Shown here piece after piece: positions 1 through 64,000 of a stretch of DNA of 64,000 nucleotides (the stretch's first letter is position 1; each line of letters begins with the position of its first letter). The stretch is from Mesorhizobium sp. SARCC-RB16n. GTDB taxonomy: Bacteria > Pseudomonadota > Alphaproteobacteria > Rhizobiales > Rhizobiaceae. The DNA is taken from positions 62,001 through 126,000 of the forward strand of contig NZ_ML703287.1 in NCBI RefSeq assembly GCF_008520305.1, read 5' to 3'. Made by a program: the position numbers and the translations under genes. The notes below the pieces were generated by a model, which searched no databases, was not told the DNA's origin, and saw nothing but the letters and a program-made list of their open reading frames with translations.

Positions 1-2
1 CC

Positions 3-410
3 ATCCTGGTCATTCCGGTCGTGGTGCGTACCACCGAAGACATGCTCAATCTGGTGCCCAACGCGCTGCGTGAAGCCGGCACCGCGATCGGCGCGCCGCG
101 CTGGGTGGTCATCAAATCGGTCGCTTACCGTGCAGCGCTCTCCGGCATCGTCACCGGCATATTGCTTGCCATCGCCCGCATCTCCGGCGAGACGGCGCCG
201 CTGCTCTTCACCGCGCTCAACAACCAGTTCTGGTCGAGCAATCTCAACGCGCCGATGGCCAGCCTGCCTGTCACCATCTTCCAGTTCGCTCTCAGCCCCT
301 ATGAGGAATGGCAGCAACTGGCGTGGACCGGCGCACTCATAATCACCCTGACGGTTCTCGGGCTGAGCATTTTCGCCCGCAGCCTTACCGGACGCAGAGA
401 GGACAGATGA
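3..410 (+). CDS. pstA: Phosphate ABC transporter permease PstA (C-terminal part)
   Basis: This is the last ~135 residues of an inner-membrane permease of the high-affinity phosphate importer PstSCAB; the 5' end lies outside the window. The visible part has the cytoplasmic coupling-loop region of binding-protein-dependent permeases ([15 protein letters not shown], then [22 protein letters not shown]), which contacts the ATPase, and a final membrane span near the C-terminus. The stop overlaps the pstB start in an ATGA arrangement, so the two genes are translationally coupled. The following pstB, phoU and phoB genes make the assignment firm. By family knowledge the operon is induced by PhoB under phosphate limitation; its promoter is not in the window. 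Confidence 0.93.
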
Positions 411-1210
411 AACCGATGTTGTCCACCGAATTGAACACGCCTGAAGCCGTCGTGGATAAGGCCAAGATCGAGGTCAAGAACCTCAACTTCTACTACGGCC
501 AGTCGAAGGCGCTGAAGGATATCAGCCTGTCGCTGCCCGAGCGCAGCGTCACCGCCTTCATCGGCCCGTCGGGCTGCGGGAAATCGACGCTGCTGCGCGT
601 CTTCAACCGCATCTACGAGCTCTACCCGAAGCAGAGCGCCGAGGGCCAGGTGCTGCTCGACGGCCACAACATCCTCGACCGCTCGCAGGATCTCAACCTC
701 TTGCGCACCAAGATCGGCATGGTGTTCCAGAAGCCGACGCCGTTCCCGATGTCGATCTACGAGAACATCGCTTTCGGCGTCCGGCTCTACGAGAAGATCA
801 GCAAGTCCGAGATGGACGGCCGTGTCGAACAGGCCCTGAAGCGTGCGGCATTGTGGACCGAGGTCAAGGACAAGCTCAACGCCAGCGGCCTCAGCCTGTC
901 TGGCGGCCAGCAGCAGCGTCTTTGCATCGCCCGCACCGTGGCGGTGAAGCCGGAGGTCATCCTGCTCGACGAGCCGGCCTCGGCGCTCGATCCGCTGTCG
1001 ACCGCCAAGATCGAGGAACTGATCGACGAGCTGCAGGCCGACTACACGATCGTCATCGTCACCCACAACATGCAGCAGGCGGCGCGCGTGTCGCGTCAGA
1101 CGGCTTTCATGTATCTGGGCGAACTGGTCGAGTTCGACCGCACCGAGAAGATCTTCACGTCGCCTCGCGAGAAGCGCACGCAGGATTATATCACCGGCCG
1201 CTTCGGCTGA
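407..1210 (+). CDS. pstB: Phosphate ABC transporter ATP-binding protein PstB
   Basis: This 267-residue cytoplasmic ATPase energises phosphate import through PstCA. Walker A (GPSGCGKST), Q-loop region ([20 protein letters not shown], a PstB hallmark), ABC signature ([16 protein letters not shown]), Walker B ([11 protein letters not shown]) and the H-loop ([12 protein letters not shown]) are all present. The ATG at 407 overlaps the pstA stop and has a GAGAGGA ribosome site just upstream, so I chose it over earlier in-frame codons that would run back inside pstA. Length matches the family (about 250-275). phoU follows after 25 bases. Confidence 0.97.
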
Positions 1211-1235
1211 TCTCACGCATACGAGGACCAGGCTC

Positions 1236-1943
1236 ATGGCCGAACATACAGTCGCAGCCTTCGACGAGGATCTCGGACAGATCAGCAGGCTGATCAGCGA
1301 CATGGGCGATCTCGCCGGCACGATGGTCGGCGGCGCCACCAAGGCGCTGCTGAATTCTGACAACGCGCTGGCACAGCGCGTTGTCTCCGACGACGCCATC
1401 ATGGATGCGCGCCAGCGTGAACTCGACGACCGCGCCATCACCCTGATCGCCAAGCGCCAGCCGATGGCCGACGATCTGCGTCATGTCGTCGGCTCGATCC
1501 GCATGGCGGGCGACCTCGAACGCATCGGCGACCTTGCCAAGAACATCGCCAAGCGCGTCGGCTCCGTCGGCCTCACCGCCACGCCGCGCGACCTGTCGCA
1601 CTCGATCGACTCCATGGCGCAACTGGTGCTGATCCAGGTGCAGGGCGTGGTCGAGGAATATGCGGCCGGCGACGCTGCCGCCCTTGCCAAGCTCAGGAAT
1701 GACGACGAACGCATCGACGTCAAATACACCTCGGTGTTCCGTGAACTCCTGACCTACATGATGGAGGATCCGCGCAACATCACGGCTTGCACCCATCTTT
1801 TGTTCTGCGCCAAGAATCTCGAACGCATCGGCGACCATGTGACCAACATTGCCGAGAATGCATATTATGTGCTGACCGGCACGCAACTGCCCGCCAACCG
1901 TCCGAAGCAGGACGAGACGGCGATGTCGGCGCCGGCGGCTTGA
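1236..1943 (+). CDS. phoU: Phosphate signalling regulator PhoU
   Basis: This 235-residue cytoplasmic protein links Pst transport activity to the PhoR/PhoB two-component system and restrains it when phosphate is sufficient. Two three-helix PhoU repeats are visible, each with a metal-cluster type motif: RMAGDLERIGDLAKNIA near residue 90 and CAKNLERIGDHVTNIAENA near residue 195. Length is usual for the family. It lies 25 bases after pstB and 18 bases before phoB in the same direction, so it is part of the pst-phoU-phoB operon. Confidence 0.97.
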   Translation: MAEHTVAAFDEDLGQISRLISDMGDLAGTMVGGATKALLNSDNALAQRVVSDDAIMDARQRELDDRAITLIAKRQPMADDLRHVVGSIRMAGDLERIGDLAKNIAKRVGSVGLTATPRDLSHSIDSMAQLVLIQVQGVVEEYAAGDAAALAKLRNDDERIDVKYTSVFRELLTYMMEDPRNITACTHLLFCAKNLERIGDHVTNIAENAYYVLTGTQLPANRPKQDETAMSAPAA

Positions 1944-1961
1944 CGATAGGATGACCTGCCA

Positions 1962-2651
1962 ATGATCGCGCCACGCATCATGGTGGTGGAGGATGAGGAG
2001 CCGCTCGGCGTGCTCCTGCGCTACAATCTGGAATCGGAAGGTTACCAGGTCGAGGTGGTGACGCGCGGCGACGAAGCCGAGATCCGCCTCCAGGAGAACG
2101 TGCCCGACCTCCTGGTGCTCGACTGGATGGTGCCGGCTGTTTCCGGCATCGAACTCTGTCGGCGTCTGCGAATGCGGCCCGAGACCGAGAGGCTGCCGAT
2201 CATCATGCTGACGGCGCGCGGCGAGGAGAGCGACCGCGTGCGCGGCCTCTCGACCGGCGCCGACGACTATCTGGTCAAGCCGTTCTCGACGCCGGAATTC
2301 ATGGCCCGGGTCAAGGCCCTGCTGCGCCGCGCCAAGCCGGAAGTGCTGTCCAGCGTGCTCAAGGTCGGCGACATCGTGCTCGACCGTGAATCGCACCGGG
2401 TCTATCGCAAGAAGAGCGAGATCCGGCTTGGGCCGACCGAATTCCGCCTGCTCGAATTCATGATGCGCCATCCCGGCCGGGTGTTCTCGCGCAGCCAATT
2501 GCTCGACAATGTCTGGGGCGAGACGATCTATATCGACGAGCGCACCGTGGACGTGCATGTCGGCCGCCTGCGGAAGGCGGTCAACAATGGCCGCATGCCC
2601 GATGTGATACGCACCATCCGTGGCGCAGGCTACGCGATCCGCGAGGATTGA
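1962..2651 (+). CDS. phoB: Phosphate regulon response regulator PhoB
   Basis: This 229-residue OmpR/PhoB-class regulator has an N-terminal receiver (acidic pair VEDEE, phospho-acceptor Asp in LLVLDWMVP near residue 53, conserved Lys in DYLVKPF) and a C-terminal winged helix (RLGPTEFRLLEFMMRHPGRVFSRSQLLD, ending RTIRGAGYAIRE). It binds pho boxes and activates the phosphate-starvation regulon. It closes the pst-phoU-phoB operon. The expected kinase gene phoR is usually upstream of pst in rhizobia and is not in the window. Confidence 0.97.
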   Translation: MIAPRIMVVEDEEPLGVLLRYNLESEGYQVEVVTRGDEAEIRLQENVPDLLVLDWMVPAVSGIELCRRLRMRPETERLPIIMLTARGEESDRVRGLSTGADDYLVKPFSTPEFMARVKALLRRAKPEVLSSVLKVGDIVLDRESHRVYRKKSEIRLGPTEFRLLEFMMRHPGRVFSRSQLLDNVWGETIYIDERTVDVHVGRLRKAVNNGRMPDVIRTIRGAGYAIRED

Positions 2652-2931
2652 AGCTGCGCCCGGCCAGCGCGACGCAGCGAAACATTCCTCGCCTCGCGGA
2701 AATGGCCGTTCGACTCACTGTGCCGTTGCCATCGAGCGTGCTGTCGGGTTTGCGCATCTGGACCGGTATCGAACTTTCCACTGCCCCAGCGTCGGTGTCG
2801 CACCGATCGCACGGTATGGTGTCACCGTCATCGAAGTCGTCAATAGCTTGGGACGCTCAGTCAAGCGGTCGAGACGCGCATTCATGGCGTCCGGCCATGC
2901 TTTTCCGGGAGTCCAAGGCGTTCGCGCGGGT

Positions 2932-3235
2932 TCAGGCAACGCTCTTCCCGGCACTTCCTCTCACCTGCACGCCCGGCGCGAAAATCTCCTGGTCGACGAA
3001 GGTCAATGCGCGTGGCGCAGCCTTCGCGGATGAGCGGCAGTTCGTTCGGCTCGGTGTCGAAGGAAATCGATTTCGAGTGCTGGCCGCCGGCGGTCTGGGC
3101 GATGGCCTCGCGCAAGGCCGGCTCGATCAGGTCGAAGGCTGCGGCGCTGACGCCGACCATGGCGACGGGTGCGGGATCGATCAGCGCGAACAGGCTGCCC
3201 AGCCCATAGCCCAGCGCCTCGCCGGCCTTGCGGTA
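2932..3235 (-). pseudogene. Decaying 3' fragment of a ROK-family repressor gene
   Basis: This stretch is a second copy of the last ~100 codons, including the stop codon, of the intact ROK gene at 5519-6763. From about 3049 to 3235 the two copies are identical by eye. Toward the stop codon the left copy has substitutions and a 2-base deletion near 3013 that shifts the frame. It has no start or DNA-binding domain and cannot make a repressor. Similarity stops sharply at 3235, equivalent to 5824. The rest of 2652-3314 holds no gene I can support. Confidence 0.85.
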
Positions 3236-3314
3236 AAGAGATCGGGGGCTAGGGCGGTCTGCGGCGTAAACCTGCCTGAGGACTTATATCACGTGCCCCT
3301 TCCGCCGGCGTGAC

Positions 3315-4286
3315 CTATAGCCGGCGCCGCGCGGCAAGACGCGCCTTCATCCGTGCCTTTGCCGATTCAGTGCCATCGTGGAAGGTGTCGAACCACTTGT
3401 CCCATGGCACTTCCAGCGTGCCGTAGTTCACCTCAAAGTAGCGATGATGAAGCTGGTGGTGGAAGGTGCCCAGGTCGACGCGCTTGCGCCCGGCCAGCCA
3501 GAGCCCTTCGAACCCGGTATGGGTGGTAATGGCGTAAAGGCCATAGAACATCAGGTGGCAGATAAGATGCATCGGGCTGGACGGAACAACGAAATGGACC
3601 AGCGCGGTTCCGAAATAGAAAATGTGTTCAACCGGGTGCATCGCAAGGCCCGACCACGGCCCCACATCAATATTGCGGTGATGCAGCGCGTGGATGCGGT
3701 AAAGGAGCTTCGTATGGAGCAGCCGGTGAATCCAGTAGAAGTAGAAACTCTCCCAGATCGGGATCAACAGGAAGAGGCCGACGAACCAGACCGGGTGGCC
3801 GGACCATGTTAGAGTCGGCGCATAGCCATTGGCCATCGCCCACCAGACCAGCGCCTCGTATGCCGACCAGATCGTTACGCCCGAAGCCAGCGACCAGAAT
3901 ACGTTGTCGGCCAGTTGGCTGTCGAAACTGAAGGCGCGCCCCTTGCGCGGGTAAGGGCGCGGATCAAACTTCTTGTCGGTGCCCTGCAACTGGTGGCGGT
4001 GAAAAACAAGATGCAGCCCCTGCGCTACAATTGCCGTCAGGCCGAAGTTTCGTAGCCAGATCACCCCGATCCATAGCCCTGGCTCCTTCGCCTGGGCAAG
4101 CGTGGGGCTGGCCAAGGCATAAGCCGCGAAGGCCAGCCCCACGATGACGAGATTGATTGAGACAGGCAGCCAGCTTCCGACATACCAGCGAAAGATCTCT
4201 GCGAGGTTCAGCGGCCAGCGCCAGATCGGCGCAATCTCAATGGGCAGGCTGTCGGGGACGTGGTTCCATTCCTTCCGGTCTGACAT
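3315..4286 (-). CDS. Sterol desaturase / fatty acid hydroxylase family membrane protein
   Basis: This ~323-residue membrane di-iron enzyme belongs to the family that hydroxylates or desaturates lipids. The histidine clusters that bind the iron pair are present in order: HRLLH, HALHH, HPVEH and HHQLHH, among several hydrophobic spans (about residues 30-55, 70-95, 125-150, 165-190 and 225-250). I chose the ATG at 4286, which has a GGAAAAGAG-like ribosome site, over upstream TTG and ATG codons without one. It is divergent from the LysR gene at 4399, which probably controls it. The substrate cannot be told from sequence. The pair sits between duplicated ROK gene ends, consistent with acquisition. 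Confidence 0.85.
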   Translation of the reverse strand: MSDRKEWNHVPDSLPIEIAPIWRWPLNLAEIFRWYVGSWLPVSINLVIVGLAFAAYALASPTLAQAKEPGLWIGVIWLRNFGLTAIVAQGLHLVFHRHQLQGTDKKFDPRPYPRKGRAFSFDSQLADNVFWSLASGVTIWSAYEALVWWAMANGYAPTLTWSGHPVWFVGLFLLIPIWESFYFYWIHRLLHTKLLYRIHALHHRNIDVGPWSGLAMHPVEHIFYFGTALVHFVVPSSPMHLICHLMFYGLYAITTHTGFEGLWLAGRKRVDLGTFHHQLHHRYFEVNYGTLEVPWDKWFDTFHDGTESAKARMKARLAARRRL

Positions 4287-4398
4287 CGATGTCGCTCTTT
4301 TCCGGCCGTGGCTCATGCGCAGGGTATTGCTCGGAAATTGACAACACAAAGAATATCTTTTCAGGTATTGGGGTCATTTTAATTGACGGTAAGATCTC

Positions 4399-5280
4399 AT
4401 GAAAACACCGCACCCGACCTGGCTGCTCGCCTTCGAGGCGGCGGCGCGGTATGGCAGTTTCACCGCCGCGGCCACTGAGCTGAACCTGACCGCAGCGGCC
4501 GTCAGCCAGCATATCCGCCTGCTGGAAAAGCATGTCGGCGCGCGGCTGTTCGAGCGGCTGCCGCGCGGCGTTGCGCTGACGGATATCGGCCAGGCCTATG
4601 CCCAGCCGGTGCGCCAGTCCTTCGCCGAGTTGCAGCGGGCGACGGACGGTCTCTTCGCGCGCCCATCGCGGCGGGTGGTACGGGTGCGCGCCTCGATCAC
4701 TTGGGCGGCGTTGATCCTTGCGCCCCGGTTGGCCGATTTTCGACAGGCCCATCCAGAGATCGACATCCAACTCTCCACCTTCGTCTGGTCCGATCGTTTT
4801 GAAGCCGGCAACAGCGATGTCGACATCCGCTGGGGGCACGGCGACTGGCCCGAGGGTGCGGTTCAACTGCTGGCCCATGAATCCGCGATCGTCGTCTGCC
4901 ATCCTGCCGACACCGCCTGGTTGGCGGGGCACCGGGACATCCGCGACTTCCCCTTTGCCTGCCTGCACCATGTGATCGGGTTTGAGACCGAGTGGCAGCG
5001 CCTGTCGGATCATTTCGGCCTCGCCCTCCCGGCCCCGCCGCAGCGTGCCCGCTACGATTCATCGCTGCTCGCGCTGTGGGCGATGACCACGGGCGGCGGC
5101 GCCATGATCGTTCTGGAGAGTTTCGCCAGGCCGTTTCTCGATTCCGGCCAACTGGTCGCGCCCTTGCCGCACCGCGTGCCCATAAGTGGCGCGCATTACA
5201 TGGTGCAGGCCGACGGGGCGGGGCGCAATGACGCGGTGCAGACCTTCTGCCGCTGGGCTGCGGCGCTCTACCCGGCCTGA
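4399..5280 (+). CDS. LysR-family transcriptional regulator (GcvA-like subgroup)
   Basis: This 293-residue protein has an N-terminal winged helix-turn-helix (LLAFEAAARYGSFTAAATELNLTAAAVSQHIRLLE, residues ~8-43) and a periplasmic-binding-protein-like effector domain. The wording of the helix-turn-helix and of the effector region (SDVDIRWGHGDW) resembles GcvA-type regulators. It is divergent from the hydroxylase gene with a 112-base shared promoter region (4287-4398), the usual arrangement for a LysR activator and its target. The effector is unknown. Confidence 0.9.
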   Translation: MKTPHPTWLLAFEAAARYGSFTAAATELNLTAAAVSQHIRLLEKHVGARLFERLPRGVALTDIGQAYAQPVRQSFAELQRATDGLFARPSRRVVRVRASITWAALILAPRLADFRQAHPEIDIQLSTFVWSDRFEAGNSDVDIRWGHGDWPEGAVQLLAHESAIVVCHPADTAWLAGHRDIRDFPFACLHHVIGFETEWQRLSDHFGLALPAPPQRARYDSSLLALWAMTTGGGAMIVLESFARPFLDSGQLVAPLPHRVPISGAHYMVQADGAGRNDAVQTFCRWAAALYPA

Positions 5281-5351
5281 ACGCCGGTTGTGGGTACTGG
5301 CGCACGGCGGACCGCACCGCCGCCCGACGGGGCTTAGAGCCGGATGATTTT

Positions 5352-5450
5352 AGGTCGAATCGACCTGAAATCTGAATCCGTTTCTAAATCAAAGAGATAG
5401 AGCATGATGTCGTCCGAAAGCCGCTTCACACTTTTCGACATCATGCTCTA
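5352..5450. repeat. Palindromic intergenic repeat (rhizobial RIME-like)
   Basis: Two inverted repeats are visible in this gene-free gap: AGGTCG-AAT-CGACCT (5352-5366) and the 15-base arms TAGAGCATGATGTCG (5398-5412) and CGACATCATGCTCTA (5436-5450). The AGAGCATGAT core resembles mosaic intergenic repeats known to be scattered in rhizobial genomes. No coding sequence is seen in 5281-5518. Confidence 0.6.
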
Positions 5451-5518
5451 GCAGGAGGCCCGAAATCTGGCGGGTAGTATGTCATGCCCCGTCGGAGTGA
5501 TTGGGTTCGATCTTGGTC

Positions 5519-5824
5519 TCAGGCAACGTTCTTTCCCGCGCCCGCCCTTGCCTGCACGCCAGGCGCGAAAATCTCCTGGTCGACGAAAGTCAGTGCGCGC
5601 ATGGCGCAGCCTTCGCGGATGAGCGGCAGCTCGTTCGGCTCGGTGTCGAAGGAAATCGATTTCGAGTGCTGGCCGCCGGCGGTCTGGGCGATGGCCTCGC
5701 GCAAGGCCGGCTCGATCAGGTCGAAGGCTGCGGCGCTGACGCCGACCATGGCGACGGGTGCGGGATCGATCAGCGCGAACAGGCTGCCCAGCCCATAGCC
5801 CAGCGCCTCGCCGGCCTTGCGGTA
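5519..5824. repeat. Right copy of a ~305 bp direct repeat (3' end of the ROK gene)
   Basis: This is the partner of 2932-3235 in the same orientation. Here it is the genuine 3' end of the intact ROK gene. The copies are about 2.6 kb apart and enclose the hydroxylase gene, the LysR gene and a palindromic intergenic repeat. Both begin at the ROK stop codon and end at the same internal codon, so the duplication junction lies inside the coding sequence. Confidence 0.88.
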
Positions 5825-6763
5825 GGCTTCGCGCTCAGGTCCGTCGTTCTCCCTTGCCGTCGCGGCGAGTGTCCGCATCTGCGCGTCGCTGACATCGGCG
5901 GCCGGCTCAGTGTCCTCGCCAAGCTGCCTGGCGTTGCGCCAGATGGCGTAATTGCCGGCATAGGCCTCGACGCAGCCGCGCCGCCCGCAGCGGCAGAGCG
6001 CGCCGCCCGGCCGGTGGATCATGTGGCCGAACTCGCCCCCAGATGAATGCGTGCCGGTGAACAGCTCGCCCTTCAGCACCAGACCCATGCCGATGCCGTG
6101 CGAGAGCAGGATGGCGATGAAGTCGTCGCGATAGCGTTCGGGGTCGCGCCAGCGCAGCGCCACCGCCATCATGTTGCAGTCGTTCTCCATGGTGGCGGGA
6201 ATGCCGAATTCGGCTTCGAGTATGTCGGCGAAGGCAATGTCCGTCTGCGGCGTGATCGGCGACCACAGCATGGCACGCGCCTTGGTGTCGGTGATGCCCT
6301 GGATCCCCAGCGCGATGCGGGCAACACTGCGGACATCGAGATCGGGGTCCTCGAGACGACGTCGCACTATTGCCGTGCATTCACCGATCAGCGCCTCGCG
6401 CGACATGGTCAGCGTGTCCAGCCTGCGCTGCTCCTCGGCGACCACCTGGCCGGCATAGTCGATGACGGCGACGGAGAGGAAATTCAGCGACAGCACCACG
6501 GTCATGACAGTCGCGGCCTTGGGGTTGAGGCCAAGGCCAACCTGCGGCCGGCCGCGTTTCAATAAGCCGGCCTCGTTCGGCTTGCCTTCGGTCAGGATAC
6601 CCTCTGCTATCAGATCAGCTGATATCGCCGATATGGTCGAGTGGCTGAGGCCGGTGGTGGCGGCGATCTCGGTGCGCGAGGGCTGACCACCCCGGCGCAC
6701 GGCTCCAATCACCATAGCGCGGTTGCGCCGACGCAGATCGTCGTGGCGTATTCCGACCGACAT
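5519..6763 (-). CDS. ROK-family transcriptional repressor, probably of the xylose operon
   Basis: This ~414-residue protein has an N-terminal winged helix (SRTEIAATTGLSHSTISAISADLI, residues ~27-50) and a sugar-kinase-like ROK domain. The ROK zinc motif CRCGRRGCVEAYAG and the glycine-rich HIGMGLVLKGELFTG-type segment are present. I chose the ATG at 6763 because a GGGAGG element lies at a normal distance; the ATG four codons earlier is too close to it. It is divergent from the xylFHG-like operon, the typical place for a ROK sugar repressor, and two palindromes in the shared intergenic region are candidate operators. The last third of the gene is duplicated at 2932-3235. Confidence 0.9.
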   Translation of the reverse strand: MSVGIRHDDLRRRNRAMVIGAVRRGGQPSRTEIAATTGLSHSTISAISADLIAEGILTEGKPNEAGLLKRGRPQVGLGLNPKAATVMTVVLSLNFLSVAVIDYAGQVVAEEQRRLDTLTMSREALIGECTAIVRRRLEDPDLDVRSVARIALGIQGITDTKARAMLWSPITPQTDIAFADILEAEFGIPATMENDCNMMAVALRWRDPERYRDDFIAILLSHGIGMGLVLKGELFTGTHSSGGEFGHMIHRPGGALCRCGRRGCVEAYAGNYAIWRNARQLGEDTEPAADVSDAQMRTLAATARENDGPEREAYRKAGEALGYGLGSLFALIDPAPVAMVGVSAAAFDLIEPALREAIAQTAGGQHSKSISFDTEPNELPLIREGCAMRALTFVDQEIFAPGVQARAGAGKNVA

Positions 6764-6864
6764 GCCTTCCCACATCCTCCCAGTCGCCGTGGCTCGTAAC
6801 TGCCCCTCGACACCTCCGGCAACGGGGTCGAATACTGGCAGAAGCGACTGGTGCTGTCATTTAT

Positions 6865-6885
6865 TTATTGCGGAGCTCGAAAAAA
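6865..6885. promoter_or_regulatory. Candidate ROK operator, site 1 (imperfect)
   Basis: This 21-base site matches the perfect palindrome at 6949-6969 at 17 of 21 positions by my count and has an identical right half (CTCGAAAAAA). The centres of the two sites are 84 bases apart, eight turns of B-DNA, which would favour a looped repressor complex. The rest of the intergenic region 6764-7033 holds no gene. Confidence 0.55.
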
Positions 6886-6948
6886 AGTTCCTGGCACCTC
6901 AAAATCCATCGGAATCGATGTTGACAGTGCTCCGGCGATGGATCAGTG

Positions 6949-6969
6949 TTTTTTCGAGGCTCGAAAAAA
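6949..6969. promoter_or_regulatory. Candidate ROK operator, site 2, overlapping a xylF promoter
   Basis: TTTTTTCGAG-G-CTCGAAAAAA is a perfect inverted repeat with a one-base centre. A TTGACA box at 6921-6926 would place its -10 element at about 6944-6950, next to the palindrome, so a bound protein would block transcription of xylF. The A-tract arms resemble sites described for NagC/Mlc/XylR-type ROK proteins. Assignment to the adjacent ROK protein is inference. Confidence 0.6.
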
Positions 6970-7033
6970 TAGGGCCTTTGTGCCGGCCTTCGGGCCAGTT
7001 TGGTCGCGCCATACGCGGCGCAGGGAGGATAAC

Positions 7034-8074
7034 ATGAAGAGATTCACAGCCGCCATCCTGGCGGGTGTCGCCATGTCGCTGACGCTGGCGTCAGTCGCGC
7101 AGGCGAAGGACAAGGTCATCGGCGTTTCGTGGTCCAACTTCCAGGAAGAGCGCTGGAAGACCGACGAGGCCGCCATGAAGAAGGCGATCGAGGCAGCGGG
7201 CGACAAGTACATTTCCGCCGATGCGCAGTCCAATCCCGGCAAGCAGCTGACCGATGTCGAGAGCTTGATTTCGCAGGGCGCCAATTCGCTGATCATCCTG
7301 GCGCAGGATGCTTCGGCCATCGGCCCGGCGGTGCAGAAGGCGCTCGACGAGGGCATTCCGGTCGTCGGTTATGACCGCCTGATCGAGAACAAGGACGTCT
7401 TCTACCTGACCTTCGACAACAAGGAAGTCGGCCGCATGCAGGCCCGCGCCGTGTTCAAGGTGAAGCCTGAAGGCAACTACGTGTTCATCAAGGGCTCGGG
7501 CGCCGATCCGAATGCCGACTTCCTGTTCTCGGGCTCGATGGAAGTGCTGAAGGCAGCCATCGACAGCGGCAAAATCAAGAATGTCGGCGAGGCCTATACG
7601 GACGGTTGGCTGCCCGCCAACGCCCAGAAGAACATGGAGCAGTTCCTCACCGCCAACGACAACAAAGTCGACGCTGTGGTCGCGGCCAATGACGGCACCG
7701 CGGGCGGCGTCGTCGCGGCGCTGACGGCGCAAGGGCTCGCCGGCACCGTGCCGGTCTCTGGCCAGGACGGCGACCACGCCGCGCTCAACCGCATCGCGCT
7801 GGGCACCCAGACCGTGTCGGTGTGGAAGGACGCGCGTGAACTCGGCAAGAACGCCGCCGAGATCGCCTCGCAGCTCGCTGACGGCAAGAAGATGACCGAC
7901 ATCGCCGGCGTGAAGGACTTCACGACGCCTGGCGGCAACACCGTCAAGTCGCTGTTCCTGACCCCGGTCGCCATCACCAAGGACAATCTCAACTTGGTCA
8001 TCGACGCCGGCTGGATCAAGAAGGACGAAGTCTGCGCGGGCGTCGCCGCCGGTAGCGTCGCTGCCTGCAACTGA
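7034..8074 (+). CDS. xylF: D-xylose-type ABC transporter substrate-binding protein
   Basis: This 346-residue periplasmic protein has a signal peptide ([24 protein letters not shown]) and a type I sugar-binding fold. XylF-like segments include [47 protein letters not shown] and [14 protein letters not shown], where aromatic and Asp residues line the sugar pocket. I start at 7034, preceded by GGGAGG at 7023-7028; earlier in-frame codons give no signal peptide. xylH and xylG follow. Divergence from a ROK repressor fits xylose or a related sugar. No xylA or xylB is nearby. Confidence 0.92.
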
Positions 8075-8099
8075 GTTTGACCGCTTGAAGAAATGAAGG

Positions 8100-8127
8100 C
8101 GCCGCGGCCCCAAAGCCGCGGCGTTTT
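8100..8127 (+). terminator. Hairpin with T-run between xylF and xylH (partial terminator)
   Basis: A perfect 9-base stem (CGCCGCGGC at 8100-8108, GCCGCGGCG at 8115-8123) with a 6-base loop is followed by TTTT. It lies 26 bases after the xylF stop and well before xylH. In ABC operons such hairpins usually cause partial termination or protect the binding-protein mRNA, so more binding protein than permease is made. Confidence 0.75.
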
Positions 8128-8218
8128 CTCAAAAAGATTTGTGTTTCCGCATCACGCGGGTAGCTTCTAGGCTGGGTTTCGGCATCCGCGTCAGACGGCC
8201 AGCCGGTGGGAGGAAATC

Positions 8219-9571
8219 ATGACCGATACGACGTCCAATCCGCAGGCCGACATAGCGCGCGCCTCGGAGCTCGGCGCGGTCGCCCGGTTCCTGAAAGCGA
8301 CCGAGATCGACACCCGCATGCTCGGCATGATTGGCGCCCTGCTGCTGATCTGGGTCGCGCTGCATGTGATTTCGAGCCTGCGTCTTGGCGTCAATCCGCT
8401 CGATTTCGACAGCCGCACGTTTCTCACGCCGCGCAATCTGTGGAACCTGTCGGTGCAGACATCCGCCGTCGCCATCATGGCCTGCGGCATGGTGCTGGTC
8501 ATCGTCATGCGCAACATCGACCTGTCCGTCGGTTCCGCCGAGGGCCTGATCGGCATGGTCATGGGCTTTGCACAGGTGCATTTCCTGGTCCGGTTCGTGG
8601 GGCTTGAACTGGGCAACCCATGGATCTGGGTCCTGGCACTGGTCATTGGCCTGGCGCTCGGCCTTTTGATCGGCGCCTTCCAGGGCTTCGTCATCGCCTA
8701 TCTCGAAGTACCGGCCTTCATCGTCACGCTGGGCGGCCTGCTCGTCTGGCGCGGCGCCGCCTGGTGGGTCACGTCAGGCCAGACGGTGGCACCGCTCGAC
8801 GCCACCTTCCAGCTGATGGGCGGCGGACCGGCCGGATCAATCGGCGCAACCTGGAGCTGGGTCGTGGGCATCGTCGCCTGCCTGGCCGTCGTGTTTGCGC
8901 TGTTCAACGGGCGGGTGCAGCGCAAGCGCTTCCGCTTCCCGCTGCGGCCGATCTGGGCCGAGACGCTGCTCGGCGCCGTCACCTGCGCCGTCATCATTGG
9001 CGCGGTCTGGCTAGCCAACTCCTACCCGTGGCCGATCGGCATCGTGACCCGGTACGCGGCCGCCAACAACATCACCGTGCCCGAGGGCGGGCTGTTCATC
9101 GCCCACGGCATCGCCATACCAGTGCTGATGGCGGTCGCCGTCGGCCTGGTCATGACCTTCATCACCAACCGCACCCGTTTCGGCCGTTATGTCTTTGCCA
9201 TCGGCGGCAATCCGGAAGCGGCCAATCTCGCCGGCATCAACACGCGCTGGATCACCATGAAGGTGTTCATGATCATGGGCGTGCTGGCCACGATCGCAGC
9301 CGCCATTTCGTCGGCCCGGCAGAACTCCTCCACCAATGTGCTTGGAACATTGGACGAGCTGCTCGTCATCGCCGCGGCGGTCATCGGCGGCACGTCGCTT
9401 GCGGGCGGTTCGGGAACGATCATCGGCGCCATGCTCGGCGCGCTTTTGATGCAGTCGCTGCAGTCGGGCATGGTGCTGCTCGGCGTCGACTCGCCGCTGC
9501 AGAGCATCGTCGTCGGCGCCGTTCTGGTCATCGCCGTCTGGCTCGATACCGTCTATCGCAAGCGGGTTTAG
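8219..9571 (+). CDS. xylH: D-xylose-type ABC transporter permease
   Basis: This 450-residue inner-membrane protein has about ten hydrophobic segments and a large cytoplasmic loop near residues 225-245 ([16 protein letters not shown]). The signature [20 protein letters not shown] and the C-terminal [25 protein letters not shown] with [22 protein letters not shown] are typical of BPD_transp_2 sugar permeases. Its length is greater than RbsC and fits XylH. A strong ribosome site (GGGAGGAAATC) precedes the ATG. xylG starts 10 bases after the stop. Confidence 0.93.
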
Positions 9572-9581
9572 GGATACGATC

Positions 9582-10394
9582 ATGGCTGACAAAACCGCTC
9601 CCGCAACTGGCCCCGTGGGCACGCCGCTGGTCGACATGCGCAACGTCTCGATCGCCTTCGGCGGCATCCGCGCGGTCGACGACGCATCGATCGATCTTTT
9701 CCCCGGCGAGGTCGTGGCGCTGCTCGGCCACAATGGCGCCGGCAAGTCGACGCTGATCAAGATCCTGTCCGGAGCCTACAAGCGCGATGCCGGCCAGATC
9801 TTCGTCAATGGCGAGGAGGCAGCGATCTCCAACCCGCGCGACGCCAAGAAATACGGCATCGAGACGATCTACCAGACGCTGGCGCTGGCCGACAATGTCG
9901 ATGCCGCCGCCAATCTGTTCCTCGGTCGCGAGCTGATGACCGCCTGGGGCACGCTCGACGACGTCGCCATGGAGGCCGAGGCGCGCAAAGTGATGGGGCG
10001 GCTCAATCCCCGCTTCCAGCGCTTCAAGGAGCCGGTGATCAAACTGTCGGGCGGACAGCGGCAGTCGGTGGCGATCGCGCGCGCCATCCTGTTCAACGCC
10101 CGTATCCTGATCATGGACGAGCCGACGGCGGCACTCGGCCCCCAGGAAACGGCTCAGGTCGGCGAACTGGTCAGGCAGCTCAAGTCCGACGGCATCGGCA
10201 TCTTCCTGATCAGCCACGACATCCACGACGTGTTCGAGCTTGCCGACCGGGTCTGCGTAATGAAGAACGGCCAGGTCGTCGGCACGGCACGCACGACGGA
10301 TGTCACCCAAGACGAGGTGCTGGGCATGATCATCCTGGGCAAATGTCCTCCAGGTGCGATACCGGGGCCGGGTGCGCTGAAGATCGCCGCCTGA
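9582..10394 (+). CDS. xylG: D-xylose-type ABC transporter ATP-binding protein (single ABC domain)
   Basis: This 270-residue ATPase has Walker A (GHNGAGKST), signature ([14 protein letters not shown]), Walker B ([11 protein letters not shown]) and H-loop ([14 protein letters not shown]). Enterobacterial XylG and RbsA are ~500-residue proteins with two fused ABC domains; this one has a single domain, a form also seen in alphaproteobacterial sugar importers, and presumably works as a homodimer. It completes the xylFHG operon. No terminator with a T-run is clear after it. Confidence 0.9.
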
Positions 10395-10532
10395 GGCCGG
10401 CCAGGCTACCGGGGCACGCCCCGTTGCCGTTCACATGATATGCCAGTGATCACGATGGCTTGGCCTGACCATTGTGTTGGTCCGGCGACTTGCCCATAAA
10501 GGTCCTGTTTTGCTCATGGACCGCATCATCCG

Positions 10533-12173
10533 TTGAAGAAGCTTTTTCCAATCGTCGCGTTCATTGCCGTTGCATTGATCAGCATGACCATGGCGGGATT
10601 CGCTTATTTCGCGACCCAGGAAGCCGCCCGCATCAAGTTCGAAGGGGCGGCCGATGACGCCCTCAACCGGATCGAGAGCCGCATCGACCTGCATCTGTCA
10701 CTGCTGCGCTCGACGCAGGCCCTGTTCGACGCGCGCAACGGCGATATTTCCCAGAACGAGTTCAAGGCCTTCTTCAAGGCGCTGGATGTCGATAGCAATT
10801 TCGCCGGCCTGCGCGGCATCGGCTTCCTGCGACTCGTCAAGACGGGCGACGAAGCTGCGGTCGAGCGCGACATCCTCCACGATTTCGGCGCCAGTCATCC
10901 GGTCTATCCGGACACGACCCAGCCCTGGCGCACGCCGATAGCGCTTTTTGAGCCGCTGGATCCGTCCAACCAGGCAAGCATCGGCTACGACATGTTCAGC
11001 GAGCCGGTGCGGCGCGCGGCAATCGAAAAGGCGATGGCCGACGACCAGCAGCATGCAAGCGGGCTGGTGCAGCTCGGCCAGGGCACGGGCGCCGCGCAGA
11101 CCTTCACCGGCTTCCTGGTCTTCGTGCGGCTCAATGTCGAAACGGCGCCGGAGGTCATCAACGCGTCGCGATCCTCGACCGCCGGCTTTCTCTATGCGGC
11201 CTTCCGAGCCCGGGACCTGTTCCAGATCGCGCTCAGCCGTGCGCCGCTGCTGCCGGTCAACACAGAGATCTATGACGGAGCGGTGAACAGCGACAATCTG
11301 CTGTTCCGCTCGGAGACGCCACCGGCTTCATCCTTGGGAAACCCTCTGCTGGTCACCCGCAAGATGACCGTGGCGGGGCGCCCTTGGACCGTGCTGTTCA
11401 GGCCGACGAGTGCCTTCTCTCAGCCGTCTTCGCGCGCCATCCCCGTGATGCTGGGGCTGTTCGGCCTGCTCCTGGCCGGCACCATCGCGTTGGTGGCGCG
11501 TTATCAGGAGCGGGCCTATGACGCGGTGTCGGCCTTGCACGAGACAACGGAAAAGAGCCTGCTCGAGAAGGACCTGATGCTGCAGGAGATGAAGCATCGC
11601 ATCAAGAATTCGATCACCAGGGTGCTGGCGATCGCGCGGCAGACGGCATCACGGGCAACCGACGTTCATGAGTTCTCCGCTTCCTTCTCGGCCAGGCTGC
11701 AGGCGATGGCCGCTTCGCAGGACATGTTGACGCGCTCACGCTGGCAGAAAGCCGATCTTGCCGATCTGTTGCGCATCGAACTCGGCCAGGTGTTCGGCAA
11801 GGAGCTGCCGGAGGGGCTGCTGTCAGGCCCGGAGGTGCTGCTTGACGAAACCACGACGCAGGCGCTTGGCCTGACCTTTCATGAACTCGCCACCAATGCG
11901 CTGAAATATGGTGAAGCCGGCAATTCCGCCAATTCGCTGAGGAGTGACTGGGCGCTCAAGGTGGACTGGTCGCTGGAAGGGCGCGGGCGGGAGAGGACGT
12001 TGACGCTGAACTGGCGGGAGGCCGGAAAGAAGAAAGTCGAGGCGCCGGCCGAGACCGGATTCGGCACCAAGCTGATCGACCTCAACGTCACGCGCGAATT
12101 GCGCGGCACGATCAAGCGCGATTTCCAGGCTGACGGCCTGAAGGTGGAAATCAAGATACCGTTGACTGCTTGA
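10533..12173 (+). CDS. CHASE-domain HWE/HisKA_2 sensor histidine kinase
   Basis: This 546-residue membrane kinase has an N-terminal membrane span (residues ~5-28), a periplasmic CHASE-type ligand-binding domain (~70-270, with LRGIGFLRLV and IGYDMFSEPVRRAAIEKAM), a second span (~305-325), a HisKA_2/HWE dimerisation helix (MLQEMKHRIKNSITRVLAIARQ, phospho-His in MKHRIKN) and an ATPase domain (TFHELATNALKYG, then GFGTKLID). I start at a TTG at 10533; no in-frame ATG gives the N-terminal span. Kinases of this class often feed PhyR, whose gene is 3 kb away. The ligand is unknown. The upstream gap 10395-10532 shows no gene. Confidence 0.87.
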   Translation: MKKLFPIVAFIAVALISMTMAGFAYFATQEAARIKFEGAADDALNRIESRIDLHLSLLRSTQALFDARNGDISQNEFKAFFKALDVDSNFAGLRGIGFLRLVKTGDEAAVERDILHDFGASHPVYPDTTQPWRTPIALFEPLDPSNQASIGYDMFSEPVRRAAIEKAMADDQQHASGLVQLGQGTGAAQTFTGFLVFVRLNVETAPEVINASRSSTAGFLYAAFRARDLFQIALSRAPLLPVNTEIYDGAVNSDNLLFRSETPPASSLGNPLLVTRKMTVAGRPWTVLFRPTSAFSQPSSRAIPVMLGLFGLLLAGTIALVARYQERAYDAVSALHETTEKSLLEKDLMLQEMKHRIKNSITRVLAIARQTASRATDVHEFSASFSARLQAMAASQDMLTRSRWQKADLADLLRIELGQVFGKELPEGLLSGPEVLLDETTTQALGLTFHELATNALKYGEAGNSANSLRSDWALKVDWSLEGRGRERTLTLNWREAGKKKVEAPAETGFGTKLIDLNVTRELRGTIKRDFQADGLKVEIKIPLTA

Positions 12174-12245
12174 AGGACAGGAAGCCGTTCTGAGACGACG
12201 CCAAGCATGGCGGCAGGCGAACCGGCGACCTGAACTCTAAAGCAA

Positions 12246-12279
12246 GGGGAAGCGGAGCCGGTTGCGGTCCCGCTTCCCC
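12246..12279. terminator. Stem-loop between convergent genes
   Basis: GGGGAAGCGG (12246-12255) and CCGCTTCCCC (12270-12279) form a perfect 10-base stem between the stop codons of the kinase (plus) and the lipoprotein (minus). There is no clear T-run on either strand, so termination is likely but not certain. Confidence 0.45.
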
Positions 12280-12291
12280 CAGATTATCGGA

Positions 12292-12537
12292 TCAGTTGCA
12301 GCGGGCCCAGTGGATCGTACCGTCAGCGTGGCGATACTTGCAGCGGCCAGTTTGCACGTTACGGTACAACAAACCAGACCCGGCGCCCACAGCCGCGCCG
12401 ATCAGCGCACCCTTGCCGCCGCCGACCAGGCCGCCGACACCCGCGCCGATCAAACCGCCGCCGACGACGTCCTGCTCGGTCGTGGTGCAGCCGCTGACAG
12501 CAACCACCGCAACCATGGCAATAAGTATTTTCCGCAT
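12292..12537 (-). CDS. Small glycine-zipper lipoprotein
   Basis: This 81-residue protein starts with a lipoprotein signal peptide and lipobox (MRKILIAMVAVVAVSGC), so it should be anchored to the outer membrane. The middle is a glycine zipper (GGGLIGAGVGGLVGGGKGALIGAAVGAGSG cut into GxxxG repeats), as in the 17 kDa antigen/YMGG families, and the tail has a Cys pair (GRCKYRHADG...ARCN). GAGGAGCGACTCT precedes the ATG. The role is unknown beyond envelope structure. No EcfG-type promoter is visible in front of this gene, unlike its neighbours. Confidence 0.82.
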   Translation of the reverse strand: MRKILIAMVAVVAVSGCTTTEQDVVGGGLIGAGVGGLVGGGKGALIGAAVGAGSGLLYRNVQTGRCKYRHADGTIHWARCN

Positions 12538-12619
12538 AGAGTCGCTCCTCACTTGTGTCCACACTTTAGTAAGCTCCAACCGCCATTTAGCACGAAACGA
12601 CGGCCTTTGCTGCTCCAAT

Positions 12620-12946
12620 TTATTGTTGGCTAAGGGGGTCTTTTTCTGGGCGGATCGTGTTCGATGCCATGACGAGGTTGGAAATCGCCAACGAAGCGTC
12701 AAGGCTACCGTCTGGCCGCACCTTCCAGACAATTTGATCGTAGTCGTCCTCCAACGCAGGATCGACCGCGAGGCATTTGGCTACGACATGCTGCGCTTGG
12801 CCCTGCACATCGCCCATCGCGAAGGGGCGCTCAGCGGTGCATTCATCAGCAGTCTCAAAAACACTGACGGGCACGTGCAATTCCCGACATTCGGCCATCG
12901 TGTTCGAGCAGCCGATCACCAGCAACAACGCGGCTATGTGTTCCAT
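12620..12946 (-). CDS. Small secreted protein of unknown function
   Basis: This 108-residue protein begins with a signal-like hydrophobic segment (MEHIAALLLVIGCSNTMAEC) and has Cys at about residues 13, 20, 36 and 59. I do not recognise a family. Support for it being a real gene comes from context: a perfect EcfG-type promoter (GGAAC-N17-CGTT) ends 23 bases upstream of its start, and it lies in a run of minus-strand GSR genes. It may be a lipoprotein (IGC) or an exported protein. Confidence 0.6.
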   Translation of the reverse strand: MEHIAALLLVIGCSNTMAECRELHVPVSVFETADECTAERPFAMGDVQGQAQHVVAKCLAVDPALEDDYDQIVWKVRPDGSLDASLAISNLVMASNTIRPEKDPLSQQ

Positions 12947-12969
12947 GACAGGTGTCCTCTGGCCGCAAT

Positions 12970-12995
12970 AACGGACCAGATCGTCGAAAAGTTCC
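12970..12995 (-). promoter_or_regulatory. EcfG (general stress sigma) promoter for the 12620-12946 gene
   Basis: On the minus strand GGAAC (12995-12991) and CGTT (12973-12970) are separated by 17 bases, matching the -35/-10 consensus of alphaproteobacterial EcfG sigma factors. The predicted leader is about 20 bases. Confidence 0.7.
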
Positions 12996-13121
12996 TGTCA
13001 TCCCAACGAGATTACGCGAATAGCTCGGAGAAAGCGCGGCTCCTCACGGTCGGAGGCGAGGCGGCGTTGACCGACCGGCGACTTCAACAGACACGCACTG
13101 TTGAGGAGAGCAGGACCTAAG

Positions 13122-13298
13122 TCAGGTCAGCTGCCAGAGAAGCGCGAGCAACATTATCGCGGCCAAGGCAAGAACGATCCCCTTCATCAAGCGCTTACCT
13201 GCTTCCGGGGGCGTTTTTACGAAGGATTCGGATTCCAGAAATTCGCCCATCGAGATACGGGCGGCTTGCTCCAATCTGTTCATGTCGGCGATCGTCAA
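13122..13298 (-). CDS. Small tail-anchored membrane protein, unknown function
   Basis: This 58-residue protein, easily missed because of its length, has a ~35-residue soluble N-terminal part (MNRLEQAARISMGEFLESES is the start of the ATG form) and one C-terminal membrane span (MKGIVLALAAIMLLALLW) with almost nothing after it, so it should be tail-anchored in the inner membrane. I prefer the TTG at 13298 because GGGAGGA lies six bases before it; the ATG at 13283 gives 53 residues but has no ribosome site. It lies between two GSR-controlled genes. I recognise no family. Confidence 0.6.
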   Translation of the reverse strand: MTIADMNRLEQAARISMGEFLESESFVKTPPEAGKRLMKGIVLALAAIMLLALLWQLT

Positions 13299-13431
13299 GA
13301 CATTCCTCCCGTACCGCGCTGCAAGCCCGCCAACAATGTTCCAAGTCGGGGCAGGTTCCGGCGGTATCTGGGAAAAACAGCATCCGCCCTTATGGTGAAC
13401 AGCCGGTTAAGTATCGCTGCTTGCCTGGCTG

Positions 13432-14466
13432 TCACTGCGTCTCGAAATTGCTCTGCGGAACGACAAGGCGGTATTTAAGGTGGCCGTCGCCGATATCGAG
13501 GTTCGCGGTTCCGTTCAGAGACGCAGGCACCACCCGCTCCAACGCGACGCTGCCGAATCGCTTCTGACCGCTCCCGTCGTCGTTGGTCCCTATCGTTTCG
13601 GTCCACGTCAAAGACAGGGCGACCTCCCCCGTGGCGGCGGCGTTGAGGTCGGCGGTGACCTCGACGAAACCGTCCGGTCGGGACAGGGCGCCGTAGCTGA
13701 CGGAGTTGACGGCGAGTTCGTGCATCGCCAGGCCAATATGCAGCGCGGCGTTGGGATTGAGGTAGGGATTGGCGCCACGGAAACGAAGGCTGTGCGACGG
13801 GTTCGCCCCGTAGCGGCCGAGTTGGCTGGCCACGAGGTCATGAAGGGCCGCCCCTCGCCAGTTGGAGGATGTCACCAGATCCTGGGAGGAGGCCAGCGAC
13901 TGCAGCCGGCCGCGGAAGCGCATCAGGAAGTCGCCGATGCTGTTTGAATAGCGACCGGTCTGGGTCGCGATGCTCTGGATGATGGCCAGCAGGTTCTTCG
14001 AGCGGTGGCTGACTTCGCGCAGCAGTGTCGTCAATGTCTGTTCGCGCCGCTTCTGCTCGGTCGTCTCGACCATGGTGGTGACGACGCCTTGCACATTGCC
14101 GTCGTCGCTTCGGTCGGCATCGACCCAGATCTGAAACCAGCGAACGCCATTCTCGACCGGAACACTGATTTCAAGACGCTGAGCATCGCCGGTCGCAACC
14201 ACATCGCGCTTGGCGGCGTTGATGCGGTCGGCCTGCGCCATCGGCAGGATATCTTTCCCGTCGGTATCATCGGAGACCCAGGGCGCGCGCATGTTGCGAG
14301 CCCATACGGTCTTCATCTCGCGATCCTGATAAAGGACGGAAATGCCGGCATTGTGCAGTGCGTGGAGAAGAGCGCGCCCAAGCTGCATGCCGCTTTCTGC
14401 GGGATGCATGGCGATGACTTCATCGGTCCGCGCGCCTTCCGTTCTATCTGGAGTCCTGGAGCGCAT
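13432..14466 (-). CDS. PAS/HWE (HisKA_2) sensor histidine kinase, candidate PhyR kinase
   Basis: This 344-residue soluble kinase has a PAS-like sensor (residues ~30-140, ending VVTTMVETTEQKRREQ), a HisKA_2 helix with phospho-His (LLREVSHRSKNLLAIIQSIA, ~150-170), and an HWE-type ATPase domain (GLAMHELAVNSVSYGALS, ~240-260). It has no membrane span. The start at 14466 lies about 23 bases after the predicted start point of an EcfG promoter, supporting it. Kinases of this family are the known activators of PhyR in other Alphaproteobacteria, and phyR is 0.5 kb away, so it probably acts in the same circuit with positive feedback. That link is inference. Confidence 0.88.
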   Translation of the reverse strand: MRSRTPDRTEGARTDEVIAMHPAESGMQLGRALLHALHNAGISVLYQDREMKTVWARNMRAPWVSDDTDGKDILPMAQADRINAAKRDVVATGDAQRLEISVPVENGVRWFQIWVDADRSDDGNVQGVVTTMVETTEQKRREQTLTTLLREVSHRSKNLLAIIQSIATQTGRYSNSIGDFLMRFRGRLQSLASSQDLVTSSNWRGAALHDLVASQLGRYGANPSHSLRFRGANPYLNPNAALHIGLAMHELAVNSVSYGALSRPDGFVEVTADLNAAATGEVALSLTWTETIGTNDDGSGQKRFGSVALERVVPASLNGTANLDIGDGHLKYRLVVPQSNFETQ

Positions 14467-14495
14467 CGGTCAATCTGTCCACCCAACTCAGGCTG

Positions 14496-14520
14496 AACGG
14501 CTCACTGCCGAATGGGTTCC
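14496..14520 (-). promoter_or_regulatory. EcfG promoter for the PAS/HWE kinase gene
   Basis: On the minus strand GGAAC (14520-14516) is followed after 16 bases by CGTT (14499-14496). The start codon of the kinase is 30 bases downstream. Confidence 0.75.
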
Positions 14521-14628
14521 CTCTAAAGCGGTCCGCCGGACGGTGTCCATTGAAGGACGCCGCCCGGCGGTGGCTGGAAACCGTTTGAGGGGTGCGGCTT
14601 CCAGTGTTCGCCTGATAAGCCGCCAGGC

Positions 14629-14793
14629 TCACGCCCGCCTGAACAGGCCGGCCAGAAGCGAAATGACCAGGAAAGCGAGGAAGATGAAGAACAATATCTG
14701 TGCGATACCGGCGGATGTGCCGGCGATGCCGCCGAAACCAAGCGCGCCGGCAATAATCGCCACGACGAGAAATACGAGCGCCCAGTAAAGCAT
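14629..14793 (-). CDS. DUF1328-family small membrane protein
   Basis: This 54-residue protein reads [20 protein letters not shown] at the start and has two hydrophobic segments with small residues ([12 protein letters not shown]) between them, ending LLAGLFRR. That is the standard form of the DUF1328/YtjA family of inner-membrane proteins, often stress-induced. A strong AAGGAG site lies at the right distance before the ATG. An EcfG promoter ends 29 bases upstream, so it should be a GSR gene. Function is unknown. Confidence 0.88.
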
Positions 14794-14822
14794 GGTTCAT
14801 CTCCTTCGAATGACGCGATAAA

Positions 14823-14847
14823 AACGTGGGTAGATGCGGTTTGTTCC
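14823..14847 (-). promoter_or_regulatory. EcfG promoter for the DUF1328 gene
   Basis: On the minus strand GGAAC (14847-14843) and CGTT (14826-14823) are 16 bases apart and the -10 continues as CGTTTT. The predicted leader is about 20 bases. Confidence 0.78.
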
Positions 14848-14999
14848 CACCATTCGCCGAAAAAGACGGTGCTTGCAAATCGTTCCGGGCGGCGTGGGGC
14901 TGGAAATTCGCCGGTGGCCGATCCGGCTTGTCAAAAAGGCCGCCGGATGCGTCGCATCCGGCGGCCTGATGGCCTTGTCCGGCTTCCGGAGACCGCGAT

Positions 15000-15794
15000 C
15001 TATGCGGCAGCCTTGGCCTGCCGATCGAAGAACAGCGCCTGGCTGATCAGCGCCTTCACCATGTCGGGATTGAACGGCTTGGTCACCAGGAAGGCGGGTT
15101 CGGGCCGCTCTCCGGTCAGGAGACGCTCGGGAAAGGCGGTGATAAATATGACCGGCACCGATGTCGACGAGAGGATTTCGTTCACCGCCTCGATGCCGGA
15201 GCTGCCGTCGGCGAGCTGGATGTCGGCCAGCACCATCCTCGGTCGGGTCTTGCCGAACATAGTCACCGCTTCGGCATGGGTGCGCGCCGTTCCCACGACC
15301 CGATGACCGAGGCTCTCGACCATCTCCTCTATGTCCATGGCGATCAGCGGTTCATCCTCGATGATCAGCACGTCGGTCGCCACCTGACGGGAAATCTCGT
15401 TGCTTGCCTGGGCGAGCAGCTCAGAGAACTGCTGGTCGCCGACATCGAGGATTTCGGCCGCCTCGTCCTCGCTGAAACCTTCGACGGCAACCAGCAGGAA
15501 GGCCTGGCGGGGAAGCGGGGCGATCGCATTGAGATTTGCTGCAGCGCGCTGCTCCCAAGCCGACTGTGTCTGCTCTTGCGGAACGCGGATGGCAACGGAG
15601 GTGAAGAGCTTGGCGAAAACCTTGTACAAGGCGATCCGGTCACTCGACGCCTCCGGGAAGATGTCGACATCGGCAATGATCGCCTCAAGCATTGCGGCGA
15701 CCAGCGCGTCGCCGCTCTCCTGCGATCCCGAGACGGCACGCGAGAAGCGCCGCAGGAACGGCAGATGCGGAGCGATGGTGGCGGACAAGCTCAT
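15000..15794 (-). CDS. phyR: General stress response regulator PhyR
   Basis: This 264-residue protein has an N-terminal sigma-factor-like domain (~1-135, ECF sigma2/sigma4 mimic, with LPRQAFLLVAVEGFSEDEAAEIL) fused to a C-terminal receiver (acidic residues IIEDEPLIAMD, phospho-Asp in MVLADIQLADG near residue 191, Lys in FLVTKPF). When phosphorylated it sequesters the anti-sigma factor NepR and frees EcfG. I chose the ATG at 15794, which matches the family start; the open frame further upstream runs across the promoter. It is divergent from nepR-ecfG, and both sides have EcfG-type promoters. Confidence 0.97.
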   Translation of the reverse strand: MSLSATIAPHLPFLRRFSRAVSGSQESGDALVAAMLEAIIADVDIFPEASSDRIALYKVFAKLFTSVAIRVPQEQTQSAWEQRAAANLNAIAPLPRQAFLLVAVEGFSEDEAAEILDVGDQQFSELLAQASNEISRQVATDVLIIEDEPLIAMDIEEMVESLGHRVVGTARTHAEAVTMFGKTRPRMVLADIQLADGSSGIEAVNEILSSTSVPVIFITAFPERLLTGERPEPAFLVTKPFNPDMVKALISQALFFDRQAKAAA

Positions 15795-15865
15795 AATGGA
15801 CGTCTCCCTCAGATGACGCGGTTGGACGGATTGCAGGCCATGCTGATCGCAAGCCCCGTGAGAAC

Positions 15866-15890
15866 AACGCCGCTTTTCCGAAAAAGTTCC
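15866..15890 (-). promoter_or_regulatory. EcfG promoter for phyR
   Basis: On the minus strand GGAAC (15890-15886) and CGTT (15869-15866) are separated by 16 bases. Its -35 box is back to back with that of the nepR promoter: GTTCC-N8-GGAAC at 15886-15903. The phyR start codon is 72 bases beyond the -10. Confidence 0.82.
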
Positions 15891-15898
15891 GCCGATAT

Positions 15899-15923
15899 GG
15901 AACGAATCGGGCGCAGTGGCGTT
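15899..15923 (+). promoter_or_regulatory. EcfG promoter for nepR-ecfG
   Basis: GGAAC (15899-15903) is followed after 16 bases by CGTTTT (15920-15925). The nepR start is ~88 bases downstream. Autoregulation of nepR-ecfG by EcfG is the known circuit in related bacteria. Confidence 0.82.
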
Positions 15924-16010
15924 TTGAACGTCGGGATGGGCAACCAGACGAGGGTGTCGCTTGCCTTGTGTTGCGTTGAGCGGCTTGAGTTCTGGGAATA
16001 TAAGGGCGAA

Positions 16011-16214
16011 ATGAAGGATATGACAAAAGATATTCTGGCTGGCGCCGCGGGCGGGCGCCGGAACGGCGTCGGCGACCCTCTGGGGCCGAACTCCGAAATC
16101 GGACGCAAACTCAAACAATATTATGACGAGCTGGTCTCCGACAATGTGCCGGATCGCTTCGCCCAGTTGCTCAGCCAACTGGAAAAGGCCGAACCCGCGC
16201 AGAAGAAGGACTGA
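16011..16214 (+). CDS. nepR: Anti-sigma factor NepR
   Basis: This 67-residue cytoplasmic protein holds EcfG inactive and is in turn bound by phosphorylated PhyR. The family core is unmistakable (GPNSEIGRKLKQYYDELVSD, followed by NVPDRFAQLLSQLE, residues ~26-58). I chose the ATG at 16011, preceded by AAGGGCG; a second in-frame ATG at 16020 is possible. ecfG starts three bases after the stop, so the two are translated together and kept in balance. Confidence 0.95.
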   Translation: MKDMTKDILAGAAGGRRNGVGDPLGPNSEIGRKLKQYYDELVSDNVPDRFAQLLSQLEKAEPAQKKD

Positions 16215-16217
16215 GGC

Positions 16218-16769
16218 ATGGCAGCGGTCTCCCAAGGCTTCAAGACCGATCTGCTTGGGGCAATCCCGAGCTTGCGGGCTTTTGCCGTGTCGCTGACGCA
16301 GAATGCGGACAAGGCCGACGACCTCGTTCAGGAAACGCTGGTCAAGGCCTGGGACAAGCATGAGAGCTTTCAGCCCGGCACCAATCTCAAGGCATGGCTT
16401 TTCACGATCCTGCGCAACGAGTTCTATTCGCAGATGCGCAAACGCGGCCGCGAGGTGCAGGACAGCGACGGCATCATGACGGCCCGGCTTGCGGTGCATC
16501 CGGCCCAGCACGGCCAGCTCGACCTCAAGGATTTTCGCGGCGCTCTTGAGCAGCTGCCGGAGGACCAGCGCGAAGCCATCATCCTGATCGGGGCATCGGG
16601 CTTCTCCTATGAGGAGGCCGCCGAAATCTGCGGTTGCGCGGTCGGAACGATCAAGAGCCGCGTCAGCAGGGCCCGCACACGCCTGCAGGAAATCCTGAAA
16701 ATCTCAGGCGAAGACGAGTATGGTCCCGATGCCATTTCGGCCCAGGTCACGGGGACGGCGGCACATTGA
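16218..16769 (+). CDS. ecfG: General stress ECF sigma factor EcfG
   Basis: This 183-residue sigma factor has region 2 (SLTQNADKADDLVQETLVKAW, then AWLFTILRNEFYSQMRKRGR, ~25-80) and region 4 (LEQLPEDQREAIILIGASG, then SYEEAAEICGCAVGTIKSRVSRAR, ~110-160), the ECF15/EcfG pattern. It directs polymerase to GGAAC-N16/17-CGTT promoters, nine of which are visible in this part of the window. It is coupled to nepR and divergent from phyR, the classical GSR arrangement. Confidence 0.96.
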   Translation: MAAVSQGFKTDLLGAIPSLRAFAVSLTQNADKADDLVQETLVKAWDKHESFQPGTNLKAWLFTILRNEFYSQMRKRGREVQDSDGIMTARLAVHPAQHGQLDLKDFRGALEQLPEDQREAIILIGASGFSYEEAAEICGCAVGTIKSRVSRARTRLQEILKISGEDEYGPDAISAQVTGTAAH

Positions 16770-16812
16770 AATGCGGGCCGGATAACGCAATTCGAATGTA
16801 GTCGCGCCGGCA

Positions 16813-17262
16813 TCAGGCCGCGGAGCCGCGACCGCAGGCCAGCGCCACGGCTTCGACGAGGTCCTCGCCTGAATAGGGCTTGGTGACCAGCCTCACCCCG
16901 GGGAAGGATGCCTTGATCTCGTCCGCATCGGAATAACCGGACGCAAACACGAACGGAACGCCGGTCTCCCGCAGGCCCGCGGCGAATTCGAGTGTTGAGG
17001 CGCCACCCAGCATCAAATCGACAATGGCTGCGTCGAAACGCATCGCGATCCTTCGGCCATCAATCTCGGCCAGGTCGCGGGCAACCACCACCTCCTCCGC
17101 ACCGTGGTCACGGCAGAGTTGCTCGACATCCATGGCTATGAGGAATTCATCCTCCAAGACAAGAATGCGCAATCCGTCAAGTAATTGAGGCACAGGCAAT
17201 TGCTCCTTGAAACGCCGGGAGTCATGATCGCAATTTGGTGTCTTGTCATTTAAAAAAGACAT
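16813..17262 (-). CDS. Single-domain response regulator (FAT GUY-like)
   Basis: This 149-residue protein is one receiver domain without an output domain: acidic residues in VLEDEFLIAMD, phospho-Asp in AAIVDLMLGG near residue 85, switch motif FVFASGYSD and Lys in LVTKPYSG. The FASGY motif resembles the FAT GUY family of alphaproteobacterial single-domain regulators that act in the GSR phosphorelay, for example SdrG in Sphingomonas. I chose the ATG at 17262; earlier in-frame codons run into the divergent crp-like promoter. Placement next to ecfG supports a role in relaying phosphate to or from PhyR; this is inference. Confidence 0.85.
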   Translation of the reverse strand: MSFLNDKTPNCDHDSRRFKEQLPVPQLLDGLRILVLEDEFLIAMDVEQLCRDHGAEEVVVARDLAEIDGRRIAMRFDAAIVDLMLGGASTLEFAAGLRETGVPFVFASGYSDADEIKASFPGVRLVTKPYSGEDLVEAVALACGRGSAA

Positions 17263-17333
17263 GCGCCGGCCGATCTCGGCAAGCGTAAAAACGGACCTGC
17301 CGACGGAAGGCCTTTGCAAGGGGGGGTGTCTAA

Positions 17334-18095
17334 ATGCCGAGCCAGATCGGGCGCGCTTTTTCAAGCCGGCAATATCCTTGCGAGCAATGCCCGTTGCGGC
17401 CCCTGCCGGTATTCAGGGAGTTCGAGAAATCGGAGCTGGCCTTCATCGGCAAGTTCAAGAAGGGAGAACTCGCGGTCGACAAGGGTGCCACGGTCCTCGT
17501 GGAAGGAAGCCACAGCGCGCACCTCTACACCGTGCTGTCCGGTTGGGCATTCCGCTATAAGCTGCTGCAGGACGGCCGACGACAGATCCTCAATTACCTC
17601 ATGCCCGGCGATCTCATCGGCTTGCAAGGCAGCGTCATGGGGGAAATGCAGCATTCCGTGGAGGCCCTGTCGCCAATGCTGCTTTGTGTGTTCGAACGCG
17701 ACAATCTGCATGAACTCTACCGCAGCCATCCGGGTCTCGCCTACGACATCACCTGGATCGCGTCGCGCGAAGAGCGGATGCTGGACGAGAACCTGCTCAG
17801 TGTCGGCCGCCGCAGCGCGATCGAGCGCGCCGCCTATCTCATCGCCTTCATCGCCAGCCGCGCCAAGGTTGTCGGACTGAACGGCAAGCAGTCCATCCAG
17901 ATACCGATCACGCAGCAACACATCGCCGATACGCTTGGACTGTCTCTGGTTCACACCAACAAGACGATCCGCAAGCTGATGGACCGCCAGCTGATCGTCT
18001 GGCGCGACGGCGGTTGCGGGGTCGTCGACAATGAAGGCTTGAAGCAGCTCGCCGGCTGGGAAGGGCTAGGCGAAGGCCGCCGGCCGCTGATCTGA
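17334..18095 (+). CDS. Crp/Fnr-family transcriptional regulator
   Basis: This 253-residue regulator has a cyclic-nucleotide-binding-like beta-roll (VEGSHSAHLYTVLSGWAFRYKLLQDGRRQILNYL split across ~55-90, with MPGDLIGLQGS) and a C-terminal winged helix (PITQQHIADTLGLSLVHTNKTIRKL, ~195-220). An N-terminal CEQCPLR pair recalls Fnr-type proteins, but I do not see the four-Cys set needed for an oxygen-sensing cluster. The ATG at 17334 follows a run of Gs that can act as a ribosome site. It is divergent from the single-domain response regulator. Target genes are unknown. Confidence 0.88.
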   Translation: MPSQIGRAFSSRQYPCEQCPLRPLPVFREFEKSELAFIGKFKKGELAVDKGATVLVEGSHSAHLYTVLSGWAFRYKLLQDGRRQILNYLMPGDLIGLQGSVMGEMQHSVEALSPMLLCVFERDNLHELYRSHPGLAYDITWIASREERMLDENLLSVGRRSAIERAAYLIAFIASRAKVVGLNGKQSIQIPITQQHIADTLGLSLVHTNKTIRKLMDRQLIVWRDGGCGVVDNEGLKQLAGWEGLGEGRRPLI

Positions 18096-18164
18096 CGTAG
18101 CGCCTCTTGCCAGAGGCGGATCGGGTGCGCGTGACCGGGTTTTCGGGTAGTTTGTCCCGGCATC

Positions 18165-18189
18165 GGAACCTTGAGACGCACGGCGCGTT
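18165..18189 (+). promoter_or_regulatory. EcfG promoter for the yqjDE-like operon
   Basis: GGAAC (18165-18169) and CGTT (18186-18189) are separated by 16 bases. The DUF883 gene begins 31 bases after the -10. Confidence 0.78.
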
Positions 18190-18219
18190 TGAAATCGAGC
18201 AATCACAAGGAGTTAAGCA

Positions 18220-18546
18220 ATGGCAACCGCCGCAGGGAAGACCGCCAACGAAGCACGGGCGAATCAGGATCTCGAAGCCGACATCAGGCAGTTGAAGGCC
18301 GATATCGACAAGCTCACCAGGCAGCTGGCCAAGACCGGTGAACACGGCTACGGCACAGCGCGCCGAGCGGCGGCCGATGGTGTCGAGCAGTTGCGTGCCC
18401 AAGGCGAGGCCGCCTTCGACAGCTTGCGCGGCAACGCCAGGGATATCGAGGCGCAGATGGTGGCAAGCGTACGCGAAAAGCCGGTGACGTCGCTGGCAAT
18501 CGCCGCTGGCGTCGGCTTCCTGTTCGCGCTGCTCGCGCGTCGCTAG
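18220..18546 (+). CDS. DUF883 (ElaB/YqjD)-family membrane protein
   Basis: This 108-residue protein has an Ala/Lys-rich coiled-coil N-terminal part (DLEADIRQLKADIDKLTRQL, ~22-42) and one C-terminal membrane span followed by Arg-Arg (SLAIAAGVGFLFALLARR). This is the pattern of YqjD/ElaB proteins, C-tail-anchored inner-membrane proteins made in stress or stationary phase and reported in E. coli to bind ribosomes. AAGGAG precedes the start. The EcfG promoter upstream explains stress control, and a holin-like membrane gene follows 10 bases later, as in yqjD-yqjE. Confidence 0.88.
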   Translation: MATAAGKTANEARANQDLEADIRQLKADIDKLTRQLAKTGEHGYGTARRAAADGVEQLRAQGEAAFDSLRGNARDIEAQMVASVREKPVTSLAIAAGVGFLFALLARR

Positions 18547-18556
18547 TTCCACCAAG

Positions 18557-19018
18557 ATGGGGCTGCTGGTTTCCCTGCTCTCGGGTTTCGCCTCGGGTGA
18601 AACAATGGCTGCAGTGCGGCGCGCGCGCACCGCAGCCATTGTCTATGCGCTTGCCGCGCTGGCGGCATTCTGCGGCCTCGGCTTCCTGGTCGGGGCGGCG
18701 TATATCTGGACGTCGATGCGGTATGGATCGCTGGCTGCCGCGGTTGGTTTCGGTGCCGGCTTCCTGGTGATCGCGGGCCTTGTTCTTCTGATCCACCGGC
18801 TGATGTCGGGTGCCCGGGTCCGTCGCGAGGCCAGGCGGCGCAAGGCCGACATGAAGGGGATCGGCATTACGGCAGCGCTTGCCGTGCTGCCGACATTGCT
18901 CAAGGGAAAAGGTGGGCTCGGAGTTATTCTCGGTCCGGCAGTGGCACTCGCGGCCTATGCCATCTACCGCGAGAACGTGAAGTCCGACACCGACCGTCCG
19001 GATGCGGGCGAGGGGTAG
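18557..19018 (+). CDS. Phage-holin-like (YqjE-type) membrane protein
   Basis: This 153-residue protein has two strong membrane spans (~27-50 and ~60-85) and a basic loop (RVRREARRRKADMK), with a further hydrophobic stretch near residues 115-140. The arrangement resembles the holin_3_6/YqjE family that accompanies YqjD-like genes, although the C-terminal part is longer than in YqjE. It is co-transcribed with the DUF883 gene from an EcfG promoter. Function is unknown. The following stretch 19019-19164 has no gene. Confidence 0.72.
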   Translation: MGLLVSLLSGFASGETMAAVRRARTAAIVYALAALAAFCGLGFLVGAAYIWTSMRYGSLAAAVGFGAGFLVIAGLVLLIHRLMSGARVRREARRRKADMKGIGITAALAVLPTLLKGKGGLGVILGPAVALAAYAIYRENVKSDTDRPDAGEG

Positions 19019-19164
19019 CCGCGGCGGCGGCCTGCCGCATATCACTTCGACAGATCCTCGAGCGCCGCGCGCGCAACCTCGGCCGGCAGACCAGACACTG
19101 TTTCACCTGCTATCCAAACCAAGTTCCCACGGCTTTGCCTTGATGTCCTTGGCGGCCTGCAGCC

Positions 19165-19189
19165 GGAACCATCCTTGCGAGGGACCGTT
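19165..19189 (+). promoter_or_regulatory. EcfG promoter for the 19247-19447 gene
   Basis: GGAAC (19165-19169) is followed after 16 bases by CGTT (19186-19189). The gene starts about 57 bases downstream. Confidence 0.72.
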
Positions 19190-19246
19190 ACCCGAGCGTG
19201 ATTTGCCGATCGCGCCAGCCGACGCGAAACCAAACGAGGACCCGCC

Positions 19247-19447
19247 ATGACCAAGAACATTTCTGAAAACAAGGCGCGTCAGGGGCGATGGGGTTGGCAT
19301 GGGTTCCAAATCCTGATCGCCGGGCTGCTCCTGGCGCTCATCGCCTGGGGCGTCGCTGAGATTTACGGCGAGTTGATCAAGGCACCGAACAGCGACGAGC
19401 AACATGTCCCCACGCCACCCAGCACCGGCCCGGCGCCCTCAGGCTGA
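19247..19447 (+). CDS. Small single-span membrane protein, unknown function
   Basis: This 66-residue protein has a basic N-terminus (SENKARQGRWGWHG), one membrane span (FQILIAGLLLALIAWGVAEIY, ~20-41) and a Pro-rich, probably periplasmic tail (HVPTPPSTGPAPSG). AGGA precedes the ATG at a reasonable distance. I recognise no family. The EcfG promoter upstream makes it a probable GSR gene and supports that it is expressed. Confidence 0.68.
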   Translation: MTKNISENKARQGRWGWHGFQILIAGLLLALIAWGVAEIYGELIKAPNSDEQHVPTPPSTGPAPSG

Positions 19448-19476
19448 AGTAAGCGCTTCCGGGGCTTCACTCCGCA

Positions 19477-20397
19477 TCAGGCAGCCTTTGCCTCGGCGAC
19501 GCTGGCAGGCACCAGCACATTGAGCGCTCCTGGCTTGATTTCGATCGTCGTCTCACGATCGAGCCTGACCAGTTCGCCGTCCATCACGGCGCGGAACTTC
19601 CTGCCGCCGGAAAGGATTTTCACGGTCGCCCGATCGGCCTGATGGATTTCGACATGTTCGTTGTCACGCCACCTGCCGCGCACCACGTTGAACAAAAACT
19701 TCACCAGTTCGGCGCGCTGCCGCGCTACCGTGACGTAAATGCCAAGCACGCCGCCGGCTGGGTTGTCGGCATAGGGGAGGTGACCTTCGCCGAACAGGTT
19801 GTTGGTCACGCCGAGACCGGATATGCGGGCAGTCATCTCCGCTTCGCCGATGCCAAGCGTAACGTTCATTGCTGGCGGGTTCTTGATCGTCGCCCAAGCC
19901 GCCTTGGCCGAAGCACCGATCTTGCCCAGGCGCGACCCGAATTCCATCCCCTGGCGCAGCTGCACCAACTTGGCATGCATGCCGATCGATAACTGATGGA
20001 CGAACGGCTGGCCGTTGGCCGTGGCCATGTCGACGGCGATGATTTCGCCGTCGGCGAAGGCGTCCAACGCGGCATCGAGCGACTGCGGAATGCCGAGACC
20101 CCGCGCAAACAGGTTCATCGTGCCGGCCGGCAATATGGCGAGCGCCTTTTTCTTGCCCATCAGCCTTGCAGCCGCGGCTGAGATGGTGCCATCGCCGCCG
20201 CCGGCGAGCACGACATCGACGGAGCGGCGCGACACGGCGTTGTCGAGGGATTCCACGACGTCCTTGCCGGCAACGATGTCGATGCTGAGAGAGTGGCCCG
20301 CCGATTCCAGCGTCTGAAGCATCCGGTCGGAAAAGGCCGCGAGATCGGTGGTGCGCAAGGTGCCGCCGTCCCGGTTCAGCACCGCTGCAAATTTCAT
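19477..20397 (-). CDS. Diacylglycerol kinase-like lipid kinase
   Basis: This 306-residue protein has the DAGK catalytic domain: the GGDGT motif (VVLAGGGDGTISAAA, ~62-76), the following ILPAGTMNLFARGLGIP segment, and a C-terminal beta-rich domain. Family members phosphorylate diacylglycerol, sphingosine-like lipids or related alcohols; the substrate is not predictable here. It lies between GSR genes with its own EcfG-type promoter upstream, which suggests that membrane-lipid turnover is part of the stress programme. It is convergent with the small gene at 19247. Confidence 0.88.
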   Translation of the reverse strand: MKFAAVLNRDGGTLRTTDLAAFSDRMLQTLESAGHSLSIDIVAGKDVVESLDNAVSRRSVDVVLAGGGDGTISAAAARLMGKKKALAILPAGTMNLFARGLGIPQSLDAALDAFADGEIIAVDMATANGQPFVHQLSIGMHAKLVQLRQGMEFGSRLGKIGASAKAAWATIKNPPAMNVTLGIGEAEMTARISGLGVTNNLFGEGHLPYADNPAGGVLGIYVTVARQRAELVKFLFNVVRGRWRDNEHVEIHQADRATVKILSGGRKFRAVMDGELVRLDRETTIEIKPGALNVLVPASVAEAKAA

Positions 20398-20449
20398 GCC
20401 CCGCTCCGCTCAATCAGAACCTGGCCCGGGCGCGCCCAGCCAGAGGCTG

Positions 20450-20475
20450 AACGCGGCGGGCTAGGAAAAGGTTCC
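20450..20475 (-). promoter_or_regulatory. EcfG-type promoter for the lipid kinase gene (17-base spacer)
   Basis: On the minus strand GGAAC (20475-20471) and CGTT (20453-20450) are 17 bases apart. The gene begins 53 bases beyond the -10. Confidence 0.65.
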
Positions 20476-20587
20476 GGTTGGGCCGCAATCCAAGGCCAGA
20501 ATCCAAGGCCGGAATCCAGGGTTGCGTCAGCTGGCGGTCGCGCATCCGTTTGGTGGGTCTTGGTCTCGAACGCCGCGGTTTTTTGTC

Positions 20588-20612
20588 GGAACAACAGCAT
20601 GATAACGACGTT
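20588..20612 (+). promoter_or_regulatory. EcfG promoter for the PRC-barrel protein gene
   Basis: GGAAC (20588-20592) is followed after 16 bases by CGTT (20609-20612). The start codon is about 90 bases downstream. It is divergent from the lipid kinase promoter, 113 bases away. Confidence 0.76.
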
Positions 20613-20702
20613 GTGAACCTGTAGAGACGCCGCGTCTGGTCTCCCGACCGACGGGTCAAGCGGATGCGGTGTGTACGAAATCAGGCACGAGGAGAGATTA
20701 TC

Positions 20703-22013
20703 ATGATCCGCACCCTTTTAGCGACGACCGCCCTTGCGACAATGGTTGCGACCGGCGCCTTCGCGCAGAGCGCTGCAACCCCAGCCCCCGCGAATCCACC
20801 TGCCGCTCAGCAGCCGGCCGCGACTGCTCCGGTACCGCGCGCTGAAGGCAGCATCGTCACCAATATTATCGGTGCATCGGTCTATAATGGCACCGGCGAC
20901 AATGCCGAGAATATCGGCAAGGTCACTGACGTCGTCTTTGACAAGGACGGCATGGCGAAATCCGTCGTCATCGGCGTCGGCGGCTTCCTTGGCGTCGGAA
21001 CCAAGAACGTCGCCTTCGACTACGACAAGCTGCAATGGGCCGAGAAGAACGGTGACCGCTGGCTGGTGGCGCAGACAACCAAGGACGAGCTGAAGGCGCA
21101 TCCGGAGTTCGACAGCAAAGCTTATGCGCCGGCCCCAGCGGCATCGACAACTGCCCAGGCGCCGGTCACGTCGACCGACACAGCCCAGAAGCCCGCGGAG
21201 GCGAACGCAGAACCGGTGAAACAGGCTGATGGCAACCTGGCCACAAACATCCTGGGCGAAAACGTCTACAACGGGACAGGCGACGATGCCCAGAAGATCG
21301 GCGATGTCAACGACATCGTGCTGAACAAGGAAGGCAAGGCGCAATCGCTGATTATTGGCGTGGGCGGCTTCCTGGGCATGGGCGAGAAGAACGTCGCCTA
21401 TGATTTCGCGAAGGCGCAGTGGGCACAGAAGAACGGCAACCGCTGGCTGGTGGCGCAGACCACCAAGGAAGAGTTGCAGGCGTTGCCGGACTTCAACCGA
21501 AAGGCCTATGATCCGGCGCCGGCGACGACGGCATCGAACGAGCCGGCGGCCACCGCGCCGGCAGCGGCGCCTTCCACCACCACCGCTCCCGCCGCCGCTC
21601 CGGCGGACAAGACGGCGGCGGCTCCGGCTGACGCCACGGCACCCGACCAGACCCAGACCGCAGCCATCGACAAGTCGAAGCTGACGGAGATGCCGATTGG
21701 CGAGATCAGGGCTGACGATCTGAAGGGCACGACAGTCTATGGCGCCAACGACGCCAAGGTTGGCGAGATCGGCGATGTCGTGCTGACGCCCGACAAGAAA
21801 ACCGATGCCGTGATCGTCGATGTCGGTGGGTTCCTCGGGATCGGCTCGAAGGAGGTCGCGGTCGGCATGGATAACTTGAAATTCATGACCGACAAGAACG
21901 GCAAGAAGTACCTGTATACGACCTTCACCAAGGAACAGCTCGAGAAGCAAGCGGCTTACGACAAGGGCACCTACGCCCAGAAGCGCGACGAGCAGCGTCT
22001 GATGGTTCGGTAG
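20703..22013 (+). CDS. Exported protein with three PRC-barrel domains
   Basis: This 436-residue protein has a signal peptide (MIRTLLATTALATMVATGAFAQ) and three PRC-barrel repeats (~50-130, ~175-260, ~330-420), each with a GDV/VGGFLGxG core: VIGVGGFLGVGTKNVAF, IIGVGGFLGMGEKNVAY and IVDVGGFLGIGSKEVAV. Ala/Pro/Thr-rich linkers separate them. PRC barrels bind partner proteins or surfaces; in periplasmic form they are common in rhizobia, where they are often stress-induced. I start at 20703, where GAGGAGA gives a ribosome site and a signal peptide begins. Repeats one and two are the most alike, indicating internal duplication. Confidence 0.86.
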   Translation: MIRTLLATTALATMVATGAFAQSAATPAPANPPAAQQPAATAPVPRAEGSIVTNIIGASVYNGTGDNAENIGKVTDVVFDKDGMAKSVVIGVGGFLGVGTKNVAFDYDKLQWAEKNGDRWLVAQTTKDELKAHPEFDSKAYAPAPAASTTAQAPVTSTDTAQKPAEANAEPVKQADGNLATNILGENVYNGTGDDAQKIGDVNDIVLNKEGKAQSLIIGVGGFLGMGEKNVAYDFAKAQWAQKNGNRWLVAQTTKEELQALPDFNRKAYDPAPATTASNEPAATAPAAAPSTTTAPAAAPADKTAAAPADATAPDQTQTAAIDKSKLTEMPIGEIRADDLKGTTVYGANDAKVGEIGDVVLTPDKKTDAVIVDVGGFLGIGSKEVAVGMDNLKFMTDKNGKKYLYTTFTKEQLEKQAAYDKGTYAQKRDEQRLMVR

Positions 22014-22042
22014 GCATGGACACGGGGCGGTAGGGAAATCCC

Positions 22043-23602
22043 TTACCGCCCCGCTTGCGACCTGGCATATCCAGCTACTCCATTTTCGGTCAGTTCCGAG
22101 AGGGCAAGCGACTGGTCGAGATGTTCGGCCCGCCAGGCAAGCAGCCTTTCGGCGAATTCCAGTCGGGTGGACCGGTGCGCCGGACTGCCGGCGAGGTTCT
22201 TCAATTCGCTGGGGTCGTCCTCCATGTCGAAAAGCACGGGCGGCAGGTCGCCGCCAAAATGTACGTATTTGAATTTCTGTGTGCGGATGACAGCGAGATT
22301 GCACTGGCGCGAGGTCATGCCGAAGTGCCGTTCGGCTTCGCCGTCCGCGATCGAGCGAAAGTCGAACTCCCAGTGCGCGGCGTCGCGCCAGACGGCGGGA
22401 GTTCCACCGCTCAGGAAGGGTTTCAGCGAGCACCCGTCAAGATGCGGTTCGGGAGCCACGCCGAGCAGATCGATGAGCGTCGGCAAAATGTCCACCGCTT
22501 CGGTGAAGCGATCGACGGTGCTGCCGGCGGCCTTACGATGGCGTGGATCGCGGATGATCAGCGGGATGTGGTAGCTGCCGTCGAAATAGCCGCCCTTGCC
22601 CAGCATGAAATGGTCGCCCATCATTTCGGCGTGGTCGGAGGTGAGCACGATGATCGTGTTGTCCCACGCGCCTTCGGCCTTCAGCGCTTGCCATAGGCGG
22701 CCGAGCTGCGCGTCGACCTCCGAGATCATACCGTAGTAGATTGCTCGGATGCGGCGGAAATCGTCTTCGCTCCAGTCGTGTACCTTGCCTGTGGCGCTGG
22801 GGCGGAATTTTTCGCGTTTTTGCCGGCCGAGATCATAGGCGATGTAGGGGTGGCCCTGAGATTCGGCACGCCAACTTTCCGCGCGGTGAAAAGCGGGGCC
22901 GTCCGCCGGGTCGTATTGGGTGTTGTACGGTTCCGGCACGATGAAGGGCGGGTGCGGGCTGATGAAGGAAAGGTGCGCAAACCATGGCGCGGCCTCCTCT
23001 TGCTCGCCCAGCCAGCGGATGAACTCGCCGGCGAGGAAAGCCGTCGGCGTCTGGTCCTTCGAGTAGACGGGCGGTGCTTCAGTCACCGCGTCGTCCGCCT
23101 CGCCCACGGGACGATGGATGTCAGGACTTCCAGCGCTGGCATCGATGCCCTGCTGCTTCAGCCAGGACAACCACTGCTTCTGATGTTCGGGCAGCAATTG
23201 GCGCACCGTGAAGCCGGGCAGCACGCCTTCATAGCTGTGCAACCGTGGATCGGCCGGTGCAAGCTGGCGCGGATCGAGCGACACGTCGGTGTAGCCGAAC
23301 AAGGTCGGATCGTAGCCGACGCTGCGCGCAGCAAGCGCAACATTGCCGTGGCGGGCATCGAGCGGCGTACCGTTGCGGCAGACGCGGTTGTTCATCTGGT
23401 AGAGGCCTGTGTAGAGGCAGGCGCGCGCCGGCGAACACGGAGCCGCGCCACCGTAGTGGCGCTTGAACAGCACGCCTTCGGCGGCCAGCGCATCGGCATT
23501 CGGCGTCTTCACCTGGGGATGGCCGGCAGCCGACAGGCAATCGCCGCGCCACTGGTCGCAGGTGATGAGGAGGACATTTGGCCGCCTGCTTTTTCCAGTC
23601 AC
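22043..23602 (-). CDS. Sulfatase-superfamily hydrolase, probably phosphonate monoester hydrolase/arylsulfatase
   Basis: This 519-residue enzyme belongs to the alkaline phosphatase superfamily. It has the N-terminal metal site (LLITCDQWRGD), the C-x-P-x-R formylglycine signature (APCSPARACLYTG, Cys near residue 56) and the C-terminal metal site (IIVLTSDHAEMMGDH). Segments such as TGLYQMNNRVCRNGTPLD and the KYVHFGGDLPPVLFDM tail resemble Rhizobium phosphonate monoester hydrolase, which also cleaves sulfate and phosphate esters. No signal peptide is seen, so it is probably cytosolic. The start is a GTG at 23602 with GGGAGGGG upstream. The substrate is not predictable. Confidence 0.85.
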   Translation of the reverse strand: MTGKSRRPNVLLITCDQWRGDCLSAAGHPQVKTPNADALAAEGVLFKRHYGGAAPCSPARACLYTGLYQMNNRVCRNGTPLDARHGNVALAARSVGYDPTLFGYTDVSLDPRQLAPADPRLHSYEGVLPGFTVRQLLPEHQKQWLSWLKQQGIDASAGSPDIHRPVGEADDAVTEAPPVYSKDQTPTAFLAGEFIRWLGEQEEAAPWFAHLSFISPHPPFIVPEPYNTQYDPADGPAFHRAESWRAESQGHPYIAYDLGRQKREKFRPSATGKVHDWSEDDFRRIRAIYYGMISEVDAQLGRLWQALKAEGAWDNTIIVLTSDHAEMMGDHFMLGKGGYFDGSYHIPLIIRDPRHRKAAGSTVDRFTEAVDILPTLIDLLGVAPEPHLDGCSLKPFLSGGTPAVWRDAAHWEFDFRSIADGEAERHFGMTSRQCNLAVIRTQKFKYVHFGGDLPPVLFDMEDDPSELKNLAGSPAHRSTRLEFAERLLAWRAEHLDQSLALSELTENGVAGYARSQAGR

Positions 23603-23827
23603 TTGCGCTTACCCCTCCCAGCACGTTCCAATGCGAACATGGAGCCGATTTCGATCAACCGCGCAAGACCAGGGCTGTTAGGTGAATGGTGAACAAATAT
23701 CTTCTCGTCGTTCACTTTTAATGCACAGTCCATTCTGTGTTTGCCGCCTTTGCCATGGATGAAGGTATCCTCATATTGGCGTGGACAGCGGCGAGGCCGC
23801 ACAAACACCAAGGGAAGGAGCAAAGAC

Positions 23828-24760
23828 ATGCTCGACCAGATCAAGGGCCTGCATCACGTCACGTCGATGGCCAGGGATGCACGGCAGAACAATGATTTCT
23901 TCACCCACAAGCTCGGCCTGCGCCGGGTCAAGAAGACGGTCAATTTCGACGCGCCGGACGTCTATCACCTCTATTATGGCGACGAGGCTGGAACGCCGGG
24001 TTCGGTGATGACCTATTTTCCGTTTCCCAACATCGGCAAGGGCCGCCCTGGCGTCGGCGAAGTCGGCACCACGGTCTACTCCGTGCCGGAAGGCACGCTC
24101 GCCTATTGGGAAAAACGCTTCACCGATGAAGGCGTAACCAATGTCGCCCGCGAGGAAAGTTTTGGCGAGAAGCGGCTCGGATTTGCCGGCCCGGATGGCG
24201 ACGGCTTTGCCCTCGTCGAGGACAAGGCCGACAGCAGAGCGCCCTGGGTGAAGGGCGGCATTCCCACGGATGAGGCGATCCGCGGCTTTCACTCGGTTTC
24301 GCTGAGGCTGAAGGATGGCGGCGCCACCGAGGAGCTGTTGAAGTTCATGGGCTACGAAGAGGTCGACAAGTCAGACAATGTCAGGCGGCTCGCCGTCAAG
24401 AACGGCAACGGCGCCGATGTCGTCGACATCGAATCGCTGCCGACCGCCTCCTTCGCCGATCTCGGCGCCGGCTCCGTCCATCATGTCGCCTTCGCCGTCG
24501 AGAACCGCGCCAAGCAGCTCGAAGTGCGCAAGGCGCTGATGGACACAGGCTATGGCGTGACGCCGGTGATCGACCGCGATTATTTCTGGGCGATCTATTT
24601 CCGCACGCCGGGAGGCGTGCTCTTCGAAGTGGCCACCAACGAGCCGGGCTTTGACCGTGATGAGGACACCGCTCATCTCGGCGAGGCGCTGAAGCTGCCC
24701 ACGCAGCATCAGCACCTGCGGGCCTATCTCGAACAGCATCTGCAGAAGCTGGAGGGCTGA
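23828..24760 (+). CDS. VOC-family ring-cleaving dioxygenase (MhqO-like)
   Basis: This 310-residue protein has two vicinal-oxygen-chelate modules (~5-135 and ~150-290). Likely metal ligands are His in GLHHVTS, His in SVHHVAFAV and Glu in GVLFEVATNEPGF. The family includes MhqO and related hydroquinone dioxygenases of quinone and electrophile detoxification. AAGGAG precedes the ATG at 23828. It is followed within 4 bases by an MhqD-like hydrolase gene, the same gene pair as the Bacillus mhqOD unit, which supports the call. A short inverted repeat CACAG-N6-CTGTG lies upstream at 23724-23739. Confidence 0.86.
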   Translation: MLDQIKGLHHVTSMARDARQNNDFFTHKLGLRRVKKTVNFDAPDVYHLYYGDEAGTPGSVMTYFPFPNIGKGRPGVGEVGTTVYSVPEGTLAYWEKRFTDEGVTNVAREESFGEKRLGFAGPDGDGFALVEDKADSRAPWVKGGIPTDEAIRGFHSVSLRLKDGGATEELLKFMGYEEVDKSDNVRRLAVKNGNGADVVDIESLPTASFADLGAGSVHHVAFAVENRAKQLEVRKALMDTGYGVTPVIDRDYFWAIYFRTPGGVLFEVATNEPGFDRDEDTAHLGEALKLPTQHQHLRAYLEQHLQKLEG

Positions 24761-24764
24761 GGCG

Positions 24765-25385
24765 ATGAGCAAGGACGCATTCATCCATAAGATGCTGCCC
24801 GGTTCGCCGGGTGGTCCGCTTCTCTTCGTCTTCCATGGCACGGGCGGTGACGAGAGCCAGCTTGTATCGCTGGGGCGCGATCTCGCGCCCCAGGCCACCA
24901 TCATCTCGCCGCGCGGCGATGTTTCCGAACAAGGTGCCGCGCGTTTCTTCCGCCGCACCGGCGAGGGCGTCTACGACATGGACGACCTGGCACGGGCGAC
25001 CGGCAAGATGGCTGAATTCGTCAAGGCCCATGTCGACGCGGCGGCCCCATCGGGCGTGCTGGGTCTCGGCTATTCCAACGGCGCCAACATCCTGGCCTCG
25101 GTGGTGTTTGCCGCGCCGGCACTGTTCGATGCCACGGTGTTGATGCATCCGCTGATCCCCTTCGAGCCGGAGGTGAAAGGCAGCCTTGCCGGCCGTCACA
25201 TTCTTGTAACGGCGGGCAAGCGCGATCCGATCTGTCCGCCGAACCTGACGGCGCGGCTCGAAGCCTATTTGCGTGCCGATGGTGCCGATGTCACAGTGGA
25301 GTGGCACGAAGGCGGGCACGAGGTGCGGCCAAACGAAATCGACGCGGCGCGGCGACTTTTTGCCGGCGTTGCCCAAGGAGTCTAG
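24765..25385 (+). CDS. Phospholipase/carboxylesterase-family hydrolase (MhqD-like)
   Basis: This 206-residue alpha/beta hydrolase has the nucleophile elbow GLGYSNGANI (Ser near residue 104), the oxyanion segment FVFHGTGGDE, an Asp in TAGKRDPICPP and a His in WHEGGHEVRP, the full catalytic triad. Family members act on short acyl esters or thioesters. With the preceding VOC dioxygenase it forms an mhqO-mhqD-like operon, inferred to protect against quinones or other thiol-reactive compounds. The downstream GNAT-like gene starts three bases after the stop. Confidence 0.87.
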   Translation: MSKDAFIHKMLPGSPGGPLLFVFHGTGGDESQLVSLGRDLAPQATIISPRGDVSEQGAARFFRRTGEGVYDMDDLARATGKMAEFVKAHVDAAAPSGVLGLGYSNGANILASVVFAAPALFDATVLMHPLIPFEPEVKGSLAGRHILVTAGKRDPICPPNLTARLEAYLRADGADVTVEWHEGGHEVRPNEIDAARRLFAGVAQGV

Positions 25386-25387
25386 AG

Positions 25388-25687
25388 ATGCCCGATCAAC
25401 TGCCGGAGATAGAACTTGAAGATCGCGGCTCCAAGGGTCGCTACGTCCTGCGCGGCCCCGGCGGCGCCGAGGCCGAAATGACCTTCACCAAGATCGGCGA
25501 ACACCAGCTGATCATAGACCACACGGAAGTGCCGGACGCCTTTCGCGGCCAGGGCGCCGGGCTTCGGCTCGTCACCCGCGCGGTCGAGGATGCGCGAGCG
25601 GCGGGCAAGAAGATCATCCCGCTCTGCCCGTTCGCCAACGCCCAGTTTCGCCGCCATCCGGAGTGGGCTGACGTGCTGAAGCGATAG
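25388..25687 (+). CDS. Small GNAT-like N-acetyltransferase (YjdJ/Gcn5-like)
   Basis: This 99-residue protein matches the short GNAT-like family: beta strands, then HTEVPDAFRGQGAGLRLVTRAVEDARAAG, which contains the acetyl-CoA pyrophosphate loop (RGQGAG), then IIPLCPFANAQFRRHPEW. These small proteins are related to human GTLF/NATD1; substrates are mostly unknown. It starts three bases after the hydrolase gene and is therefore the third gene of that operon. Confidence 0.86.
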   Translation: MPDQLPEIELEDRGSKGRYVLRGPGGAEAEMTFTKIGEHQLIIDHTEVPDAFRGQGAGLRLVTRAVEDARAAGKKIIPLCPFANAQFRRHPEWADVLKR

Positions 25688-25760
25688 GTTGGACGGGCTT
25701 TGTCATTTGCCCGGGTAGCACATCCTGCCTAAGTGGGTATGATATATCGCTCCCGCGCCG

Positions 25761-26843
25761 ATGAACGAACCGAATGACCCCCCCATGACCGAATCCGACC
25801 TCGTCCCCGTCTTCGACGGCCATAATGATACGCTGCTGAGGCTCTATCAGTCCAAGGATAGCGACGTCGAAAAGCTGTTCATCGAAGGGAAATCGGGCGG
25901 CCATATCGACCTGCCGCGCGCCAGGGCCGGCGGATTCGCCGGTGGCATGTTCGCCATCTTCCCGCCGCCGGTCGAGAAGACACGGCGTAGCGCCGTGCCT
26001 TCGGCGCCGAGCGACAGCGAGCCGCTGCCGCCCGAGGTTCCGCGCGCCGATGCGCTCAACTCGACGATCGCGATGGCGTCCATCCTGTTCAGGCTGGAAC
26101 GCGCCGGCGCATTGGCGATCTGCCGCAGTGCCAGCGATGTGCGCAATGCCATGGCGCAAGGCACGATTGCCGCGGTGTTCCACATAGAGGGCGTCGAGGC
26201 GATCGATCCCGAACTCTCCATGCTCGATGTGCTGCATGCCGCGGGCCTGCGTTCGCTCGGCATCGTCTGGAGCCGGCCGAATGCGTTCGGCCACGGCGTA
26301 CCGTTCCGCTTTCCGTCCTCGCCCGACACCGGACCAGGACTGACCGATGCCGGCAAGGCGCTGGTCAAGGCCTGCAATGAACTGAAGATCATGATCGATC
26401 TCTCGCATCTCAACGAGAAGGGCTTTCGCGATGTTGCAGCGCTTAGCGACGCGCCGCTGGTCGCCACCCACTCCAACGTGCATGCGATCTGCGGCCATTC
26501 GCGCAATCTCACCGACTGGCAACTCGGCGCGATCCGCGAAACCGGCGGCATGGTCGGCTTGAATTTCGCCACCGGCTTCCTGCGCGAGGACGGCCGCATG
26601 AATGCCGACACCAGCCTCGACATCATGGTGCGCCATATCGATTCCCTGCTGCAGGCTCTGGGCGAGGACGGCGTCGGTCTCGGCTCGGATTTCGACGGCG
26701 CCATGATCCCGGCCGTTATCGGCGACGTCGCCGGCCTGCCGAAACTCATCGATGCGCTGGCGGCACGCGGTTTCGGCCGGGCTTTGATCGAAAAGATCGC
26801 CTACCGCAACTGGCTGGCGATGCTGGAAAGAACGATAGGTTAG
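25761..26843 (+). CDS. Membrane dipeptidase (peptidase family M19)
   Basis: This 360-residue zinc enzyme of the amidohydrolase superfamily hydrolyses dipeptides, often with broad or D-residue specificity. The metal-binding motifs are present in order: DGHND (~residue 20), HIEG (~140), IDLSHLNEKG (~212), THSNVHAICGHSRN (~235) and GLGSDFDGA (~310). No signal peptide is seen, as is usual for bacterial members. It ends just before the convergent gene at 26850. Its link to the catabolic cluster that follows is uncertain. Confidence 0.9.
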   Translation: MNEPNDPPMTESDLVPVFDGHNDTLLRLYQSKDSDVEKLFIEGKSGGHIDLPRARAGGFAGGMFAIFPPPVEKTRRSAVPSAPSDSEPLPPEVPRADALNSTIAMASILFRLERAGALAICRSASDVRNAMAQGTIAAVFHIEGVEAIDPELSMLDVLHAAGLRSLGIVWSRPNAFGHGVPFRFPSSPDTGPGLTDAGKALVKACNELKIMIDLSHLNEKGFRDVAALSDAPLVATHSNVHAICGHSRNLTDWQLGAIRETGGMVGLNFATGFLREDGRMNADTSLDIMVRHIDSLLQALGEDGVGLGSDFDGAMIPAVIGDVAGLPKLIDALAARGFGRALIEKIAYRNWLAMLERTIG

Positions 26844-26849
26844 AGTGGC

Positions 26850-27110
26850 TTATTCGAAGCCCATGCGCTTCAGCCAATCCTTGCCGACGCCGCGATCCCT
26901 GATGATCGGCAGCGGGTTTTCCGCATCGAGCCGCGCGCAGATGCGGTAGACTTCGAGCGTCTCCGCGCTCATCTCGTCGCGCTTGTAGAAGAACATGGCG
27001 GCGGCATAACGCGTGCGGCCGGACCATTTCTCGCCCAGCGGTGTGTTGACCAGTTCCCACTGTTCGGCGGCTTCGCCATCTTCCTGCTGCTTGCCGGCTT
27101 CCTCGGCCAT
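26850..27110 (-). CDS. Small soluble protein of unknown function at the end of the oxidoreductase operon
   Basis: This 86-residue acidic protein has no signal peptide or membrane span. The middle (SGRTRYAAAMFFYKRDEMSAETLEVYRICARLD) looks like a folded helical domain. I do not recognise a family. The ATG at 27110 is two bases after the stop codon of the GcvT-like gene, so it is almost certainly the last gene of that operon. It could be a small subunit or chaperone of one of the enzymes. Confidence 0.7.
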   Translation of the reverse strand: MAEEAGKQQEDGEAAEQWELVNTPLGEKWSGRTRYAAAMFFYKRDEMSAETLEVYRICARLDAENPLPIIRDRGVGKDWLKRMGFE

Positions 27111-27112
27111 GG

Positions 27113-28339
27113 TCAAAAATCCGCCGGCGGGTTGGCGGTGCGGCGGTCGAGCTTTATGAAGGGTCGCGCCATGACCTTGGCCCGTTTCATCAGCTTCTGG
27201 TACTGCAGCTCGCGCATGGCGTAGATTTCGACCCAGAGATCTTCCACCATGGTATCACCGTATGGCCGCGCCAGCGAGGCGATGGCGATGTTGCGCTTGG
27301 CCATCGGCGACCACATGGCGGCGCTGACTAGGCCGACCTCCTGGCTCTTCTTGTGGTAGACGATGGCGTGCTCGGCCGGGATGTTGCCCTCGATCTCCAG
27401 CCCGACCAGCACATGGCGCAGCTTGCGTTTCGCCCTCGCTTCGAGAATGGCGCGCCGGCCGTTGAAATGGCCCTTCTCCGGATCGATCATGAAGCCGAGC
27501 CCGATCTCGTCGGGCATGCGCAGGCGGTCGGTGCGGATCGCATGTTCGGCGGTTGTGAAATCAGCGTTGGCGACGATCAGCCCTGCTTCGAGCCGGGCGC
27601 GGTTGAGCGCGTTATAGCCGATCGCCCTGACACCGCGCAGTTCACCCGCCGTCATCAGCCGATCCCACAGGCTGAGCGCCTTGTCGGCCAGAACGAACAG
27701 CTCGTAACCGAGATCGCCGGTAAAGCCGGTGCGTGAAATGACGATCGTGCCGCCGTCATGCGGGAACTCCGCAAGGTCGAATATTTTCAGCTTCTCGACT
27801 CCGGCGAAACCGGCATCGCGCAGCACGGCGAAGGAGGTTGGACCCTGCATGGCGAGCCCGGCGACGGCCTCGGTCTCTTCCTCGACGATGACGTCGAAAC
27901 CAAGGGCACTGTCCAGCAGCCAGGGCAGATGCCGTTCCTGCGAACACAACCGGAATCGGGTTGGCGAAAGTCGGAACAGCGTGCCGTCGTCCAGCACAAA
28001 ACCTTCGTCATCACACCACGCGGTGTACTGAACGCGACCGGACCTGAGCTTGGTGACATCGCGCAAGGTGACGCGGTCGAGGAAGGCTTCGGCATCCTGC
28101 CCCTCGATCCGGTATTTGGTCATCGGCGAAATGTCGAACAGCGCCGCCTGGCTGCGGATGGCGAAATATTCGAGCTCCTCGTCCCACAGCGAATGCGGCG
28201 CGCGGTAGCCGGCCCAATTGTACCAGTCCTGGGTCTTGGCCAGCGCATCGATGCGCGGCTGGAACGGCGTGCCGAGACGCAGCGTGCGGAAGTGGGATTG
28301 CGCGAGGGTGCGGGCCGCGTTGTCGAGCTGACTGGTCAT
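27113..28339 (-). CDS. GcvT-like aminomethyltransferase family protein
   Basis: This 408-residue protein matches the T-protein/DMSP-demethylase folate-binding fold. N-terminal segments include ALFDISPMTKYRIEGQDAEAFLDRVTLRD (~70-98), the folate-pocket region CDDEGFVLDDGTLFRL (~110-125) and RTGFTGDLGYELFV (~205-218), with the C-terminal GCV_T_C barrel. Such proteins take a one-carbon unit from a methylated amine or sulfonium onto tetrahydrofolate. Its position after two FAD oxidoreductase genes suggests use of methyl groups from an N-methylated substrate; the substrate is inference. Confidence 0.87.
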   Translation of the reverse strand: MTSQLDNAARTLAQSHFRTLRLGTPFQPRIDALAKTQDWYNWAGYRAPHSLWDEELEYFAIRSQAALFDISPMTKYRIEGQDAEAFLDRVTLRDVTKLRSGRVQYTAWCDDEGFVLDDGTLFRLSPTRFRLCSQERHLPWLLDSALGFDVIVEEETEAVAGLAMQGPTSFAVLRDAGFAGVEKLKIFDLAEFPHDGGTIVISRTGFTGDLGYELFVLADKALSLWDRLMTAGELRGVRAIGYNALNRARLEAGLIVANADFTTAEHAIRTDRLRMPDEIGLGFMIDPEKGHFNGRRAILEARAKRKLRHVLVGLEIEGNIPAEHAIVYHKKSQEVGLVSAAMWSPMAKRNIAIASLARPYGDTMVEDLWVEIYAMRELQYQKLMKRAKVMARPFIKLDRRTANPPADF

Positions 28340-28390
28340 GGCAGCGTTCCTTCGCCGTAGGGTGCGGTGTTGGCCAACCGAGACATCCCG

Positions 28391-29971
28391 TCACCCCTTC
28401 ATCGCGATGATGCGCCGTGCGGCGTTGAGGCCGGGCGCGCCGGAGACGCCACCGCCAGGATGCGAACCGGCGCCGGCCAGGAAAAGGCCCTCAATCGGCG
28501 TGTCGTAGCCCGACCAGCCGGAGACGGGGCGCGAGATCAGCATCTGATCGGCCTGCAATTCGCCATGGTGCCAGTGGCCGCCCGGCATGCGGTAACGCTT
28601 CTCGATATCGGCAGGCGTCAGAAGTTCGGCATGGCGCACGGTTTTGGCGATGCCAGGCGCGTAAGCTTCCAACTGAGCCATGATTGCCTCGACGAATTTC
28701 GGCTTGCCGGCATCCCAACCCTCTTTCAACTGATAGGGCGCGTATTGCACCACCGCCGACAGCACGCAGGCGCCGTCGGGCGCGAGTGACGGATCGGCGA
28801 GGCTGGGCAGTGTGATTTCCATCATCGGCTCGGACGAGAACGCGCCATATTTGGATGGATTGAAGGCACGCTCGACATGGTCGGGGGAGGGCGCGATGAC
28901 GAGACGCCCCTTATGGTCGGGAGCATCGACCCCGGCAAATTGCGGGGGCCGGTCGAGTGCCAAATGGAGCTTGGCGGCATCACCCTTCATGCGGATATTT
29001 CTGACCTTGCGCATGAAGCCGGTGTCGATCCCGCGCGGTCCGACAAGATCGAGGACGGTGGTCGCAGGGTTGATGGCGGAGACGATCGTCCTGGCGCGAA
29101 GCTCCTCGCCATTGTCGAGCGCCACGCCGACGGCGCGGCCTTTCTCGACAATGACCCTTGCGACGGGCACCGATGTGCGGATCGTGACGCCAGCCCTTTC
29201 GGCAGCAGCGCGGATGGCGTTGGCCACCGCGCCCATGCCGCCTTGCGGCAGCAATTGAGCTCCGGCCGCACCGCCGATCTCGCCGGCCAGCCGATAGTAG
29301 AGCCCGAGCAGCGAGGTCGGCGAGCGCGGGCCGAGATGGCTGCCAAGCGTGGCGTCGAAGGCGAGCAGGCCCTTCAGCCTGTCGTCGGTAAGCTGTTCGT
29401 CAAGCAGGTCGGCGACGTTCATCAACAGCACGCGCAGGAAGTCGCGCATGTCTTCCTTGCCAAGTTTCTTCAGCGCCAGCGCGGACTGGCCGAGCGATGC
29501 GGTCTCCAGCAGCGACATGCCGCCGAGATCGGGCGGCCGGCGCGACAGGAAGGGCTTCAGGATGCCGGCGTAGCGCAGCAGTTGTGCGCGCAACTCCTTC
29601 CAGGCGGACTGTTCCGACGAACTGACGCCGGTCAGCACCTCGCCATAGGCGCCATGCAGGACAAGCGGCGGTCCATCTTTCGACAATGCGACTGACGGGA
29701 TGAAGTCGGCGCGGGCGATTTGCAGCCCGTGCTTTTCCAGCTCCAGCGTCTTTACCACATCGGGATGCAGCCGGTTCAGCACATGCGCGATCGACGAGAC
29801 GCGAAAACCCGGCGCGAATTCCTCGGTGCGCGCGGCGCCGCCGAGTTCGGCTCCGGCCTCCAGCACCAGCGCCTTGCGGCCGGCCTTCGCCAGCGTGGCG
29901 GCAGCGACAAGCCCGTTGTGGCCGCCGCCGACAACAAGCACATCCCATTTTAGGGCATCAAATGACGTCAT
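28391..29971 (-). CDS. FAD-dependent oxidoreductase, phytoene-dehydrogenase/PYROXD2-like (copy A)
   Basis: This 526-residue flavoprotein has an N-terminal Rossmann dinucleotide site (VVGGGHNGLVAAATLAKAG, ~11-30), a FAD-contact TVVSAINPATTVLDLVG-type segment (~295-315) and the C-terminal GLFLAGAGSHPGGGVSGAPGLNAARRI signature. It resembles phytoene-dehydrogenase-related and human PYROXD2 proteins, whose substrates are mostly unknown. Its start overlaps the end of copy B by 14 bases, so the two are translationally coupled. Both copies are full length with intact cofactor motifs, suggesting either a heteromer or sequential steps. Confidence 0.86.
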   Translation of the reverse strand: MTSFDALKWDVLVVGGGHNGLVAAATLAKAGRKALVLEAGAELGGAARTEEFAPGFRVSSIAHVLNRLHPDVVKTLELEKHGLQIARADFIPSVALSKDGPPLVLHGAYGEVLTGVSSSEQSAWKELRAQLLRYAGILKPFLSRRPPDLGGMSLLETASLGQSALALKKLGKEDMRDFLRVLLMNVADLLDEQLTDDRLKGLLAFDATLGSHLGPRSPTSLLGLYYRLAGEIGGAAGAQLLPQGGMGAVANAIRAAAERAGVTIRTSVPVARVIVEKGRAVGVALDNGEELRARTIVSAINPATTVLDLVGPRGIDTGFMRKVRNIRMKGDAAKLHLALDRPPQFAGVDAPDHKGRLVIAPSPDHVERAFNPSKYGAFSSEPMMEITLPSLADPSLAPDGACVLSAVVQYAPYQLKEGWDAGKPKFVEAIMAQLEAYAPGIAKTVRHAELLTPADIEKRYRMPGGHWHHGELQADQMLISRPVSGWSGYDTPIEGLFLAGAGSHPGGGVSGAPGLNAARRIIAMKG

Positions 29972-31577
29972 GTGCCGGGCTCATATGCGAGGTGGATTTT
30001 GCGAGGTCGCGCAGAATTTCCGCCGCGGCGTTGCGTCCGGGCGCACCCATCACGCCGCCGCCAGGGTGGGTCGAGGAGCCGCACATATAGAGGCCACTGA
30101 GCGGTGAACGATACTGTGCGTAGCCCGGCACCGGGCGGTTGAACAGAAGCTGGTCGAAGGTCAGTTCGCCCTGAAAGATGTTGCCTTCGGTGAGGCCGAC
30201 CTCGGCCTCGATTTCGCGCGGCGTGCGCACCTCCATATGGACGATGCGGTCGCGGAAGCCCGGCGAATACTCCGCAATCTGCGCGATCACGCTTTCGGCG
30301 AAGCCGTCGCGATCGGCGTCCGTCCACTCGCGACCGGCGATCCTGGGCGGCGCGTACTGCACGAAGCAGCTCATGAAATGTTTTCCCGGCGGCGCCATCG
30401 TCGGGTCGAGTGTGGTCGGGATGACCATGTCGAGGAAGGGATCGGCGGACCAGCGGCCGGCCTTCCAGTCGTCATAGGCGCGCTCCATGCGCTCGATCGA
30501 ATCGGTGAAATGCATGTCGCCGCGATAGACTGGCGAATCCTTCGGCAGTGCGGGGAATTCCGGCAGCGAATCGAGCGCTATGTTGACCTTGCCGGAGGAA
30601 CCGCGAATCTTGAAGTTCTTCACCCGGCGCAGGAAAATGTCGGGCAGTTCCTTCTCCTCGACCAGTTTCAGGAAGGTGCGCTTCACGTCGGCATTGGAGA
30701 CGACCAGCTTGCCGTAGACCTCCTCGCCGCCGGCCAGCACGACGCCCTTGGCCTTGCCTCCGTGCACCAGCACATGATCGACCTCGGCGCCGGTGCGGAT
30801 CGTGCCGCCGGACGCCTTGAAGGAGGCTGCCAGTGCCTTGGTGATCGCGCCCATGCCGCCGCGCGCATAGCCCCAGGCGCCGACCGATCCGTCGACCTCG
30901 CCCATATAGTGGTGCAGCAGGACGTAAGCGGTGCCTGGCGACATCGGCCCGAGTGCCGTACCGATGATGCCGGACAGCGCGAAGTTCGCCTTGATGACAT
31001 CGGTCTCGAAATATTCGTCGAGGAATTCCGAGATCGACATGGTCCAGAAGCGCAGCGTCAGCGCCATTTCCTCTGATGACAGGTCGGCGAATTTCTTGCC
31101 GAGATAGAGCAGTTCGCCAAGGTCGCGTGGCTTGAGGCTGGTCGGATCTGGCGCGGTGCGCATCAACAGTGGCTGGATGAAGCGGCACTGCCGCGTCACG
31201 TCGCGCGAATAGCGGTCATAGGCCTCGGCATCCCGTTTGGAGAAGCGGGCGAATTCGCGCCGGTGCGCGTCGTGGTCGCGGTAGTTGGCGAGATAGTCGC
31301 CATCTCGCGTAAACACCGCGCCGCCCTCATAGGAAATGACCTGCAGGCCGAAGCGCGGCAGTTCGAGATCGCGCATGATCTCGGGGCGGAACAGCGAGCA
31401 GACATAGGAGCAGTTGGAATAGAGGAAGCCCGGCGTCAGCTCGCGGCTCGTGGCAGCACCGCCGACCCAGTCGTTCTTCTCCACCACCAGTACGTCGAGA
31501 CCGGCGCGCTGCAGGTAGCAGGCATTGACCAGGCCGTTGTGTCCGCCGCCGATGACGATCGCATCCCAAGCTTTCAT
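29958..31577 (-). CDS. FAD-dependent oxidoreductase, phytoene-dehydrogenase/PYROXD2-like (copy B)
   Basis: This 539-residue paralogue of copy A has the Rossmann site VIGGGHNGLVNACYLQRAG (~7-25) and the C-terminal signature GLYMCGSSTHPGGGVMGAPGRNAA. I start at the ATG 31577 (MKAWDAIVIGG), which places the nucleotide site at the N-terminus as in the family. It is the first gene of the minus-strand operon B-A-GcvT-26850 and is divergent from the methyltransferase gene at 31831. A YTGAA-N6-TTCAA palindrome lies in the shared promoter region. Confidence 0.86.
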   Translation of the reverse strand: MKAWDAIVIGGGHNGLVNACYLQRAGLDVLVVEKNDWVGGAATSRELTPGFLYSNCSYVCSLFRPEIMRDLELPRFGLQVISYEGGAVFTRDGDYLANYRDHDAHRREFARFSKRDAEAYDRYSRDVTRQCRFIQPLLMRTAPDPTSLKPRDLGELLYLGKKFADLSSEEMALTLRFWTMSISEFLDEYFETDVIKANFALSGIIGTALGPMSPGTAYVLLHHYMGEVDGSVGAWGYARGGMGAITKALAASFKASGGTIRTGAEVDHVLVHGGKAKGVVLAGGEEVYGKLVVSNADVKRTFLKLVEEKELPDIFLRRVKNFKIRGSSGKVNIALDSLPEFPALPKDSPVYRGDMHFTDSIERMERAYDDWKAGRWSADPFLDMVIPTTLDPTMAPPGKHFMSCFVQYAPPRIAGREWTDADRDGFAESVIAQIAEYSPGFRDRIVHMEVRTPREIEAEVGLTEGNIFQGELTFDQLLFNRPVPGYAQYRSPLSGLYMCGSSTHPGGGVMGAPGRNAAAEILRDLAKSTSHMSPAHDVI

Positions 31578-31730
31578 TGTGGCCCGGTCTTCCCTGTTTT
31601 GCGCAATTCCGGACGGAAAACCGCTCACACTTTTCCTGGAATTGCTTAGGCGACCCGCTCTTCATTTTTGCGTGATCTGTTCCCGAATGCGTGGAATTTG
31701 GCATGGCATCAGCCATTCTGTCCAGCCATA

Positions 31731-31746
31731 CTGAATGAATGTTCAA
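31731..31746. promoter_or_regulatory. Candidate BetI-like operator, site 1
   Basis: CTGAA-TGAATG-TTCAA lies between the divergent oxidoreductase operon (start 31577) and the methyltransferase-tetR pair (start 31831). The same YTGAA-N6-TTCAA pattern recurs at 39957 and 42918, the other two promoter regions of the cluster. Confidence 0.55.
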
Positions 31747-31830
31747 CAAATGTTATTGCTTTTTTCCGGACATGGATTACGCTTTGCCGGCGTTCGAAAC
31801 AGGCATTCGTCGATTGGGGACCGAGGGCTG

Positions 31831-32631
31831 ATGATCGAAACGGCAAATGCCGGGCCGGAGTATGACGACACTGCCATCCGTTTCCTCGAAGCGCTGTGGG
31901 GCGATGGCTACCTGTCGCCGGGCGGACCTGAAGAGGTCGACCGGGTGGTCGAGGGGCTTTGGCTCGAGGACAAGACTGTCCTCGATATCGGCTGTGGCGC
32001 CGGCGGCATCGCGCTGCATCTGGTCGAACGGCATGGCGCTGCCCACGTCACTGGTTTTGATGTCGAACATCCTGTGATCATGGCGGCCAGACAGCGTGCC
32101 GCGGCGCGTGCGCTGGTGGAGAGGGCCAATTTTATCCAGGGGCCGCCGGGGCCGCTGCCTTTCATAGATCGCTCCTTCGATGTCGTCTTCTCCAAGGACG
32201 CCCTGCTGCATGTGCCCGACAAGGACGCGTTGTTCGCCGAAATCTTTCGCGTGCTGAAGCCGGGCGGCGTCTTTGCGGCCTCCAACTGGATGATTTCGCA
32301 TGACGGTGAACCGTCGCCCGAGATGAAGGCCTATGTCGCCGCCGAAGGGCTGTCCTTCGCCATGGCATCGCCGGCGCGCTATGCGCAAGCAATGCGCAAG
32401 GCGGGCTTTGCCGATGTCACCGTCAGGGATCGCAATCCCTGGTACCGCGAGGTCGCGCGCGGGGAACTCGAAAGGTTGAAAGGACCGCTCTATCCGGCCG
32501 TTGCCGCCGCGGTCGGCGCGACCTATGTCGACAAGAACATCCGAACCTGGGAAGCCATGCAGAAGGTGCTTGACAGCGGCGAGCACCGTCCCACTCATCT
32601 TCGCGGGTGGAAGCCGGATGCAGAGGGATAG
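31831..32631 (+). CDS. SAM-dependent methyltransferase
   Basis: This 266-residue class I methyltransferase has motif I ([18 protein letters not shown], ~47-64), an acidic residue after strand two (VTGFDVEH), motif post-II ([20 protein letters not shown], ~120-140) and a RVLKPGG segment. It is similar in pattern to phosphoethanolamine- or sarcosine-type N-methyltransferases, which would suit a methylated-amine pathway, but the acceptor is not identifiable. GAGGG precedes the ATG at 31831. The tetR gene follows after six bases, so they are co-transcribed. Confidence 0.85.
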
Positions 32632-32637
32632 CCGGCG

Positions 32638-33351
32638 ATGCTGGAGGCCATCACACCCATGAAGACGGCAGACGCCAGGGACGCGCTCCTTGAACCGGCG
32701 CGGAAAGCCGAATCCGAAAAGCGCGGGCGCAAGGCGTCGAAGGAAGTCAGGCAGCTTCAGCTCATCGAGGCGACGATCGATTCGCTTGCCAAGCGCGGCT
32801 ATTCGGAAACGACGATGGCCGACGTCGCCGACGGTGCCGGCCTGTCGCGCGGCATTGTCAATTTCCATTTCGAGAGCAAGGAAAAACTGCTCGTCGCGAC
32901 ACTGCAGTATATGTACGACGAGTATTCCGCGCACTGGCGCAATGCCTTGCAAAAGGCAGGAGATGATCCCGCCCGCCAGCTCCAGGCTTTGGTCGCGGCC
33001 GATTTCGACCGGTCGATCTGCAACAAGCGCAAGCTTGCCGCCTGGTGCGCCTTCTGGGGCGAGGCCAAGTCGCGGCCGACCTATCAGGCACTGAGCAGCG
33101 CTCGCGATGCCATGTATCAGAATATTTTCATCGACCTCTGCATGGTCCTCAAGCAAAGCGGCGGCTACGCCTACGAGCCCCAGGTCATGGCGTTGGCGCT
33201 CAGCGCCATGCTGGAAGGACTGTGGCTGCGCCTGATGATGGGCACTGAGGACACCACGCGCGAGACCGCCTTGCAGGCGGCCAATGAATTCCTGTCGGCC
33301 GCATTCCCAAGGCACTATCCGCTGAAGGCCGTCGGCCCGACGAAATCATAA
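32638..33351 (+). CDS. BetI-type TetR/AcrR transcriptional regulator
   Basis: This 237-residue repressor has an N-terminal helix-turn-helix (GYSETTMADVADGAGLSRGIVNFHFESKEKLLVATLQY, ~54-92) and a C-terminal ligand domain in BetI style: FDRSICNKRKLAAWCAFWGEAKSRP and LEGLWLRLMMG align with the BetI segments AW-AFW and DGLWLR. BetI proteins sense choline or related quaternary amines. The N-terminal ~35 residues are an extension relative to E. coli BetI (195 residues). It lies inside the amine cluster and is the best candidate for the protein binding the YTGAA-N6-TTCAA sites. Ligand identity is inference. Confidence 0.88.
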   Translation: MLEAITPMKTADARDALLEPARKAESEKRGRKASKEVRQLQLIEATIDSLAKRGYSETTMADVADGAGLSRGIVNFHFESKEKLLVATLQYMYDEYSAHWRNALQKAGDDPARQLQALVAADFDRSICNKRKLAAWCAFWGEAKSRPTYQALSSARDAMYQNIFIDLCMVLKQSGGYAYEPQVMALALSAMLEGLWLRLMMGTEDTTRETALQAANEFLSAAFPRHYPLKAVGPTKS

Positions 33352-33394
33352 GAAAAGACCAAACCATAAGAAAACCACAGAGGATGGGACAGCA

Positions 33395-34474
33395 ATGAAG
33401 ACACTGACAAGACGCCTGACACTGACGCTCGCGCTGACTGGTGCACTGGCGGCTTCCGCCGCACTGGCGATCGCCGCCGACAAGGACCTGATCGTGTTCG
33501 ACTGGTCCGGTTATGAGGCTCCGGGCTTCCACCCGAGATATGTCGAGAAGAACGGCGATTCGCCGACCTTCGCCTTCTTCGGCGATGAGGATGAGGCGTT
33601 CGAGAAGGTCCGTTCCGGCTTCAAGGCCGATCTCGGCCATCCCTGCTCGCAGAGCGTGACGAAGTGGCGCGAGGCTGGCCTGCTGCAGCCGCTCGACACC
33701 TCGAAGATCGCGGGCTGGAAGGACCTCAATCCGGGCATTATGGCGATGAAAAATCTCGCCACGACCGATGACGGCAAAGCCTGGTTCATGCCTTGGGACT
33801 GGGGCAACACGCAGCTTACCTACAATTCCTCCAAGATCGACGAGAAGGACGTGCAGTCGCTGAAAGCGTTCGCCGATCCTAAGTTCAAGGGACGAGTCTC
33901 GATCGGCGACAATGTCGACGATGCCTATGCGCTGGCGAGCCTCGCCATCGGCCTGAAGGACTGGACCAAGATGACCGACGATCAGTTCAAGCAGGCGTCC
34001 GACTTCCTGCGCCAGGTGCACAAGAACGTGCGCTCGTACTGGACCGACACCACCGACGTCGTCCAGCTTCTGAGCGGCGGCGAGGTCGACCTCGCCTGGG
34101 CCTGGAACGATGCGACCGTGCAGTCGGTCGCGGCCGGCGTGCCGATCAAGTCAAAGAAGGATACGGCGGAAGGCATCTCGACCTGGGTCTGCGGCTATGT
34201 GCTGTTCAAGGACGCGCCCGGCAACATCGACAAGGCCTATGATTATCTCAACGCAGTCAACGATCCGGAGATCGCCAAGGTCCTGGTCAAGGACTGGGGC
34301 TACGGCCAGGCCAACGCCAAGGGCATGGCCGGCGTCGATCAGGCCGTCCTGAAGGAAAAAGGCTATGACGACGTGCAGAAATTCGTCGACAAGACGCTGT
34401 TCCAGCAGCCGCTACCGTCCGATCTCAAGCTCAAGATGATCGCCGAGTTCGAGAAGATCAAAGCCGGCTATTGA
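33395..34474 (+). CDS. Polyamine-type ABC transporter substrate-binding protein (PotD/F-like), copy 1
   Basis: This 359-residue periplasmic protein has a signal peptide (MKTLTRRLTLTLALTGALAA to about residue 28) and a PotD/PotF-type fold beginning DLIVFDWSGYE. Conserved segments include TFAFFGDEDEAFEKVRSGF, HPCSQSV and GISTWVCGYVLFKDAPG. It is followed by a clear paralogue (copy 2). The matching permease and ATPase genes are on the opposite strand at 36940-39801. Substrate is probably a polyamine, betaine or other cationic amine. Confidence 0.9.
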   Translation: MKTLTRRLTLTLALTGALAASAALAIAADKDLIVFDWSGYEAPGFHPRYVEKNGDSPTFAFFGDEDEAFEKVRSGFKADLGHPCSQSVTKWREAGLLQPLDTSKIAGWKDLNPGIMAMKNLATTDDGKAWFMPWDWGNTQLTYNSSKIDEKDVQSLKAFADPKFKGRVSIGDNVDDAYALASLAIGLKDWTKMTDDQFKQASDFLRQVHKNVRSYWTDTTDVVQLLSGGEVDLAWAWNDATVQSVAAGVPIKSKKDTAEGISTWVCGYVLFKDAPGNIDKAYDYLNAVNDPEIAKVLVKDWGYGQANAKGMAGVDQAVLKEKGYDDVQKFVDKTLFQQPLPSDLKLKMIAEFEKIKAGY

Positions 34475-34488
34475 GCCTCTGCCTGCCG

Positions 34489-34525
34489 AGCCCGTCCGCG
34501 CGCCGGCAGCGGCGGCGGATGGGCT
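34489..34525 (+). other. Stem-loop between the tandem binding-protein genes
   Basis: AGCCCGTCCGC (34489-34499) pairs with GCGGATGGGCT (34515-34525) except for one G-U position. There is no T-run, so it is more likely an mRNA stabiliser or processing site than a terminator. Confidence 0.4.
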
Positions 34526-34592
34526 CGCCAAAGCGCTTGAATTTGCCTAACCTCGCTCTCGATACCTTTTGCGACGGGGGAGTTTTCGCGCC

Positions 34593-35669
34593 ATGAATTC
34601 AGTGCTTCGCCGCCTTGTCATCGCCGCCGCATGTATGGTTGGTGCCGGGGCGGTTTACGCGCTCGCCGAAGGCGGCAGCGACCTCGTCGTGTTCGACTGG
34701 TCGGGCTATGAGGATCCGCTGCTGCACCCGGCGTACTCGACCAAATACGGCGCCGAGCCGACCTTCGCCTTCTTCGGCGACGAGGATGAAGCCTTCGAGA
34801 AGATGCGGGCGGGCTTCAAGGCCGATGTAGCGCACCCCTGCTCGCAAAGCGTGGTGAAGTGGCGCGAGGCCGGCATGCTGCAGCCGCTCGACACATCCAG
34901 GATCGCCGGCTGGAAGGACCTCAATCCCGATATCATGGCGATGAAGGATCTTGCCGTCACCGCCGACGGCAAGGCTTGGTTCATGCCATTCGACTGGGGC
35001 AACACGTCGCTGCTCTACCGCACCGACAAGGTGACGGCCGAACAGGCACAATCGCTCAAGATTTTCGCCGATCCGCGGTTCAAGAACCGCGTCACCATCG
35101 GCGACAATGTCGACGACGCCTATGCCCTGGCGAGCCTGGTCATCGGTCTCAAGGACTGGACCAAGATGACCGACGACCAGTTCAAGCAAGCGTCCGTTTT
35201 CCTGCGCAACGTGCACAAGAATATCCGTTTCTACTGGACCGACGACACCGACCTCAACCAGGCCTTTATCGGGAACGAGGTCGATCTCGTCTGGGGCTGG
35301 AACGAGACCTTCGTGACGCTGAAGGGACAGGGCCTGCCGATCGCCATGAATCGCGAGACCAAGGAAGGGATTTCGACCTGGGTATGCGGCTATGTACTGA
35401 TGAAGGATGCGCCCGATAAGCTCGATGAAGCCTATGACTTCCTCAGCGCCGTCAACGCGCCTGGCGTGTCAGACTATATGGTCAAGACCTTCGGCTACGG
35501 TCACGGCAACGGCGCCGGGATGGCTAATATCGACCACAAGGTGCTGGCCGACCGTGGCTTCGACAATCTCGACAAGTTCCTCGACAAGACACTGTTCCAG
35601 CAGCCGGTGCCGCCCGAGCTGAAGAAGCGGATGGTCGATGAGTTCGAGAAGATCAAGGCCGGCTATTGA
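34593..35669 (+). CDS. Polyamine-type ABC transporter substrate-binding protein (PotD/F-like), copy 2
   Basis: This 358-residue paralogue of copy 1 shares long identical runs with it (TFAFFGDEDEAFEK, TIGDNVDDAYALASL, GLKDWTKMTDDQFKQAS, DKTLFQQP). The N-terminus (MNSVLRRLVIAAACMVGAGA) is a signal peptide. I prefer the ATG at 34593, preceded by GGGGGAG, to an upstream TTG. Its stop overlaps the TTG start of the amine oxidase gene by four bases, so this copy is coupled to a catabolic enzyme. Differences in the ligand half, for example WNETFVTLKGQGLPI versus WNDATVQSVAAGVPI, suggest different ligands. Confidence 0.9.
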   Translation: MNSVLRRLVIAAACMVGAGAVYALAEGGSDLVVFDWSGYEDPLLHPAYSTKYGAEPTFAFFGDEDEAFEKMRAGFKADVAHPCSQSVVKWREAGMLQPLDTSRIAGWKDLNPDIMAMKDLAVTADGKAWFMPFDWGNTSLLYRTDKVTAEQAQSLKIFADPRFKNRVTIGDNVDDAYALASLVIGLKDWTKMTDDQFKQASVFLRNVHKNIRFYWTDDTDLNQAFIGNEVDLVWGWNETFVTLKGQGLPIAMNRETKEGISTWVCGYVLMKDAPDKLDEAYDFLSAVNAPGVSDYMVKTFGYGHGNGAGMANIDHKVLADRGFDNLDKFLDKTLFQQPVPPELKKRMVDEFEKIKAGY

Positions 35670-36976
35670 GCGACAAGACCGAAAGGACCGGCGTCGTCAT
35701 CGTCGGGGCCGGCTTCACCGGCCTCTCGGCCGCGATTGAATTGAAGCGCGCCGGCGTCGATTTCGTGCTGGTGGAAGCCCGCGATCGTGTCGGCGGCCGC
35801 GTCGAGGCGGTGCGAAACGGACTTGGCGAGCGCATCGACAGCGGCGGCCAGTTCCTGTGCGAGGACATGCCGCAGCTGATGGAACTGGCCCGGACCCGGG
35901 GCAAGACCTTTGTCGAGACTTATGTCGAGGGCGATTTCATCACCCACCCGCCAATGTCGGTCGGCCAGGCCGGGCGCACCTATCATGCCTCGATGGCAAT
36001 CCGCGAACGCATGAACAGGATCGAGCCCAACGATCCTGCCATTGCAGGATTGACCGTTGCCGACTGGCTGGAGAGGCAAGATGACACGGCTAATGCCAAG
36101 GCGGCCTTCCGGTCGATGATCGAGGGCCTGTGGTGCCTGGCGCTGGAGAAGGTGCCACTCTGGTACCTGATCGACAATGATCGCCGTATCACCAACGAGG
36201 TGCCGGAGCTGCAATATTCCCTGCGCGAGACGATGCAGTCGTTGGCCGATGATCTGGCTAGGGATTTCGGCGGCCGGGTGAGGCTCGGTGAACCGGTCAC
36301 CGGCATCGAATACGGACTGCCGGGAGTGCGTGTTGTCTCGAGCAATGGCGTGGTCGAAGCGCGCGAAATTCTGGTCGCCGTGCCGCCGGCGACTGCCGCG
36401 AAGCTCGATTTTAAGCCCGCCTTGCCAGCAGCCCTGGAAGCGGCGCTCGGTGCCTGGGAAAGCGGCGCGGTGATCAAGATCCTGGTGCGCTATCCCAGGC
36501 CATTCTGGCGCGGGCGGGATTTGAGCGGGATGGTGATGTGGCGCGATCTGCCGGGGCTGTTTGCCTGCGACGCCAGCAAGGATTCCGATCATGCCGCGCT
36601 TGTCGTCTTCGTCGGCGGACCGTTGGCTCTGCGCTGGCACGAACTCGGCGACGGGGACCTGCGGGCGCACGTGACGACGAGACTTGTAGAGGCGCTCGGC
36701 CCCGATGCCGCCGATATTCTCGATTTCAGCCACCGCGACTGGACGCATGACCGCTGGAGCGGCGGTGCCTATAGCGACCTGATCGTCGATGTGACGGCGA
36801 GGGATGCCGAGCGAACCATTCTTGCCGGTGCGCCGCCGGTGCATTTCGCTTCGTCGGAATTGTCGCCGTCATTCCCGGGCTATGTCGAAGGCGCGATCGT
36901 GGCCGGGCGCATCGCGGCGCACAGGATCATCGCCGATGTTCAGTCGGCCATCGCGACCAGGGCTTCGGGATCGTAG
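35666..36976 (+). CDS. FAD-dependent amine oxidase
   Basis: This 436-residue flavin amine oxidase has the Rossmann site VVIVGAGFTGLSAAIELKRAG (~9-29 in two parts), the VEARDRVGGRVEAVRNG motif (~36-52), and a C-terminal FAD segment ending GYVEGAIVAGRIAA. Members oxidise primary or secondary amines to imines and then aldehydes, with hydrogen peroxide formed. The start is a TTG overlapping the stop of the preceding binding-protein gene. The 3' end overlaps the convergent potA-like gene by 37 bases. The amine substrate is presumably what the neighbouring transporter brings in. Confidence 0.87.
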   Translation: MSDKTERTGVVIVGAGFTGLSAAIELKRAGVDFVLVEARDRVGGRVEAVRNGLGERIDSGGQFLCEDMPQLMELARTRGKTFVETYVEGDFITHPPMSVGQAGRTYHASMAIRERMNRIEPNDPAIAGLTVADWLERQDDTANAKAAFRSMIEGLWCLALEKVPLWYLIDNDRRITNEVPELQYSLRETMQSLADDLARDFGGRVRLGEPVTGIEYGLPGVRVVSSNGVVEAREILVAVPPATAAKLDFKPALPAALEAALGAWESGAVIKILVRYPRPFWRGRDLSGMVMWRDLPGLFACDASKDSDHAALVVFVGGPLALRWHELGDGDLRAHVTTRLVEALGPDAADILDFSHRDWTHDRWSGGAYSDLIVDVTARDAERTILAGAPPVHFASSELSPSFPGYVEGAIVAGRIAAHRIIADVQSAIATRASGS

Positions 36977-38073
36977 GCGAGGCGGATGGAGGTGCCGACC
37001 GGGATGTCATCGGCGCCGAAATCGTTGGTCTCGGTCACCGAGAGCGGCTTTTCCAGGCCGGGGATCTCGACGATCAGATGGGTGATCTCGCCGAAATAGT
37101 GGCGCTCGACCACCTTGCCGGCGACCTCGAATTTAGCTGTCGCATTGTCCCATAGCACGCGCAGCCGCTCCGGCCTGATGCCCAGCGTCGCGCCGCCGCC
37201 ATTGCGCACGAAAGCCTTCGGCTTGTCGGTCTTGATGCGGCCGAATCCGAGCGTGTCGACGACCAGCGAGGCACCGTTCTCCTCGACGATCTCAGCCTTG
37301 ACGAAGTTCATGCCGCCAAGGAAGTCGGCGACCTGGCGGTCGACCGGACGCTGGTAGATTTCCTTTGGGGAGGCGACCTGCGCGATCCTGCCGCCGAACA
37401 TCACGGCGATGCGGTCGGACATGGCGAGCGCCTCATACTGGTCGTGGGTGACCAATACGAAAGTGATGCCGACGGCCTGCTGCAGGCGGCGCAGCTCGAC
37501 CTGCATTTGCTCGCGCAGCTTCTTGTCGAGCGCCGACAGCGGCTCGTCGAGCAGCAGCACTTTTGGCCGCATCACCAGCGCACGGGCAAGCGCCACACGC
37601 TGGCGCTGGCCGCCGGAAAGCTCTGTGGCAAGCCGCTTGCCGAGGCCGGTGAGCGAAACCTGCGCCAGCGCCTCCTCAACCCGGCGCTTCTCCTCGCCGC
37701 CTTGTAATTTCAGCCGCTTCAGTCCGTAGGCAACGTTCTGCTCGACATTGAGGTGCGGGAAGATCGCATAGCTCTGGAACACCATATTGGTCGGCCGGCG
37801 ATTGGGCGGGATGCCTTCCATGGGCTGGCCGCCGACCGCGATCGAACCGCTGGTCGGGTTGTCGAAGCCGGCGATCATGCGCAAAAGCGTGGTCTTGCCG
37901 CAGCCGGACGGGCCGAGCAGCGAGAAAAACTCGCCTTCCCTGATGGTCAGGGTGGCATCGTCAAGCGCCTTGAATGCCCCATAGCTGCGGGTGACGTTGC
38001 GGATCTCGATCATCGGTCTTTCGGATTGGATCCTGTCCGCGTGAGGGCGTTCGATCTGCGGCTGCTCAGGCAT
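36940..38073 (-). CDS. potA: Polyamine-type ABC transporter ATP-binding protein (PotA-like)
   Basis: This 377-residue ATPase has Walker A (GPSGCGKTT), signature (LSGGQRQRVALARAL), Walker B (VLLLDEPLSAL), H-loop (VTHDQYEALAMSD) and a C-terminal TOBE domain (LGIRPERLRVLWD to the end) typical of PotA/PotG. I chose the ATG at 38073, which has GGGAGG upstream and overlaps the end of potC by eight bases. It is the third gene of the potB-potC-potA operon. Its 3' end overlaps the amine oxidase gene tail to tail. Confidence 0.92.
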   Translation of the reverse strand: MPEQPQIERPHADRIQSERPMIEIRNVTRSYGAFKALDDATLTIREGEFFSLLGPSGCGKTTLLRMIAGFDNPTSGSIAVGGQPMEGIPPNRRPTNMVFQSYAIFPHLNVEQNVAYGLKRLKLQGGEEKRRVEEALAQVSLTGLGKRLATELSGGQRQRVALARALVMRPKVLLLDEPLSALDKKLREQMQVELRRLQQAVGITFVLVTHDQYEALAMSDRIAVMFGGRIAQVASPKEIYQRPVDRQVADFLGGMNFVKAEIVEENGASLVVDTLGFGRIKTDKPKAFVRNGGGATLGIRPERLRVLWDNATAKFEVAGKVVERHYFGEITHLIVEIPGLEKPLSVTETNDFGADDIPVGTSIRLAYDPEALVAMAD

Positions 38074-38887
38074 AGAGGCCTCCCTCGTTCTGGGTGCGTC
38101 TGGCCGCGCGGCGACGCAGGATTTCGGCAATTGTCATCAGCAGGAATGAGGCAACCAGCAGCAGCGTGCCCAGCGCCAGCACGCCGGGCAGTTTCGAGGC
38201 GAAGCGCAACTGGCCCCAGATGTAGATCGGCAGCGTCGCCTCGGTGCCGGTGAGGAAGAAGGCGATGATGAACTCATCCAGCGAGATGGTGAAGCAGACG
38301 AGCAGGCTGGAAATGATCGCCGGCGCCACCATCGGCAGCGTCACGCGCCGGAAGGTGCCGAAGGCGCTCTCGCCGAGGTCGGCGGAGGCTTCTTCCAGGC
38401 TGCGGTCGAAACCCTCGAACCCCGAAGTCAGCACCGTCATCGAATAGGGAATGCAGATCAGGACGTGGCCGAGCACGACGGTGAACAGCGAGAGGCTCAA
38501 GCCGAGCTGCAGCATCACCAGCAGCATGGAGATGGCAACGATGACCTCGGGCAGCACAAGCGGCGCCATGATCAGGCCGTTTATGGTACGGCGACCGGGA
38601 TAGCGGTAGCGGGTGATCGAGCGGGCGGCGAGAATGCCGAGCACGGTGGCGAGCAAGGAAGCCGACACGCCGACGATCAGGCTGTTCCATGCGGCGTCGA
38701 GCAGCGCCGGTGTGCGCGGCAGGTCCTCGTACCATTGCAAGGTGAAGCCGGTCAGCGGGAATTTCGGGGTCGCTGCCGTGTTGACCGAGAAGATCGGCAG
38801 GAAGATGACGGGCAGGTAGAGGAAGACGATGTAGAGGAACGCGTAGGCAGACAGCCAGCCGCCTGGCAGGAAGCGCCGCGCCCTCAT
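38066..38887 (-). CDS. potC: Polyamine-type ABC transporter permease (PotC-like)
   Basis: This 273-residue inner-membrane protein has six predicted spans and the EAA coupling loop (GFDRSLEEASADLGESAFGTFRRVTLP, ~175-202), with PotC-style features such as LDEFIIAFFLTGTEATLPIYIWGQLRF. It overlaps potB by four bases (ATGA) and potA by eight. The binding proteins for this permease are probably those at 33395 and 34593. Confidence 0.92.
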   Translation of the reverse strand: MRARRFLPGGWLSAYAFLYIVFLYLPVIFLPIFSVNTAATPKFPLTGFTLQWYEDLPRTPALLDAAWNSLIVGVSASLLATVLGILAARSITRYRYPGRRTINGLIMAPLVLPEVIVAISMLLVMLQLGLSLSLFTVVLGHVLICIPYSMTVLTSGFEGFDRSLEEASADLGESAFGTFRRVTLPMVAPAIISSLLVCFTISLDEFIIAFFLTGTEATLPIYIWGQLRFASKLPGVLALGTLLLVASFLLMTIAEILRRRAARRTQNEGGLYA

Positions 38888-39801
38888 CGCGCCATCCTTT
38901 GCAGGGTGCGGATGATCAGCACCGTGGCGCCGGCTATCAGGGAGACGATCAGCATGGTGGTGACGGACAGGGCGGCACCCAGCGGCCAGTTGGCCGCCTT
39001 GCCGAACTGTGCCTGGATGGCGTTGGCGATCATGACGCCGTCCTTGCCGCCGACAAGTTTTGGCGTGACATAGTCGCCGACCGTCGGGATCATGACGATC
39101 AGCGCAGCAGAGATGACGCCCGGTGCCGACAGAGGCAAGGTCACGCGCAGGAACGAGCGCAAGGGGCCGTCGCCAAGATCGGTGGCCGCTTCGACCAGCG
39201 TGCGGTCGACCTTCTCCAGGGACACGAAGATCGGCAGAATGGCGAAGGCCGCCCAGGCATGAGTAAGCGTGATGATGACGGCGCTCGAATTGTAGAGCAG
39301 GGCGGTCGACGGTTCGTCGATGATGCCAAGGCCCATCAGGCCGGAATTCAAGACGCCATTATAGCCCAGGATGACCTTCCACGACATCACGCGCAAGAGA
39401 TAGCTGGTCCAGAACGGGATGGTGATGAGGAACAGCCACAGGCTCTTGTGGCGGCCGCCATGGAAGGAAATGAAATAGGCGATCGGGTATGCGAGGAGGA
39501 CGGTAAACAGGCTGACCGTCAGCGAGATGTAGAGCGAGCGCCACAAGAGATCACGGTAGATCGGCTCGGTCAGCGCAATGCGGTAGTTTTCCAGCGTGAA
39601 GGTGCGGTCGATGGTCAGGTAGTGCTGCGTCCAGAAGGAGTGGGCGATGACCACCAGTATCGGCAGGACCAGCAGGATGAGCGCGTAGAGGAAGGTCGGG
39701 CTGATCAGGGCAAAGCCCTGTACTGGCTCGGATTGCAGAAGGGCATTTCGTCTGGCCCGCGTCATGCGCAACGGGGGCGACCCTTCCGCAGCCACCGTCA
39801 T
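38884..39801 (-). CDS. potB: Polyamine-type ABC transporter permease (PotB-like)
   Basis: This 305-residue inner-membrane protein has about six spans and the EAA loop (KVDRTLVEAATDLGDGPLRSFLRVTLPLS, ~210-238), with PotB-like PTVGDYVTPKLVGGKDGVMIAN near the C-terminus. I chose the ATG at 39801, close to a CCGGAG site, over a start 19 codons earlier. It heads the minus-strand transport operon and is divergent from the aminotransferase gene at 40058. A candidate BetI-like operator lies between them. Confidence 0.9.
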   Translation of the reverse strand: MTVAAEGSPPLRMTRARRNALLQSEPVQGFALISPTFLYALILLVLPILVVIAHSFWTQHYLTIDRTFTLENYRIALTEPIYRDLLWRSLYISLTVSLFTVLLAYPIAYFISFHGGRHKSLWLFLITIPFWTSYLLRVMSWKVILGYNGVLNSGLMGLGIIDEPSTALLYNSSAVIITLTHAWAAFAILPIFVSLEKVDRTLVEAATDLGDGPLRSFLRVTLPLSAPGVISAALIVMIPTVGDYVTPKLVGGKDGVMIANAIQAQFGKAANWPLGAALSVTTMLIVSLIAGATVLIIRTLQRMAR

Positions 39802-39956
39802 TGGAGGGCTCCGGGTGTGATTTCGGTCGCTAGCCTGGACTGTCCCGCCATACGGCATCCCATTGGGCTGGCGCCGGCTATTGTTCCCCTTGCCGGCTTT
39901 CTTTCATCATGCGCGCATCCGCGGATTGAAATCAAGCGCTAATTCTGCAATATTGA

Positions 39957-39972
39957 TTGAACGGACATTCAA
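39957..39972. promoter_or_regulatory. Candidate BetI-like operator, site 2
   Basis: TTGAA-CGGACA-TTCAA lies between potB (start 39801) and the aminotransferase gene (start 40058). With the flanking ATTGAT on the left it resembles the E. coli bet operator as I recall it. It shares its pattern with sites at 31731 and 42918. Confidence 0.6.
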
Positions 39973-40057
39973 AATGGTGTGGGCAGGGCGGCGATTTCCG
40001 CTATAGCGAACCAGATTGATGGCCGGAAAAATTCGATGGGATGATGTGGAGGCGACG

Positions 40058-41476
40058 ATGGCGGCCGTGAGAGACCTGAAGGCGAGCGAAGTGGCGGGCG
40101 CTGGAGGTGATGATGCGGTCGAACTGGCCAAGCGTCATCTCATCCAGCCTTGGCCTTATGCCGGTTCCGTCGGCACCGAGGCACGCGCGCTGATTGGCGA
40201 AGGCGACGGCATCTACATCACCGACAGCACCGGCAAGCGGCTGATCGACGGGCCTGCCGGCATGTGGTGCGTCAATGTCGGCCATCGTCGAGAGGAGCTC
40301 GCCAGGGTGATGTACGACCAGGCGATGGCGCTGTCCTACAACACGCCCTGGTACACGATGAACGCGCCATCGGCGGAACTTGCCAAACGCATCGCCGGCC
40401 ATGCCCCGGGCGACCTCAGTCATGTGTTCTACACTACGGGTGGCTCGTCAGCGGTTGAGACGGCGCTGCGCTTCATGCAGTTCTACAACAATGTGCGCGG
40501 CCGTCCGGAAAAGAAGCTGATCCTGAGCCGAGGCGGCGCCTATCACGGCTCGACCTATCTGTCGGCCTCGCTCAACGGCCGCCCGCGCGACCGCGACTGG
40601 ATGGATGGCGCCGACGAACTGGTGGTCAAGCTGGCCTCGCCCGATCCCTTCCGCCGGCCCAAGGGCATGAGCCTTGCCGACTTCACCGATTTCCTCGTCG
40701 ACCAGTTCCGCGACACGGTCGCGCGCGTCGGCGCCGACAGAATAGGCGCTTTCGTCGGCGAGCCGGTGCAGGCCTCCGGCGGCGTCGTCGTGCCGCCCGA
40801 CGGCTACCTCAAGCGTATCCGCGAGATCTGCCGCGAAAACGACATCCTCTTTATCTCCGACGAGGTGGTGACGGGCTTCGGCCGGCTTGGCCATGTCTTC
40901 GCCTCGGGCGATGTCTTCGGCATCGATCCCGACATGATCACCTTCGCCAAAGGCGTCACCTCAGGCTATTTCCCTCTCGGCGGCGTTATCATCTCGGAGC
41001 TGCTGCTGGAAAACCTGCGTCGTTCCAACCATCCCGACGCGCTGTTCGGCCACGGCCTGACCTACACCAGCCATCCCGTCGGCTGCGCGGTGGCCTTGAA
41101 GAATCTCGACCTGCTGGAGGAGGGCGTGCTTGCCCACACTCAGGCCGTGGCGCCCTATTTCCAGGCCCAATTGAAGACGCTGGAAGAGCTGCCGCTGGTC
41201 GGCGAAGTGCGCGGCGTGGGGCTGATGGGCTGCGTGGAATGCGTCGCCGACCGCGAAAGCAAGGATCCGCTGCAGCTCGACAAGGATGTCGGCAAACGCA
41301 TCGACGCCCACTGCCACGAACTCGGCCTGCTGGTGCGGCCGCTGATCAACATGTGCGTGATGTCGCCACCGCTCATCATCACCCGCGAGCAGATCGACGA
41401 CATGGTGGGCATCCTGCGCGAAGGCATTTCGCGGACAATGGACGATCTCAGGAAAGAGGGTGTGTGGCGGGGGTGA
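40058..41476 (+). CDS. Class III pyridoxal-phosphate aminotransferase
   Basis: This 472-residue aminotransferase of the omega/GABA class has the cofactor-phosphate segment YTTGGSSAVETALRFMQFY (~120-138), the Asp that holds the pyridine nitrogen in ILFISDEVVTGFGRLG (~265-280), and the catalytic Lys in ITFAKGVTSGYFPLGGV (~300). I chose the ATG at 40058 because GGAGG lies six bases before it. Family members move amino groups from terminal amines, for example putrescine, GABA or taurine, to pyruvate or 2-oxoglutarate. It is divergent from the potBCA operon and probably degrades the imported amine. Confidence 0.91.
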   Translation: MAAVRDLKASEVAGAGGDDAVELAKRHLIQPWPYAGSVGTEARALIGEGDGIYITDSTGKRLIDGPAGMWCVNVGHRREELARVMYDQAMALSYNTPWYTMNAPSAELAKRIAGHAPGDLSHVFYTTGGSSAVETALRFMQFYNNVRGRPEKKLILSRGGAYHGSTYLSASLNGRPRDRDWMDGADELVVKLASPDPFRRPKGMSLADFTDFLVDQFRDTVARVGADRIGAFVGEPVQASGGVVVPPDGYLKRIREICRENDILFISDEVVTGFGRLGHVFASGDVFGIDPDMITFAKGVTSGYFPLGGVIISELLLENLRRSNHPDALFGHGLTYTSHPVGCAVALKNLDLLEEGVLAHTQAVAPYFQAQLKTLEELPLVGEVRGVGLMGCVECVADRESKDPLQLDKDVGKRIDAHCHELGLLVRPLINMCVMSPPLIITREQIDDMVGILREGISRTMDDLRKEGVWRG

Positions 41477-41483
41477 GTTTCTT

Positions 41484-41657
41484 CCTTCTTCCCGTTTTAC
41501 GGGGAGAAGGTGCCCGGAGGGCGGATGAGGGCGGCGCCGACATCGGCAATTGGCCTCCATGCCGGCGAACTCCCGCGTGAAGCGATAACCTTACAAGCTC
41601 GGCGCTGTCACTCACCTGCCTGCCGGCATCCTCTCCCCGTATAGAGACGGGGAGAGG
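41484..41657. repeat. Two intergenic hairpin repeats
   Basis: CCTTCTTCCCGT/ACGGGGAGAAGG (41484-41510) and CCTCTCCCCGT/ACGGGGAGAGG (41630-41657) flank a short gene-free gap between convergent genes. The CTCCCCGT..ACGGGGAG core has the look of a repetitive extragenic palindrome. They could also stop transcription from both sides. Confidence 0.5.
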
Positions 41658-41695
41658 GGCGCTGTCATTGGCGGCTTCGCCAATTACCAGCGTTC

Positions 41696-42898
41696 TTACC
41701 CTCGCGACCGCAGCGCGTCGTTCAAATTCCACATGTCCTTTTCCTCCGGCGCGGTCTCCAGGCCGAGTACCGGAATCTGCTTGCGCAGATGGTCGTGGTG
41801 GGTGCGCACGCCATATTCGAGGTCGGAGAGGTAAAAGCCCTCGAAGGCCTCGGACAGCATGGATTCGTTCGACCAGACCGAGAGCTGCACATCTTCCGAC
41901 ATGGTGTCGCGATCGATGCGGAAGGAGAGGTAACGGGCGGCGGCCTGCTCGCGGCTTTCGTCGCGATAGCGGTAGATCGCGCCACGCAGCAGCGTTTCAC
42001 CCGTCGACAGCGGAAACTCCTGATAGAACTGCACCGATTCCGGCATCACCGAGAGAACCGCGTTGGGGAAGATGCCGTAATAGACCCAGGCCTTCCTGAG
42101 ATGGTCCGGCAGATGTGTCGGCTCCGGCGCGATCTTGACGTAGTTCTTGACGCTCCAGCGTCGGCCGGCATGCGGATTGTAGGTGGCGAAGGAGCGCGAT
42201 ACGCCATTGATGAAAGGCTCGTCGAAATAGGTGGCGCCGTAGAGATCCTGCAGGGCCGGATGCGCCATGGCGACGTGATAACCTTCGTTGTCGACGTCGC
42301 GCACCGACTTCCAGTTGACCGGTGTCTTCTGGGTCCAGATACCCCAGGAGGGCACCATGTCGGCGGCCTTGTAATGCGCAAATTCGGGTTCGATCGGCTT
42401 CAACAGCTCGGCGACGGAGGGCTGTGGCCCGCCATTGCGGAAGCGGATGAAGATGAAGCCCATCCAGACTTCGAGATCGAGCGGCATCAGGCCGAACTCG
42501 GTCTTGTCGAGGTCGGGGAAGGAGCGCGGACGAGCGGCGCCGCGCAGCGTGCCGTCGAGATTGTACACCCAGCCGTGAAACGGGCAGACCAGCGCGTTCT
42601 TGCAATTGCCCTGGCTGTCGGCCACGACGCGGCTGCCGCGGTGGCGACACATGTTGTTGAAGCCGCGCACGACGCCGTCCTTGCCGCGCACGATCAGAGC
42701 GCGCTCGCCAATGACATCCATGGTGAGGTAGTCGCCGGCATTCGGTATGTCACAGACATGCCCGGCGATCTGCCAATGATTGCGGAAGACATGCTCCTTT
42801 TCCAGCTCGAGAAGGGCGGTGGAATGGTAACTCCAGCCCGGTAATCCCCGCCGGTCCCAATCGTTCGGGATTGCCACGTCACGGAGGTGCGGGTTCAT
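41696..42898 (-). CDS. Rieske-type oxygenase, large subunit (CntA/GbcA/Stc2-like)
   Basis: This 400-residue enzyme has a Rieske [2Fe-2S] site (CRHRGSRVV near residue 85 and CPFHGWVYNLDG near residue 105) and a catalytic domain with the 2-His-1-carboxylate iron site (NEGYHVAMAHPAL, ~195-208, and a later Asp). Closest in pattern are monooxygenases that demethylate or cleave quaternary amines (glycine betaine, carnitine, stachydrine). I chose the ATG at 42898. The electron-donating reductase expected for such an enzyme is not in the window. A BetI-like operator candidate lies 20 bases upstream, tying it to the amine cluster. Confidence 0.88.
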   Translation of the reverse strand: MNPHLRDVAIPNDWDRRGLPGWSYHSTALLELEKEHVFRNHWQIAGHVCDIPNAGDYLTMDVIGERALIVRGKDGVVRGFNNMCRHRGSRVVADSQGNCKNALVCPFHGWVYNLDGTLRGAARPRSFPDLDKTEFGLMPLDLEVWMGFIFIRFRNGGPQPSVAELLKPIEPEFAHYKAADMVPSWGIWTQKTPVNWKSVRDVDNEGYHVAMAHPALQDLYGATYFDEPFINGVSRSFATYNPHAGRRWSVKNYVKIAPEPTHLPDHLRKAWVYYGIFPNAVLSVMPESVQFYQEFPLSTGETLLRGAIYRYRDESREQAAARYLSFRIDRDTMSEDVQLSVWSNESMLSEAFEGFYLSDLEYGVRTHHDHLRKQIPVLGLETAPEEKDMWNLNDALRSRG

Positions 42899-42917
42899 AA
42901 AACGTCTCTTCTTTTTA

Positions 42918-42933
42918 TTGAATATGCATTCAA
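42918..42933. promoter_or_regulatory. Candidate BetI-like operator, site 3 (Rieske gene)
   Basis: TTGAA-TATGCA-TTCAA, part of a longer perfect palindrome ATTGAAT-ATGC-ATTCAAT (42917-42934), lies 20 bases before the Rieske start codon. A second inverted repeat TTGCATT-GA-AATGCAA sits at 42946-42961. The remaining stretch to 43356 contains no gene I can support. Confidence 0.6.
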
Positions 42934-43356
42934 TATAATCATATTTTGCATTGAAATGCAATGGCTTGTGGAAATACGCAGATTCCACAGCGAAAATGTC
43001 AGCCCCGGTTCCAACGGAATCTTGCTCCGCTGCGGGCTCTGAAAACGCCGGAAAATCCGGGTGTTAGTCAGAGTTCCATGACCTCCACCCGTCGCCGGTT
43101 CACGCTGCAAATCGCACCGTTCGGACAAGGTCTCTCGCCGGCAAGAAAAAAGCGCCGTTCGCGTCGGCTGCCGACGGATGCACGCAGGGTAACCCGCCGG
43201 CGCGGATCAAAATAGCCAATGAGTGATTTTGCCCGGTTTTGCCCGTATTGATGTTTCAATCCGGTTACATTGCCGGGCTCTCGTCACCTTAGCGCCGTTA
43301 CAAAGCGCGATTAAATTCGTTTTATCGCAAAAAGAAAATCAACGAAGGGGATGATG

Positions 43357-43764
43357 ATGCATGCGAAAGTCCAGATCACCAGCGGCAACCGCTTTCAGGC
43401 TCCAGAGCGCGCTGACCGCCGCCCGAAGCTGGCGCTTCGCCAGCGTGCCAGCGACCACCCGATGGCAATGTTCATGGCGCTGGCTGCTTGCGCCTTCGCC
43501 GGCATGGCGTTCACGCCGACGGTCGGCCCAGCCTTCGCTTCGTTGAATCCGCCCGCCAACATCGTCGAGGGTGCGCCGACCACGACCACGACCGCCCGCC
43601 TGCCGATGCCCACGATCGATTTCGCCTGCAAGGGGCAGGCCTGGGGTGCCGAGAGTGTGGATTGCCTGCGCGCCATTGCCGAGCAGTCCGGAACGCACAA
43701 GGCCCGCGCGATCCGCATGATCGCCAACGCCGCGCCGCTGACCGGCACGCCGAACATCTTCTGA
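43357..43764 (+). CDS. Small exported or membrane-anchored protein, unknown function
   Basis: This 135-residue protein has a long basic N-terminus, then a hydrophobic segment (MAMFMALAACAFAGMAFTPTVGPAFA, ~37-62) that could be an uncleaved anchor or a late signal peptide. The C-terminal half has two Cys (IDFACKGQAWGAESVDCLRAIAEQ), which may form a disulfide. Three consecutive ATGs occur at 43351-43359; the third has the best spacing from GAAGGGG. I recognise no family. The gap after it (43765-43898) contains only palindromic repeat-like sequence. Confidence 0.65.
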   Translation: MHAKVQITSGNRFQAPERADRRPKLALRQRASDHPMAMFMALAACAFAGMAFTPTVGPAFASLNPPANIVEGAPTTTTTARLPMPTIDFACKGQAWGAESVDCLRAIAEQSGTHKARAIRMIANAAPLTGTPNIF

Positions 43765-43898
43765 TTTCTGTCTTCGGGTTTCTGCCTGGCCATGCTCCCG
43801 AAAACCGGTTCCCGTGGGGATCATGCCCTGGCCCCCCCGAGCGCTTCCTCCAGCACTCCCTTCGGCTCCCGCCGCGACGTCGGCCGGGGGCCTCTTTC

Positions 43899-45986
43899 TT
43901 AGGCTTCCAACGCGGCCTGCTCGGCAATGGTCGAAAGCACGCTGCGCACGTCCAGCGTGCTGAACGGTTTTTCGAGGATCTGTGGTCGCTGCTGCGCCGG
44001 CAAGGCTTCGATTTCCGCCTTCGCGCCGATGAGGTCGCCGGTGACCAGCACGAAGCGCCGCGCCAGGTCGGGCCGCTCTGTGAGCAGTTCGCGGTAGATC
44101 GAAATGCCACTGATACCGGGCATGCGCAGATCCGAAAAGACGATGTCCGGCGGCATGTGGCCACTCAGGGTGGCGGCGCCCGATTCCCAGACCGGCGCGA
44201 TCCGAGACTTGATGCCCATCAATTCGAGAATGTCGGACAAGGAACCAGCGACATCGGGCTCGTCATCGATGATCAGGGCATGGCGCAGGCCGCTCGATCG
44301 TGGCTGGCTTTCGCCAGCGGCGGCGGTGCCTGCCGAGATGGCGGGCAACTGGACGACGAAACGCGCGCCCCTCGGCTGCACTTCCTCGAACCAGACAGCG
44401 CCATTGTGCCGCTCGATGATGGATTTCGAAATCGACAGGCCGATACCGGTGCCAACACCGACCGGCTTGGTGGTGAAATAGGATTCGAAAATGCGCGAAC
44501 GGATCGCCTCGGGGATGCCGGGCCCGTTGTCCTCGACCGAGAAGCCGGGATTGCCCCGGTCGCCGCGGAATGTCCGCACCTTGATCAGGCGGTCGCTTGC
44601 GACGCCGGCCAGGGCATGCTGACTATTGATGAGAAAATTGGCCACCACCTGCGTCACGTGATCGGCATCGGCCATTGCCAGCAGGGGACCGGGCGCGAAA
44701 TCGGTATCGATGATGATGCCGCTCGAGCGCGCGCCGTAGGCGGTCACCTCGAGAGCAGCGCGGATCACCTGGTTGAGATCGGTCTCGGCCTGCGCCGCCG
44801 GATGGAGGCGGACCATCGACAGGAAGCTCTTGACGATGCGCCCGCAGCGCTCGGCGGCGGCGCGCACCTTTTCGGCACGCACCTTGGTCTGCGGATCGGT
44901 GGCGAATTCATGCAGCAGCGTCGATTGCGCGACCACCACGGCCAGCGGATTGTTGAGCTCGTGCGAAACGCCCGCGAGCAGCGAGCCCATCGCAGCCATC
45001 TTCTCGTTCTGGTGCAGCTTCTCGCGCTGCCGGTTGATCTCCTCCTCGGCGCGCAGCCTCTCGCGCAAGTCGCGGATGGAGCCGAAGATCAGCCGGCGGT
45101 CGGCGACCCGCATTTCGGTTGCCGTCAGTTCGATCGGGAACACCTCGCCGGCGGCATTCTGCGTCACCGTCTCGAGCCGCTGGCCGACCATCGGCGCGCC
45201 GCGGCCGGACATGTAGTCGGCGCCGGAGGCATAGCCCTTGCGGTAGTATTCGGGAACGACGGTATCGAGCAGGTCCTTGCCGAGGATCTCGCTGCGCTGG
45301 AAGCCGAACATCTTTTCCGCGGCCGGATTGAATTCGATGATCGATCCGGCTTCGTCGATGACGATGATGGCATCGAGCGAGGCCTGCAGCATGGTGCGGC
45401 GGATCACCTCGCTGGCATGGGCGTCGGAGGGGGAGTGTTCGATGGCATCGCCGATGGCGAGCGCGATGATGTGCAGCGTCGCCTCTTCCTCGTCGGTCCA
45501 TTCACGCTCCTCGACGCAATCATTGACGGCGAGCGTGCCCCAGAGATGGCCGTGCGCGAAAACCGACACCGACAGGAACGACTTGATGTTCTGCTTTTCG
45601 AAATCAGCCCTCAGGAACCCTTCGAGATCGCGCGTGTGGCCGGCGAAGATCTTGCCCTGCCGCTCATCCTCGGCCAGCCGCTCCAGGAGCGGATCCGAAT
45701 TGACGATCGACTGCATGATGACGGTCGGTGACGCCAGTTCGCCGCCGAAATCGGGGTCGATCCAGTAGGCGGCGACCGACTGGGCGAAACCTTGGCCGGG
45801 AAGCTCACGCAGGCGGAAAAGGATGCCGCGCTGGCACTCCATGGCGTGGCACAGCGTTTCCAGTATGCCGTCCATTTCGCGCTGCCAGTCGCCGGCCTCG
45901 CGCAGCCGGCGCACGACACGCACGGCCGCCATCGCCGCGCCCTGCCTGAAACCCTGCATATCCGTGTTTGCCGTCTCGCCCGTCAT
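43899..45986 (-). CDS. Hybrid GAF-PAS sensor histidine kinase with C-terminal receiver
   Basis: This 695-residue cytoplasmic protein has a GAF domain (~20-180), a PAS domain (~198-320, DAIIVIDEAGSIIEFNPAAEKMFGF), a HisKA domain with phospho-His (LLAGVSHELNNPLAVVVAQ, ~350), an HATPase domain (NFLINSQHAL, DNGPGIP, GTGIGLSISKSI) and a receiver (DIVFSDLRMPG, then ILEKPF) at ~575-690. It has no membrane span, so it senses an internal signal. The OmpR-type response regulator gene at 46064 is just upstream on the same strand and is a probable partner. Stimulus unknown. Confidence 0.9.
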   Translation of the reverse strand: MTGETANTDMQGFRQGAAMAAVRVVRRLREAGDWQREMDGILETLCHAMECQRGILFRLRELPGQGFAQSVAAYWIDPDFGGELASPTVIMQSIVNSDPLLERLAEDERQGKIFAGHTRDLEGFLRADFEKQNIKSFLSVSVFAHGHLWGTLAVNDCVEEREWTDEEEATLHIIALAIGDAIEHSPSDAHASEVIRRTMLQASLDAIIVIDEAGSIIEFNPAAEKMFGFQRSEILGKDLLDTVVPEYYRKGYASGADYMSGRGAPMVGQRLETVTQNAAGEVFPIELTATEMRVADRRLIFGSIRDLRERLRAEEEINRQREKLHQNEKMAAMGSLLAGVSHELNNPLAVVVAQSTLLHEFATDPQTKVRAEKVRAAAERCGRIVKSFLSMVRLHPAAQAETDLNQVIRAALEVTAYGARSSGIIIDTDFAPGPLLAMADADHVTQVVANFLINSQHALAGVASDRLIKVRTFRGDRGNPGFSVEDNGPGIPEAIRSRIFESYFTTKPVGVGTGIGLSISKSIIERHNGAVWFEEVQPRGARFVVQLPAISAGTAAAGESQPRSSGLRHALIIDDEPDVAGSLSDILELMGIKSRIAPVWESGAATLSGHMPPDIVFSDLRMPGISGISIYRELLTERPDLARRFVLVTGDLIGAKAEIEALPAQQRPQILEKPFSTLDVRSVLSTIAEQAALEA

Positions 45987-46063
45987 TGTCAGCCGTCATT
46001 CCAGAGTCACGCCCATTCGATCGGCTGGCAACGGCTGCGGAGCGGAAATCCTGGGCCTGATGC

Positions 46064-46849
46064 TCAGTTGCCGTCGCCGGTCGGCAGCGAGAAAATATAG
46101 CCTTCGCCGCGCACCGTGCGCAGGAATTTCGGATTGGCCGGGTCAGTCTCGATCTTCTTGCGCAGGCGCATGATGCGGATGTCGACAGCGCGCGATGATT
46201 CCGGATCCTCGGTGAAGCCGATCGCCTCGGAGATCGCTGCCCTGGTCAGCAGCCGGTTGGCGCGGGTCAGGAAAACTTCCAGCACGTCGAATTCGCTCTT
46301 TGCCATGTCGATCACCGTGCCGTTGGCGCCGGTGACCAACCTGCCGTCGAGATCGGCCTGGAAAGGGCCGAAAGCGACGGAGCGCCGGTCGGTCCTGGCT
46401 TTCCTGTCCTGCGGCTCCGTCGGCTGCGGGACACGGCGCAGCACGCTGCGCACCCTGGCCAGCACTTCGCGCAGTTCATACGGCTTGACGATATAGTCGT
46501 CGGCACCGAGTTCCAGCCCGACGATGCGGTCGAGCGCGGTGCCGGCGGCGGTCGCGTAGATGATGCCGATCGGCATTTTCGAGCGCAGCCAGCGGCCGAG
46601 CGACAGGCCGTCCTCGCCCGGCATGGCGATGTCGAGGATTGCCAGATGGAAGGGCTGTGTCTCGATCAGGCTGCGCGCGGCGGCCGCGGTTTCCGCGGTC
46701 GCAACATCATAGCCGGCGGCGCCGAGATATTCGGCGACCGCGTCCCTCAGGTCGGGCTCGTCCTCGACGATGACAATTCTTGCCCGCACGATGGCCTCGC
46801 TCCCACTTTCAGTGGAAAGTAGATTGGGTATAAACATCATGTCCAGCAC
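46064..46849 (-). CDS. OmpR-family response regulator
   Basis: This 261-residue regulator has a receiver (IVIVEDEPDLRDAV, phospho-Asp in LAILDIAMPG, Lys in YIVKPYEL) and an OmpR-type winged helix (MAKSEFDVLEVFLTRANRLLTRAAI, ending RTVRGEGYIFSL). The N-terminal 20 residues before the receiver are unusual, and a start at the internal GTG (VRARIVIVEDE) is possible. It precedes the hybrid kinase on the same strand and is divergent from the atypical OmpR-like gene at 46882. Confidence 0.9.
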   Translation of the reverse strand: MLDMMFIPNLLSTESGSEAIVRARIVIVEDEPDLRDAVAEYLGAAGYDVATAETAAAARSLIETQPFHLAILDIAMPGEDGLSLGRWLRSKMPIGIIYATAAGTALDRIVGLELGADDYIVKPYELREVLARVRSVLRRVPQPTEPQDRKARTDRRSVAFGPFQADLDGRLVTGANGTVIDMAKSEFDVLEVFLTRANRLLTRAAISEAIGFTEDPESSRAVDIRIMRLRKKIETDPANPKFLRTVRGEGYIFSLPTGDGN

Positions 46850-46881
46850 TCATATCCGGTTGCCAGGAACGGTTGGAAAAC

Positions 46882-47598
46882 ATGGCCGCACGAGCCGTCA
46901 TCGCGCTTGTTTCCGTCGCCGACGTCGTCGCAACCGAGCTTGCCGACCATCTTGAGCGGCGCGGCCATGACGTGCGCCAGGCGCGGCAGCCCTGGGAGGC
47001 GGAATCGCTGCTGGCCGGCAGAGGCATCGATGTCGTCGTCGTCGGGGACAGCCTCAGCCAGGCGGAAGGGCGGGATCTGCTCATGCGTTTTGGCGGCCAA
47101 GGTGGGGGCGGCCAAGGCGGGAGCGGCGAGCATGGACCGGATTTCATCCTGATATGCCGGCCGGCCGATCTCCTCGACAAGGTGCTGGCGCTCGAGCTCG
47201 GCGCCGCCGATGTCGTCGAGAGTCCGCTCAATGTCAGAGAACTCGCCGCGCGCGTCGGCGGCCTGCTTTCGCGGCGCGGCAGAGGCACCCAGGAACTGAT
47301 CGTATTGGAGAACGCCACCGTCGATCTGAGATCGGCGATCGTCATGCATCGCTCCGGTACGCAGGAGCAGCTCTCGCCCGGTCAGGTGGCGCTGCTCAGG
47401 CTGTTCCTGGCGTGCCCGCGCAAGGTGCTGACGCGTGACGACATTATCGCGGCGGCGCCGGCCGAGAATGCCGACGCCTTCGATCGCTCGATCGACTCGC
47501 GCATCGTGCGGCTGCGCCGCAAGCTCGACACTGAGGCCATCACCACCATACGCGGCGCCGGCTACAGGTTCGATCCGCCGCGGCAGTTCGCCGACTGA
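46882..47598 (+). CDS. Atypical OmpR-like regulator with degenerate receiver
   Basis: This 238-residue protein has a normal C-terminal winged helix (LSPGQVALLRLFLACPRKVLTRDDII, then RIVRLRRKL and TTIRGAGYRFDPP). The receiver is degenerate: there is no N-terminal acidic pair (VSVADVVA), the acceptor region reads VVVVGDSLSQ, the switch Lys is replaced (DVVESPLN where DYxxKPF is usual), and a Gly-rich insert lies near residues 72-82. It therefore probably works without phosphorylation. It is divergent from a normal OmpR-type gene, 32 bases away, so the two may regulate each other. Confidence 0.82.
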   Translation: MAARAVIALVSVADVVATELADHLERRGHDVRQARQPWEAESLLAGRGIDVVVVGDSLSQAEGRDLLMRFGGQGGGGQGGSGEHGPDFILICRPADLLDKVLALELGAADVVESPLNVRELAARVGGLLSRRGRGTQELIVLENATVDLRSAIVMHRSGTQEQLSPGQVALLRLFLACPRKVLTRDDIIAAAPAENADAFDRSIDSRIVRLRRKLDTEAITTIRGAGYRFDPPRQFAD

Positions 47599-47669
47599 CG
47601 GCTGTCTTTTCCAGCTGGTTCCCCGGATCAGCATCGGACTTTCCATTTCCGCGCCGATGCCCGCGAGGT

Positions 47670-47831
47670 TCATCGCACCACCAGCAATGACGGACCCGAG
47701 CCCATGTCGCTGCCGAACTCGCTTGCGTGAGCGCGTTCCTTGAGGAGCACGCTGGCGAGTGCGGCAAAGCCGAGCAGGCCCTGCGCGTAGAGCAGTGCGG
47801 AAAGCACGGAAGCTGCGAATGTTGCCTTCAT
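47670..47831 (-). CDS. Small hydrophobic protein, unknown function
   Basis: This 53-residue open frame begins MKATFAASVLSALLYAQGLL and has one hydrophobic segment (~5-30) that could be a signal peptide or anchor, then a short polar tail. A GGGGAATT element lies upstream of the ATG but is a weak ribosome site. No relatives are recognised; support is the signal-like N-terminus and good codon use only. Confidence 0.42.
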   Translation of the reverse strand: MKATFAASVLSALLYAQGLLGFAALASVLLKERAHASEFGSDMGSGPSLLVVR

Positions 47832-47870
47832 GGTCGGAATTCCCCAAAAAATGAATGTTCGCGGGTCGCT

Positions 47871-48203
47871 TCAGGAAACTCCCGAAGTGCCCGCGCCGCC
47901 CACGGAGCCCCCCGTCGCGGCGCGGGCCTTCGGTCCTCTCGGCAGCAAGTTGCCGGAGGGGCCGCGCAATGCCAGCTGCTGAAGGCCAACCCGCCAGAGG
48001 GCCTTCAACCGGGCGATGCGCAGGCTGGAAACGATCCAGACCGTGGCGCAAAACAGGGCGACGTGCAGGGTCGAAATCTCGCTCGAACTCATCGCTGCCA
48101 GCTTCGTCACCGGCCTGCCGGCAATGGTGCCGGCGCCGCCGGTGGCCGCTGCCGCGATGCTGATCCTGAAGAGCCAGGACCGCGTGTTCGTTTTCGTTCC
48201 CAT
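47871..48203 (-). CDS. Possible small membrane protein, weakly supported
   Basis: This 110-residue open frame (MGTKTNTRSWLFRISIAAAA at the start) has one or two moderately hydrophobic stretches and a basic, Gly/Arg-rich tail. There is no clear ribosome site and no family I recognise. It may be a spurious frame in GC-rich DNA. The stretch 48204-48548 upstream of the transpeptidase gene shows no gene. Confidence 0.3.
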   Translation of the reverse strand: MGTKTNTRSWLFRISIAAAATGGAGTIAGRPVTKLAAMSSSEISTLHVALFCATVWIVSSLRIARLKALWRVGLQQLALRGPSGNLLPRGPKARAATGGSVGGAGTSGVS

Positions 48204-48548
48204 GGTCGTTGCCGTCTGCTTTCGTTGCGTCAACTTTTGGCTCCGGTTCGTATCCGGATCATGCCGCCAAAAGCCGCGCTTTGTTGCAGTTTGGTTTCGA
48301 AATTGACCATAACTCTTTCATATGCGGACAATTCGAACTTTCGTTTCGGGATAGATACCTATGTACGTTATCCCTGCCCACATGTTCCAGGACGCGGGCG
48401 CAACCGGCCGCGCTGTTTGGCTTGTTAACCAGTGGAAACAAATTCGAAATCCAAACGAGCATTTCACGAAATCTCTCCGAAACATGTGGCTGGGGATAAG
48501 CCGCTCATCGAATTGGAGCCGGCCGGACCGGCAGAGAGAGGGGACATC

Positions 48549-49004
48549 ATGCACACCACCATTTCCGCGAAGCTCATCAACATCACCGCCGCCGCGCTCA
48601 TGGGCATCGCACTTCTATTCGGCGCCAACGCCGCCCATGCCGCCAACACCATCGTGGCGCGCGTTTCGCTGTCGCAGCAGATCATGGAAGTCTCCGTCGA
48701 CGGCCGGCCGGCTTTCGCCTGGAAGGTTTCCACCGGCGACAGGGCGCATGTGACGCCGACCGGCTCGTTCAAGCCGACGCGCATGCATGAGATGTGGTAT
48801 TCGAAGAAGTACGACAACGCGCCGATGCCGCATTCGGTCTTTTTCAGCGGCGGCTATGCGGTTCACGCCACCTATGCAATCAAGCGCCTCGGCCAGCCTG
48901 CCTCGCATGGCTGCGTGCGGCTGCACCCGGATAATGCCGCCGATTTCTACCAGCTCGTCCAGACCTTCGGCCCGGCCAACACCAGCATCGTCATCGTCAA
49001 GTAG
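48549..49004 (+). CDS. L,D-transpeptidase (YkuD/ErfK domain)
   Basis: This 151-residue exported enzyme has a signal peptide (MHTTISAKLINITAAALMGI to about residue 32) and a YkuD catalytic domain with the active-site motif SHGCVRLHPDNA (Cys near residue 117) and an upstream HSVFFSGGYAVHA. It makes 3-3 cross-links in peptidoglycan or attaches proteins to it. I start at 48549, preceded by AGAGGGGACATC and giving a signal peptide. Length is that of the short single-domain class common in rhizobia. A strong terminator follows. Confidence 0.92.
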   Translation: MHTTISAKLINITAAALMGIALLFGANAAHAANTIVARVSLSQQIMEVSVDGRPAFAWKVSTGDRAHVTPTGSFKPTRMHEMWYSKKYDNAPMPHSVFFSGGYAVHATYAIKRLGQPASHGCVRLHPDNAADFYQLVQTFGPANTSIVIVK

Positions 49005-49054
49005 TTGGCAGGTTGCCGCATTCGGCCATATGCCGGAGTTGCTGGAGCAACCGC

Positions 49055-49091
49055 AAAAAGAGAGGCCGGAAAAATTCCGGCCTCTCTTTTT
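49055..49091. terminator. Bidirectional rho-independent terminator
   Basis: A perfect 17-base stem (49055-49071 with 49075-49091, core GAGAGGCCGG/CCGGCCTCTC, 3-base loop) has an A-run on the left and a T-run on the right. It can therefore stop both the transpeptidase transcript and the convergent efflux-pump transcript. Confidence 0.9.
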
Positions 49092-49112
49092 GTCTCTTAC
49101 GCCTTGCGTGCC

Positions 49113-52100
49113 TCAGCTCGGCAGCGCCGGCATCAGTTTCGGATCCGGCTTTTCCGCCAGATGCGGGAGATCCTTGCTGGCGATGAAGGTGTAGAACATG
49201 GGCACGACGAACAGCGTGAACATGGTGCCGACCAGGATGCCGGTGAAGATGACCAGGCCCATCGAATAGCGGGCCGCGGCACCGGCACCGCTTGAAACGA
49301 TCAGCGGCACCACGCCCAGCGCCATCGCGGCCGTCGTCATCAGGATCGGCCGCAGGCGCACCTTGGCCGAGGCGATGATGGCATCACGCCGCCGCATGCC
49401 ATGCAGTTCTCGCTGCTGGTTGGCGAATTCGACCAGCAGAATGCCGTGCTTGGTGATCAAGCCGATCAGCGTGATCAGGCCGACCTGGGTATAGATGTTG
49501 AGCGTGCCGAGGCCCAGGTTGAGCGGCACGATCGCGCCGAAGATCGACAATGGCACCGCCATCATGATGATCAGCGGATCGCGGAAGCTTTCAAACTGCG
49601 CAGCCAGCACTAGGTAGATGACGATGACGGCCGCGCCGAAGGCGATCAGGATCGTGTTGCCCTGTTCCTTCTCCTGCCGGGACTGGCCGGAATAGTCGAT
49701 GAAGAAGGTGTCGGGCAGGCTCTCCTTGGCAATGTCCTCGAGGACTTTCAAACCATCGCCCGTGGTGACGCCGGGTAGCGGCAGCGCCGAGATCGTCGAT
49801 GAATTCAACTGGTTGAACTGCTCGATTGCCGCCGGCGAGGCATTGTTCGAAATCTTCACCACGGCCGACAGAGGCACCATCTCGCCCGTCACACTGCGCA
49901 CGAAGTATTCGCCGAGCTTTTCGGGGTTGTCGCGGAATTCCTGCGGCACTTGCGGGATGATATCATAGCTGTTGGAGTCGCGGTCGAACTGCGCCACTTC
50001 GGCGCCGCCGACCAGCAGCGTCAGCGTCCGCCCGATATCGGCGATCGGCAGGTTGAGCGCGGCGGCGCGGTCGCGGTCGATGGTCACCGTCACCTGCGGC
50101 GCGTCATAGGCCATCGAATTCTGCACGACGATGAAGCGGCCCGAGGCCTGCGCCTTGTTCTTGATTTTCTCGGCTTCCTCGTACACCTGAGCGGAATCGC
50201 CGGTCGAGCGTACCACCATGGCAATCGGCAAGCCGCCGCCGGAGCCCGGTAACGTCGGCGGCGCGAAGACAAACGCCTGGACACCTGCCACCTTGGCGAT
50301 ACGTGCCGTAATGTCGGCCTGCAGCTGCTTCGAATTGCGCTTGCGCTCCGCCCAATCCTTGAAGGCAAAACCGACGAAGGCGCTGTTGGTCGTGCCGCCG
50401 AACGCGACGGCCGAGAACTGCGCCCGGGTTTCGGGAATATCCTTCACCAGGCCCAGGATCTGGTTGACGTAGGTCTCGGTGTAATCGGAGGTCGCATAGC
50501 GCGGCGCCGTCACCAGCGAGAGCAGGAAGCCCTGGTCTTCTTCCGGCGCCAGTTCCGTCGAGGTCTTGGTGAACATGAAGCCGGTCACGCCGACAAGCGC
50601 CAGCACGATGAGCAGTGTCAGCGGGCGATAGTTCAAAGACCCGGTGACGGCGCGCTCATAGACGTGCTCGACGCGCGAGAAGGTGCCGTCGACGATACGC
50701 TGGAAACGGCCTGCGTTGCCCGGCTTCAGGAGACGCGCCGACATCATCGGCGTGATGGTGATGGCAATGACGCCCGACAGCACCACCGATCCGGCGAGCG
50801 TCACCGCGAATTCACGGAACAGGGCGCCGGTCAGGCCGCCGGTGAAGGCCAGCGGCGCGAACACGGCGGCGAGCGTCATGGTCATGGCGACGATGGCCGA
50901 CGCGATCTCGCGCATGCCGCTGAAGGCCGCCTGCATGGGCGGCATGTGATCTTCTTCCATGTGGCGGTGGATGTTCTCCACCACCACGATGGCGTCGTCG
51001 ACGACAAGGCCGATCGCCAGCACCATGGCCAGCAGCGACAGAAGGTTGATCGAATAGCCCACCGCGAACAAAAGGAAGCAGACGCCGATCAGCGACAGCG
51101 GGATGGTGATGATCGGCATCATCACCGAGCGGAACGAGCCGAGGAACAGCAGGATGACGACGACGACGATGGCAACCGCCTCGGCGATGGTTTTGAACAC
51201 CTCGTCGATCGAAGCGCTGATCTGCCCGGTCGCGTCGTAGACGACCTCGATCGTCATGCCTTTCGGCAGCGTCTCCTGGATCTGCGGGACGAGCTTGGTA
51301 AGCGCCGCCGCTGTGGTCAGCGGATTGGCCGCCGGGGTCGGGAAGATAGCGAGGAAGGTGCCGGGCTTGCCGTTGAACGAGACCCTGGTGTCGGTATTCG
51401 CAGCAGCGAGTTCGACGCGGGCCACGTCGCGCAAGCGCACGACATTGCCGTCGGTCGAGCGCAATGGCAGCGCTGCGAAGGCTTCCGGTGTCTGCAGCGT
51501 CGAGCGCACTGTGATCGACGAGACGACATACTCGTTCTGGGTGTTGCCGGGCGCCGACAGGAAGTTGGAATTGTTGATCGCCGTCAGCACTTCGGCCGCC
51601 GTCACGCCGCGCGCGGCAAGCCTGACCGGGTCGATCCAGACGCGCATCGAATATTCCTGGGCGCCGAAGATCTGCACGTCGGCGACACCTTCGACGGTCG
51701 ACATGCGAGGCCTGATGACGCGCTCGATATACTCGGTCAGCTGCTCCTTGGTCATGTTCGGATTCTGCATCGAGATGTACATCATCGCGAACTGCTGACC
51801 CGTACCCTTGACGATGACCGGGTCCTTGGAGGCGTCCGGCAAGGTGCCGCGCACCCCCTGGACCTTGGACAACACTTCGGTCAGCGCCACGTCGGGGTTG
51901 GAACCGAGCTTCATCTGCACCGTCACGGTGCTGGAGGACGGACGGCTGGACGAGGTGACGTAGTCGATGTTCTCGGTCGAGGCGACGGCGCGCGCGATCG
52001 GGGCGGAAATGAAGCCCTGGATCAGGTCGGCGCTGGCGCCCGGATAGGCCGTCGTGATGGTGATCGCGGTTTCGTCGACCTTCGGATACTGCCGGATCGA

Positions 52101-52196
52101 CAGGTTGAAGATGCCCTGGAAGCCGAGCAGCAGGATCATGCAGGCAAGGACCGTCGAAAGAACGGGTCGGCGAATGAAGAGATCGGAAAAGCTCAT
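49113..52196 (-). CDS. RND multidrug efflux transporter (AcrB/MexF-like)
   Basis: This 1027-residue inner-membrane pump exports drugs, solvents or detergents using proton flow. Features include the N-terminal FIRRPVLSTVLACMILLLG, the proton-relay Asp pair in GLVVDDAIVVVENIHRHM (~400-417), GFMFTKTSTELAPEEDQGFL at the second porter half and the HGILLVEFANQQRE motif near residue 930. Length and twelve-span organisation match HAE1-type pumps. It overlaps the adaptor gene by four bases; both form an operon divergent from a TetR gene. No outer-membrane factor gene is adjacent. Confidence 0.93.
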   Translation of the reverse strand: MSFSDLFIRRPVLSTVLACMILLLGFQGIFNLSIRQYPKVDETAITITTAYPGASADLIQGFISAPIARAVASTENIDYVTSSSRPSSSTVTVQMKLGSNPDVALTEVLSKVQGVRGTLPDASKDPVIVKGTGQQFAMMYISMQNPNMTKEQLTEYIERVIRPRMSTVEGVADVQIFGAQEYSMRVWIDPVRLAARGVTAAEVLTAINNSNFLSAPGNTQNEYVVSSITVRSTLQTPEAFAALPLRSTDGNVVRLRDVARVELAAANTDTRVSFNGKPGTFLAIFPTPAANPLTTAAALTKLVPQIQETLPKGMTIEVVYDATGQISASIDEVFKTIAEAVAIVVVVILLFLGSFRSVMMPIITIPLSLIGVCFLLFAVGYSINLLSLLAMVLAIGLVVDDAIVVVENIHRHMEEDHMPPMQAAFSGMREIASAIVAMTMTLAAVFAPLAFTGGLTGALFREFAVTLAGSVVLSGVIAITITPMMSARLLKPGNAGRFQRIVDGTFSRVEHVYERAVTGSLNYRPLTLLIVLALVGVTGFMFTKTSTELAPEEDQGFLLSLVTAPRYATSDYTETYVNQILGLVKDIPETRAQFSAVAFGGTTNSAFVGFAFKDWAERKRNSKQLQADITARIAKVAGVQAFVFAPPTLPGSGGGLPIAMVVRSTGDSAQVYEEAEKIKNKAQASGRFIVVQNSMAYDAPQVTVTIDRDRAAALNLPIADIGRTLTLLVGGAEVAQFDRDSNSYDIIPQVPQEFRDNPEKLGEYFVRSVTGEMVPLSAVVKISNNASPAAIEQFNQLNSSTISALPLPGVTTGDGLKVLEDIAKESLPDTFFIDYSGQSRQEKEQGNTILIAFGAAVIVIYLVLAAQFESFRDPLIIMMAVPLSIFGAIVPLNLGLGTLNIYTQVGLITLIGLITKHGILLVEFANQQRELHGMRRRDAIIASAKVRLRPILMTTAAMALGVVPLIVSSGAGAAARYSMGLVIFTGILVGTMFTLFVVPMFYTFIASKDLPHLAEKPDPKLMPALPS

Positions 52197-53485
52197 TGCT
52201 GGCCGGCCTGCTTGTTTGCCGATTTGGTCGGGTCGATCGTGTTGTCGACATTGACTGTCATGCCGTTGAAGAGCCGGTTCTGACCCGCGGTGACGACCTC
52301 CTCGCCGGCCTTCAGTCCCTCGACGATCTCGATCATGCCCTGATTGCGGCGGCCGGGCTTGACGAAGACCTGCGACAGCACCAGAGCGGGCTTGTCGCCT
52401 TCCGCCGCCGGCTTGGCCGGATCGGCCGCTGCTGGCTTGGCAGCATCGGAAGGGGCCTTCTCCGCCGGCTTGGCGTCCGCCGGCTTGTCGGTGGCCGCCG
52501 CGGCCGGCTTTTCGTCCGGCTTGGCGGGCTGCGCCGGGGCCGCCCCGGCGGGTTTCGCCGGCTGCACCACGAAGATGTAGTCGCCATAGAGGCTGGTGGT
52601 CAGCGCCGTTTGCGGCAGCGACAGCACGTTCTGCTCCTCGGGCAGCTCGACACGCACCTGAACGAACTGGCCAGGGGTCAATTTGCCGTCGGGATTGGCA
52701 ACTTCCGCGCGAATGTTCACCAGCCGGCTGGAGGGGTCGATCTTGGGGTCGATGCCTCGAATGGCGCCGGCAAAGGGCATGTCATCGCCGCCGCCCAGCC
52801 CGAGACGAACCGTCTGGCCGATCTTGAGCAGCGGCAGCTGCTGTTCGGGAACCGAGAAGTCGACCCGCATCGTGTCGAGGTCTTGCAGCGTCACCACCGC
52901 GGTGCCGGGTGCCAGATACTGGCCGATATCGATCTTCGGAATGCCCGCTGTGCCGGCGAAGGGCGCGGTCAGCTGCTTCTGGTCGAGCACAGCCTGCAAT
53001 CTGTTGACCTGCGAGGCAGATGCGCTCGCGGCCGCGCGGGCGGCGTCCAGCGTCGCATCGGTGCCGACGCCACGCCGCTGCAGTTCGATGGCGCGAGCGA
53101 ATGCTGCCTGATCGGAGGTGGCCTGCGCTTTCTGCGCCTCGAGTTCGGCGCGCTCGACGGCGTCGTCGAGCTGCAGCAGGACCGCGTTGGCCGCCACCTT
53201 CTGGTTGGCGTGGAACAGGATTTCCTTGACGATGCCGGTGGTCTCGACGGTCAGATCGACACCGCGCACGGCCCGTACCGTACCGATCGCCGCGACGCCC
53301 GGCGTCCAGCTCGATGGCTTGGCGATCGTCGTCGACACGGTCGCTGCCGGTGGCTTCATGGTGGCGAAATACTGCTTGATGCCGTTGTCGCGCAGGAAGT
53401 TGAAGCCGACGATGCCGCCGACCACGATGACGAGCACGGCAAGGACGACAATAATGATAAAGATACGGAGTATGCGCTTGAACAA
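52193..53485 (-). CDS. RND efflux periplasmic adaptor subunit
   Basis: This ~430-residue membrane-fusion protein has an N-terminal anchor (FKRILRIFIIIVVLAVLVIV), lipoyl halves around a coiled coil (~75-185), a beta-barrel and a C-terminal proximal domain. An Ala/Pro/Lys-rich low-complexity segment (~300-365, repeats of AKPA/DKPA type) is inserted near the C-terminal domain, unlike typical AcrA. I prefer the TTG at 53485 (GAGGGG at the right distance) to the ATG at 53527. It overlaps the transporter gene by four bases and is divergent from tetR. Confidence 0.88.
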   Translation of the reverse strand: MFKRILRIFIIIVVLAVLVIVVGGIVGFNFLRDNGIKQYFATMKPPAATVSTTIAKPSSWTPGVAAIGTVRAVRGVDLTVETTGIVKEILFHANQKVAANAVLLQLDDAVERAELEAQKAQATSDQAAFARAIELQRRGVGTDATLDAARAAASASASQVNRLQAVLDQKQLTAPFAGTAGIPKIDIGQYLAPGTAVVTLQDLDTMRVDFSVPEQQLPLLKIGQTVRLGLGGGDDMPFAGAIRGIDPKIDPSSRLVNIRAEVANPDGKLTPGQFVQVRVELPEEQNVLSLPQTALTTSLYGDYIFVVQPAKPAGAAPAQPAKPDEKPAAAATDKPADAKPAEKAPSDAAKPAAADPAKPAAEGDKPALVLSQVFVKPGRRNQGMIEIVEGLKAGEEVVTAGQNRLFNGMTVNVDNTIDPTKSANKQAGQQ

Positions 53486-53580
53486 GAAAGTCCCCTCAGT
53501 CGAAAATCCGGCGCGAAGCACGGACATCGGGACACATACCGACTGCGGGTCCCGATTTCAAATGGTGGCGGTCTTACTGT

Positions 53581-53594
53581 ACCGTCTGGACGGT
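53581..53594. promoter_or_regulatory. Candidate TetR operator
   Basis: ACCGTC-TG-GACGGT is a perfect palindrome in the 147-base region between the efflux operon (start 53485) and the tetR gene (start 53633). Position and symmetry fit an operator shared by both promoters. Confidence 0.65.
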
Positions 53595-53632
53595 CTTGTC
53601 AATTGGGCCTAAGCTTGCGATGGGAGACGCTT

Positions 53633-54166
53633 ATGAGAGCCCAAAGACCGAACTCGCGCGAGAAGATTCTCGCCGCGGCGGCTGATGTTGCCCGGGAATC
53701 CGGGCCCGGCAGCCTGTCGCTCGATGCCGTCGCCAGCCGCGCCGGCGTGTCGAAGGGTGGGCTGCTCTACAATTTCCCGACCAAGGCCAAATTGATGCAG
53801 GGCCTCGTCGAAGGCTATCTGCGCGATTTCGAACAGGCGCTGGAAACTGCGAACAGCAACGACAATGGCAAAAATCCCCTCGCCGTCTACATCAGGCTGT
53901 CGGCCGAGGATTGCGAGGAAAAGCAGCCGTCGGCATCCTGGATCTTCTCGGCGATCGCCGAGGATCCTGATTTCATGACGCCGATAAAGACATTCAAGCG
54001 GGAGCTTTTCGAGCGTCTGAAGGGCGAGGCGCCGGACCTCAAATCGCTGCTCGTCTGCTATCTCGCCATCGAAGGACTGCGCAGCATGAACCTGTTCGAT
54101 TCCGACGTGCTGTCGAAGGACGAACGCGAACTCTTGGTATCGTCACTTCTCGACATCGCCAGATAG
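53633..54166 (+). CDS. TetR-family transcriptional regulator of the efflux operon
   Basis: This 177-residue repressor has the N-terminal helix-turn-helix (SLSLDAVASRAGVSKGGLLYNFPTKAKLMQGLV, ~30-62) and a short C-terminal ligand domain (TetR_C_37-like, with SASWIFSAIAEDPDFMTPI). I start at the ATG 53633, with GGGAGACG upstream; the long open frame before it runs antisense to the adaptor gene. It is divergent from the RND operon, and a palindrome lies between, so it presumably represses the pump until an inducer binds. Confidence 0.92.
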   Translation: MRAQRPNSREKILAAAADVARESGPGSLSLDAVASRAGVSKGGLLYNFPTKAKLMQGLVEGYLRDFEQALETANSNDNGKNPLAVYIRLSAEDCEEKQPSASWIFSAIAEDPDFMTPIKTFKRELFERLKGEAPDLKSLLVCYLAIEGLRSMNLFDSDVLSKDERELLVSSLLDIAR

Positions 54167-54205
54167 GCTGCCTGCGCGAGCGAAGGACGACGGCGCCGCG
54201 ATCAT

Positions 54206-54646
54206 TCAATCGACGGCGCGTTCGATGTCCCGTCGCAGGACAATGGCGGTTGTCAGGTCCTCGACGCCGCCGAGCGTGGCAATCAGATCGCGCACTGTGT
54301 TGAGCCGGTCGATCGACGGCACTTCGACCTCGACGATTAGATCGAGCTGGCCGCTGACCGAGGATACCCGGCGGACCTCCGGATAGCGCGCCAACTGGTC
54401 GAGGATGCCGATCGACGGCGTGCGGATGAGCGTTACGAGCAGAAACGCGCGGATCAGTCCCGCGTCCAGTTGTCCGATATCGGCCCGATACCCCCTGATG
54501 ACGCCGCTCTTTTCCAGAGAGGCGACCCGCTCGCTCGTCGCGCTGCGCGACAAGCCAATGCGCCCCGCAAGCGTTTTCAGCGGGATGCGCGCCTCCTTCG
54601 ACAGGATGCCCAGAATGTCCCTGTCCTTGGCGTCCAGTTCCCTCAT
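54206..54646 (-). CDS. Lrp/AsnC-family transcriptional regulator
   Basis: This 146-residue regulator has an N-terminal helix-turn-helix (LDAKDRDILGILSKEARIPLKTLAGRIGLSRSATSERV split over ~4-41) and a C-terminal ligand (RAM) domain (SVSGQLDLIVEVEV). It is divergent from the large kinase-peptidase-aminotransferase fusion gene, so it probably controls it in response to an amino acid. A short inverted repeat CAATG-CGGT-CATTG is in the shared region. Length is typical. Confidence 0.92.
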   Translation of the reverse strand: MRELDAKDRDILGILSKEARIPLKTLAGRIGLSRSATSERVASLEKSGVIRGYRADIGQLDAGLIRAFLLVTLIRTPSIGILDQLARYPEVRRVSSVSGQLDLIVEVEVPSIDRLNTVRDLIATLGGVEDLTTAIVLRRDIERAVD

Positions 54647-54682
54647 TGCACACTCTCCATGCCGTTCCGGCAACGTGCCGGT

Positions 54683-54696
54683 CAATGCGGTCATTG
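54683..54696. promoter_or_regulatory. Possible Lrp/AsnC-type site
   Basis: CAATG-CGGT-CATTG, flanked by TGCCGGT repeats, lies in the 132-base region between the divergent lrp-like and fusion genes. Symmetry and location fit an Lrp-type site, but such sites are poorly conserved. Confidence 0.35.
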
Positions 54697-54778
54697 TGCC
54701 GGTATAACCGACGCTTTGCCGGATGCCCGATTTTCCGACCCATGCCAAGCTTCGACAAAAGCAGTTCCGGATTGCCCG

Positions 54779-57700
54779 ATGACCAACGTCTCTTACCCAG
54801 CGCCTCAAATCTCGCAGAACGAGGCCATCGATATCGCAACGAGGCACTTCGGCCTTGCCGGCAGCGTCACACCGCTCGACAGCGAGCGCGACCGGAATTT
54901 CAAGCTGACCGCTCCGGACCAATCGCTCTGGATCCTGAAGATCGTCAACGCCAGTGAGCCGCTCGTCGAAAGCGAATTCCAGACCGCGTTGTTCGATCAT
55001 CTCGAGCGCCATAGTCCAGACCTCGCCGTGCCGCGTCTAAGGAAGACGGTGCAGGGCGCTCCGCTCGCGCATGCCAAGGGTCCGGGCGGGGAAGATCATG
55101 CCGTGCGCCTGGTGTCATGGCTTCCCGGCCGGCCGTTGGCCGAAAGCCCGTCCAGCCCGGCGCTGCTGGAAAGCCTGGGGGGCGCACTTGGCCGGCTCGA
55201 TCGCGCCTTGCAGGGCTTCATCCATCCCGGCGCGCTGCGCTCCTTCGATTGGGACATTCGCCAGGCGGGTGCGGCGCGGCAACGCCTTCACCACATTGAC
55301 GACGAACAGGACCGCGCCTTGCTGGAGCGGTTCCTCGATCATTTCGATGCCGAGGTGGCGCCCCGGCTGCCGGCATTGCGGGCGCAGGTCATCCACAATG
55401 ACGCCAATGACTGGAACGTGCTCGTCGATCCGGCGATGCCGGAGCGTATCGCCGGGCTGATCGATTTCGGCGATGCGCTGCACAGCGTGCTCATCGCCGA
55501 GCTTGCCGTCGCCTGCGCCTATGCCATCCTCGATGCCGAGGATCCGATCGGCGCCGCCGCCCGTCTCGCCGCGGGCTTCCATGCCGAGTATCCGTTGCGG
55601 GAGGAAGAACTCGACCTGCTCTTCGATCTCATTGCGATGCGTCTCGTCATTTCGGTGACGCTGTCGGCGGCGCGCAGGGAGCGAACCTCCGACAATCCCT
55701 ATCTGTCGATCTCGGAAGCACCGGCCTGGCGCCTGCTGCACCGCATGGGCAGGATGAACCGGCGCTTCGCGACGGCGATCCTGCGTCATGCCTGCGGCTT
55801 CGAAGCGGCTCCCGGAACCCGTGCCGTGACGGGCTGGATCGCGGCAAACCGCCCGCAGCTTCTGCCCATTCTCGACCGTCACCCGGCGACGCTTGCAAAG
55901 GCGCTCGTGCCTTACGGCGATCCGCAAAATCCGATGACGGTGACATCGGCGGCACAGCAGCCCGACAAGGCGACCGAATGGTGGGATGCCAATTGCGCCG
56001 AGCATGGCATTGCTCTTGGCATCGGGCCCTGGGGCGAGGCTCGCACCGTCTATACCAGCGACATTTTCGAGTCGCGCTTCGTCGAAGGGACGCGCCGCGC
56101 CAACCATCTCGGCCTCGATCTTTTCATGCCGGCGGGGACGCGGCTCTACACACCGCTTGCCGCGATCGTCAGGAGCGTCGAGATCGAGGAGGATCTGCTC
56201 GGCTACGGCTGCCTGGTAGCGCTGGAGCATGAGCCCCGGGGCTGCCCGCCCTTCGTCACGTTGTGGGGGCACATGGCGCATGAGGCTGGGCGGCGACTGA
56301 AGGCCGGCGATCGGCTCGAAGCCGGCGCGCTTGTCGGCGAGATGGGCACGCCGGCGGAAAATGGCGGCTGGGCGCCGCATCTGCATTTCCAGATCTCGAC
56401 GGATACAAGCCTTGCCGCGCGCGACATCCTTGGGGTCGGCGAGGAGTGCTATCTCGATGTGTGGAAGGAATTGTTTCCCGATGCCGCGGCCCTTGCCGGC
56501 ATTCCGCCCGAAACCTTCCGCCAGAGCGGCCGGTCGCGCCCGGAGATCGTCGCCGCGCGCAAGGCGTCGCTGCTGCCCAATCTGTCGATCTCCTATTCCG
56601 AACCGATCAAGTTCGTGCGCGGCGAGGGCGCCTGGCTGATCGATGATCGCGGCCGCGCCTATCTCGACTGTTTCAACAATGTCTGCCATCTCGGCCACGC
56701 CCATCCCGATGTGGTCGAGGCGATCGCGAGGCAAGCGGCCAAGCTCAACACCAACACGCGCTACCTGCACGACGCGATCGTCACCTATGCGGAACGGCTG
56801 ACGGCGACGCTGCCCGCCGGCCTGTCGGTGGCGTCCTTCGCCTGCTCGGGCAGCGAGGCCAACAGCCTGATGCTGCGCATGGCGCGGACCCATACCGGCC
56901 GCAGCGAGGCGATCGTGCTCGACTGGGCCTATCACGGTACGACGCAGGAGCTGATCGACCTCAGCCCCTACAAATACAAGCGCAAGGGCGGCAAGGGGCG
57001 CCCGGCGCATGTGTTCGAAGCGGTCATTCCCGACAGCTACCGAGCCCCGGCCGAATGGCCTGACGGCGACCATGCAAAGCGGTTTGCCGAAAGTGTCGCC
57101 GAGGAGATCGCCGACATGGCGAGACAAGGCCGCGCACCCGGCCTGTTCCTGGCGGAATCGATCCCGAGCGTCGCCGGCCAGGTGTTCCTGCCTGAGGGTT
57201 ATCTCAGGGAAGTCTACGCGATGGTGCGCGCCGCCGGCGGCATCTGCGTCGCCGACGAGGTGCAGGTCGGCTTTGGCCGTGTCGGCAGCCACTGGTGGGC
57301 TTTCGAAACCCAGGGAGTGACGCCCGACATCGTCACCATGGGCAAGCCGATCGGCAACGGCCATCCGATGGCGGCCGTGGTGACGACCACGCAGGTTGCC
57401 GCCTCGTTCAACAATGGCATGGAGTATTTCAACACCTTTGGCGGCAACCCTGTGTCCTGCGCGGCCGGGCTGGCGGTGCTCGATGTCATCGAGCGCGATG
57501 GGCTGAGGCGCAATGCGCTCGAGATCGGCGACTATCTCATTGCGCGTTTCAAGGCGCTCCAGGTCCGCTACGAGATCATCGGCGATGTGCGTGGCCAGGG
57601 GCTGTTCCTCGGTATCGAACTGGTCGAGGACCGCAAGAGCAAGGCACCCGCGACAGCCCTTGCCCGCCGCATCAACGATGGCGTGAGGGCACGCGGCGTG

Positions 57701-57835
57701 CTGATCGGCACCGAAGGGCCGCACGACAACGTGCTGAAGATGCGCCCGCCGATGATCTTCAGCCGGGCCAATGCCGACCATCTGGTTGGCGTTCTCGATG
57801 AGACGTTGGCCGCGGTTCTGGCGGAACGGGCTTAG
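54779..57835 (+). CDS. Three-domain fusion: APH-type kinase, M23 metallopeptidase and class III aminotransferase/phospho-lyase
   Basis: This 1018-residue protein has three parts. Residues ~25-330 form an aminoglycoside-phosphotransferase/choline-kinase fold with the catalytic loop [14 protein letters not shown] and metal Asp in GLIDFGDAL. Residues ~390-560 form an M23 (LytM) domain with zinc ligands in NHLGLDLF and APHLHFQI. Residues ~590-1018 form a class III PLP enzyme with [25 protein letters not shown] and Lys in TMGKPIGNG. The PLP part resembles AGXT2L-type phospho-lyases for phosphoethanolamine or phosphohydroxylysine, and the kinase part resembles hydroxylysine kinase. A phosphorylate-then-eliminate route is therefore inferred. 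The ATG at 54779 begins the kinase domain. Confidence 0.87.
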
Positions 57836-57951
57836 GACGGGCACCGCGCCTGGAGGCGGCGCGGGCTGAATTCAGACCAACGATTTCAAGAACGTCCGGC
57901 GCGTCACGTGCCGGCGGGAGGAGAGGCTTTGCCTCATCAAGGGAGGAAACC

Positions 57952-58959
57952 ATGAAACATGCATTGATCACCGCGCTCTTGCTCGCACCGGCCACGATGC
58001 CGGCGAAGGCGGACACATTCGACATCGTCAAGCAGAGGGGCTCGATCCTGTGCGGCGTCAGCCAGGGCGTGGCTGGCTTCTCGGCGCCCGACGACCAGGG
58101 CAAATGGAGCGGCTTCGATATCGATTTCTGCCGCGCGGTCTCGGCCGCCGTCTTCGGCGACCCCGACAAGGTGAGTTACGTGCCGCTGTCGACCAAGGAG
58201 CGCTTCACGGCGCTGCAGGCCGGCACCGTCGACATTCTGTCGCGGCAGTCGACCTGGTCCTTGTCGCGCGACACCGGCATGGGCATCCATTTCGTGGGCG
58301 CCGCCTATTATGACGGCCAAGGCTTCATGGTCCGCAAGGACCTCGGCGTGGACAGTGCGCTGAAGCTCTCGGGCGCCACGGTCTGCGCCGAGCAAGGCAC
58401 GACCACCGAGCAGAACGTCGCCGACTACTTTACCGCCCACCAGATGAAATACGAGGCGGTCGTCATCGATTCCGCCGACAGCATCATCAAGGCGTTCGAT
58501 AGCGGCCGCTGTGATGTCTACACGACGGACGCCTCGGCGCTCTATGCGCAGCGCCTGAAGCTGACCGATCCCGCCGCGTTCGCGGTGCTGCCGGACATCA
58601 TCTCGAAGGAGCCGCTCGGTCCAGCCGTGCGCAAGGGCGACGACAAGTGGTTCGACATCGTGCGCTGGACGCTGTTTTCGCTGATCGAGGCGGAAGAAGA
58701 CGGCATCACGCAGGCCAATGCGGAAGCCTCGCTGAAGTCGCAGAACCCGACGATCCGCCGGTTCCTCGGCGTCGAGGGCGACAACGGCAAACAGCTCGGG
58801 CTCGACCCTGCCTTTGCCTACAATGTCGTCGCCAAGGTCGGCAATTACGGCGAGATGTTCGAACGCAATCTCGGCCAGTCCAGCCAACTGAAAATCGCGC
58901 GCGGCATCAATGCGCTGTGGAACGCCGGCGGCCTGATGTACGCACCACCGGCGCGCTGA
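57952..58959 (+). CDS. Amino-acid ABC transporter substrate-binding protein (AapJ/BztA-like)
   Basis: This 335-residue periplasmic protein has a signal peptide (MKHALITALLLAPATMPAKA) and the family-3 general amino-acid binding fold: ILCGVSQGVAGFSAPDDQG, GFDIDFCRAVSAAVFG, STKERFTALQAGTVDIL and TTDASALYAQR. No permease or ATPase gene accompanies it, so it either uses the Aap/Bra systems elsewhere or is an orphan. Its position 116 bases after the fusion gene suggests that it supplies the amino-acid substrate of that enzyme. GGGAGGAAACC precedes the ATG. Confidence 0.88.
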   Translation: MKHALITALLLAPATMPAKADTFDIVKQRGSILCGVSQGVAGFSAPDDQGKWSGFDIDFCRAVSAAVFGDPDKVSYVPLSTKERFTALQAGTVDILSRQSTWSLSRDTGMGIHFVGAAYYDGQGFMVRKDLGVDSALKLSGATVCAEQGTTTEQNVADYFTAHQMKYEAVVIDSADSIIKAFDSGRCDVYTTDASALYAQRLKLTDPAAFAVLPDIISKEPLGPAVRKGDDKWFDIVRWTLFSLIEAEEDGITQANAEASLKSQNPTIRRFLGVEGDNGKQLGLDPAFAYNVVAKVGNYGEMFERNLGQSSQLKIARGINALWNAGGLMYAPPAR

Positions 58960-59081
58960 CACCTGGCGTCGAACCGGGGTGTCCGCCCAGCCCTCGCACC
59001 CGGCGATGCTCGCCCGGGCGAAAAAGGGGTGACGCGTGTCTTCGTCATCCTCTGCCTTGGCCATAGAGGGAGCACTATCAG

Positions 59082-59097
59082 ATAAAAACGTTTTTAT
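59082..59097. promoter_or_regulatory. Candidate LacI-family operator, site 1
   Basis: ATAAAAACGTTTTTAT is a perfect 16-base palindrome with the central CG typical of LacI-family sites. It lies 58 bases before the lacI-like start. Confidence 0.75.
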
Positions 59098-59102
59098 TCC
59101 GA

Positions 59103-59118
59103 TTGAAAACGTTTTTAT
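59103..59118. promoter_or_regulatory. Candidate LacI-family operator, site 2
   Basis: TTGAAAACGTTTTTAT shares the AAAACGTTTTTAT core with site 1. The two centres are 21 bases apart, two helical turns, so two dimers would sit on the same face of the DNA. Confidence 0.72.
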
Positions 59119-59154
59119 CCAATGATACGGATACCGACCTGAGGATGGTCGTTC

Positions 59155-60222
59155 ATGGCAGAGAACAAAGGATCCGAACGCCGGGAGCTTTCGCCGACGA
59201 TCAAGACGTTGGCCGCCCACACCGGCTATTCGATCGCTACCATTTCCAAGGCCCTGCGGGGGTCGCCAGTGGTCGCGCAGCCGACAAGGGACGCCATCGT
59301 CGCCGCCGCGCGGGAACTGGGTTATCAGGCGAATGCGCGAGGCATGGCGCTGAGGACAGGCAAGACCTATCGGGCCGCGGTGCTGATGCCGATAACCTCC
59401 GCTGTCGGCTATGAATGGGACGGTGTCGAATACACGCAGATCCTGAGCGGCGTAAGCCAGGCGCTGGAGGACAGCGACTATCAGCTGTCCGTGCACGGCT
59501 TCCGCAGTTTTGGCGATGCCTTCGAGATTGCCCGCCGCATCGTCGACCAGAGCGCGGCCGACGGCCTGATCTTTTCCGACGTGCTGGCCGATGATCCCCG
59601 TATCGACATGCTGGTCGAAAGCGGCTTTCCATTCGTGTCGCTGGGCCGTTGCCGCAAGCCCCTCGTCTACGCGCATGTCGATGTCGACAATGAATGGGCG
59701 GCCTTCACCGCCACGGCGCGGCTGATCGCGGGCGGACATGAGCGTATCGCCCTGATCAACGCGGATCGGCGTCTTTCCTATGCCCTGGACAGGATTGACG
59801 GATTTTCGCGGGCCTTCCGCGAGGCGGGGCTTGCCGCGTCGATGGACCTCGTGGCTGACGGCGATCTGTCCACGCGTTTCGGCCGCGACAGCGCGCTCAG
59901 GCTCCTTGGCCTGCCCAATCCACCCACCGCCCTGGTCTGCATCAACGAATCCACCACGCTCGGCGTCCTGTCGGCGCTGGGTAGCCTTGAACGGCGCGTC
60001 GGGGTGGATGTCGACGTCATCGCCTATGACGACATCAACGTCAGCGCCTATTTCACCCCGCCGATCACGACATTCTACCAGCCGATCGAGCTTCTCGGCC
60101 GCAAGCTCGGCGAGTTTCTGCTGCGGCGCATGGCGGGCGAGGACCCGGCGGAACTCGCCCTGGTGTCGAGACCCGAACTCATCGGCCGGCAGCCGGACAA
60201 TCTCGGCGGAAATCGCCGCTAA
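59155..60222 (+). CDS. LacI-family transcriptional regulator
   Basis: This 355-residue repressor has an N-terminal helix-turn-helix (IKTLAAHTGYSIATISKALRG with the hinge helix RDAIVAAARELGYQANARG, ~15-65) and a periplasmic-binding-protein-like effector domain. Effector-domain segments include ADGLIFSDVLADDPRI, PFVSLGR and VIAYDDINVSAYFTPP. Two palindromes just upstream suggest autorepression and control of the following transport and glycosidase genes. The effector is probably a glucoside or a related sugar compound. Confidence 0.92.
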   Translation: MAENKGSERRELSPTIKTLAAHTGYSIATISKALRGSPVVAQPTRDAIVAAARELGYQANARGMALRTGKTYRAAVLMPITSAVGYEWDGVEYTQILSGVSQALEDSDYQLSVHGFRSFGDAFEIARRIVDQSAADGLIFSDVLADDPRIDMLVESGFPFVSLGRCRKPLVYAHVDVDNEWAAFTATARLIAGGHERIALINADRRLSYALDRIDGFSRAFREAGLAASMDLVADGDLSTRFGRDSALRLLGLPNPPTALVCINESTTLGVLSALGSLERRVGVDVDVIAYDDINVSAYFTPPITTFYQPIELLGRKLGEFLLRRMAGEDPAELALVSRPELIGRQPDNLGGNRR

Positions 60223-60244
60223 TCATCAAAATGGGAGGAAGAGC

Positions 60245-60991
60245 ATGAAGAAGATCCTGATCGGACTTGCGCTGGCACTGTTGACGGCCGGCGCTGCCGG
60301 CGCCGCCGACCTCGGCGGCAAGGTGTTGAAGGTGGGTTCCGACACCACCTCGCCGCCGATGGAAAGCGTCGACACCGCGACAGGCCAGATTGTCGGCTTT
60401 GACGTCGATGTGATCAAGGCGGTCTGCGGCAAGATCAACTGCAAGGCCGAGTTTGTCACCACCGGCTGGGACGGCATCTTCGCCGCCCTCGACCAGGGCA
60501 GTTTCGACCTGGTTGCATCCGGCGTCTCCATCACCGAGGAACGCAAGAAGGCGATGGATTTCTCTGACCCTTACATCGTCAACAGCCAGGCCGTGCTCAT
60601 GCGGGTGGAAGACGAGGGCCTATCCCTCGATGATTTCAAAGCGAAGGGCAAGAAGCTCTCGGCGCAGGCCAACACCACCGATGCGCAGGTCGCTGAAAGC
60701 ATTGTCGGCAAGGATAATGTGGTCGCCTATGACAGTTTCGCGGCCTCTGTCATCGCGTTGAAGAACAAGGACGTCGACGGCGTTGTCATCAAAGGCGCCA
60801 ATGCCGCCGCCTACGAAAAGGAATTCGCGGGCGAGCTGGTCGTGCCGATTAGGAATCTCCAATTCGATCCTCTGGGGCTGGTCTTCCGCAAGGGCGACGA
60901 GAACATCGCCGCCTTCAATGAAGGGCTGAAGGCGATCAAGGCCGACGGCAGCCTCGACGCGCTGATCGCCAAATACTGGGGCACAAAATAA
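60245..60991 (+). CDS. ABC transporter substrate-binding protein, family 3 (polar amino acid type)
   Basis: This 248-residue periplasmic protein has a signal peptide (MKKILIGLALALLTAGAAGA) and a family-3 fold: LKVGSDTTSPPMESVD, GFDVDVIKAVCGKINCKAEFV, WDGIFAALDQGSFDLV and SGVSITEERKKAMDFSDPYI. Such proteins normally bind amino acids or opines. GGAGGAAGAGC precedes the start. It sits between a LacI regulator and a permease, with a GH1 glucosidase downstream, so the ligand may be a glycosylated amino acid or another small glycoside; this is inference. No ATPase gene is in the window. Confidence 0.9.
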   Translation: MKKILIGLALALLTAGAAGAADLGGKVLKVGSDTTSPPMESVDTATGQIVGFDVDVIKAVCGKINCKAEFVTTGWDGIFAALDQGSFDLVASGVSITEERKKAMDFSDPYIVNSQAVLMRVEDEGLSLDDFKAKGKKLSAQANTTDAQVAESIVGKDNVVAYDSFAASVIALKNKDVDGVVIKGANAAAYEKEFAGELVVPIRNLQFDPLGLVFRKGDENIAAFNEGLKAIKADGSLDALIAKYWGTK

Positions 60992-61056
60992 CCGCTTGAA
61001 GGACTTCGGCTCCGGCGCCTGGCGCCGGAGCCATGGTAACGGGAGGACGGGACTGG

Positions 61057-62698
61057 ATGCAGTTTCTCATGCGCCTGCGGCCCAGCAATCTGATCATTGT
61101 CGCGGCGTTGCCGTTCATCGTCTATCTCTTTGCTTCGTCGGTTAACTACCAGCGCTCGCTTCGCGCCATCCTCGGCGTGGAGAACGGCTCGTCAGCCTTC
61201 GTGCCTGGCTTCATGGCGCTCGCCGTCGCCTTTACCGCCGGCCTTGCCGTGGTTGTTTTCTCTCGTGCTTCGCCCGGGTCGCGTCTCGCGGTCGTTGCCG
61301 CCGGGATCAACCTCGCCGCCGCCGTGATGCTCGCGACAACCGGGCTGGTCCATCCCTTCGTGGCATCGGTCGTGGCGAACGCAGTCGATCCATTCACCTC
61401 CGATCTGGTGGTTCAAGGCGTTACGCCACGGCGATTGACGGATGCCGCCGACCTCTTGGTGCACAGTCAGGCCGTTGCGAGCCTATCTGGGCGTGACGAT
61501 CATGGCGCTCGGTGTGTTCTTCATCGGCGCCCGCCGTGAGACCGGTAACCCGATGCGGCGCTTCGTCCATCTCGTACTCGCGGCGGTGAATGGCGCTGGT
61601 TTGGTCTTCATCCTGCTTTTCGCGCATATCGCATTCGCGGCGGGCGTCGCCACGACGATCCGCGCCGCCATCGCGGCCTACATACTGGCGGCAATGATGG
61701 GGCTGCTCTGGGTAGGGCTGCTCAAGCTCAAATACAGCTGGCGGGCGGACCTGACCTGCATCGCGGCAACCATTCTCATGGTTTGCGCCGCGGCGTGGTT
61801 CCTGCTTCAGCCGCGCGACAGCTATATGCTCGTCGGCTCTCTCGCCGGGAAGGTCGCGGTCACGTCCGGTACGCCGTCCGGCATCCTCGGCGCCGTCCGC
61901 TACGGCCAATTTCCGGGCGGCCCCGACAACAACGAGGTGCCGCTGCGCACCTTTCGAGGCGCGCGGGAGGCGATTGACGCGATTGGCAAGATCCCTGATG
62001 TCAGTGCCGCGCTCGTTCCGGCCGCGATGGTGCCGGACGGGCAGACGGTACTGTGGCGAACGGAGGCGTTGAACGACCGCGACAAGGCGTTCGGCATCAC
62101 GCTCGCGGTGCTGGCGATCGTGCTCGGCCTGCTGACTTTCGGTGGCCATATCCACCGCAGGCATCCGCTGTCCATAGGGTCGGAATTCATCGTCGATACG
62201 ATCCGCGGCATCCCGATGCTGGTCATCGTGCTCTATGTCGGCTTGCCGCTCGCCGGAGCGCTCAAGGACGCGACGCAGGGCGTGGTCGATCCGCCGAACC
62301 TGGTGCGCGGCATCGCCGCCATGGCGCTCGCCTATTCCGCCTATCTCGCCGAGATATTCCGCTCCGGCATCAATGCAATCCCGGCAGGCCAAATCGAGGC
62401 GGCGCACAGTCTTGGCCTCAACGGCTGGCGTACCGCCCGGCTGGTCGTGCTGCCGCAAGCCTTCCGCATCATCATCCCGCCGCTCGGCAATGAGCTGATC
62501 GCCATCCTCAAGGACACGTCGCTCTTGTCGATCCTGTCGATCCGCGACATCACGCAACGCATGCGGGAATTCCAATCGGCAAGTTTCCTGCCGTTCGCAC
62601 CCTACAACTCAGCCGCCATCTTCTACATTTTCCTGACGCTGGCAGCGGCAAGCCTCGTCAGCACCATCGAGAGAAAATATGACATCAAGCATCGATAA
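61057..62698 (+). pseudogene. Amino-acid-type ABC permease with N-terminal extension, interrupted by a frameshift
   Basis: The N-terminal part reads in one frame (MQFLMRLRPSNLIIVAALPF...) up to about 61470, where the membrane-protein sequence continues in the next frame (RAYLGVTIMALGVFFIGARR...) to 62698. One extra base near 61470 explains it, and together they would give ~546 residues. The last ~220 residues are a typical HisM/GlnP permease with the EAA loop GQIEAAHSLGLNGWRTARLVV. The first ~330 residues add several spans and a soluble segment. The shift may be real decay or a sequence error. A shorter protein starting inside the second frame could also be made. The GH1 gene overlaps its 3' end by 20 bases. 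Confidence 0.75.
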
Positions 62699-64000
62699 CG
62701 CATGCCGGACCCTCGAGGCCCGCGCCTCCGGACTGGTCTTTCCGAAGGGCTTCGTGTTCGGCGCGGCGACCGCGGCCTACCAGATCGAGGGCGCGCCTGA
62801 CGCCGACGGCAAGGGCGAGAGCATCTGGGACCGATTCTGCCGCATTCCCGGCGCGATCGTGGACGGCTCAAGCGGCGATGTCGCCTGCGACCATTATCAC
62901 CGGTGGAAAGAAGATATCGCCGTGATCGAGGCGCTCGGCCTTGGCGCCTACCGCTTTTCCCTGGCATGGACGCGGCTTGTCCCCGAAGGCCGTGGCGAGG
63001 CCAATGCCAGGGGCATCGCCTTCTATGACCGGCTGATCAACGATCTGCTCGAAGCCGGTATCGAGCCCTATGCGACGCTCTACCACTGGGATCTGCCGCA
63101 GGCACTGCAAGACCGTGGCGGCTGGTACAACCGGGAAACAGCCGCCGCCTTTGCCGACTATGCCGGGCTCGCCGCCCGCAGCTTCGGCGATCGTGTCAAG
63201 AAGTGGACGACGCTCAACGAGCCGTGGACGTTCTGCTGGTCGGGACACGCGACCGGCGAGGACGCGCCGGGATTCCGGGACGGCGTGAAGGGCGGCGTGG
63301 CTGCCAGTCATCATGCCTTGCTGGCACACGGCCTGGCCGTCCCGGCTATCCGCGCCGAGGTGGCGGATGCCCACATCGGCATCGTCTTCGATCTTAATGT
63401 GGCGGAGGCCGCCACCAGTGACCCGCGCGATGTCGCCGCGACACGGCGCTTCGACGGCGCCCAGAACCGCTGGTTTCTCGACGCCGTCTTCAAGGGTGCG
63501 TATCCGGAGGACATGCTGGCGCTCTATGGCGATCTCTTGCCGACCATCCACGCACAAGACAACGAGATCATCGCCGCGCCACTCGACTATCTCGGTATCA
63601 ACATCTACCGCCGCTCCGTGATCGCGGCGGGCGACGAACTGGCGCCGCTGAGCTACCGGCGCGTGCAACCGGAAGGCGTCTATTCGGCGGTCGACTACGA
63701 GATCTGGCCGCGCTGCATGTACGACATCCTGCGCTATGTGAACGACCACTACGCGCCGCCGGCGATCTACATTTCCGAGAATGGCGTCGCCACGACGCCG
63801 GAAACCGTCGGCAAGGACGGGCATGTCTGGGATGATCTGCGCGCCCGCTATTATGTCGACCATCTCGAGCAGGTCGCCAAAGCGGCGGTCGAGGGCGTGC
63901 CGGTGCGCGGCTACTTCGCCTGGACGCTGACCGACAATTTCGAATGGGCCTATGGCTATACGACTCCCTTCGGCATCACCCATGTCGATTTCGCCACGCA
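62679..64000 (+). CDS. GH1 family beta-glucosidase (partial, runs off the window)
   Basis: At least 440 residues of a GH1 enzyme are visible; the 3' end is cut by the window edge. N-terminal VFGAATAAYQIEGA, the acid/base motif TTLNEPW (Glu near residue 180), NIYRR, and the nucleophile motif YISENG (Glu near residue 366) are all present, so it should be active. No signal peptide is seen, so it acts in the cytoplasm on imported beta-glucosides or related glycosides. The ATG at 62679 overlaps the end of the permease gene, and LacI control is likely. Confidence 0.93.
   Translation, partial: MTSSIDNACRTLEARASGLVFPKGFVFGAATAAYQIEGAPDADGKGESIWDRFCRIPGAIVDGSSGDVACDHYHRWKEDIAVIEALGLGAYRFSLAWTRLVPEGRGEANARGIAFYDRLINDLLEAGIEPYATLYHWDLPQALQDRGGWYNRETAAAFADYAGLAARSFGDRVKKWTTLNEPWTFCWSGHATGEDAPGFRDGVKGGVAASHHALLAHGLAVPAIRAEVADAHIGIVFDLNVAEAATSDPRDVAATRRFDGAQNRWFLDAVFKGAYPEDMLALYGDLLPTIHAQDNEIIAAPLDYLGINIYRRSVIAAGDELAPLSYRRVQPEGVYSAVDYEIWPRCMYDILRYVNDHYAPPAIYISENGVATTPETVGKDGHVWDDLRARYYVDHLEQVAKAAVEGVPVRGYFAWTLTDNFEWAYGYTTPFGITHVDFAT

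Follow-up and report, generated by a model that had tools for sequence, protein, structure and literature searches.

What does the dense run of EcfG-type promoter motifs around phyR and nepR-ecfG in Mesorhizobium sp. SARCC-RB16n represent: a stress regulon gathered in one place, or a control locus that has kept some of its targets beside it? In the established mechanism, stress causes HWE kinases to phosphorylate PhyR, NepR is taken off EcfG, and the freed EcfG-RNA polymerase fires GGAAC-N16/17-CGTT promoters; this core switch is already textbook. Our reading, to which we give a probability of about 0.88, is that the window (the whole 64,000-base stretch of DNA that was analysed) carries the locus that controls the general stress response in a Mesorhizobium, with conserved target genes of its own alongside. 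The switch and a response-regulator gene next to it comprise the following features, promoter counts referring to orthologues in related loci.

13432..14466, minus strand: PAS/HWE histidine kinase (HWE_HK, PF07536, E 4.3e-23; PAS_4 below cut-off)
14496..14520, minus strand: predicted EcfG-type promoter of the kinase, exact, spacer 16, in 73/78 orthologues
15000..15794, minus strand: phyR, anti-anti-sigma response regulator (Pfam PhyR_sigma2, PhyR_sigma-like and Response_reg; PF22029, PF22233, PF00072)
15866..15890, minus strand: predicted EcfG-type promoter of phyR, exact, spacer 16, in 79/80 orthologues
15899..15923, plus strand: predicted EcfG-type promoter of nepR-ecfG, exact, spacer 16, in 79/80 orthologues
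16011..16214, plus strand: nepR, anti-sigma factor (Pfam NepR, PF18557, E 1.2e-15)
16218..16769, plus strand: ecfG, general-stress ECF sigma factor (Sigma70_r2, Sigma70_r4_2)
16813..17262, minus strand: single-domain response regulator with a PFVFASGY segment; EcfG site in 1/79 orthologues

PhyR combines sigma-like and receiver domains, as expected of an alphaproteobacterial EcfG locus (Pfam). nepR lies immediately 5' of ecfG, with three bases between its stop and the ecfG start, and phyR is divergent from this pair, an EcfG-type promoter sequence preceding both units. The HWE/HisKA2 kinase encoded nearby (Pfam) is the probable phosphodonor of the PhyR pathway, and from the PFVFASGY segment we infer that the single-domain response regulator, which has no EcfG site of its own in the window, is FATGUY-like.

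Exact GGAAC-N16/17-CGTT matches number nine in the window, all at 12970-20612. The first-pass annotation had described precisely these nine sites in 7.6 kb; none occurs elsewhere in the window, each is oriented toward the gene claimed for it, and the spacers are, as reported there, 16 bases in seven cases and 17 in two (at 12970 and 20450). Its figure of about 0.1 chance matches for this length also agrees with dinucleotide shuffles, whose mean of 0.87 matches per 64 kb (largest 4) corresponds to about 0.10 in 7.6 kb. Allowing at most one mismatch gives matches that are overall no commoner than chance (17 versus 13.5 expected). Taken as a coordinate difference, the CGTT box ends 24-91 bases before the start codon at the nine exact sites: 24 for the 12620 gene, 30 for both the HWE kinase and DUF1328, 72 for phyR, 88 for nepR, 31 for the yqjD-like gene, 58 for the 19247 gene, 53 for the lipid kinase and 91 for the PRC protein, the last counted from the start at 20703 (a longer ORF begins at 20664). 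By motif and position, these sites look like EcfG-type promoters grouped around the phyR, nepR-ecfG and HWE-kinase genes. The remaining features of the cluster are these.

12292..12531, minus strand: Gly-zipper (YMGG) small protein (Pfam); site in 2/69 orthologues, none here
12620..12946, minus strand: 12620 gene, 108-aa Cys-containing protein with a hydrophobic N-terminus and VIGC, without Pfam family
12970..12995, minus strand: predicted EcfG-type promoter of the 12620 gene, exact, spacer 17, in 65/66 orthologues
13122..13298, minus strand: 58-codon ORF with TTG start and hydrophobic C-terminus, weakly conserved
13335..13359, minus strand: candidate degenerate EcfG promoter before the 13122 ORF, GGAAC-N16-CATT, a one-base change
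14629..14793, minus strand: DUF1328 small membrane protein, 54 aa (Pfam)
14823..14847, minus strand: predicted EcfG-type promoter of the DUF1328 gene, exact, spacer 16, in 79/80 orthologues
17334..18095, plus strand: Crp/Fnr-type regulator (Pfam), no exact site in the window
18165..18189, plus strand: predicted EcfG-type promoter of the yqjD/yqjE-like pair, exact, spacer 16, in 77/78 orthologues
18220..18546, plus strand: DUF883/YqjD-like protein (Pfam E 1.5e-05, below cut-off)
18557..19018, plus strand: YqjE-like membrane protein, second of the pair, named by position and hydrophobicity
19165..19189, plus strand: predicted EcfG-type promoter of the 19247 gene, exact, spacer 16, exact in 60/67 orthologues
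19247..19447, plus strand: 19247 gene, 66-aa protein with a single hydrophobic segment, without Pfam family
19477..20397, minus strand: DAGK/YegS-type lipid kinase (Pfam DAGK)
20450..20475, minus strand: predicted EcfG-type promoter of the lipid kinase, exact, spacer 17, in 62/66 orthologues
20588..20612, plus strand: predicted EcfG-type promoter of the triple-PRC protein, exact, spacer 16, in 54/54 orthologues
20703..22013, plus strand: triple-PRC protein with a signal-like N-terminus and three PRC-barrel stretches (PF05239)

If EcfG uses these promoters, its targets here would include phyR, nepR-ecfG and the kinase, making the switch self-amplifying, and it would also induce six further units that encode mostly small envelope or lipid-related proteins; every unit would retain its own promoter, with no merging into one operon. 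The yqjE-like, 12620, 13122 and 19247 proteins gave no Pfam match at E 0.001, and the VIGC of the 12620 protein is lipobox-like. The Gly-zipper gene is possibly transcribed by read-through from 12620. It is uncertain whether the 13122 ORF is a coding sequence; among 40 orthologous upstream regions the GGAAC-N16-CATT form occurs in 11 and the exact site in none.

Comparison with close relatives supports the view that the packing of EcfG-type sites around the core locus is conserved. In 80 related loci and the window together, 712 sites fall within a 10-kb block, whose limits were drawn after the sites had been seen, versus 5 outside it; over the same 81 sequences, one reversed and three permuted control words gave 6-31 matches in all. 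For ten units, 80-100% of scorable orthologues have a site (loci in which the gene is missing, incomplete or too close to a contig end being excluded), and seven neighbours have almost none: the VOC (0/53), sulfatase (0/61), ABC (0/74) and CHASE-HWE (0/70) genes, the 13122 ORF, the response regulator and the Gly-zipper gene. Conservation follows the motif itself, at 93% for box bases, 59% for spacers and 58% for flanks. The synteny check proposed in the first-pass annotation turned out positive, the same genes and sites recurring in most of the 80 loci. The crp gene has a site in 44 of 55 relatives and lacks it in 11; it is a conserved cluster member whose site has been lost in this window. 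At the 19247 gene, all seven orthologues without an exact site carry CATT in place of CGTT, so that exact counts probably understate the sites; the idea that a missing exact site means lost control was rejected on the same ground.

Such conservation could also arise from ancestral synteny alone, with vertical descent keeping the genes together and the clustering serving no function, an alternative that we consider a genuine possibility without favouring it. Flanking genes that are not targets are indeed kept as well, with best matches to the ABC, VOC and sulfatase genes in 76, 70 and 66 of the 80 loci. More distant loci of the order, represented by the 20-kb neighbourhoods of the best 20 of 27 strong phyR loci, point the other way: yqjD-like genes (in 7 loci, with a site in 7/7) and crp (in 8, with a site in 6/8) remain no more than 10 kb from phyR despite differences in gene order and orientation, whereas neither the sulfatase nor the VOC gene of the flanks turned up in any of the 20. 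In this same set, clustering is uneven (at least five sites in 7 loci, at most two in 7), and exact sites occur at 11/20 phyR, 9/13 nepR, 3/14 kinase, 0/4 DAGK and 1/5 PRC genes; no counterpart of the 19247, 12620, 13122-ORF, Gly-zipper or yqjE-like proteins appeared at E 1e-4, and a yqjE-like match was seen in two loci at E 1e-3. Parts of the cluster recur, unevenly, farther out in the order. Descent of this kind is compatible with our preferred account of the nature of the sites.

That transcripts from some sites are small RNAs of the ReC64/GsrN type, and not mRNAs of the ORFs given above, is improbable. As described in the available text of the sources, an EcfG-dependent small RNA adjoins the core locus in R. 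etli (PMC3892343) and such an RNA is predicted in other Rhizobiaceae (PMC5869019). Every exact site in the window, however, has an ORF 24-91 bases downstream, and all ten ORFs tested vary most at the third codon position, after 13 response-regulator sequences and one 12620 sequence had been dropped for internal stops. Substitutions by codon position were 0.16/0.10/0.48 in the 12620 gene (51 sequences, the one with an internal stop dropped), 0.24/0.19/0.44 in the 19247 gene and 0.35/0.27/0.51 in the 13122 ORF (20 sequences), where the pattern is weakest. Rfam gave sub-threshold matches and none at gathering score over positions 9000-24000 of the window.

Somewhat less likely again is that the cluster constitutes the whole regulon, chromosomally clustered here. 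Its site density is about 87 times that of the remainder of the scanned chromosome in M. ciceri WSM1271 (the comparison with the rest of the genome that the first-pass annotation had called for, made in relatives), and the cluster is conserved. Yet among the 100 of 132 matches classified there, covering the first 4.84 Mb of the chromosome, only 10 of 71 promoter-placed sites fall in the cluster and 61 lie outside, where about 12 of 90 sites would be promoter-placed by chance; the gene caller was home-made and misses short genes, so these figures include two missed cluster genes added as promoter-placed, and the automatic caller alone gives 8 of 69. Many of the outside sites precede genes characteristic of general stress responses (Ku, Usp, CsbD, DJ-1/PfpI, DUF892), and 32 of 40 targets hand-chosen from the 61, mostly with sites near the start codon, had a Pfam match at E 0.001, a few of them below the curated cut-off. 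In a second relative genome (G001), 26 of 38 sites hand-chosen from at least 87 outside contig C7 are promoter-placed and spread over many other contigs. The regulon is therefore not contiguous, contrary to what had been proposed, and of the suggestion that it is itself clustered only the dense, conserved packing at the core stands; on these counts the cluster is a dense core, and most of the regulon is scattered elsewhere. For genome-wide background the reversed pattern proved unsuitable: in each of the five genomes it occurs more often (160-249 matches, versus 107-175 for the motif), which we attribute to its different composition; other spacings were used genome-wide instead, and permuted words in the related loci. 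That the matches are artefacts of chance or composition, with true promoters only at the core genes, can be set aside almost entirely. In its favour, the motif falls below other spacings in G004 (107 observed versus 132 expected), though it exceeds them in each of the remaining four genomes. Against it, orthologous genes share the sites, the boxes being conserved and the spacers variable, and permuted-word controls do not cluster.

Within the control locus, the -35 boxes of phyR and nepR-ecfG face each other 8 bp apart, and this gap measures 8-10 bp in 64/64 Mesorhizobium-like sequences while the intervening sequence varies; at the other divergent promoter pair of the cluster it ranges from 25 to 120 bp. 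We read the phyR/nepR-ecfG pair as a back-to-back promoter of constrained length lying at the heart of the switch, where two EcfG polymerases would be expected to hinder or assist one another. Other relatives have gaps of 18-19 bp (four), 29 or 32, and also 6, 22 and 40, and divergent pairs found by pattern across the class have gaps of 4 to 32, many of 12-14, with only 4 of these 17 loci at phyR, G003 itself among them. A helical-turn periodicity (18-19 and 29/32 as one and two extra turns) was consequently dropped as unproven, and the length constraint kept. A bolder and rather doubtful joint reading is that a length-locked EcfG platform couples phyR and nepR-ecfG synthesis and that the targets form an evolutionarily maintained 'first wave'. 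On this reading the gap between the facing -35 boxes stays at about 8-9 bp in many lineages although its bases change. Were it true, two EcfG polymerases would exclude or help each other, PhyR and NepR-EcfG synthesis would be mechanically coupled, this coupling would fix the partner switch's gain, and independently promoted first-wave targets would be maintained next to the place from which the sigma factor comes.

Known systems offer several parallels. YqjD of E. coli belongs to the RpoS regulon, as ElaB reportedly does, placing a YqjD-family membrane protein under a general-stress sigma factor, as predicted here, although RpoS and its promoter are unrelated to those of EcfG. Among EcfG systems, the available portions of the sources give GGAAC-N16-CGTT as the EcfG motif of R. 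etli and S. granuli, and describe EcfG-driven phyR and nepR-ecfG and the same three core proteins as here in R. etli ecfG1-phyR, S. meliloti rpoE2-rsiA1-rsiB1 and C. crescentus sigT (PMC3892343, PMC7083833, PMC8103513, PMC3616915). As far as those texts extend, known loci share with this one the divergent phyR/nepR-ecfG arrangement, an adjacent kinase gene and EcfG-type promoters on both core units; Mesorhizobium differs from them in its six conserved extra target units, or seven in relatives once crp is counted, all about 5 kb or less from phyR, and in the fixed 8-10 bp gap between the core -35 boxes. According to the accessible part of one study, RpoE2 overexpression in S. meliloti raises SMc01508/SMc01509, numbered adjacent to the rpoE2 locus like the local targets here, and the PRC-barrel gene SMb20522, which lies on pSymB whereas the PRC gene here is beside the core locus (PMC6180224). 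The EcfG-dependent genes of S. melonis Fr1 with GGAAC-N17-20-GTT likewise include genes for a Crp-type regulator and for a PRC-barrel protein, which the portion available does not describe as core-locus neighbours and whose -10 boxes, unlike those here, are not CGTT (PMC6599016). No mention of the target neighbourhood or of the fixed -35 gap was found in the available parts of the open-licence literature, outside which most subscription journals lie.

For the biology of Mesorhizobium, the conserved neighbourhood provides a short list of mostly unstudied envelope genes that are likely an early output of the response, and the fixed 8-10 bp gap offers a simple testable hypothesis for how levels of PhyR and NepR-EcfG may be balanced.

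All nine exact matches to GGAAC-N16/17-CGTT in the window (0.87 expected) fall at 12970-20612, seven with a 16-base and two with a 17-base spacer as the first-pass annotation had listed them, and each points towards a gene whose start codon lies 24 to 91 bases ahead. Pfam confirms the presence of PhyR, NepR, an EcfG-type ECF sigma factor, an HWE kinase, a DUF1328 protein, a Crp/Fnr regulator, a single-domain response regulator, a DAGK/YegS lipid kinase and a protein with three PRC barrels; a DUF883/YqjD-like match scores below cut-off. The nearest sequences come from Mesorhizobium, with 98-99% PhyR identity in the five best loci and 86-88% DNA identity between the block and loci L001, L002 and L004. 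The window has all the sequence features by which EcfG general-stress loci were tested for, and the locus is a variant of this known type, marked by a conserved target neighbourhood and a core promoter of locked length. According to passages of PMC8103513, phosphorylated PhyR sequesters NepR, which frees EcfG, and transcription of phyR and nepR-ecfG is itself EcfG-driven.

The packing of sites recurs at orthologous genes in related loci; the first-pass annotation had proposed a test of synteny in other Mesorhizobium genomes. Across the window and the best 80 of 547 confirmed phyR candidates, taken with up to 10 kb per side, 712 exact sites lie between −6.8 and +3.2 kb from the phyR start and 5 outside (794 and 846 kb searched, respectively, with limits set only after the site positions were known). 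In the same sequences one reversed and three permuted-word control patterns gave 6 to 31 matches in all, and spacings of 15 and 18 showed no enrichment inside the block (4 and 2 matches). Scored as an exact site within 400 bases upstream of each orthologue, conservation is high for nepR, phyR and DUF1328 (79/80 each), yqjD (77/78), the PAS/HWE kinase (73/78), the 12620 gene (65/66), the lipid kinase (62/66), the 19247 gene (60/67), the PRC gene (54/54) and crp (44/55), whose site is degenerate in the window, with neither box intact. By the same measure no exact site precedes the VOC (0/53), sulfatase (0/61), ABC (0/74) and CHASE-HWE kinase (0/70) genes or the 13122 ORF (0/40), and sites are rare at the response regulator (1/79) and Gly-zipper (2/69) genes. 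In alignments of the Mesorhizobium-like loci L001-L063, picked without regard to the motif, box bases are 93% conserved (a figure that takes in the weak 13335 site), compared with 59% for spacers and 58% for flanks. Three features accompany the exact sites:

13335-13359: candidate tenth promoter before the 58-codon 13122 ORF, with CATT in place of CGTT; CATT form in 11 of 40 relatives.
16813-17262, minus strand: single-domain response regulator that contains the residues PFVFASGY; 78 of 79 orthologues lack an EcfG site.
10533-12173, plus strand: CHASE-HWE kinase adjoining the cluster; exact EcfG site absent in 70 of 70 orthologues.

CATT is probably tolerated at the −10 box, because all seven 19247-gene loci without an exact site carry it instead of CGTT, and this apparent tolerance makes it plausible that 13335-13359 would act as a tenth promoter. 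When up to one mismatch is allowed, the window's matches taken together are no commoner than chance. A conserved block at 13360-13410, upstream of the 58-codon ORF, contains TTAACCGGCTGTTCACCATAA followed by GATGCTGTTTTTCCCAGA, is alike in the eight relatives compared and looks like a CtrA-type site with one mismatch. By our own reading, the PFVFASGY stretch resembles the FATGUY regulators, which passages of PMC5964349 place in the same pathway elsewhere; for this regulator, 13 of 63 aligned relatives have an internal stop within the aligned stretch. In L067, the best match to the CHASE-HWE kinase sits within the cluster in reversed orientation.

Genome-wide, five Mesorhizobium genomes contain 131, 175, 132, 107 and 145 exact matches, against 83, 118, 88, 132 and 82 expected per two spacings from other spacings, an excess in four and a deficit in G004 (107 versus 132). 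For M. ciceri WSM1271 (G003), a home-made gene caller based on codon usage served to classify 100 of the 132 matches; a site counted as promoter-placed if it lay between genes or at a gene start, pointed the right way and had a start codon no more than 400 bases off. Outside the cluster, 61 of 90 qualify, compared with about 12 by chance (13.5% of random positions in the same stretches); the others are coding (18), coding near a start (4) or otherwise intergenic (7). G001 has a second dense region; of 38 sites sampled elsewhere in that genome, 26 are promoter-placed. The G003 cluster has ten such sites, eight called automatically and two at short genes that the caller missed, and its site density is about 87 times that of the remainder. 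The earlier suggestion that the regulon itself is clustered thus holds for a dense, conserved core, but 61 of the 71 promoter-placed sites in G003 lie elsewhere; the cluster's share of 10/71 (~14%, or ~17% less 12 chance placements) does not make a contiguous regulon. We take the motif to read the EcfG regulon, which would be mostly scattered with a dense core at this cluster. Non-promoter G003 matches with spacers of 16 or 17 number 29 in 4.84 Mb versus ~55 predicted from other spacings, a hint that stray sites within genes may be selected against.

Of 40 outside targets scanned among the 61 in G003, 32 matched Pfam families, including Ku, Usp, CsbD, DJ-1/PfpI, DUF892, DUF3008, BA14K (twice), PAS/HWE kinase, transglutaminase and AI-2E transporter, and others without evident stress link; Ku and CsbD are listed among EcfG-dependent genes of S. 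granuli in passages of PMC7083833. The second dense region, at 15339-106051 of G001 contig C7 (L227-L231), spans 91 kb and holds 13 exact sites; one coincides with a called start, the other 12 lie clear of called genes, and nine are promoter-placed. Downstream lie genes for Ku, a GT20 (trehalose-phosphate synthase type) enzyme, DUF892, a PAS/HWE kinase, HlyD and a multiheme cytochrome; G+C is 0.597, versus 0.630 in other sampled stretches, and parts align at 68-83% with G003 3.895-3.925 Mb (L210-L212).

Twenty more distant loci of the order (phyR identity 51-74%) contain 81 sites versus 7 for the reversed pattern, unevenly clustered: seven loci have at least five and another seven no more than two. 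An exact site stands before phyR in 11/20, nepR in 9/13, yqjD-like genes in all 7 loci that have them, crp in 6/8, DUF1328 in 6/11, PAS-HWE best matches in 3/14 and PRC in 1/5, with none before CHASE-HWE (0/13) or DAGK (0/4); at E 1e-4 these loci yielded no 19247, 12620, 13122, Gly-zipper or yqjE-like gene. yqjD shares the strand of phyR in 6/7 distant loci and is opposite to it in Mesorhizobium. Because membership outlasts rearrangement and each gene has its own promoter, this small sample argues mildly for selection on the neighbourhood rather than frozen synteny. Judging by families and hydrophobic segments, most of the local targets are small proteins of the membrane or periplasm or modify lipids, on which account the local output of the locus may be envelope protection.

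The facing −35 boxes of phyR and nepR-ecfG are 8 bp apart in the window and 8, 9 or 10 bp apart in all 64 sequences of L001-L063 plus the window (12, 48 and 4 cases; sd 0.5), whereas in the same loci the second divergent pair, lipid kinase versus PRC gene, varies from 25 to 120 bp (sd 23, 59 sequences). The gap sequence itself is variable, with 39 distinct 9-mers and a mean pairwise identity of 44%. In the remaining loci, L064-L080, 15 of 17 have a facing pair: nine with a gap of 8-10 bp, four with 18-19, one with 6 and one with 22. Among 27 phyR loci across the order, with one −10 mismatch allowed, 13 carry facing boxes no more than 60 bp apart in the interval from phyR to ecfG (nine with a gap of 8-9 bp, two with 29 and two with 32), and 14 lack a pair that near; five of 16 further class-wide NepR loci have such a pair there, with gaps of 6, 8, 8, 8 and 40. 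The portions of the EcfG literature examined contain no mention of this fixed spacing, nor any title pointing to it. If the −35-to-start distance is ~32 bases, the two start points would lie ~73 bases apart, so that two polymerases would touch or overlap; their mutual exclusion or co-operation would couple the synthesis of PhyR to that of NepR-EcfG.
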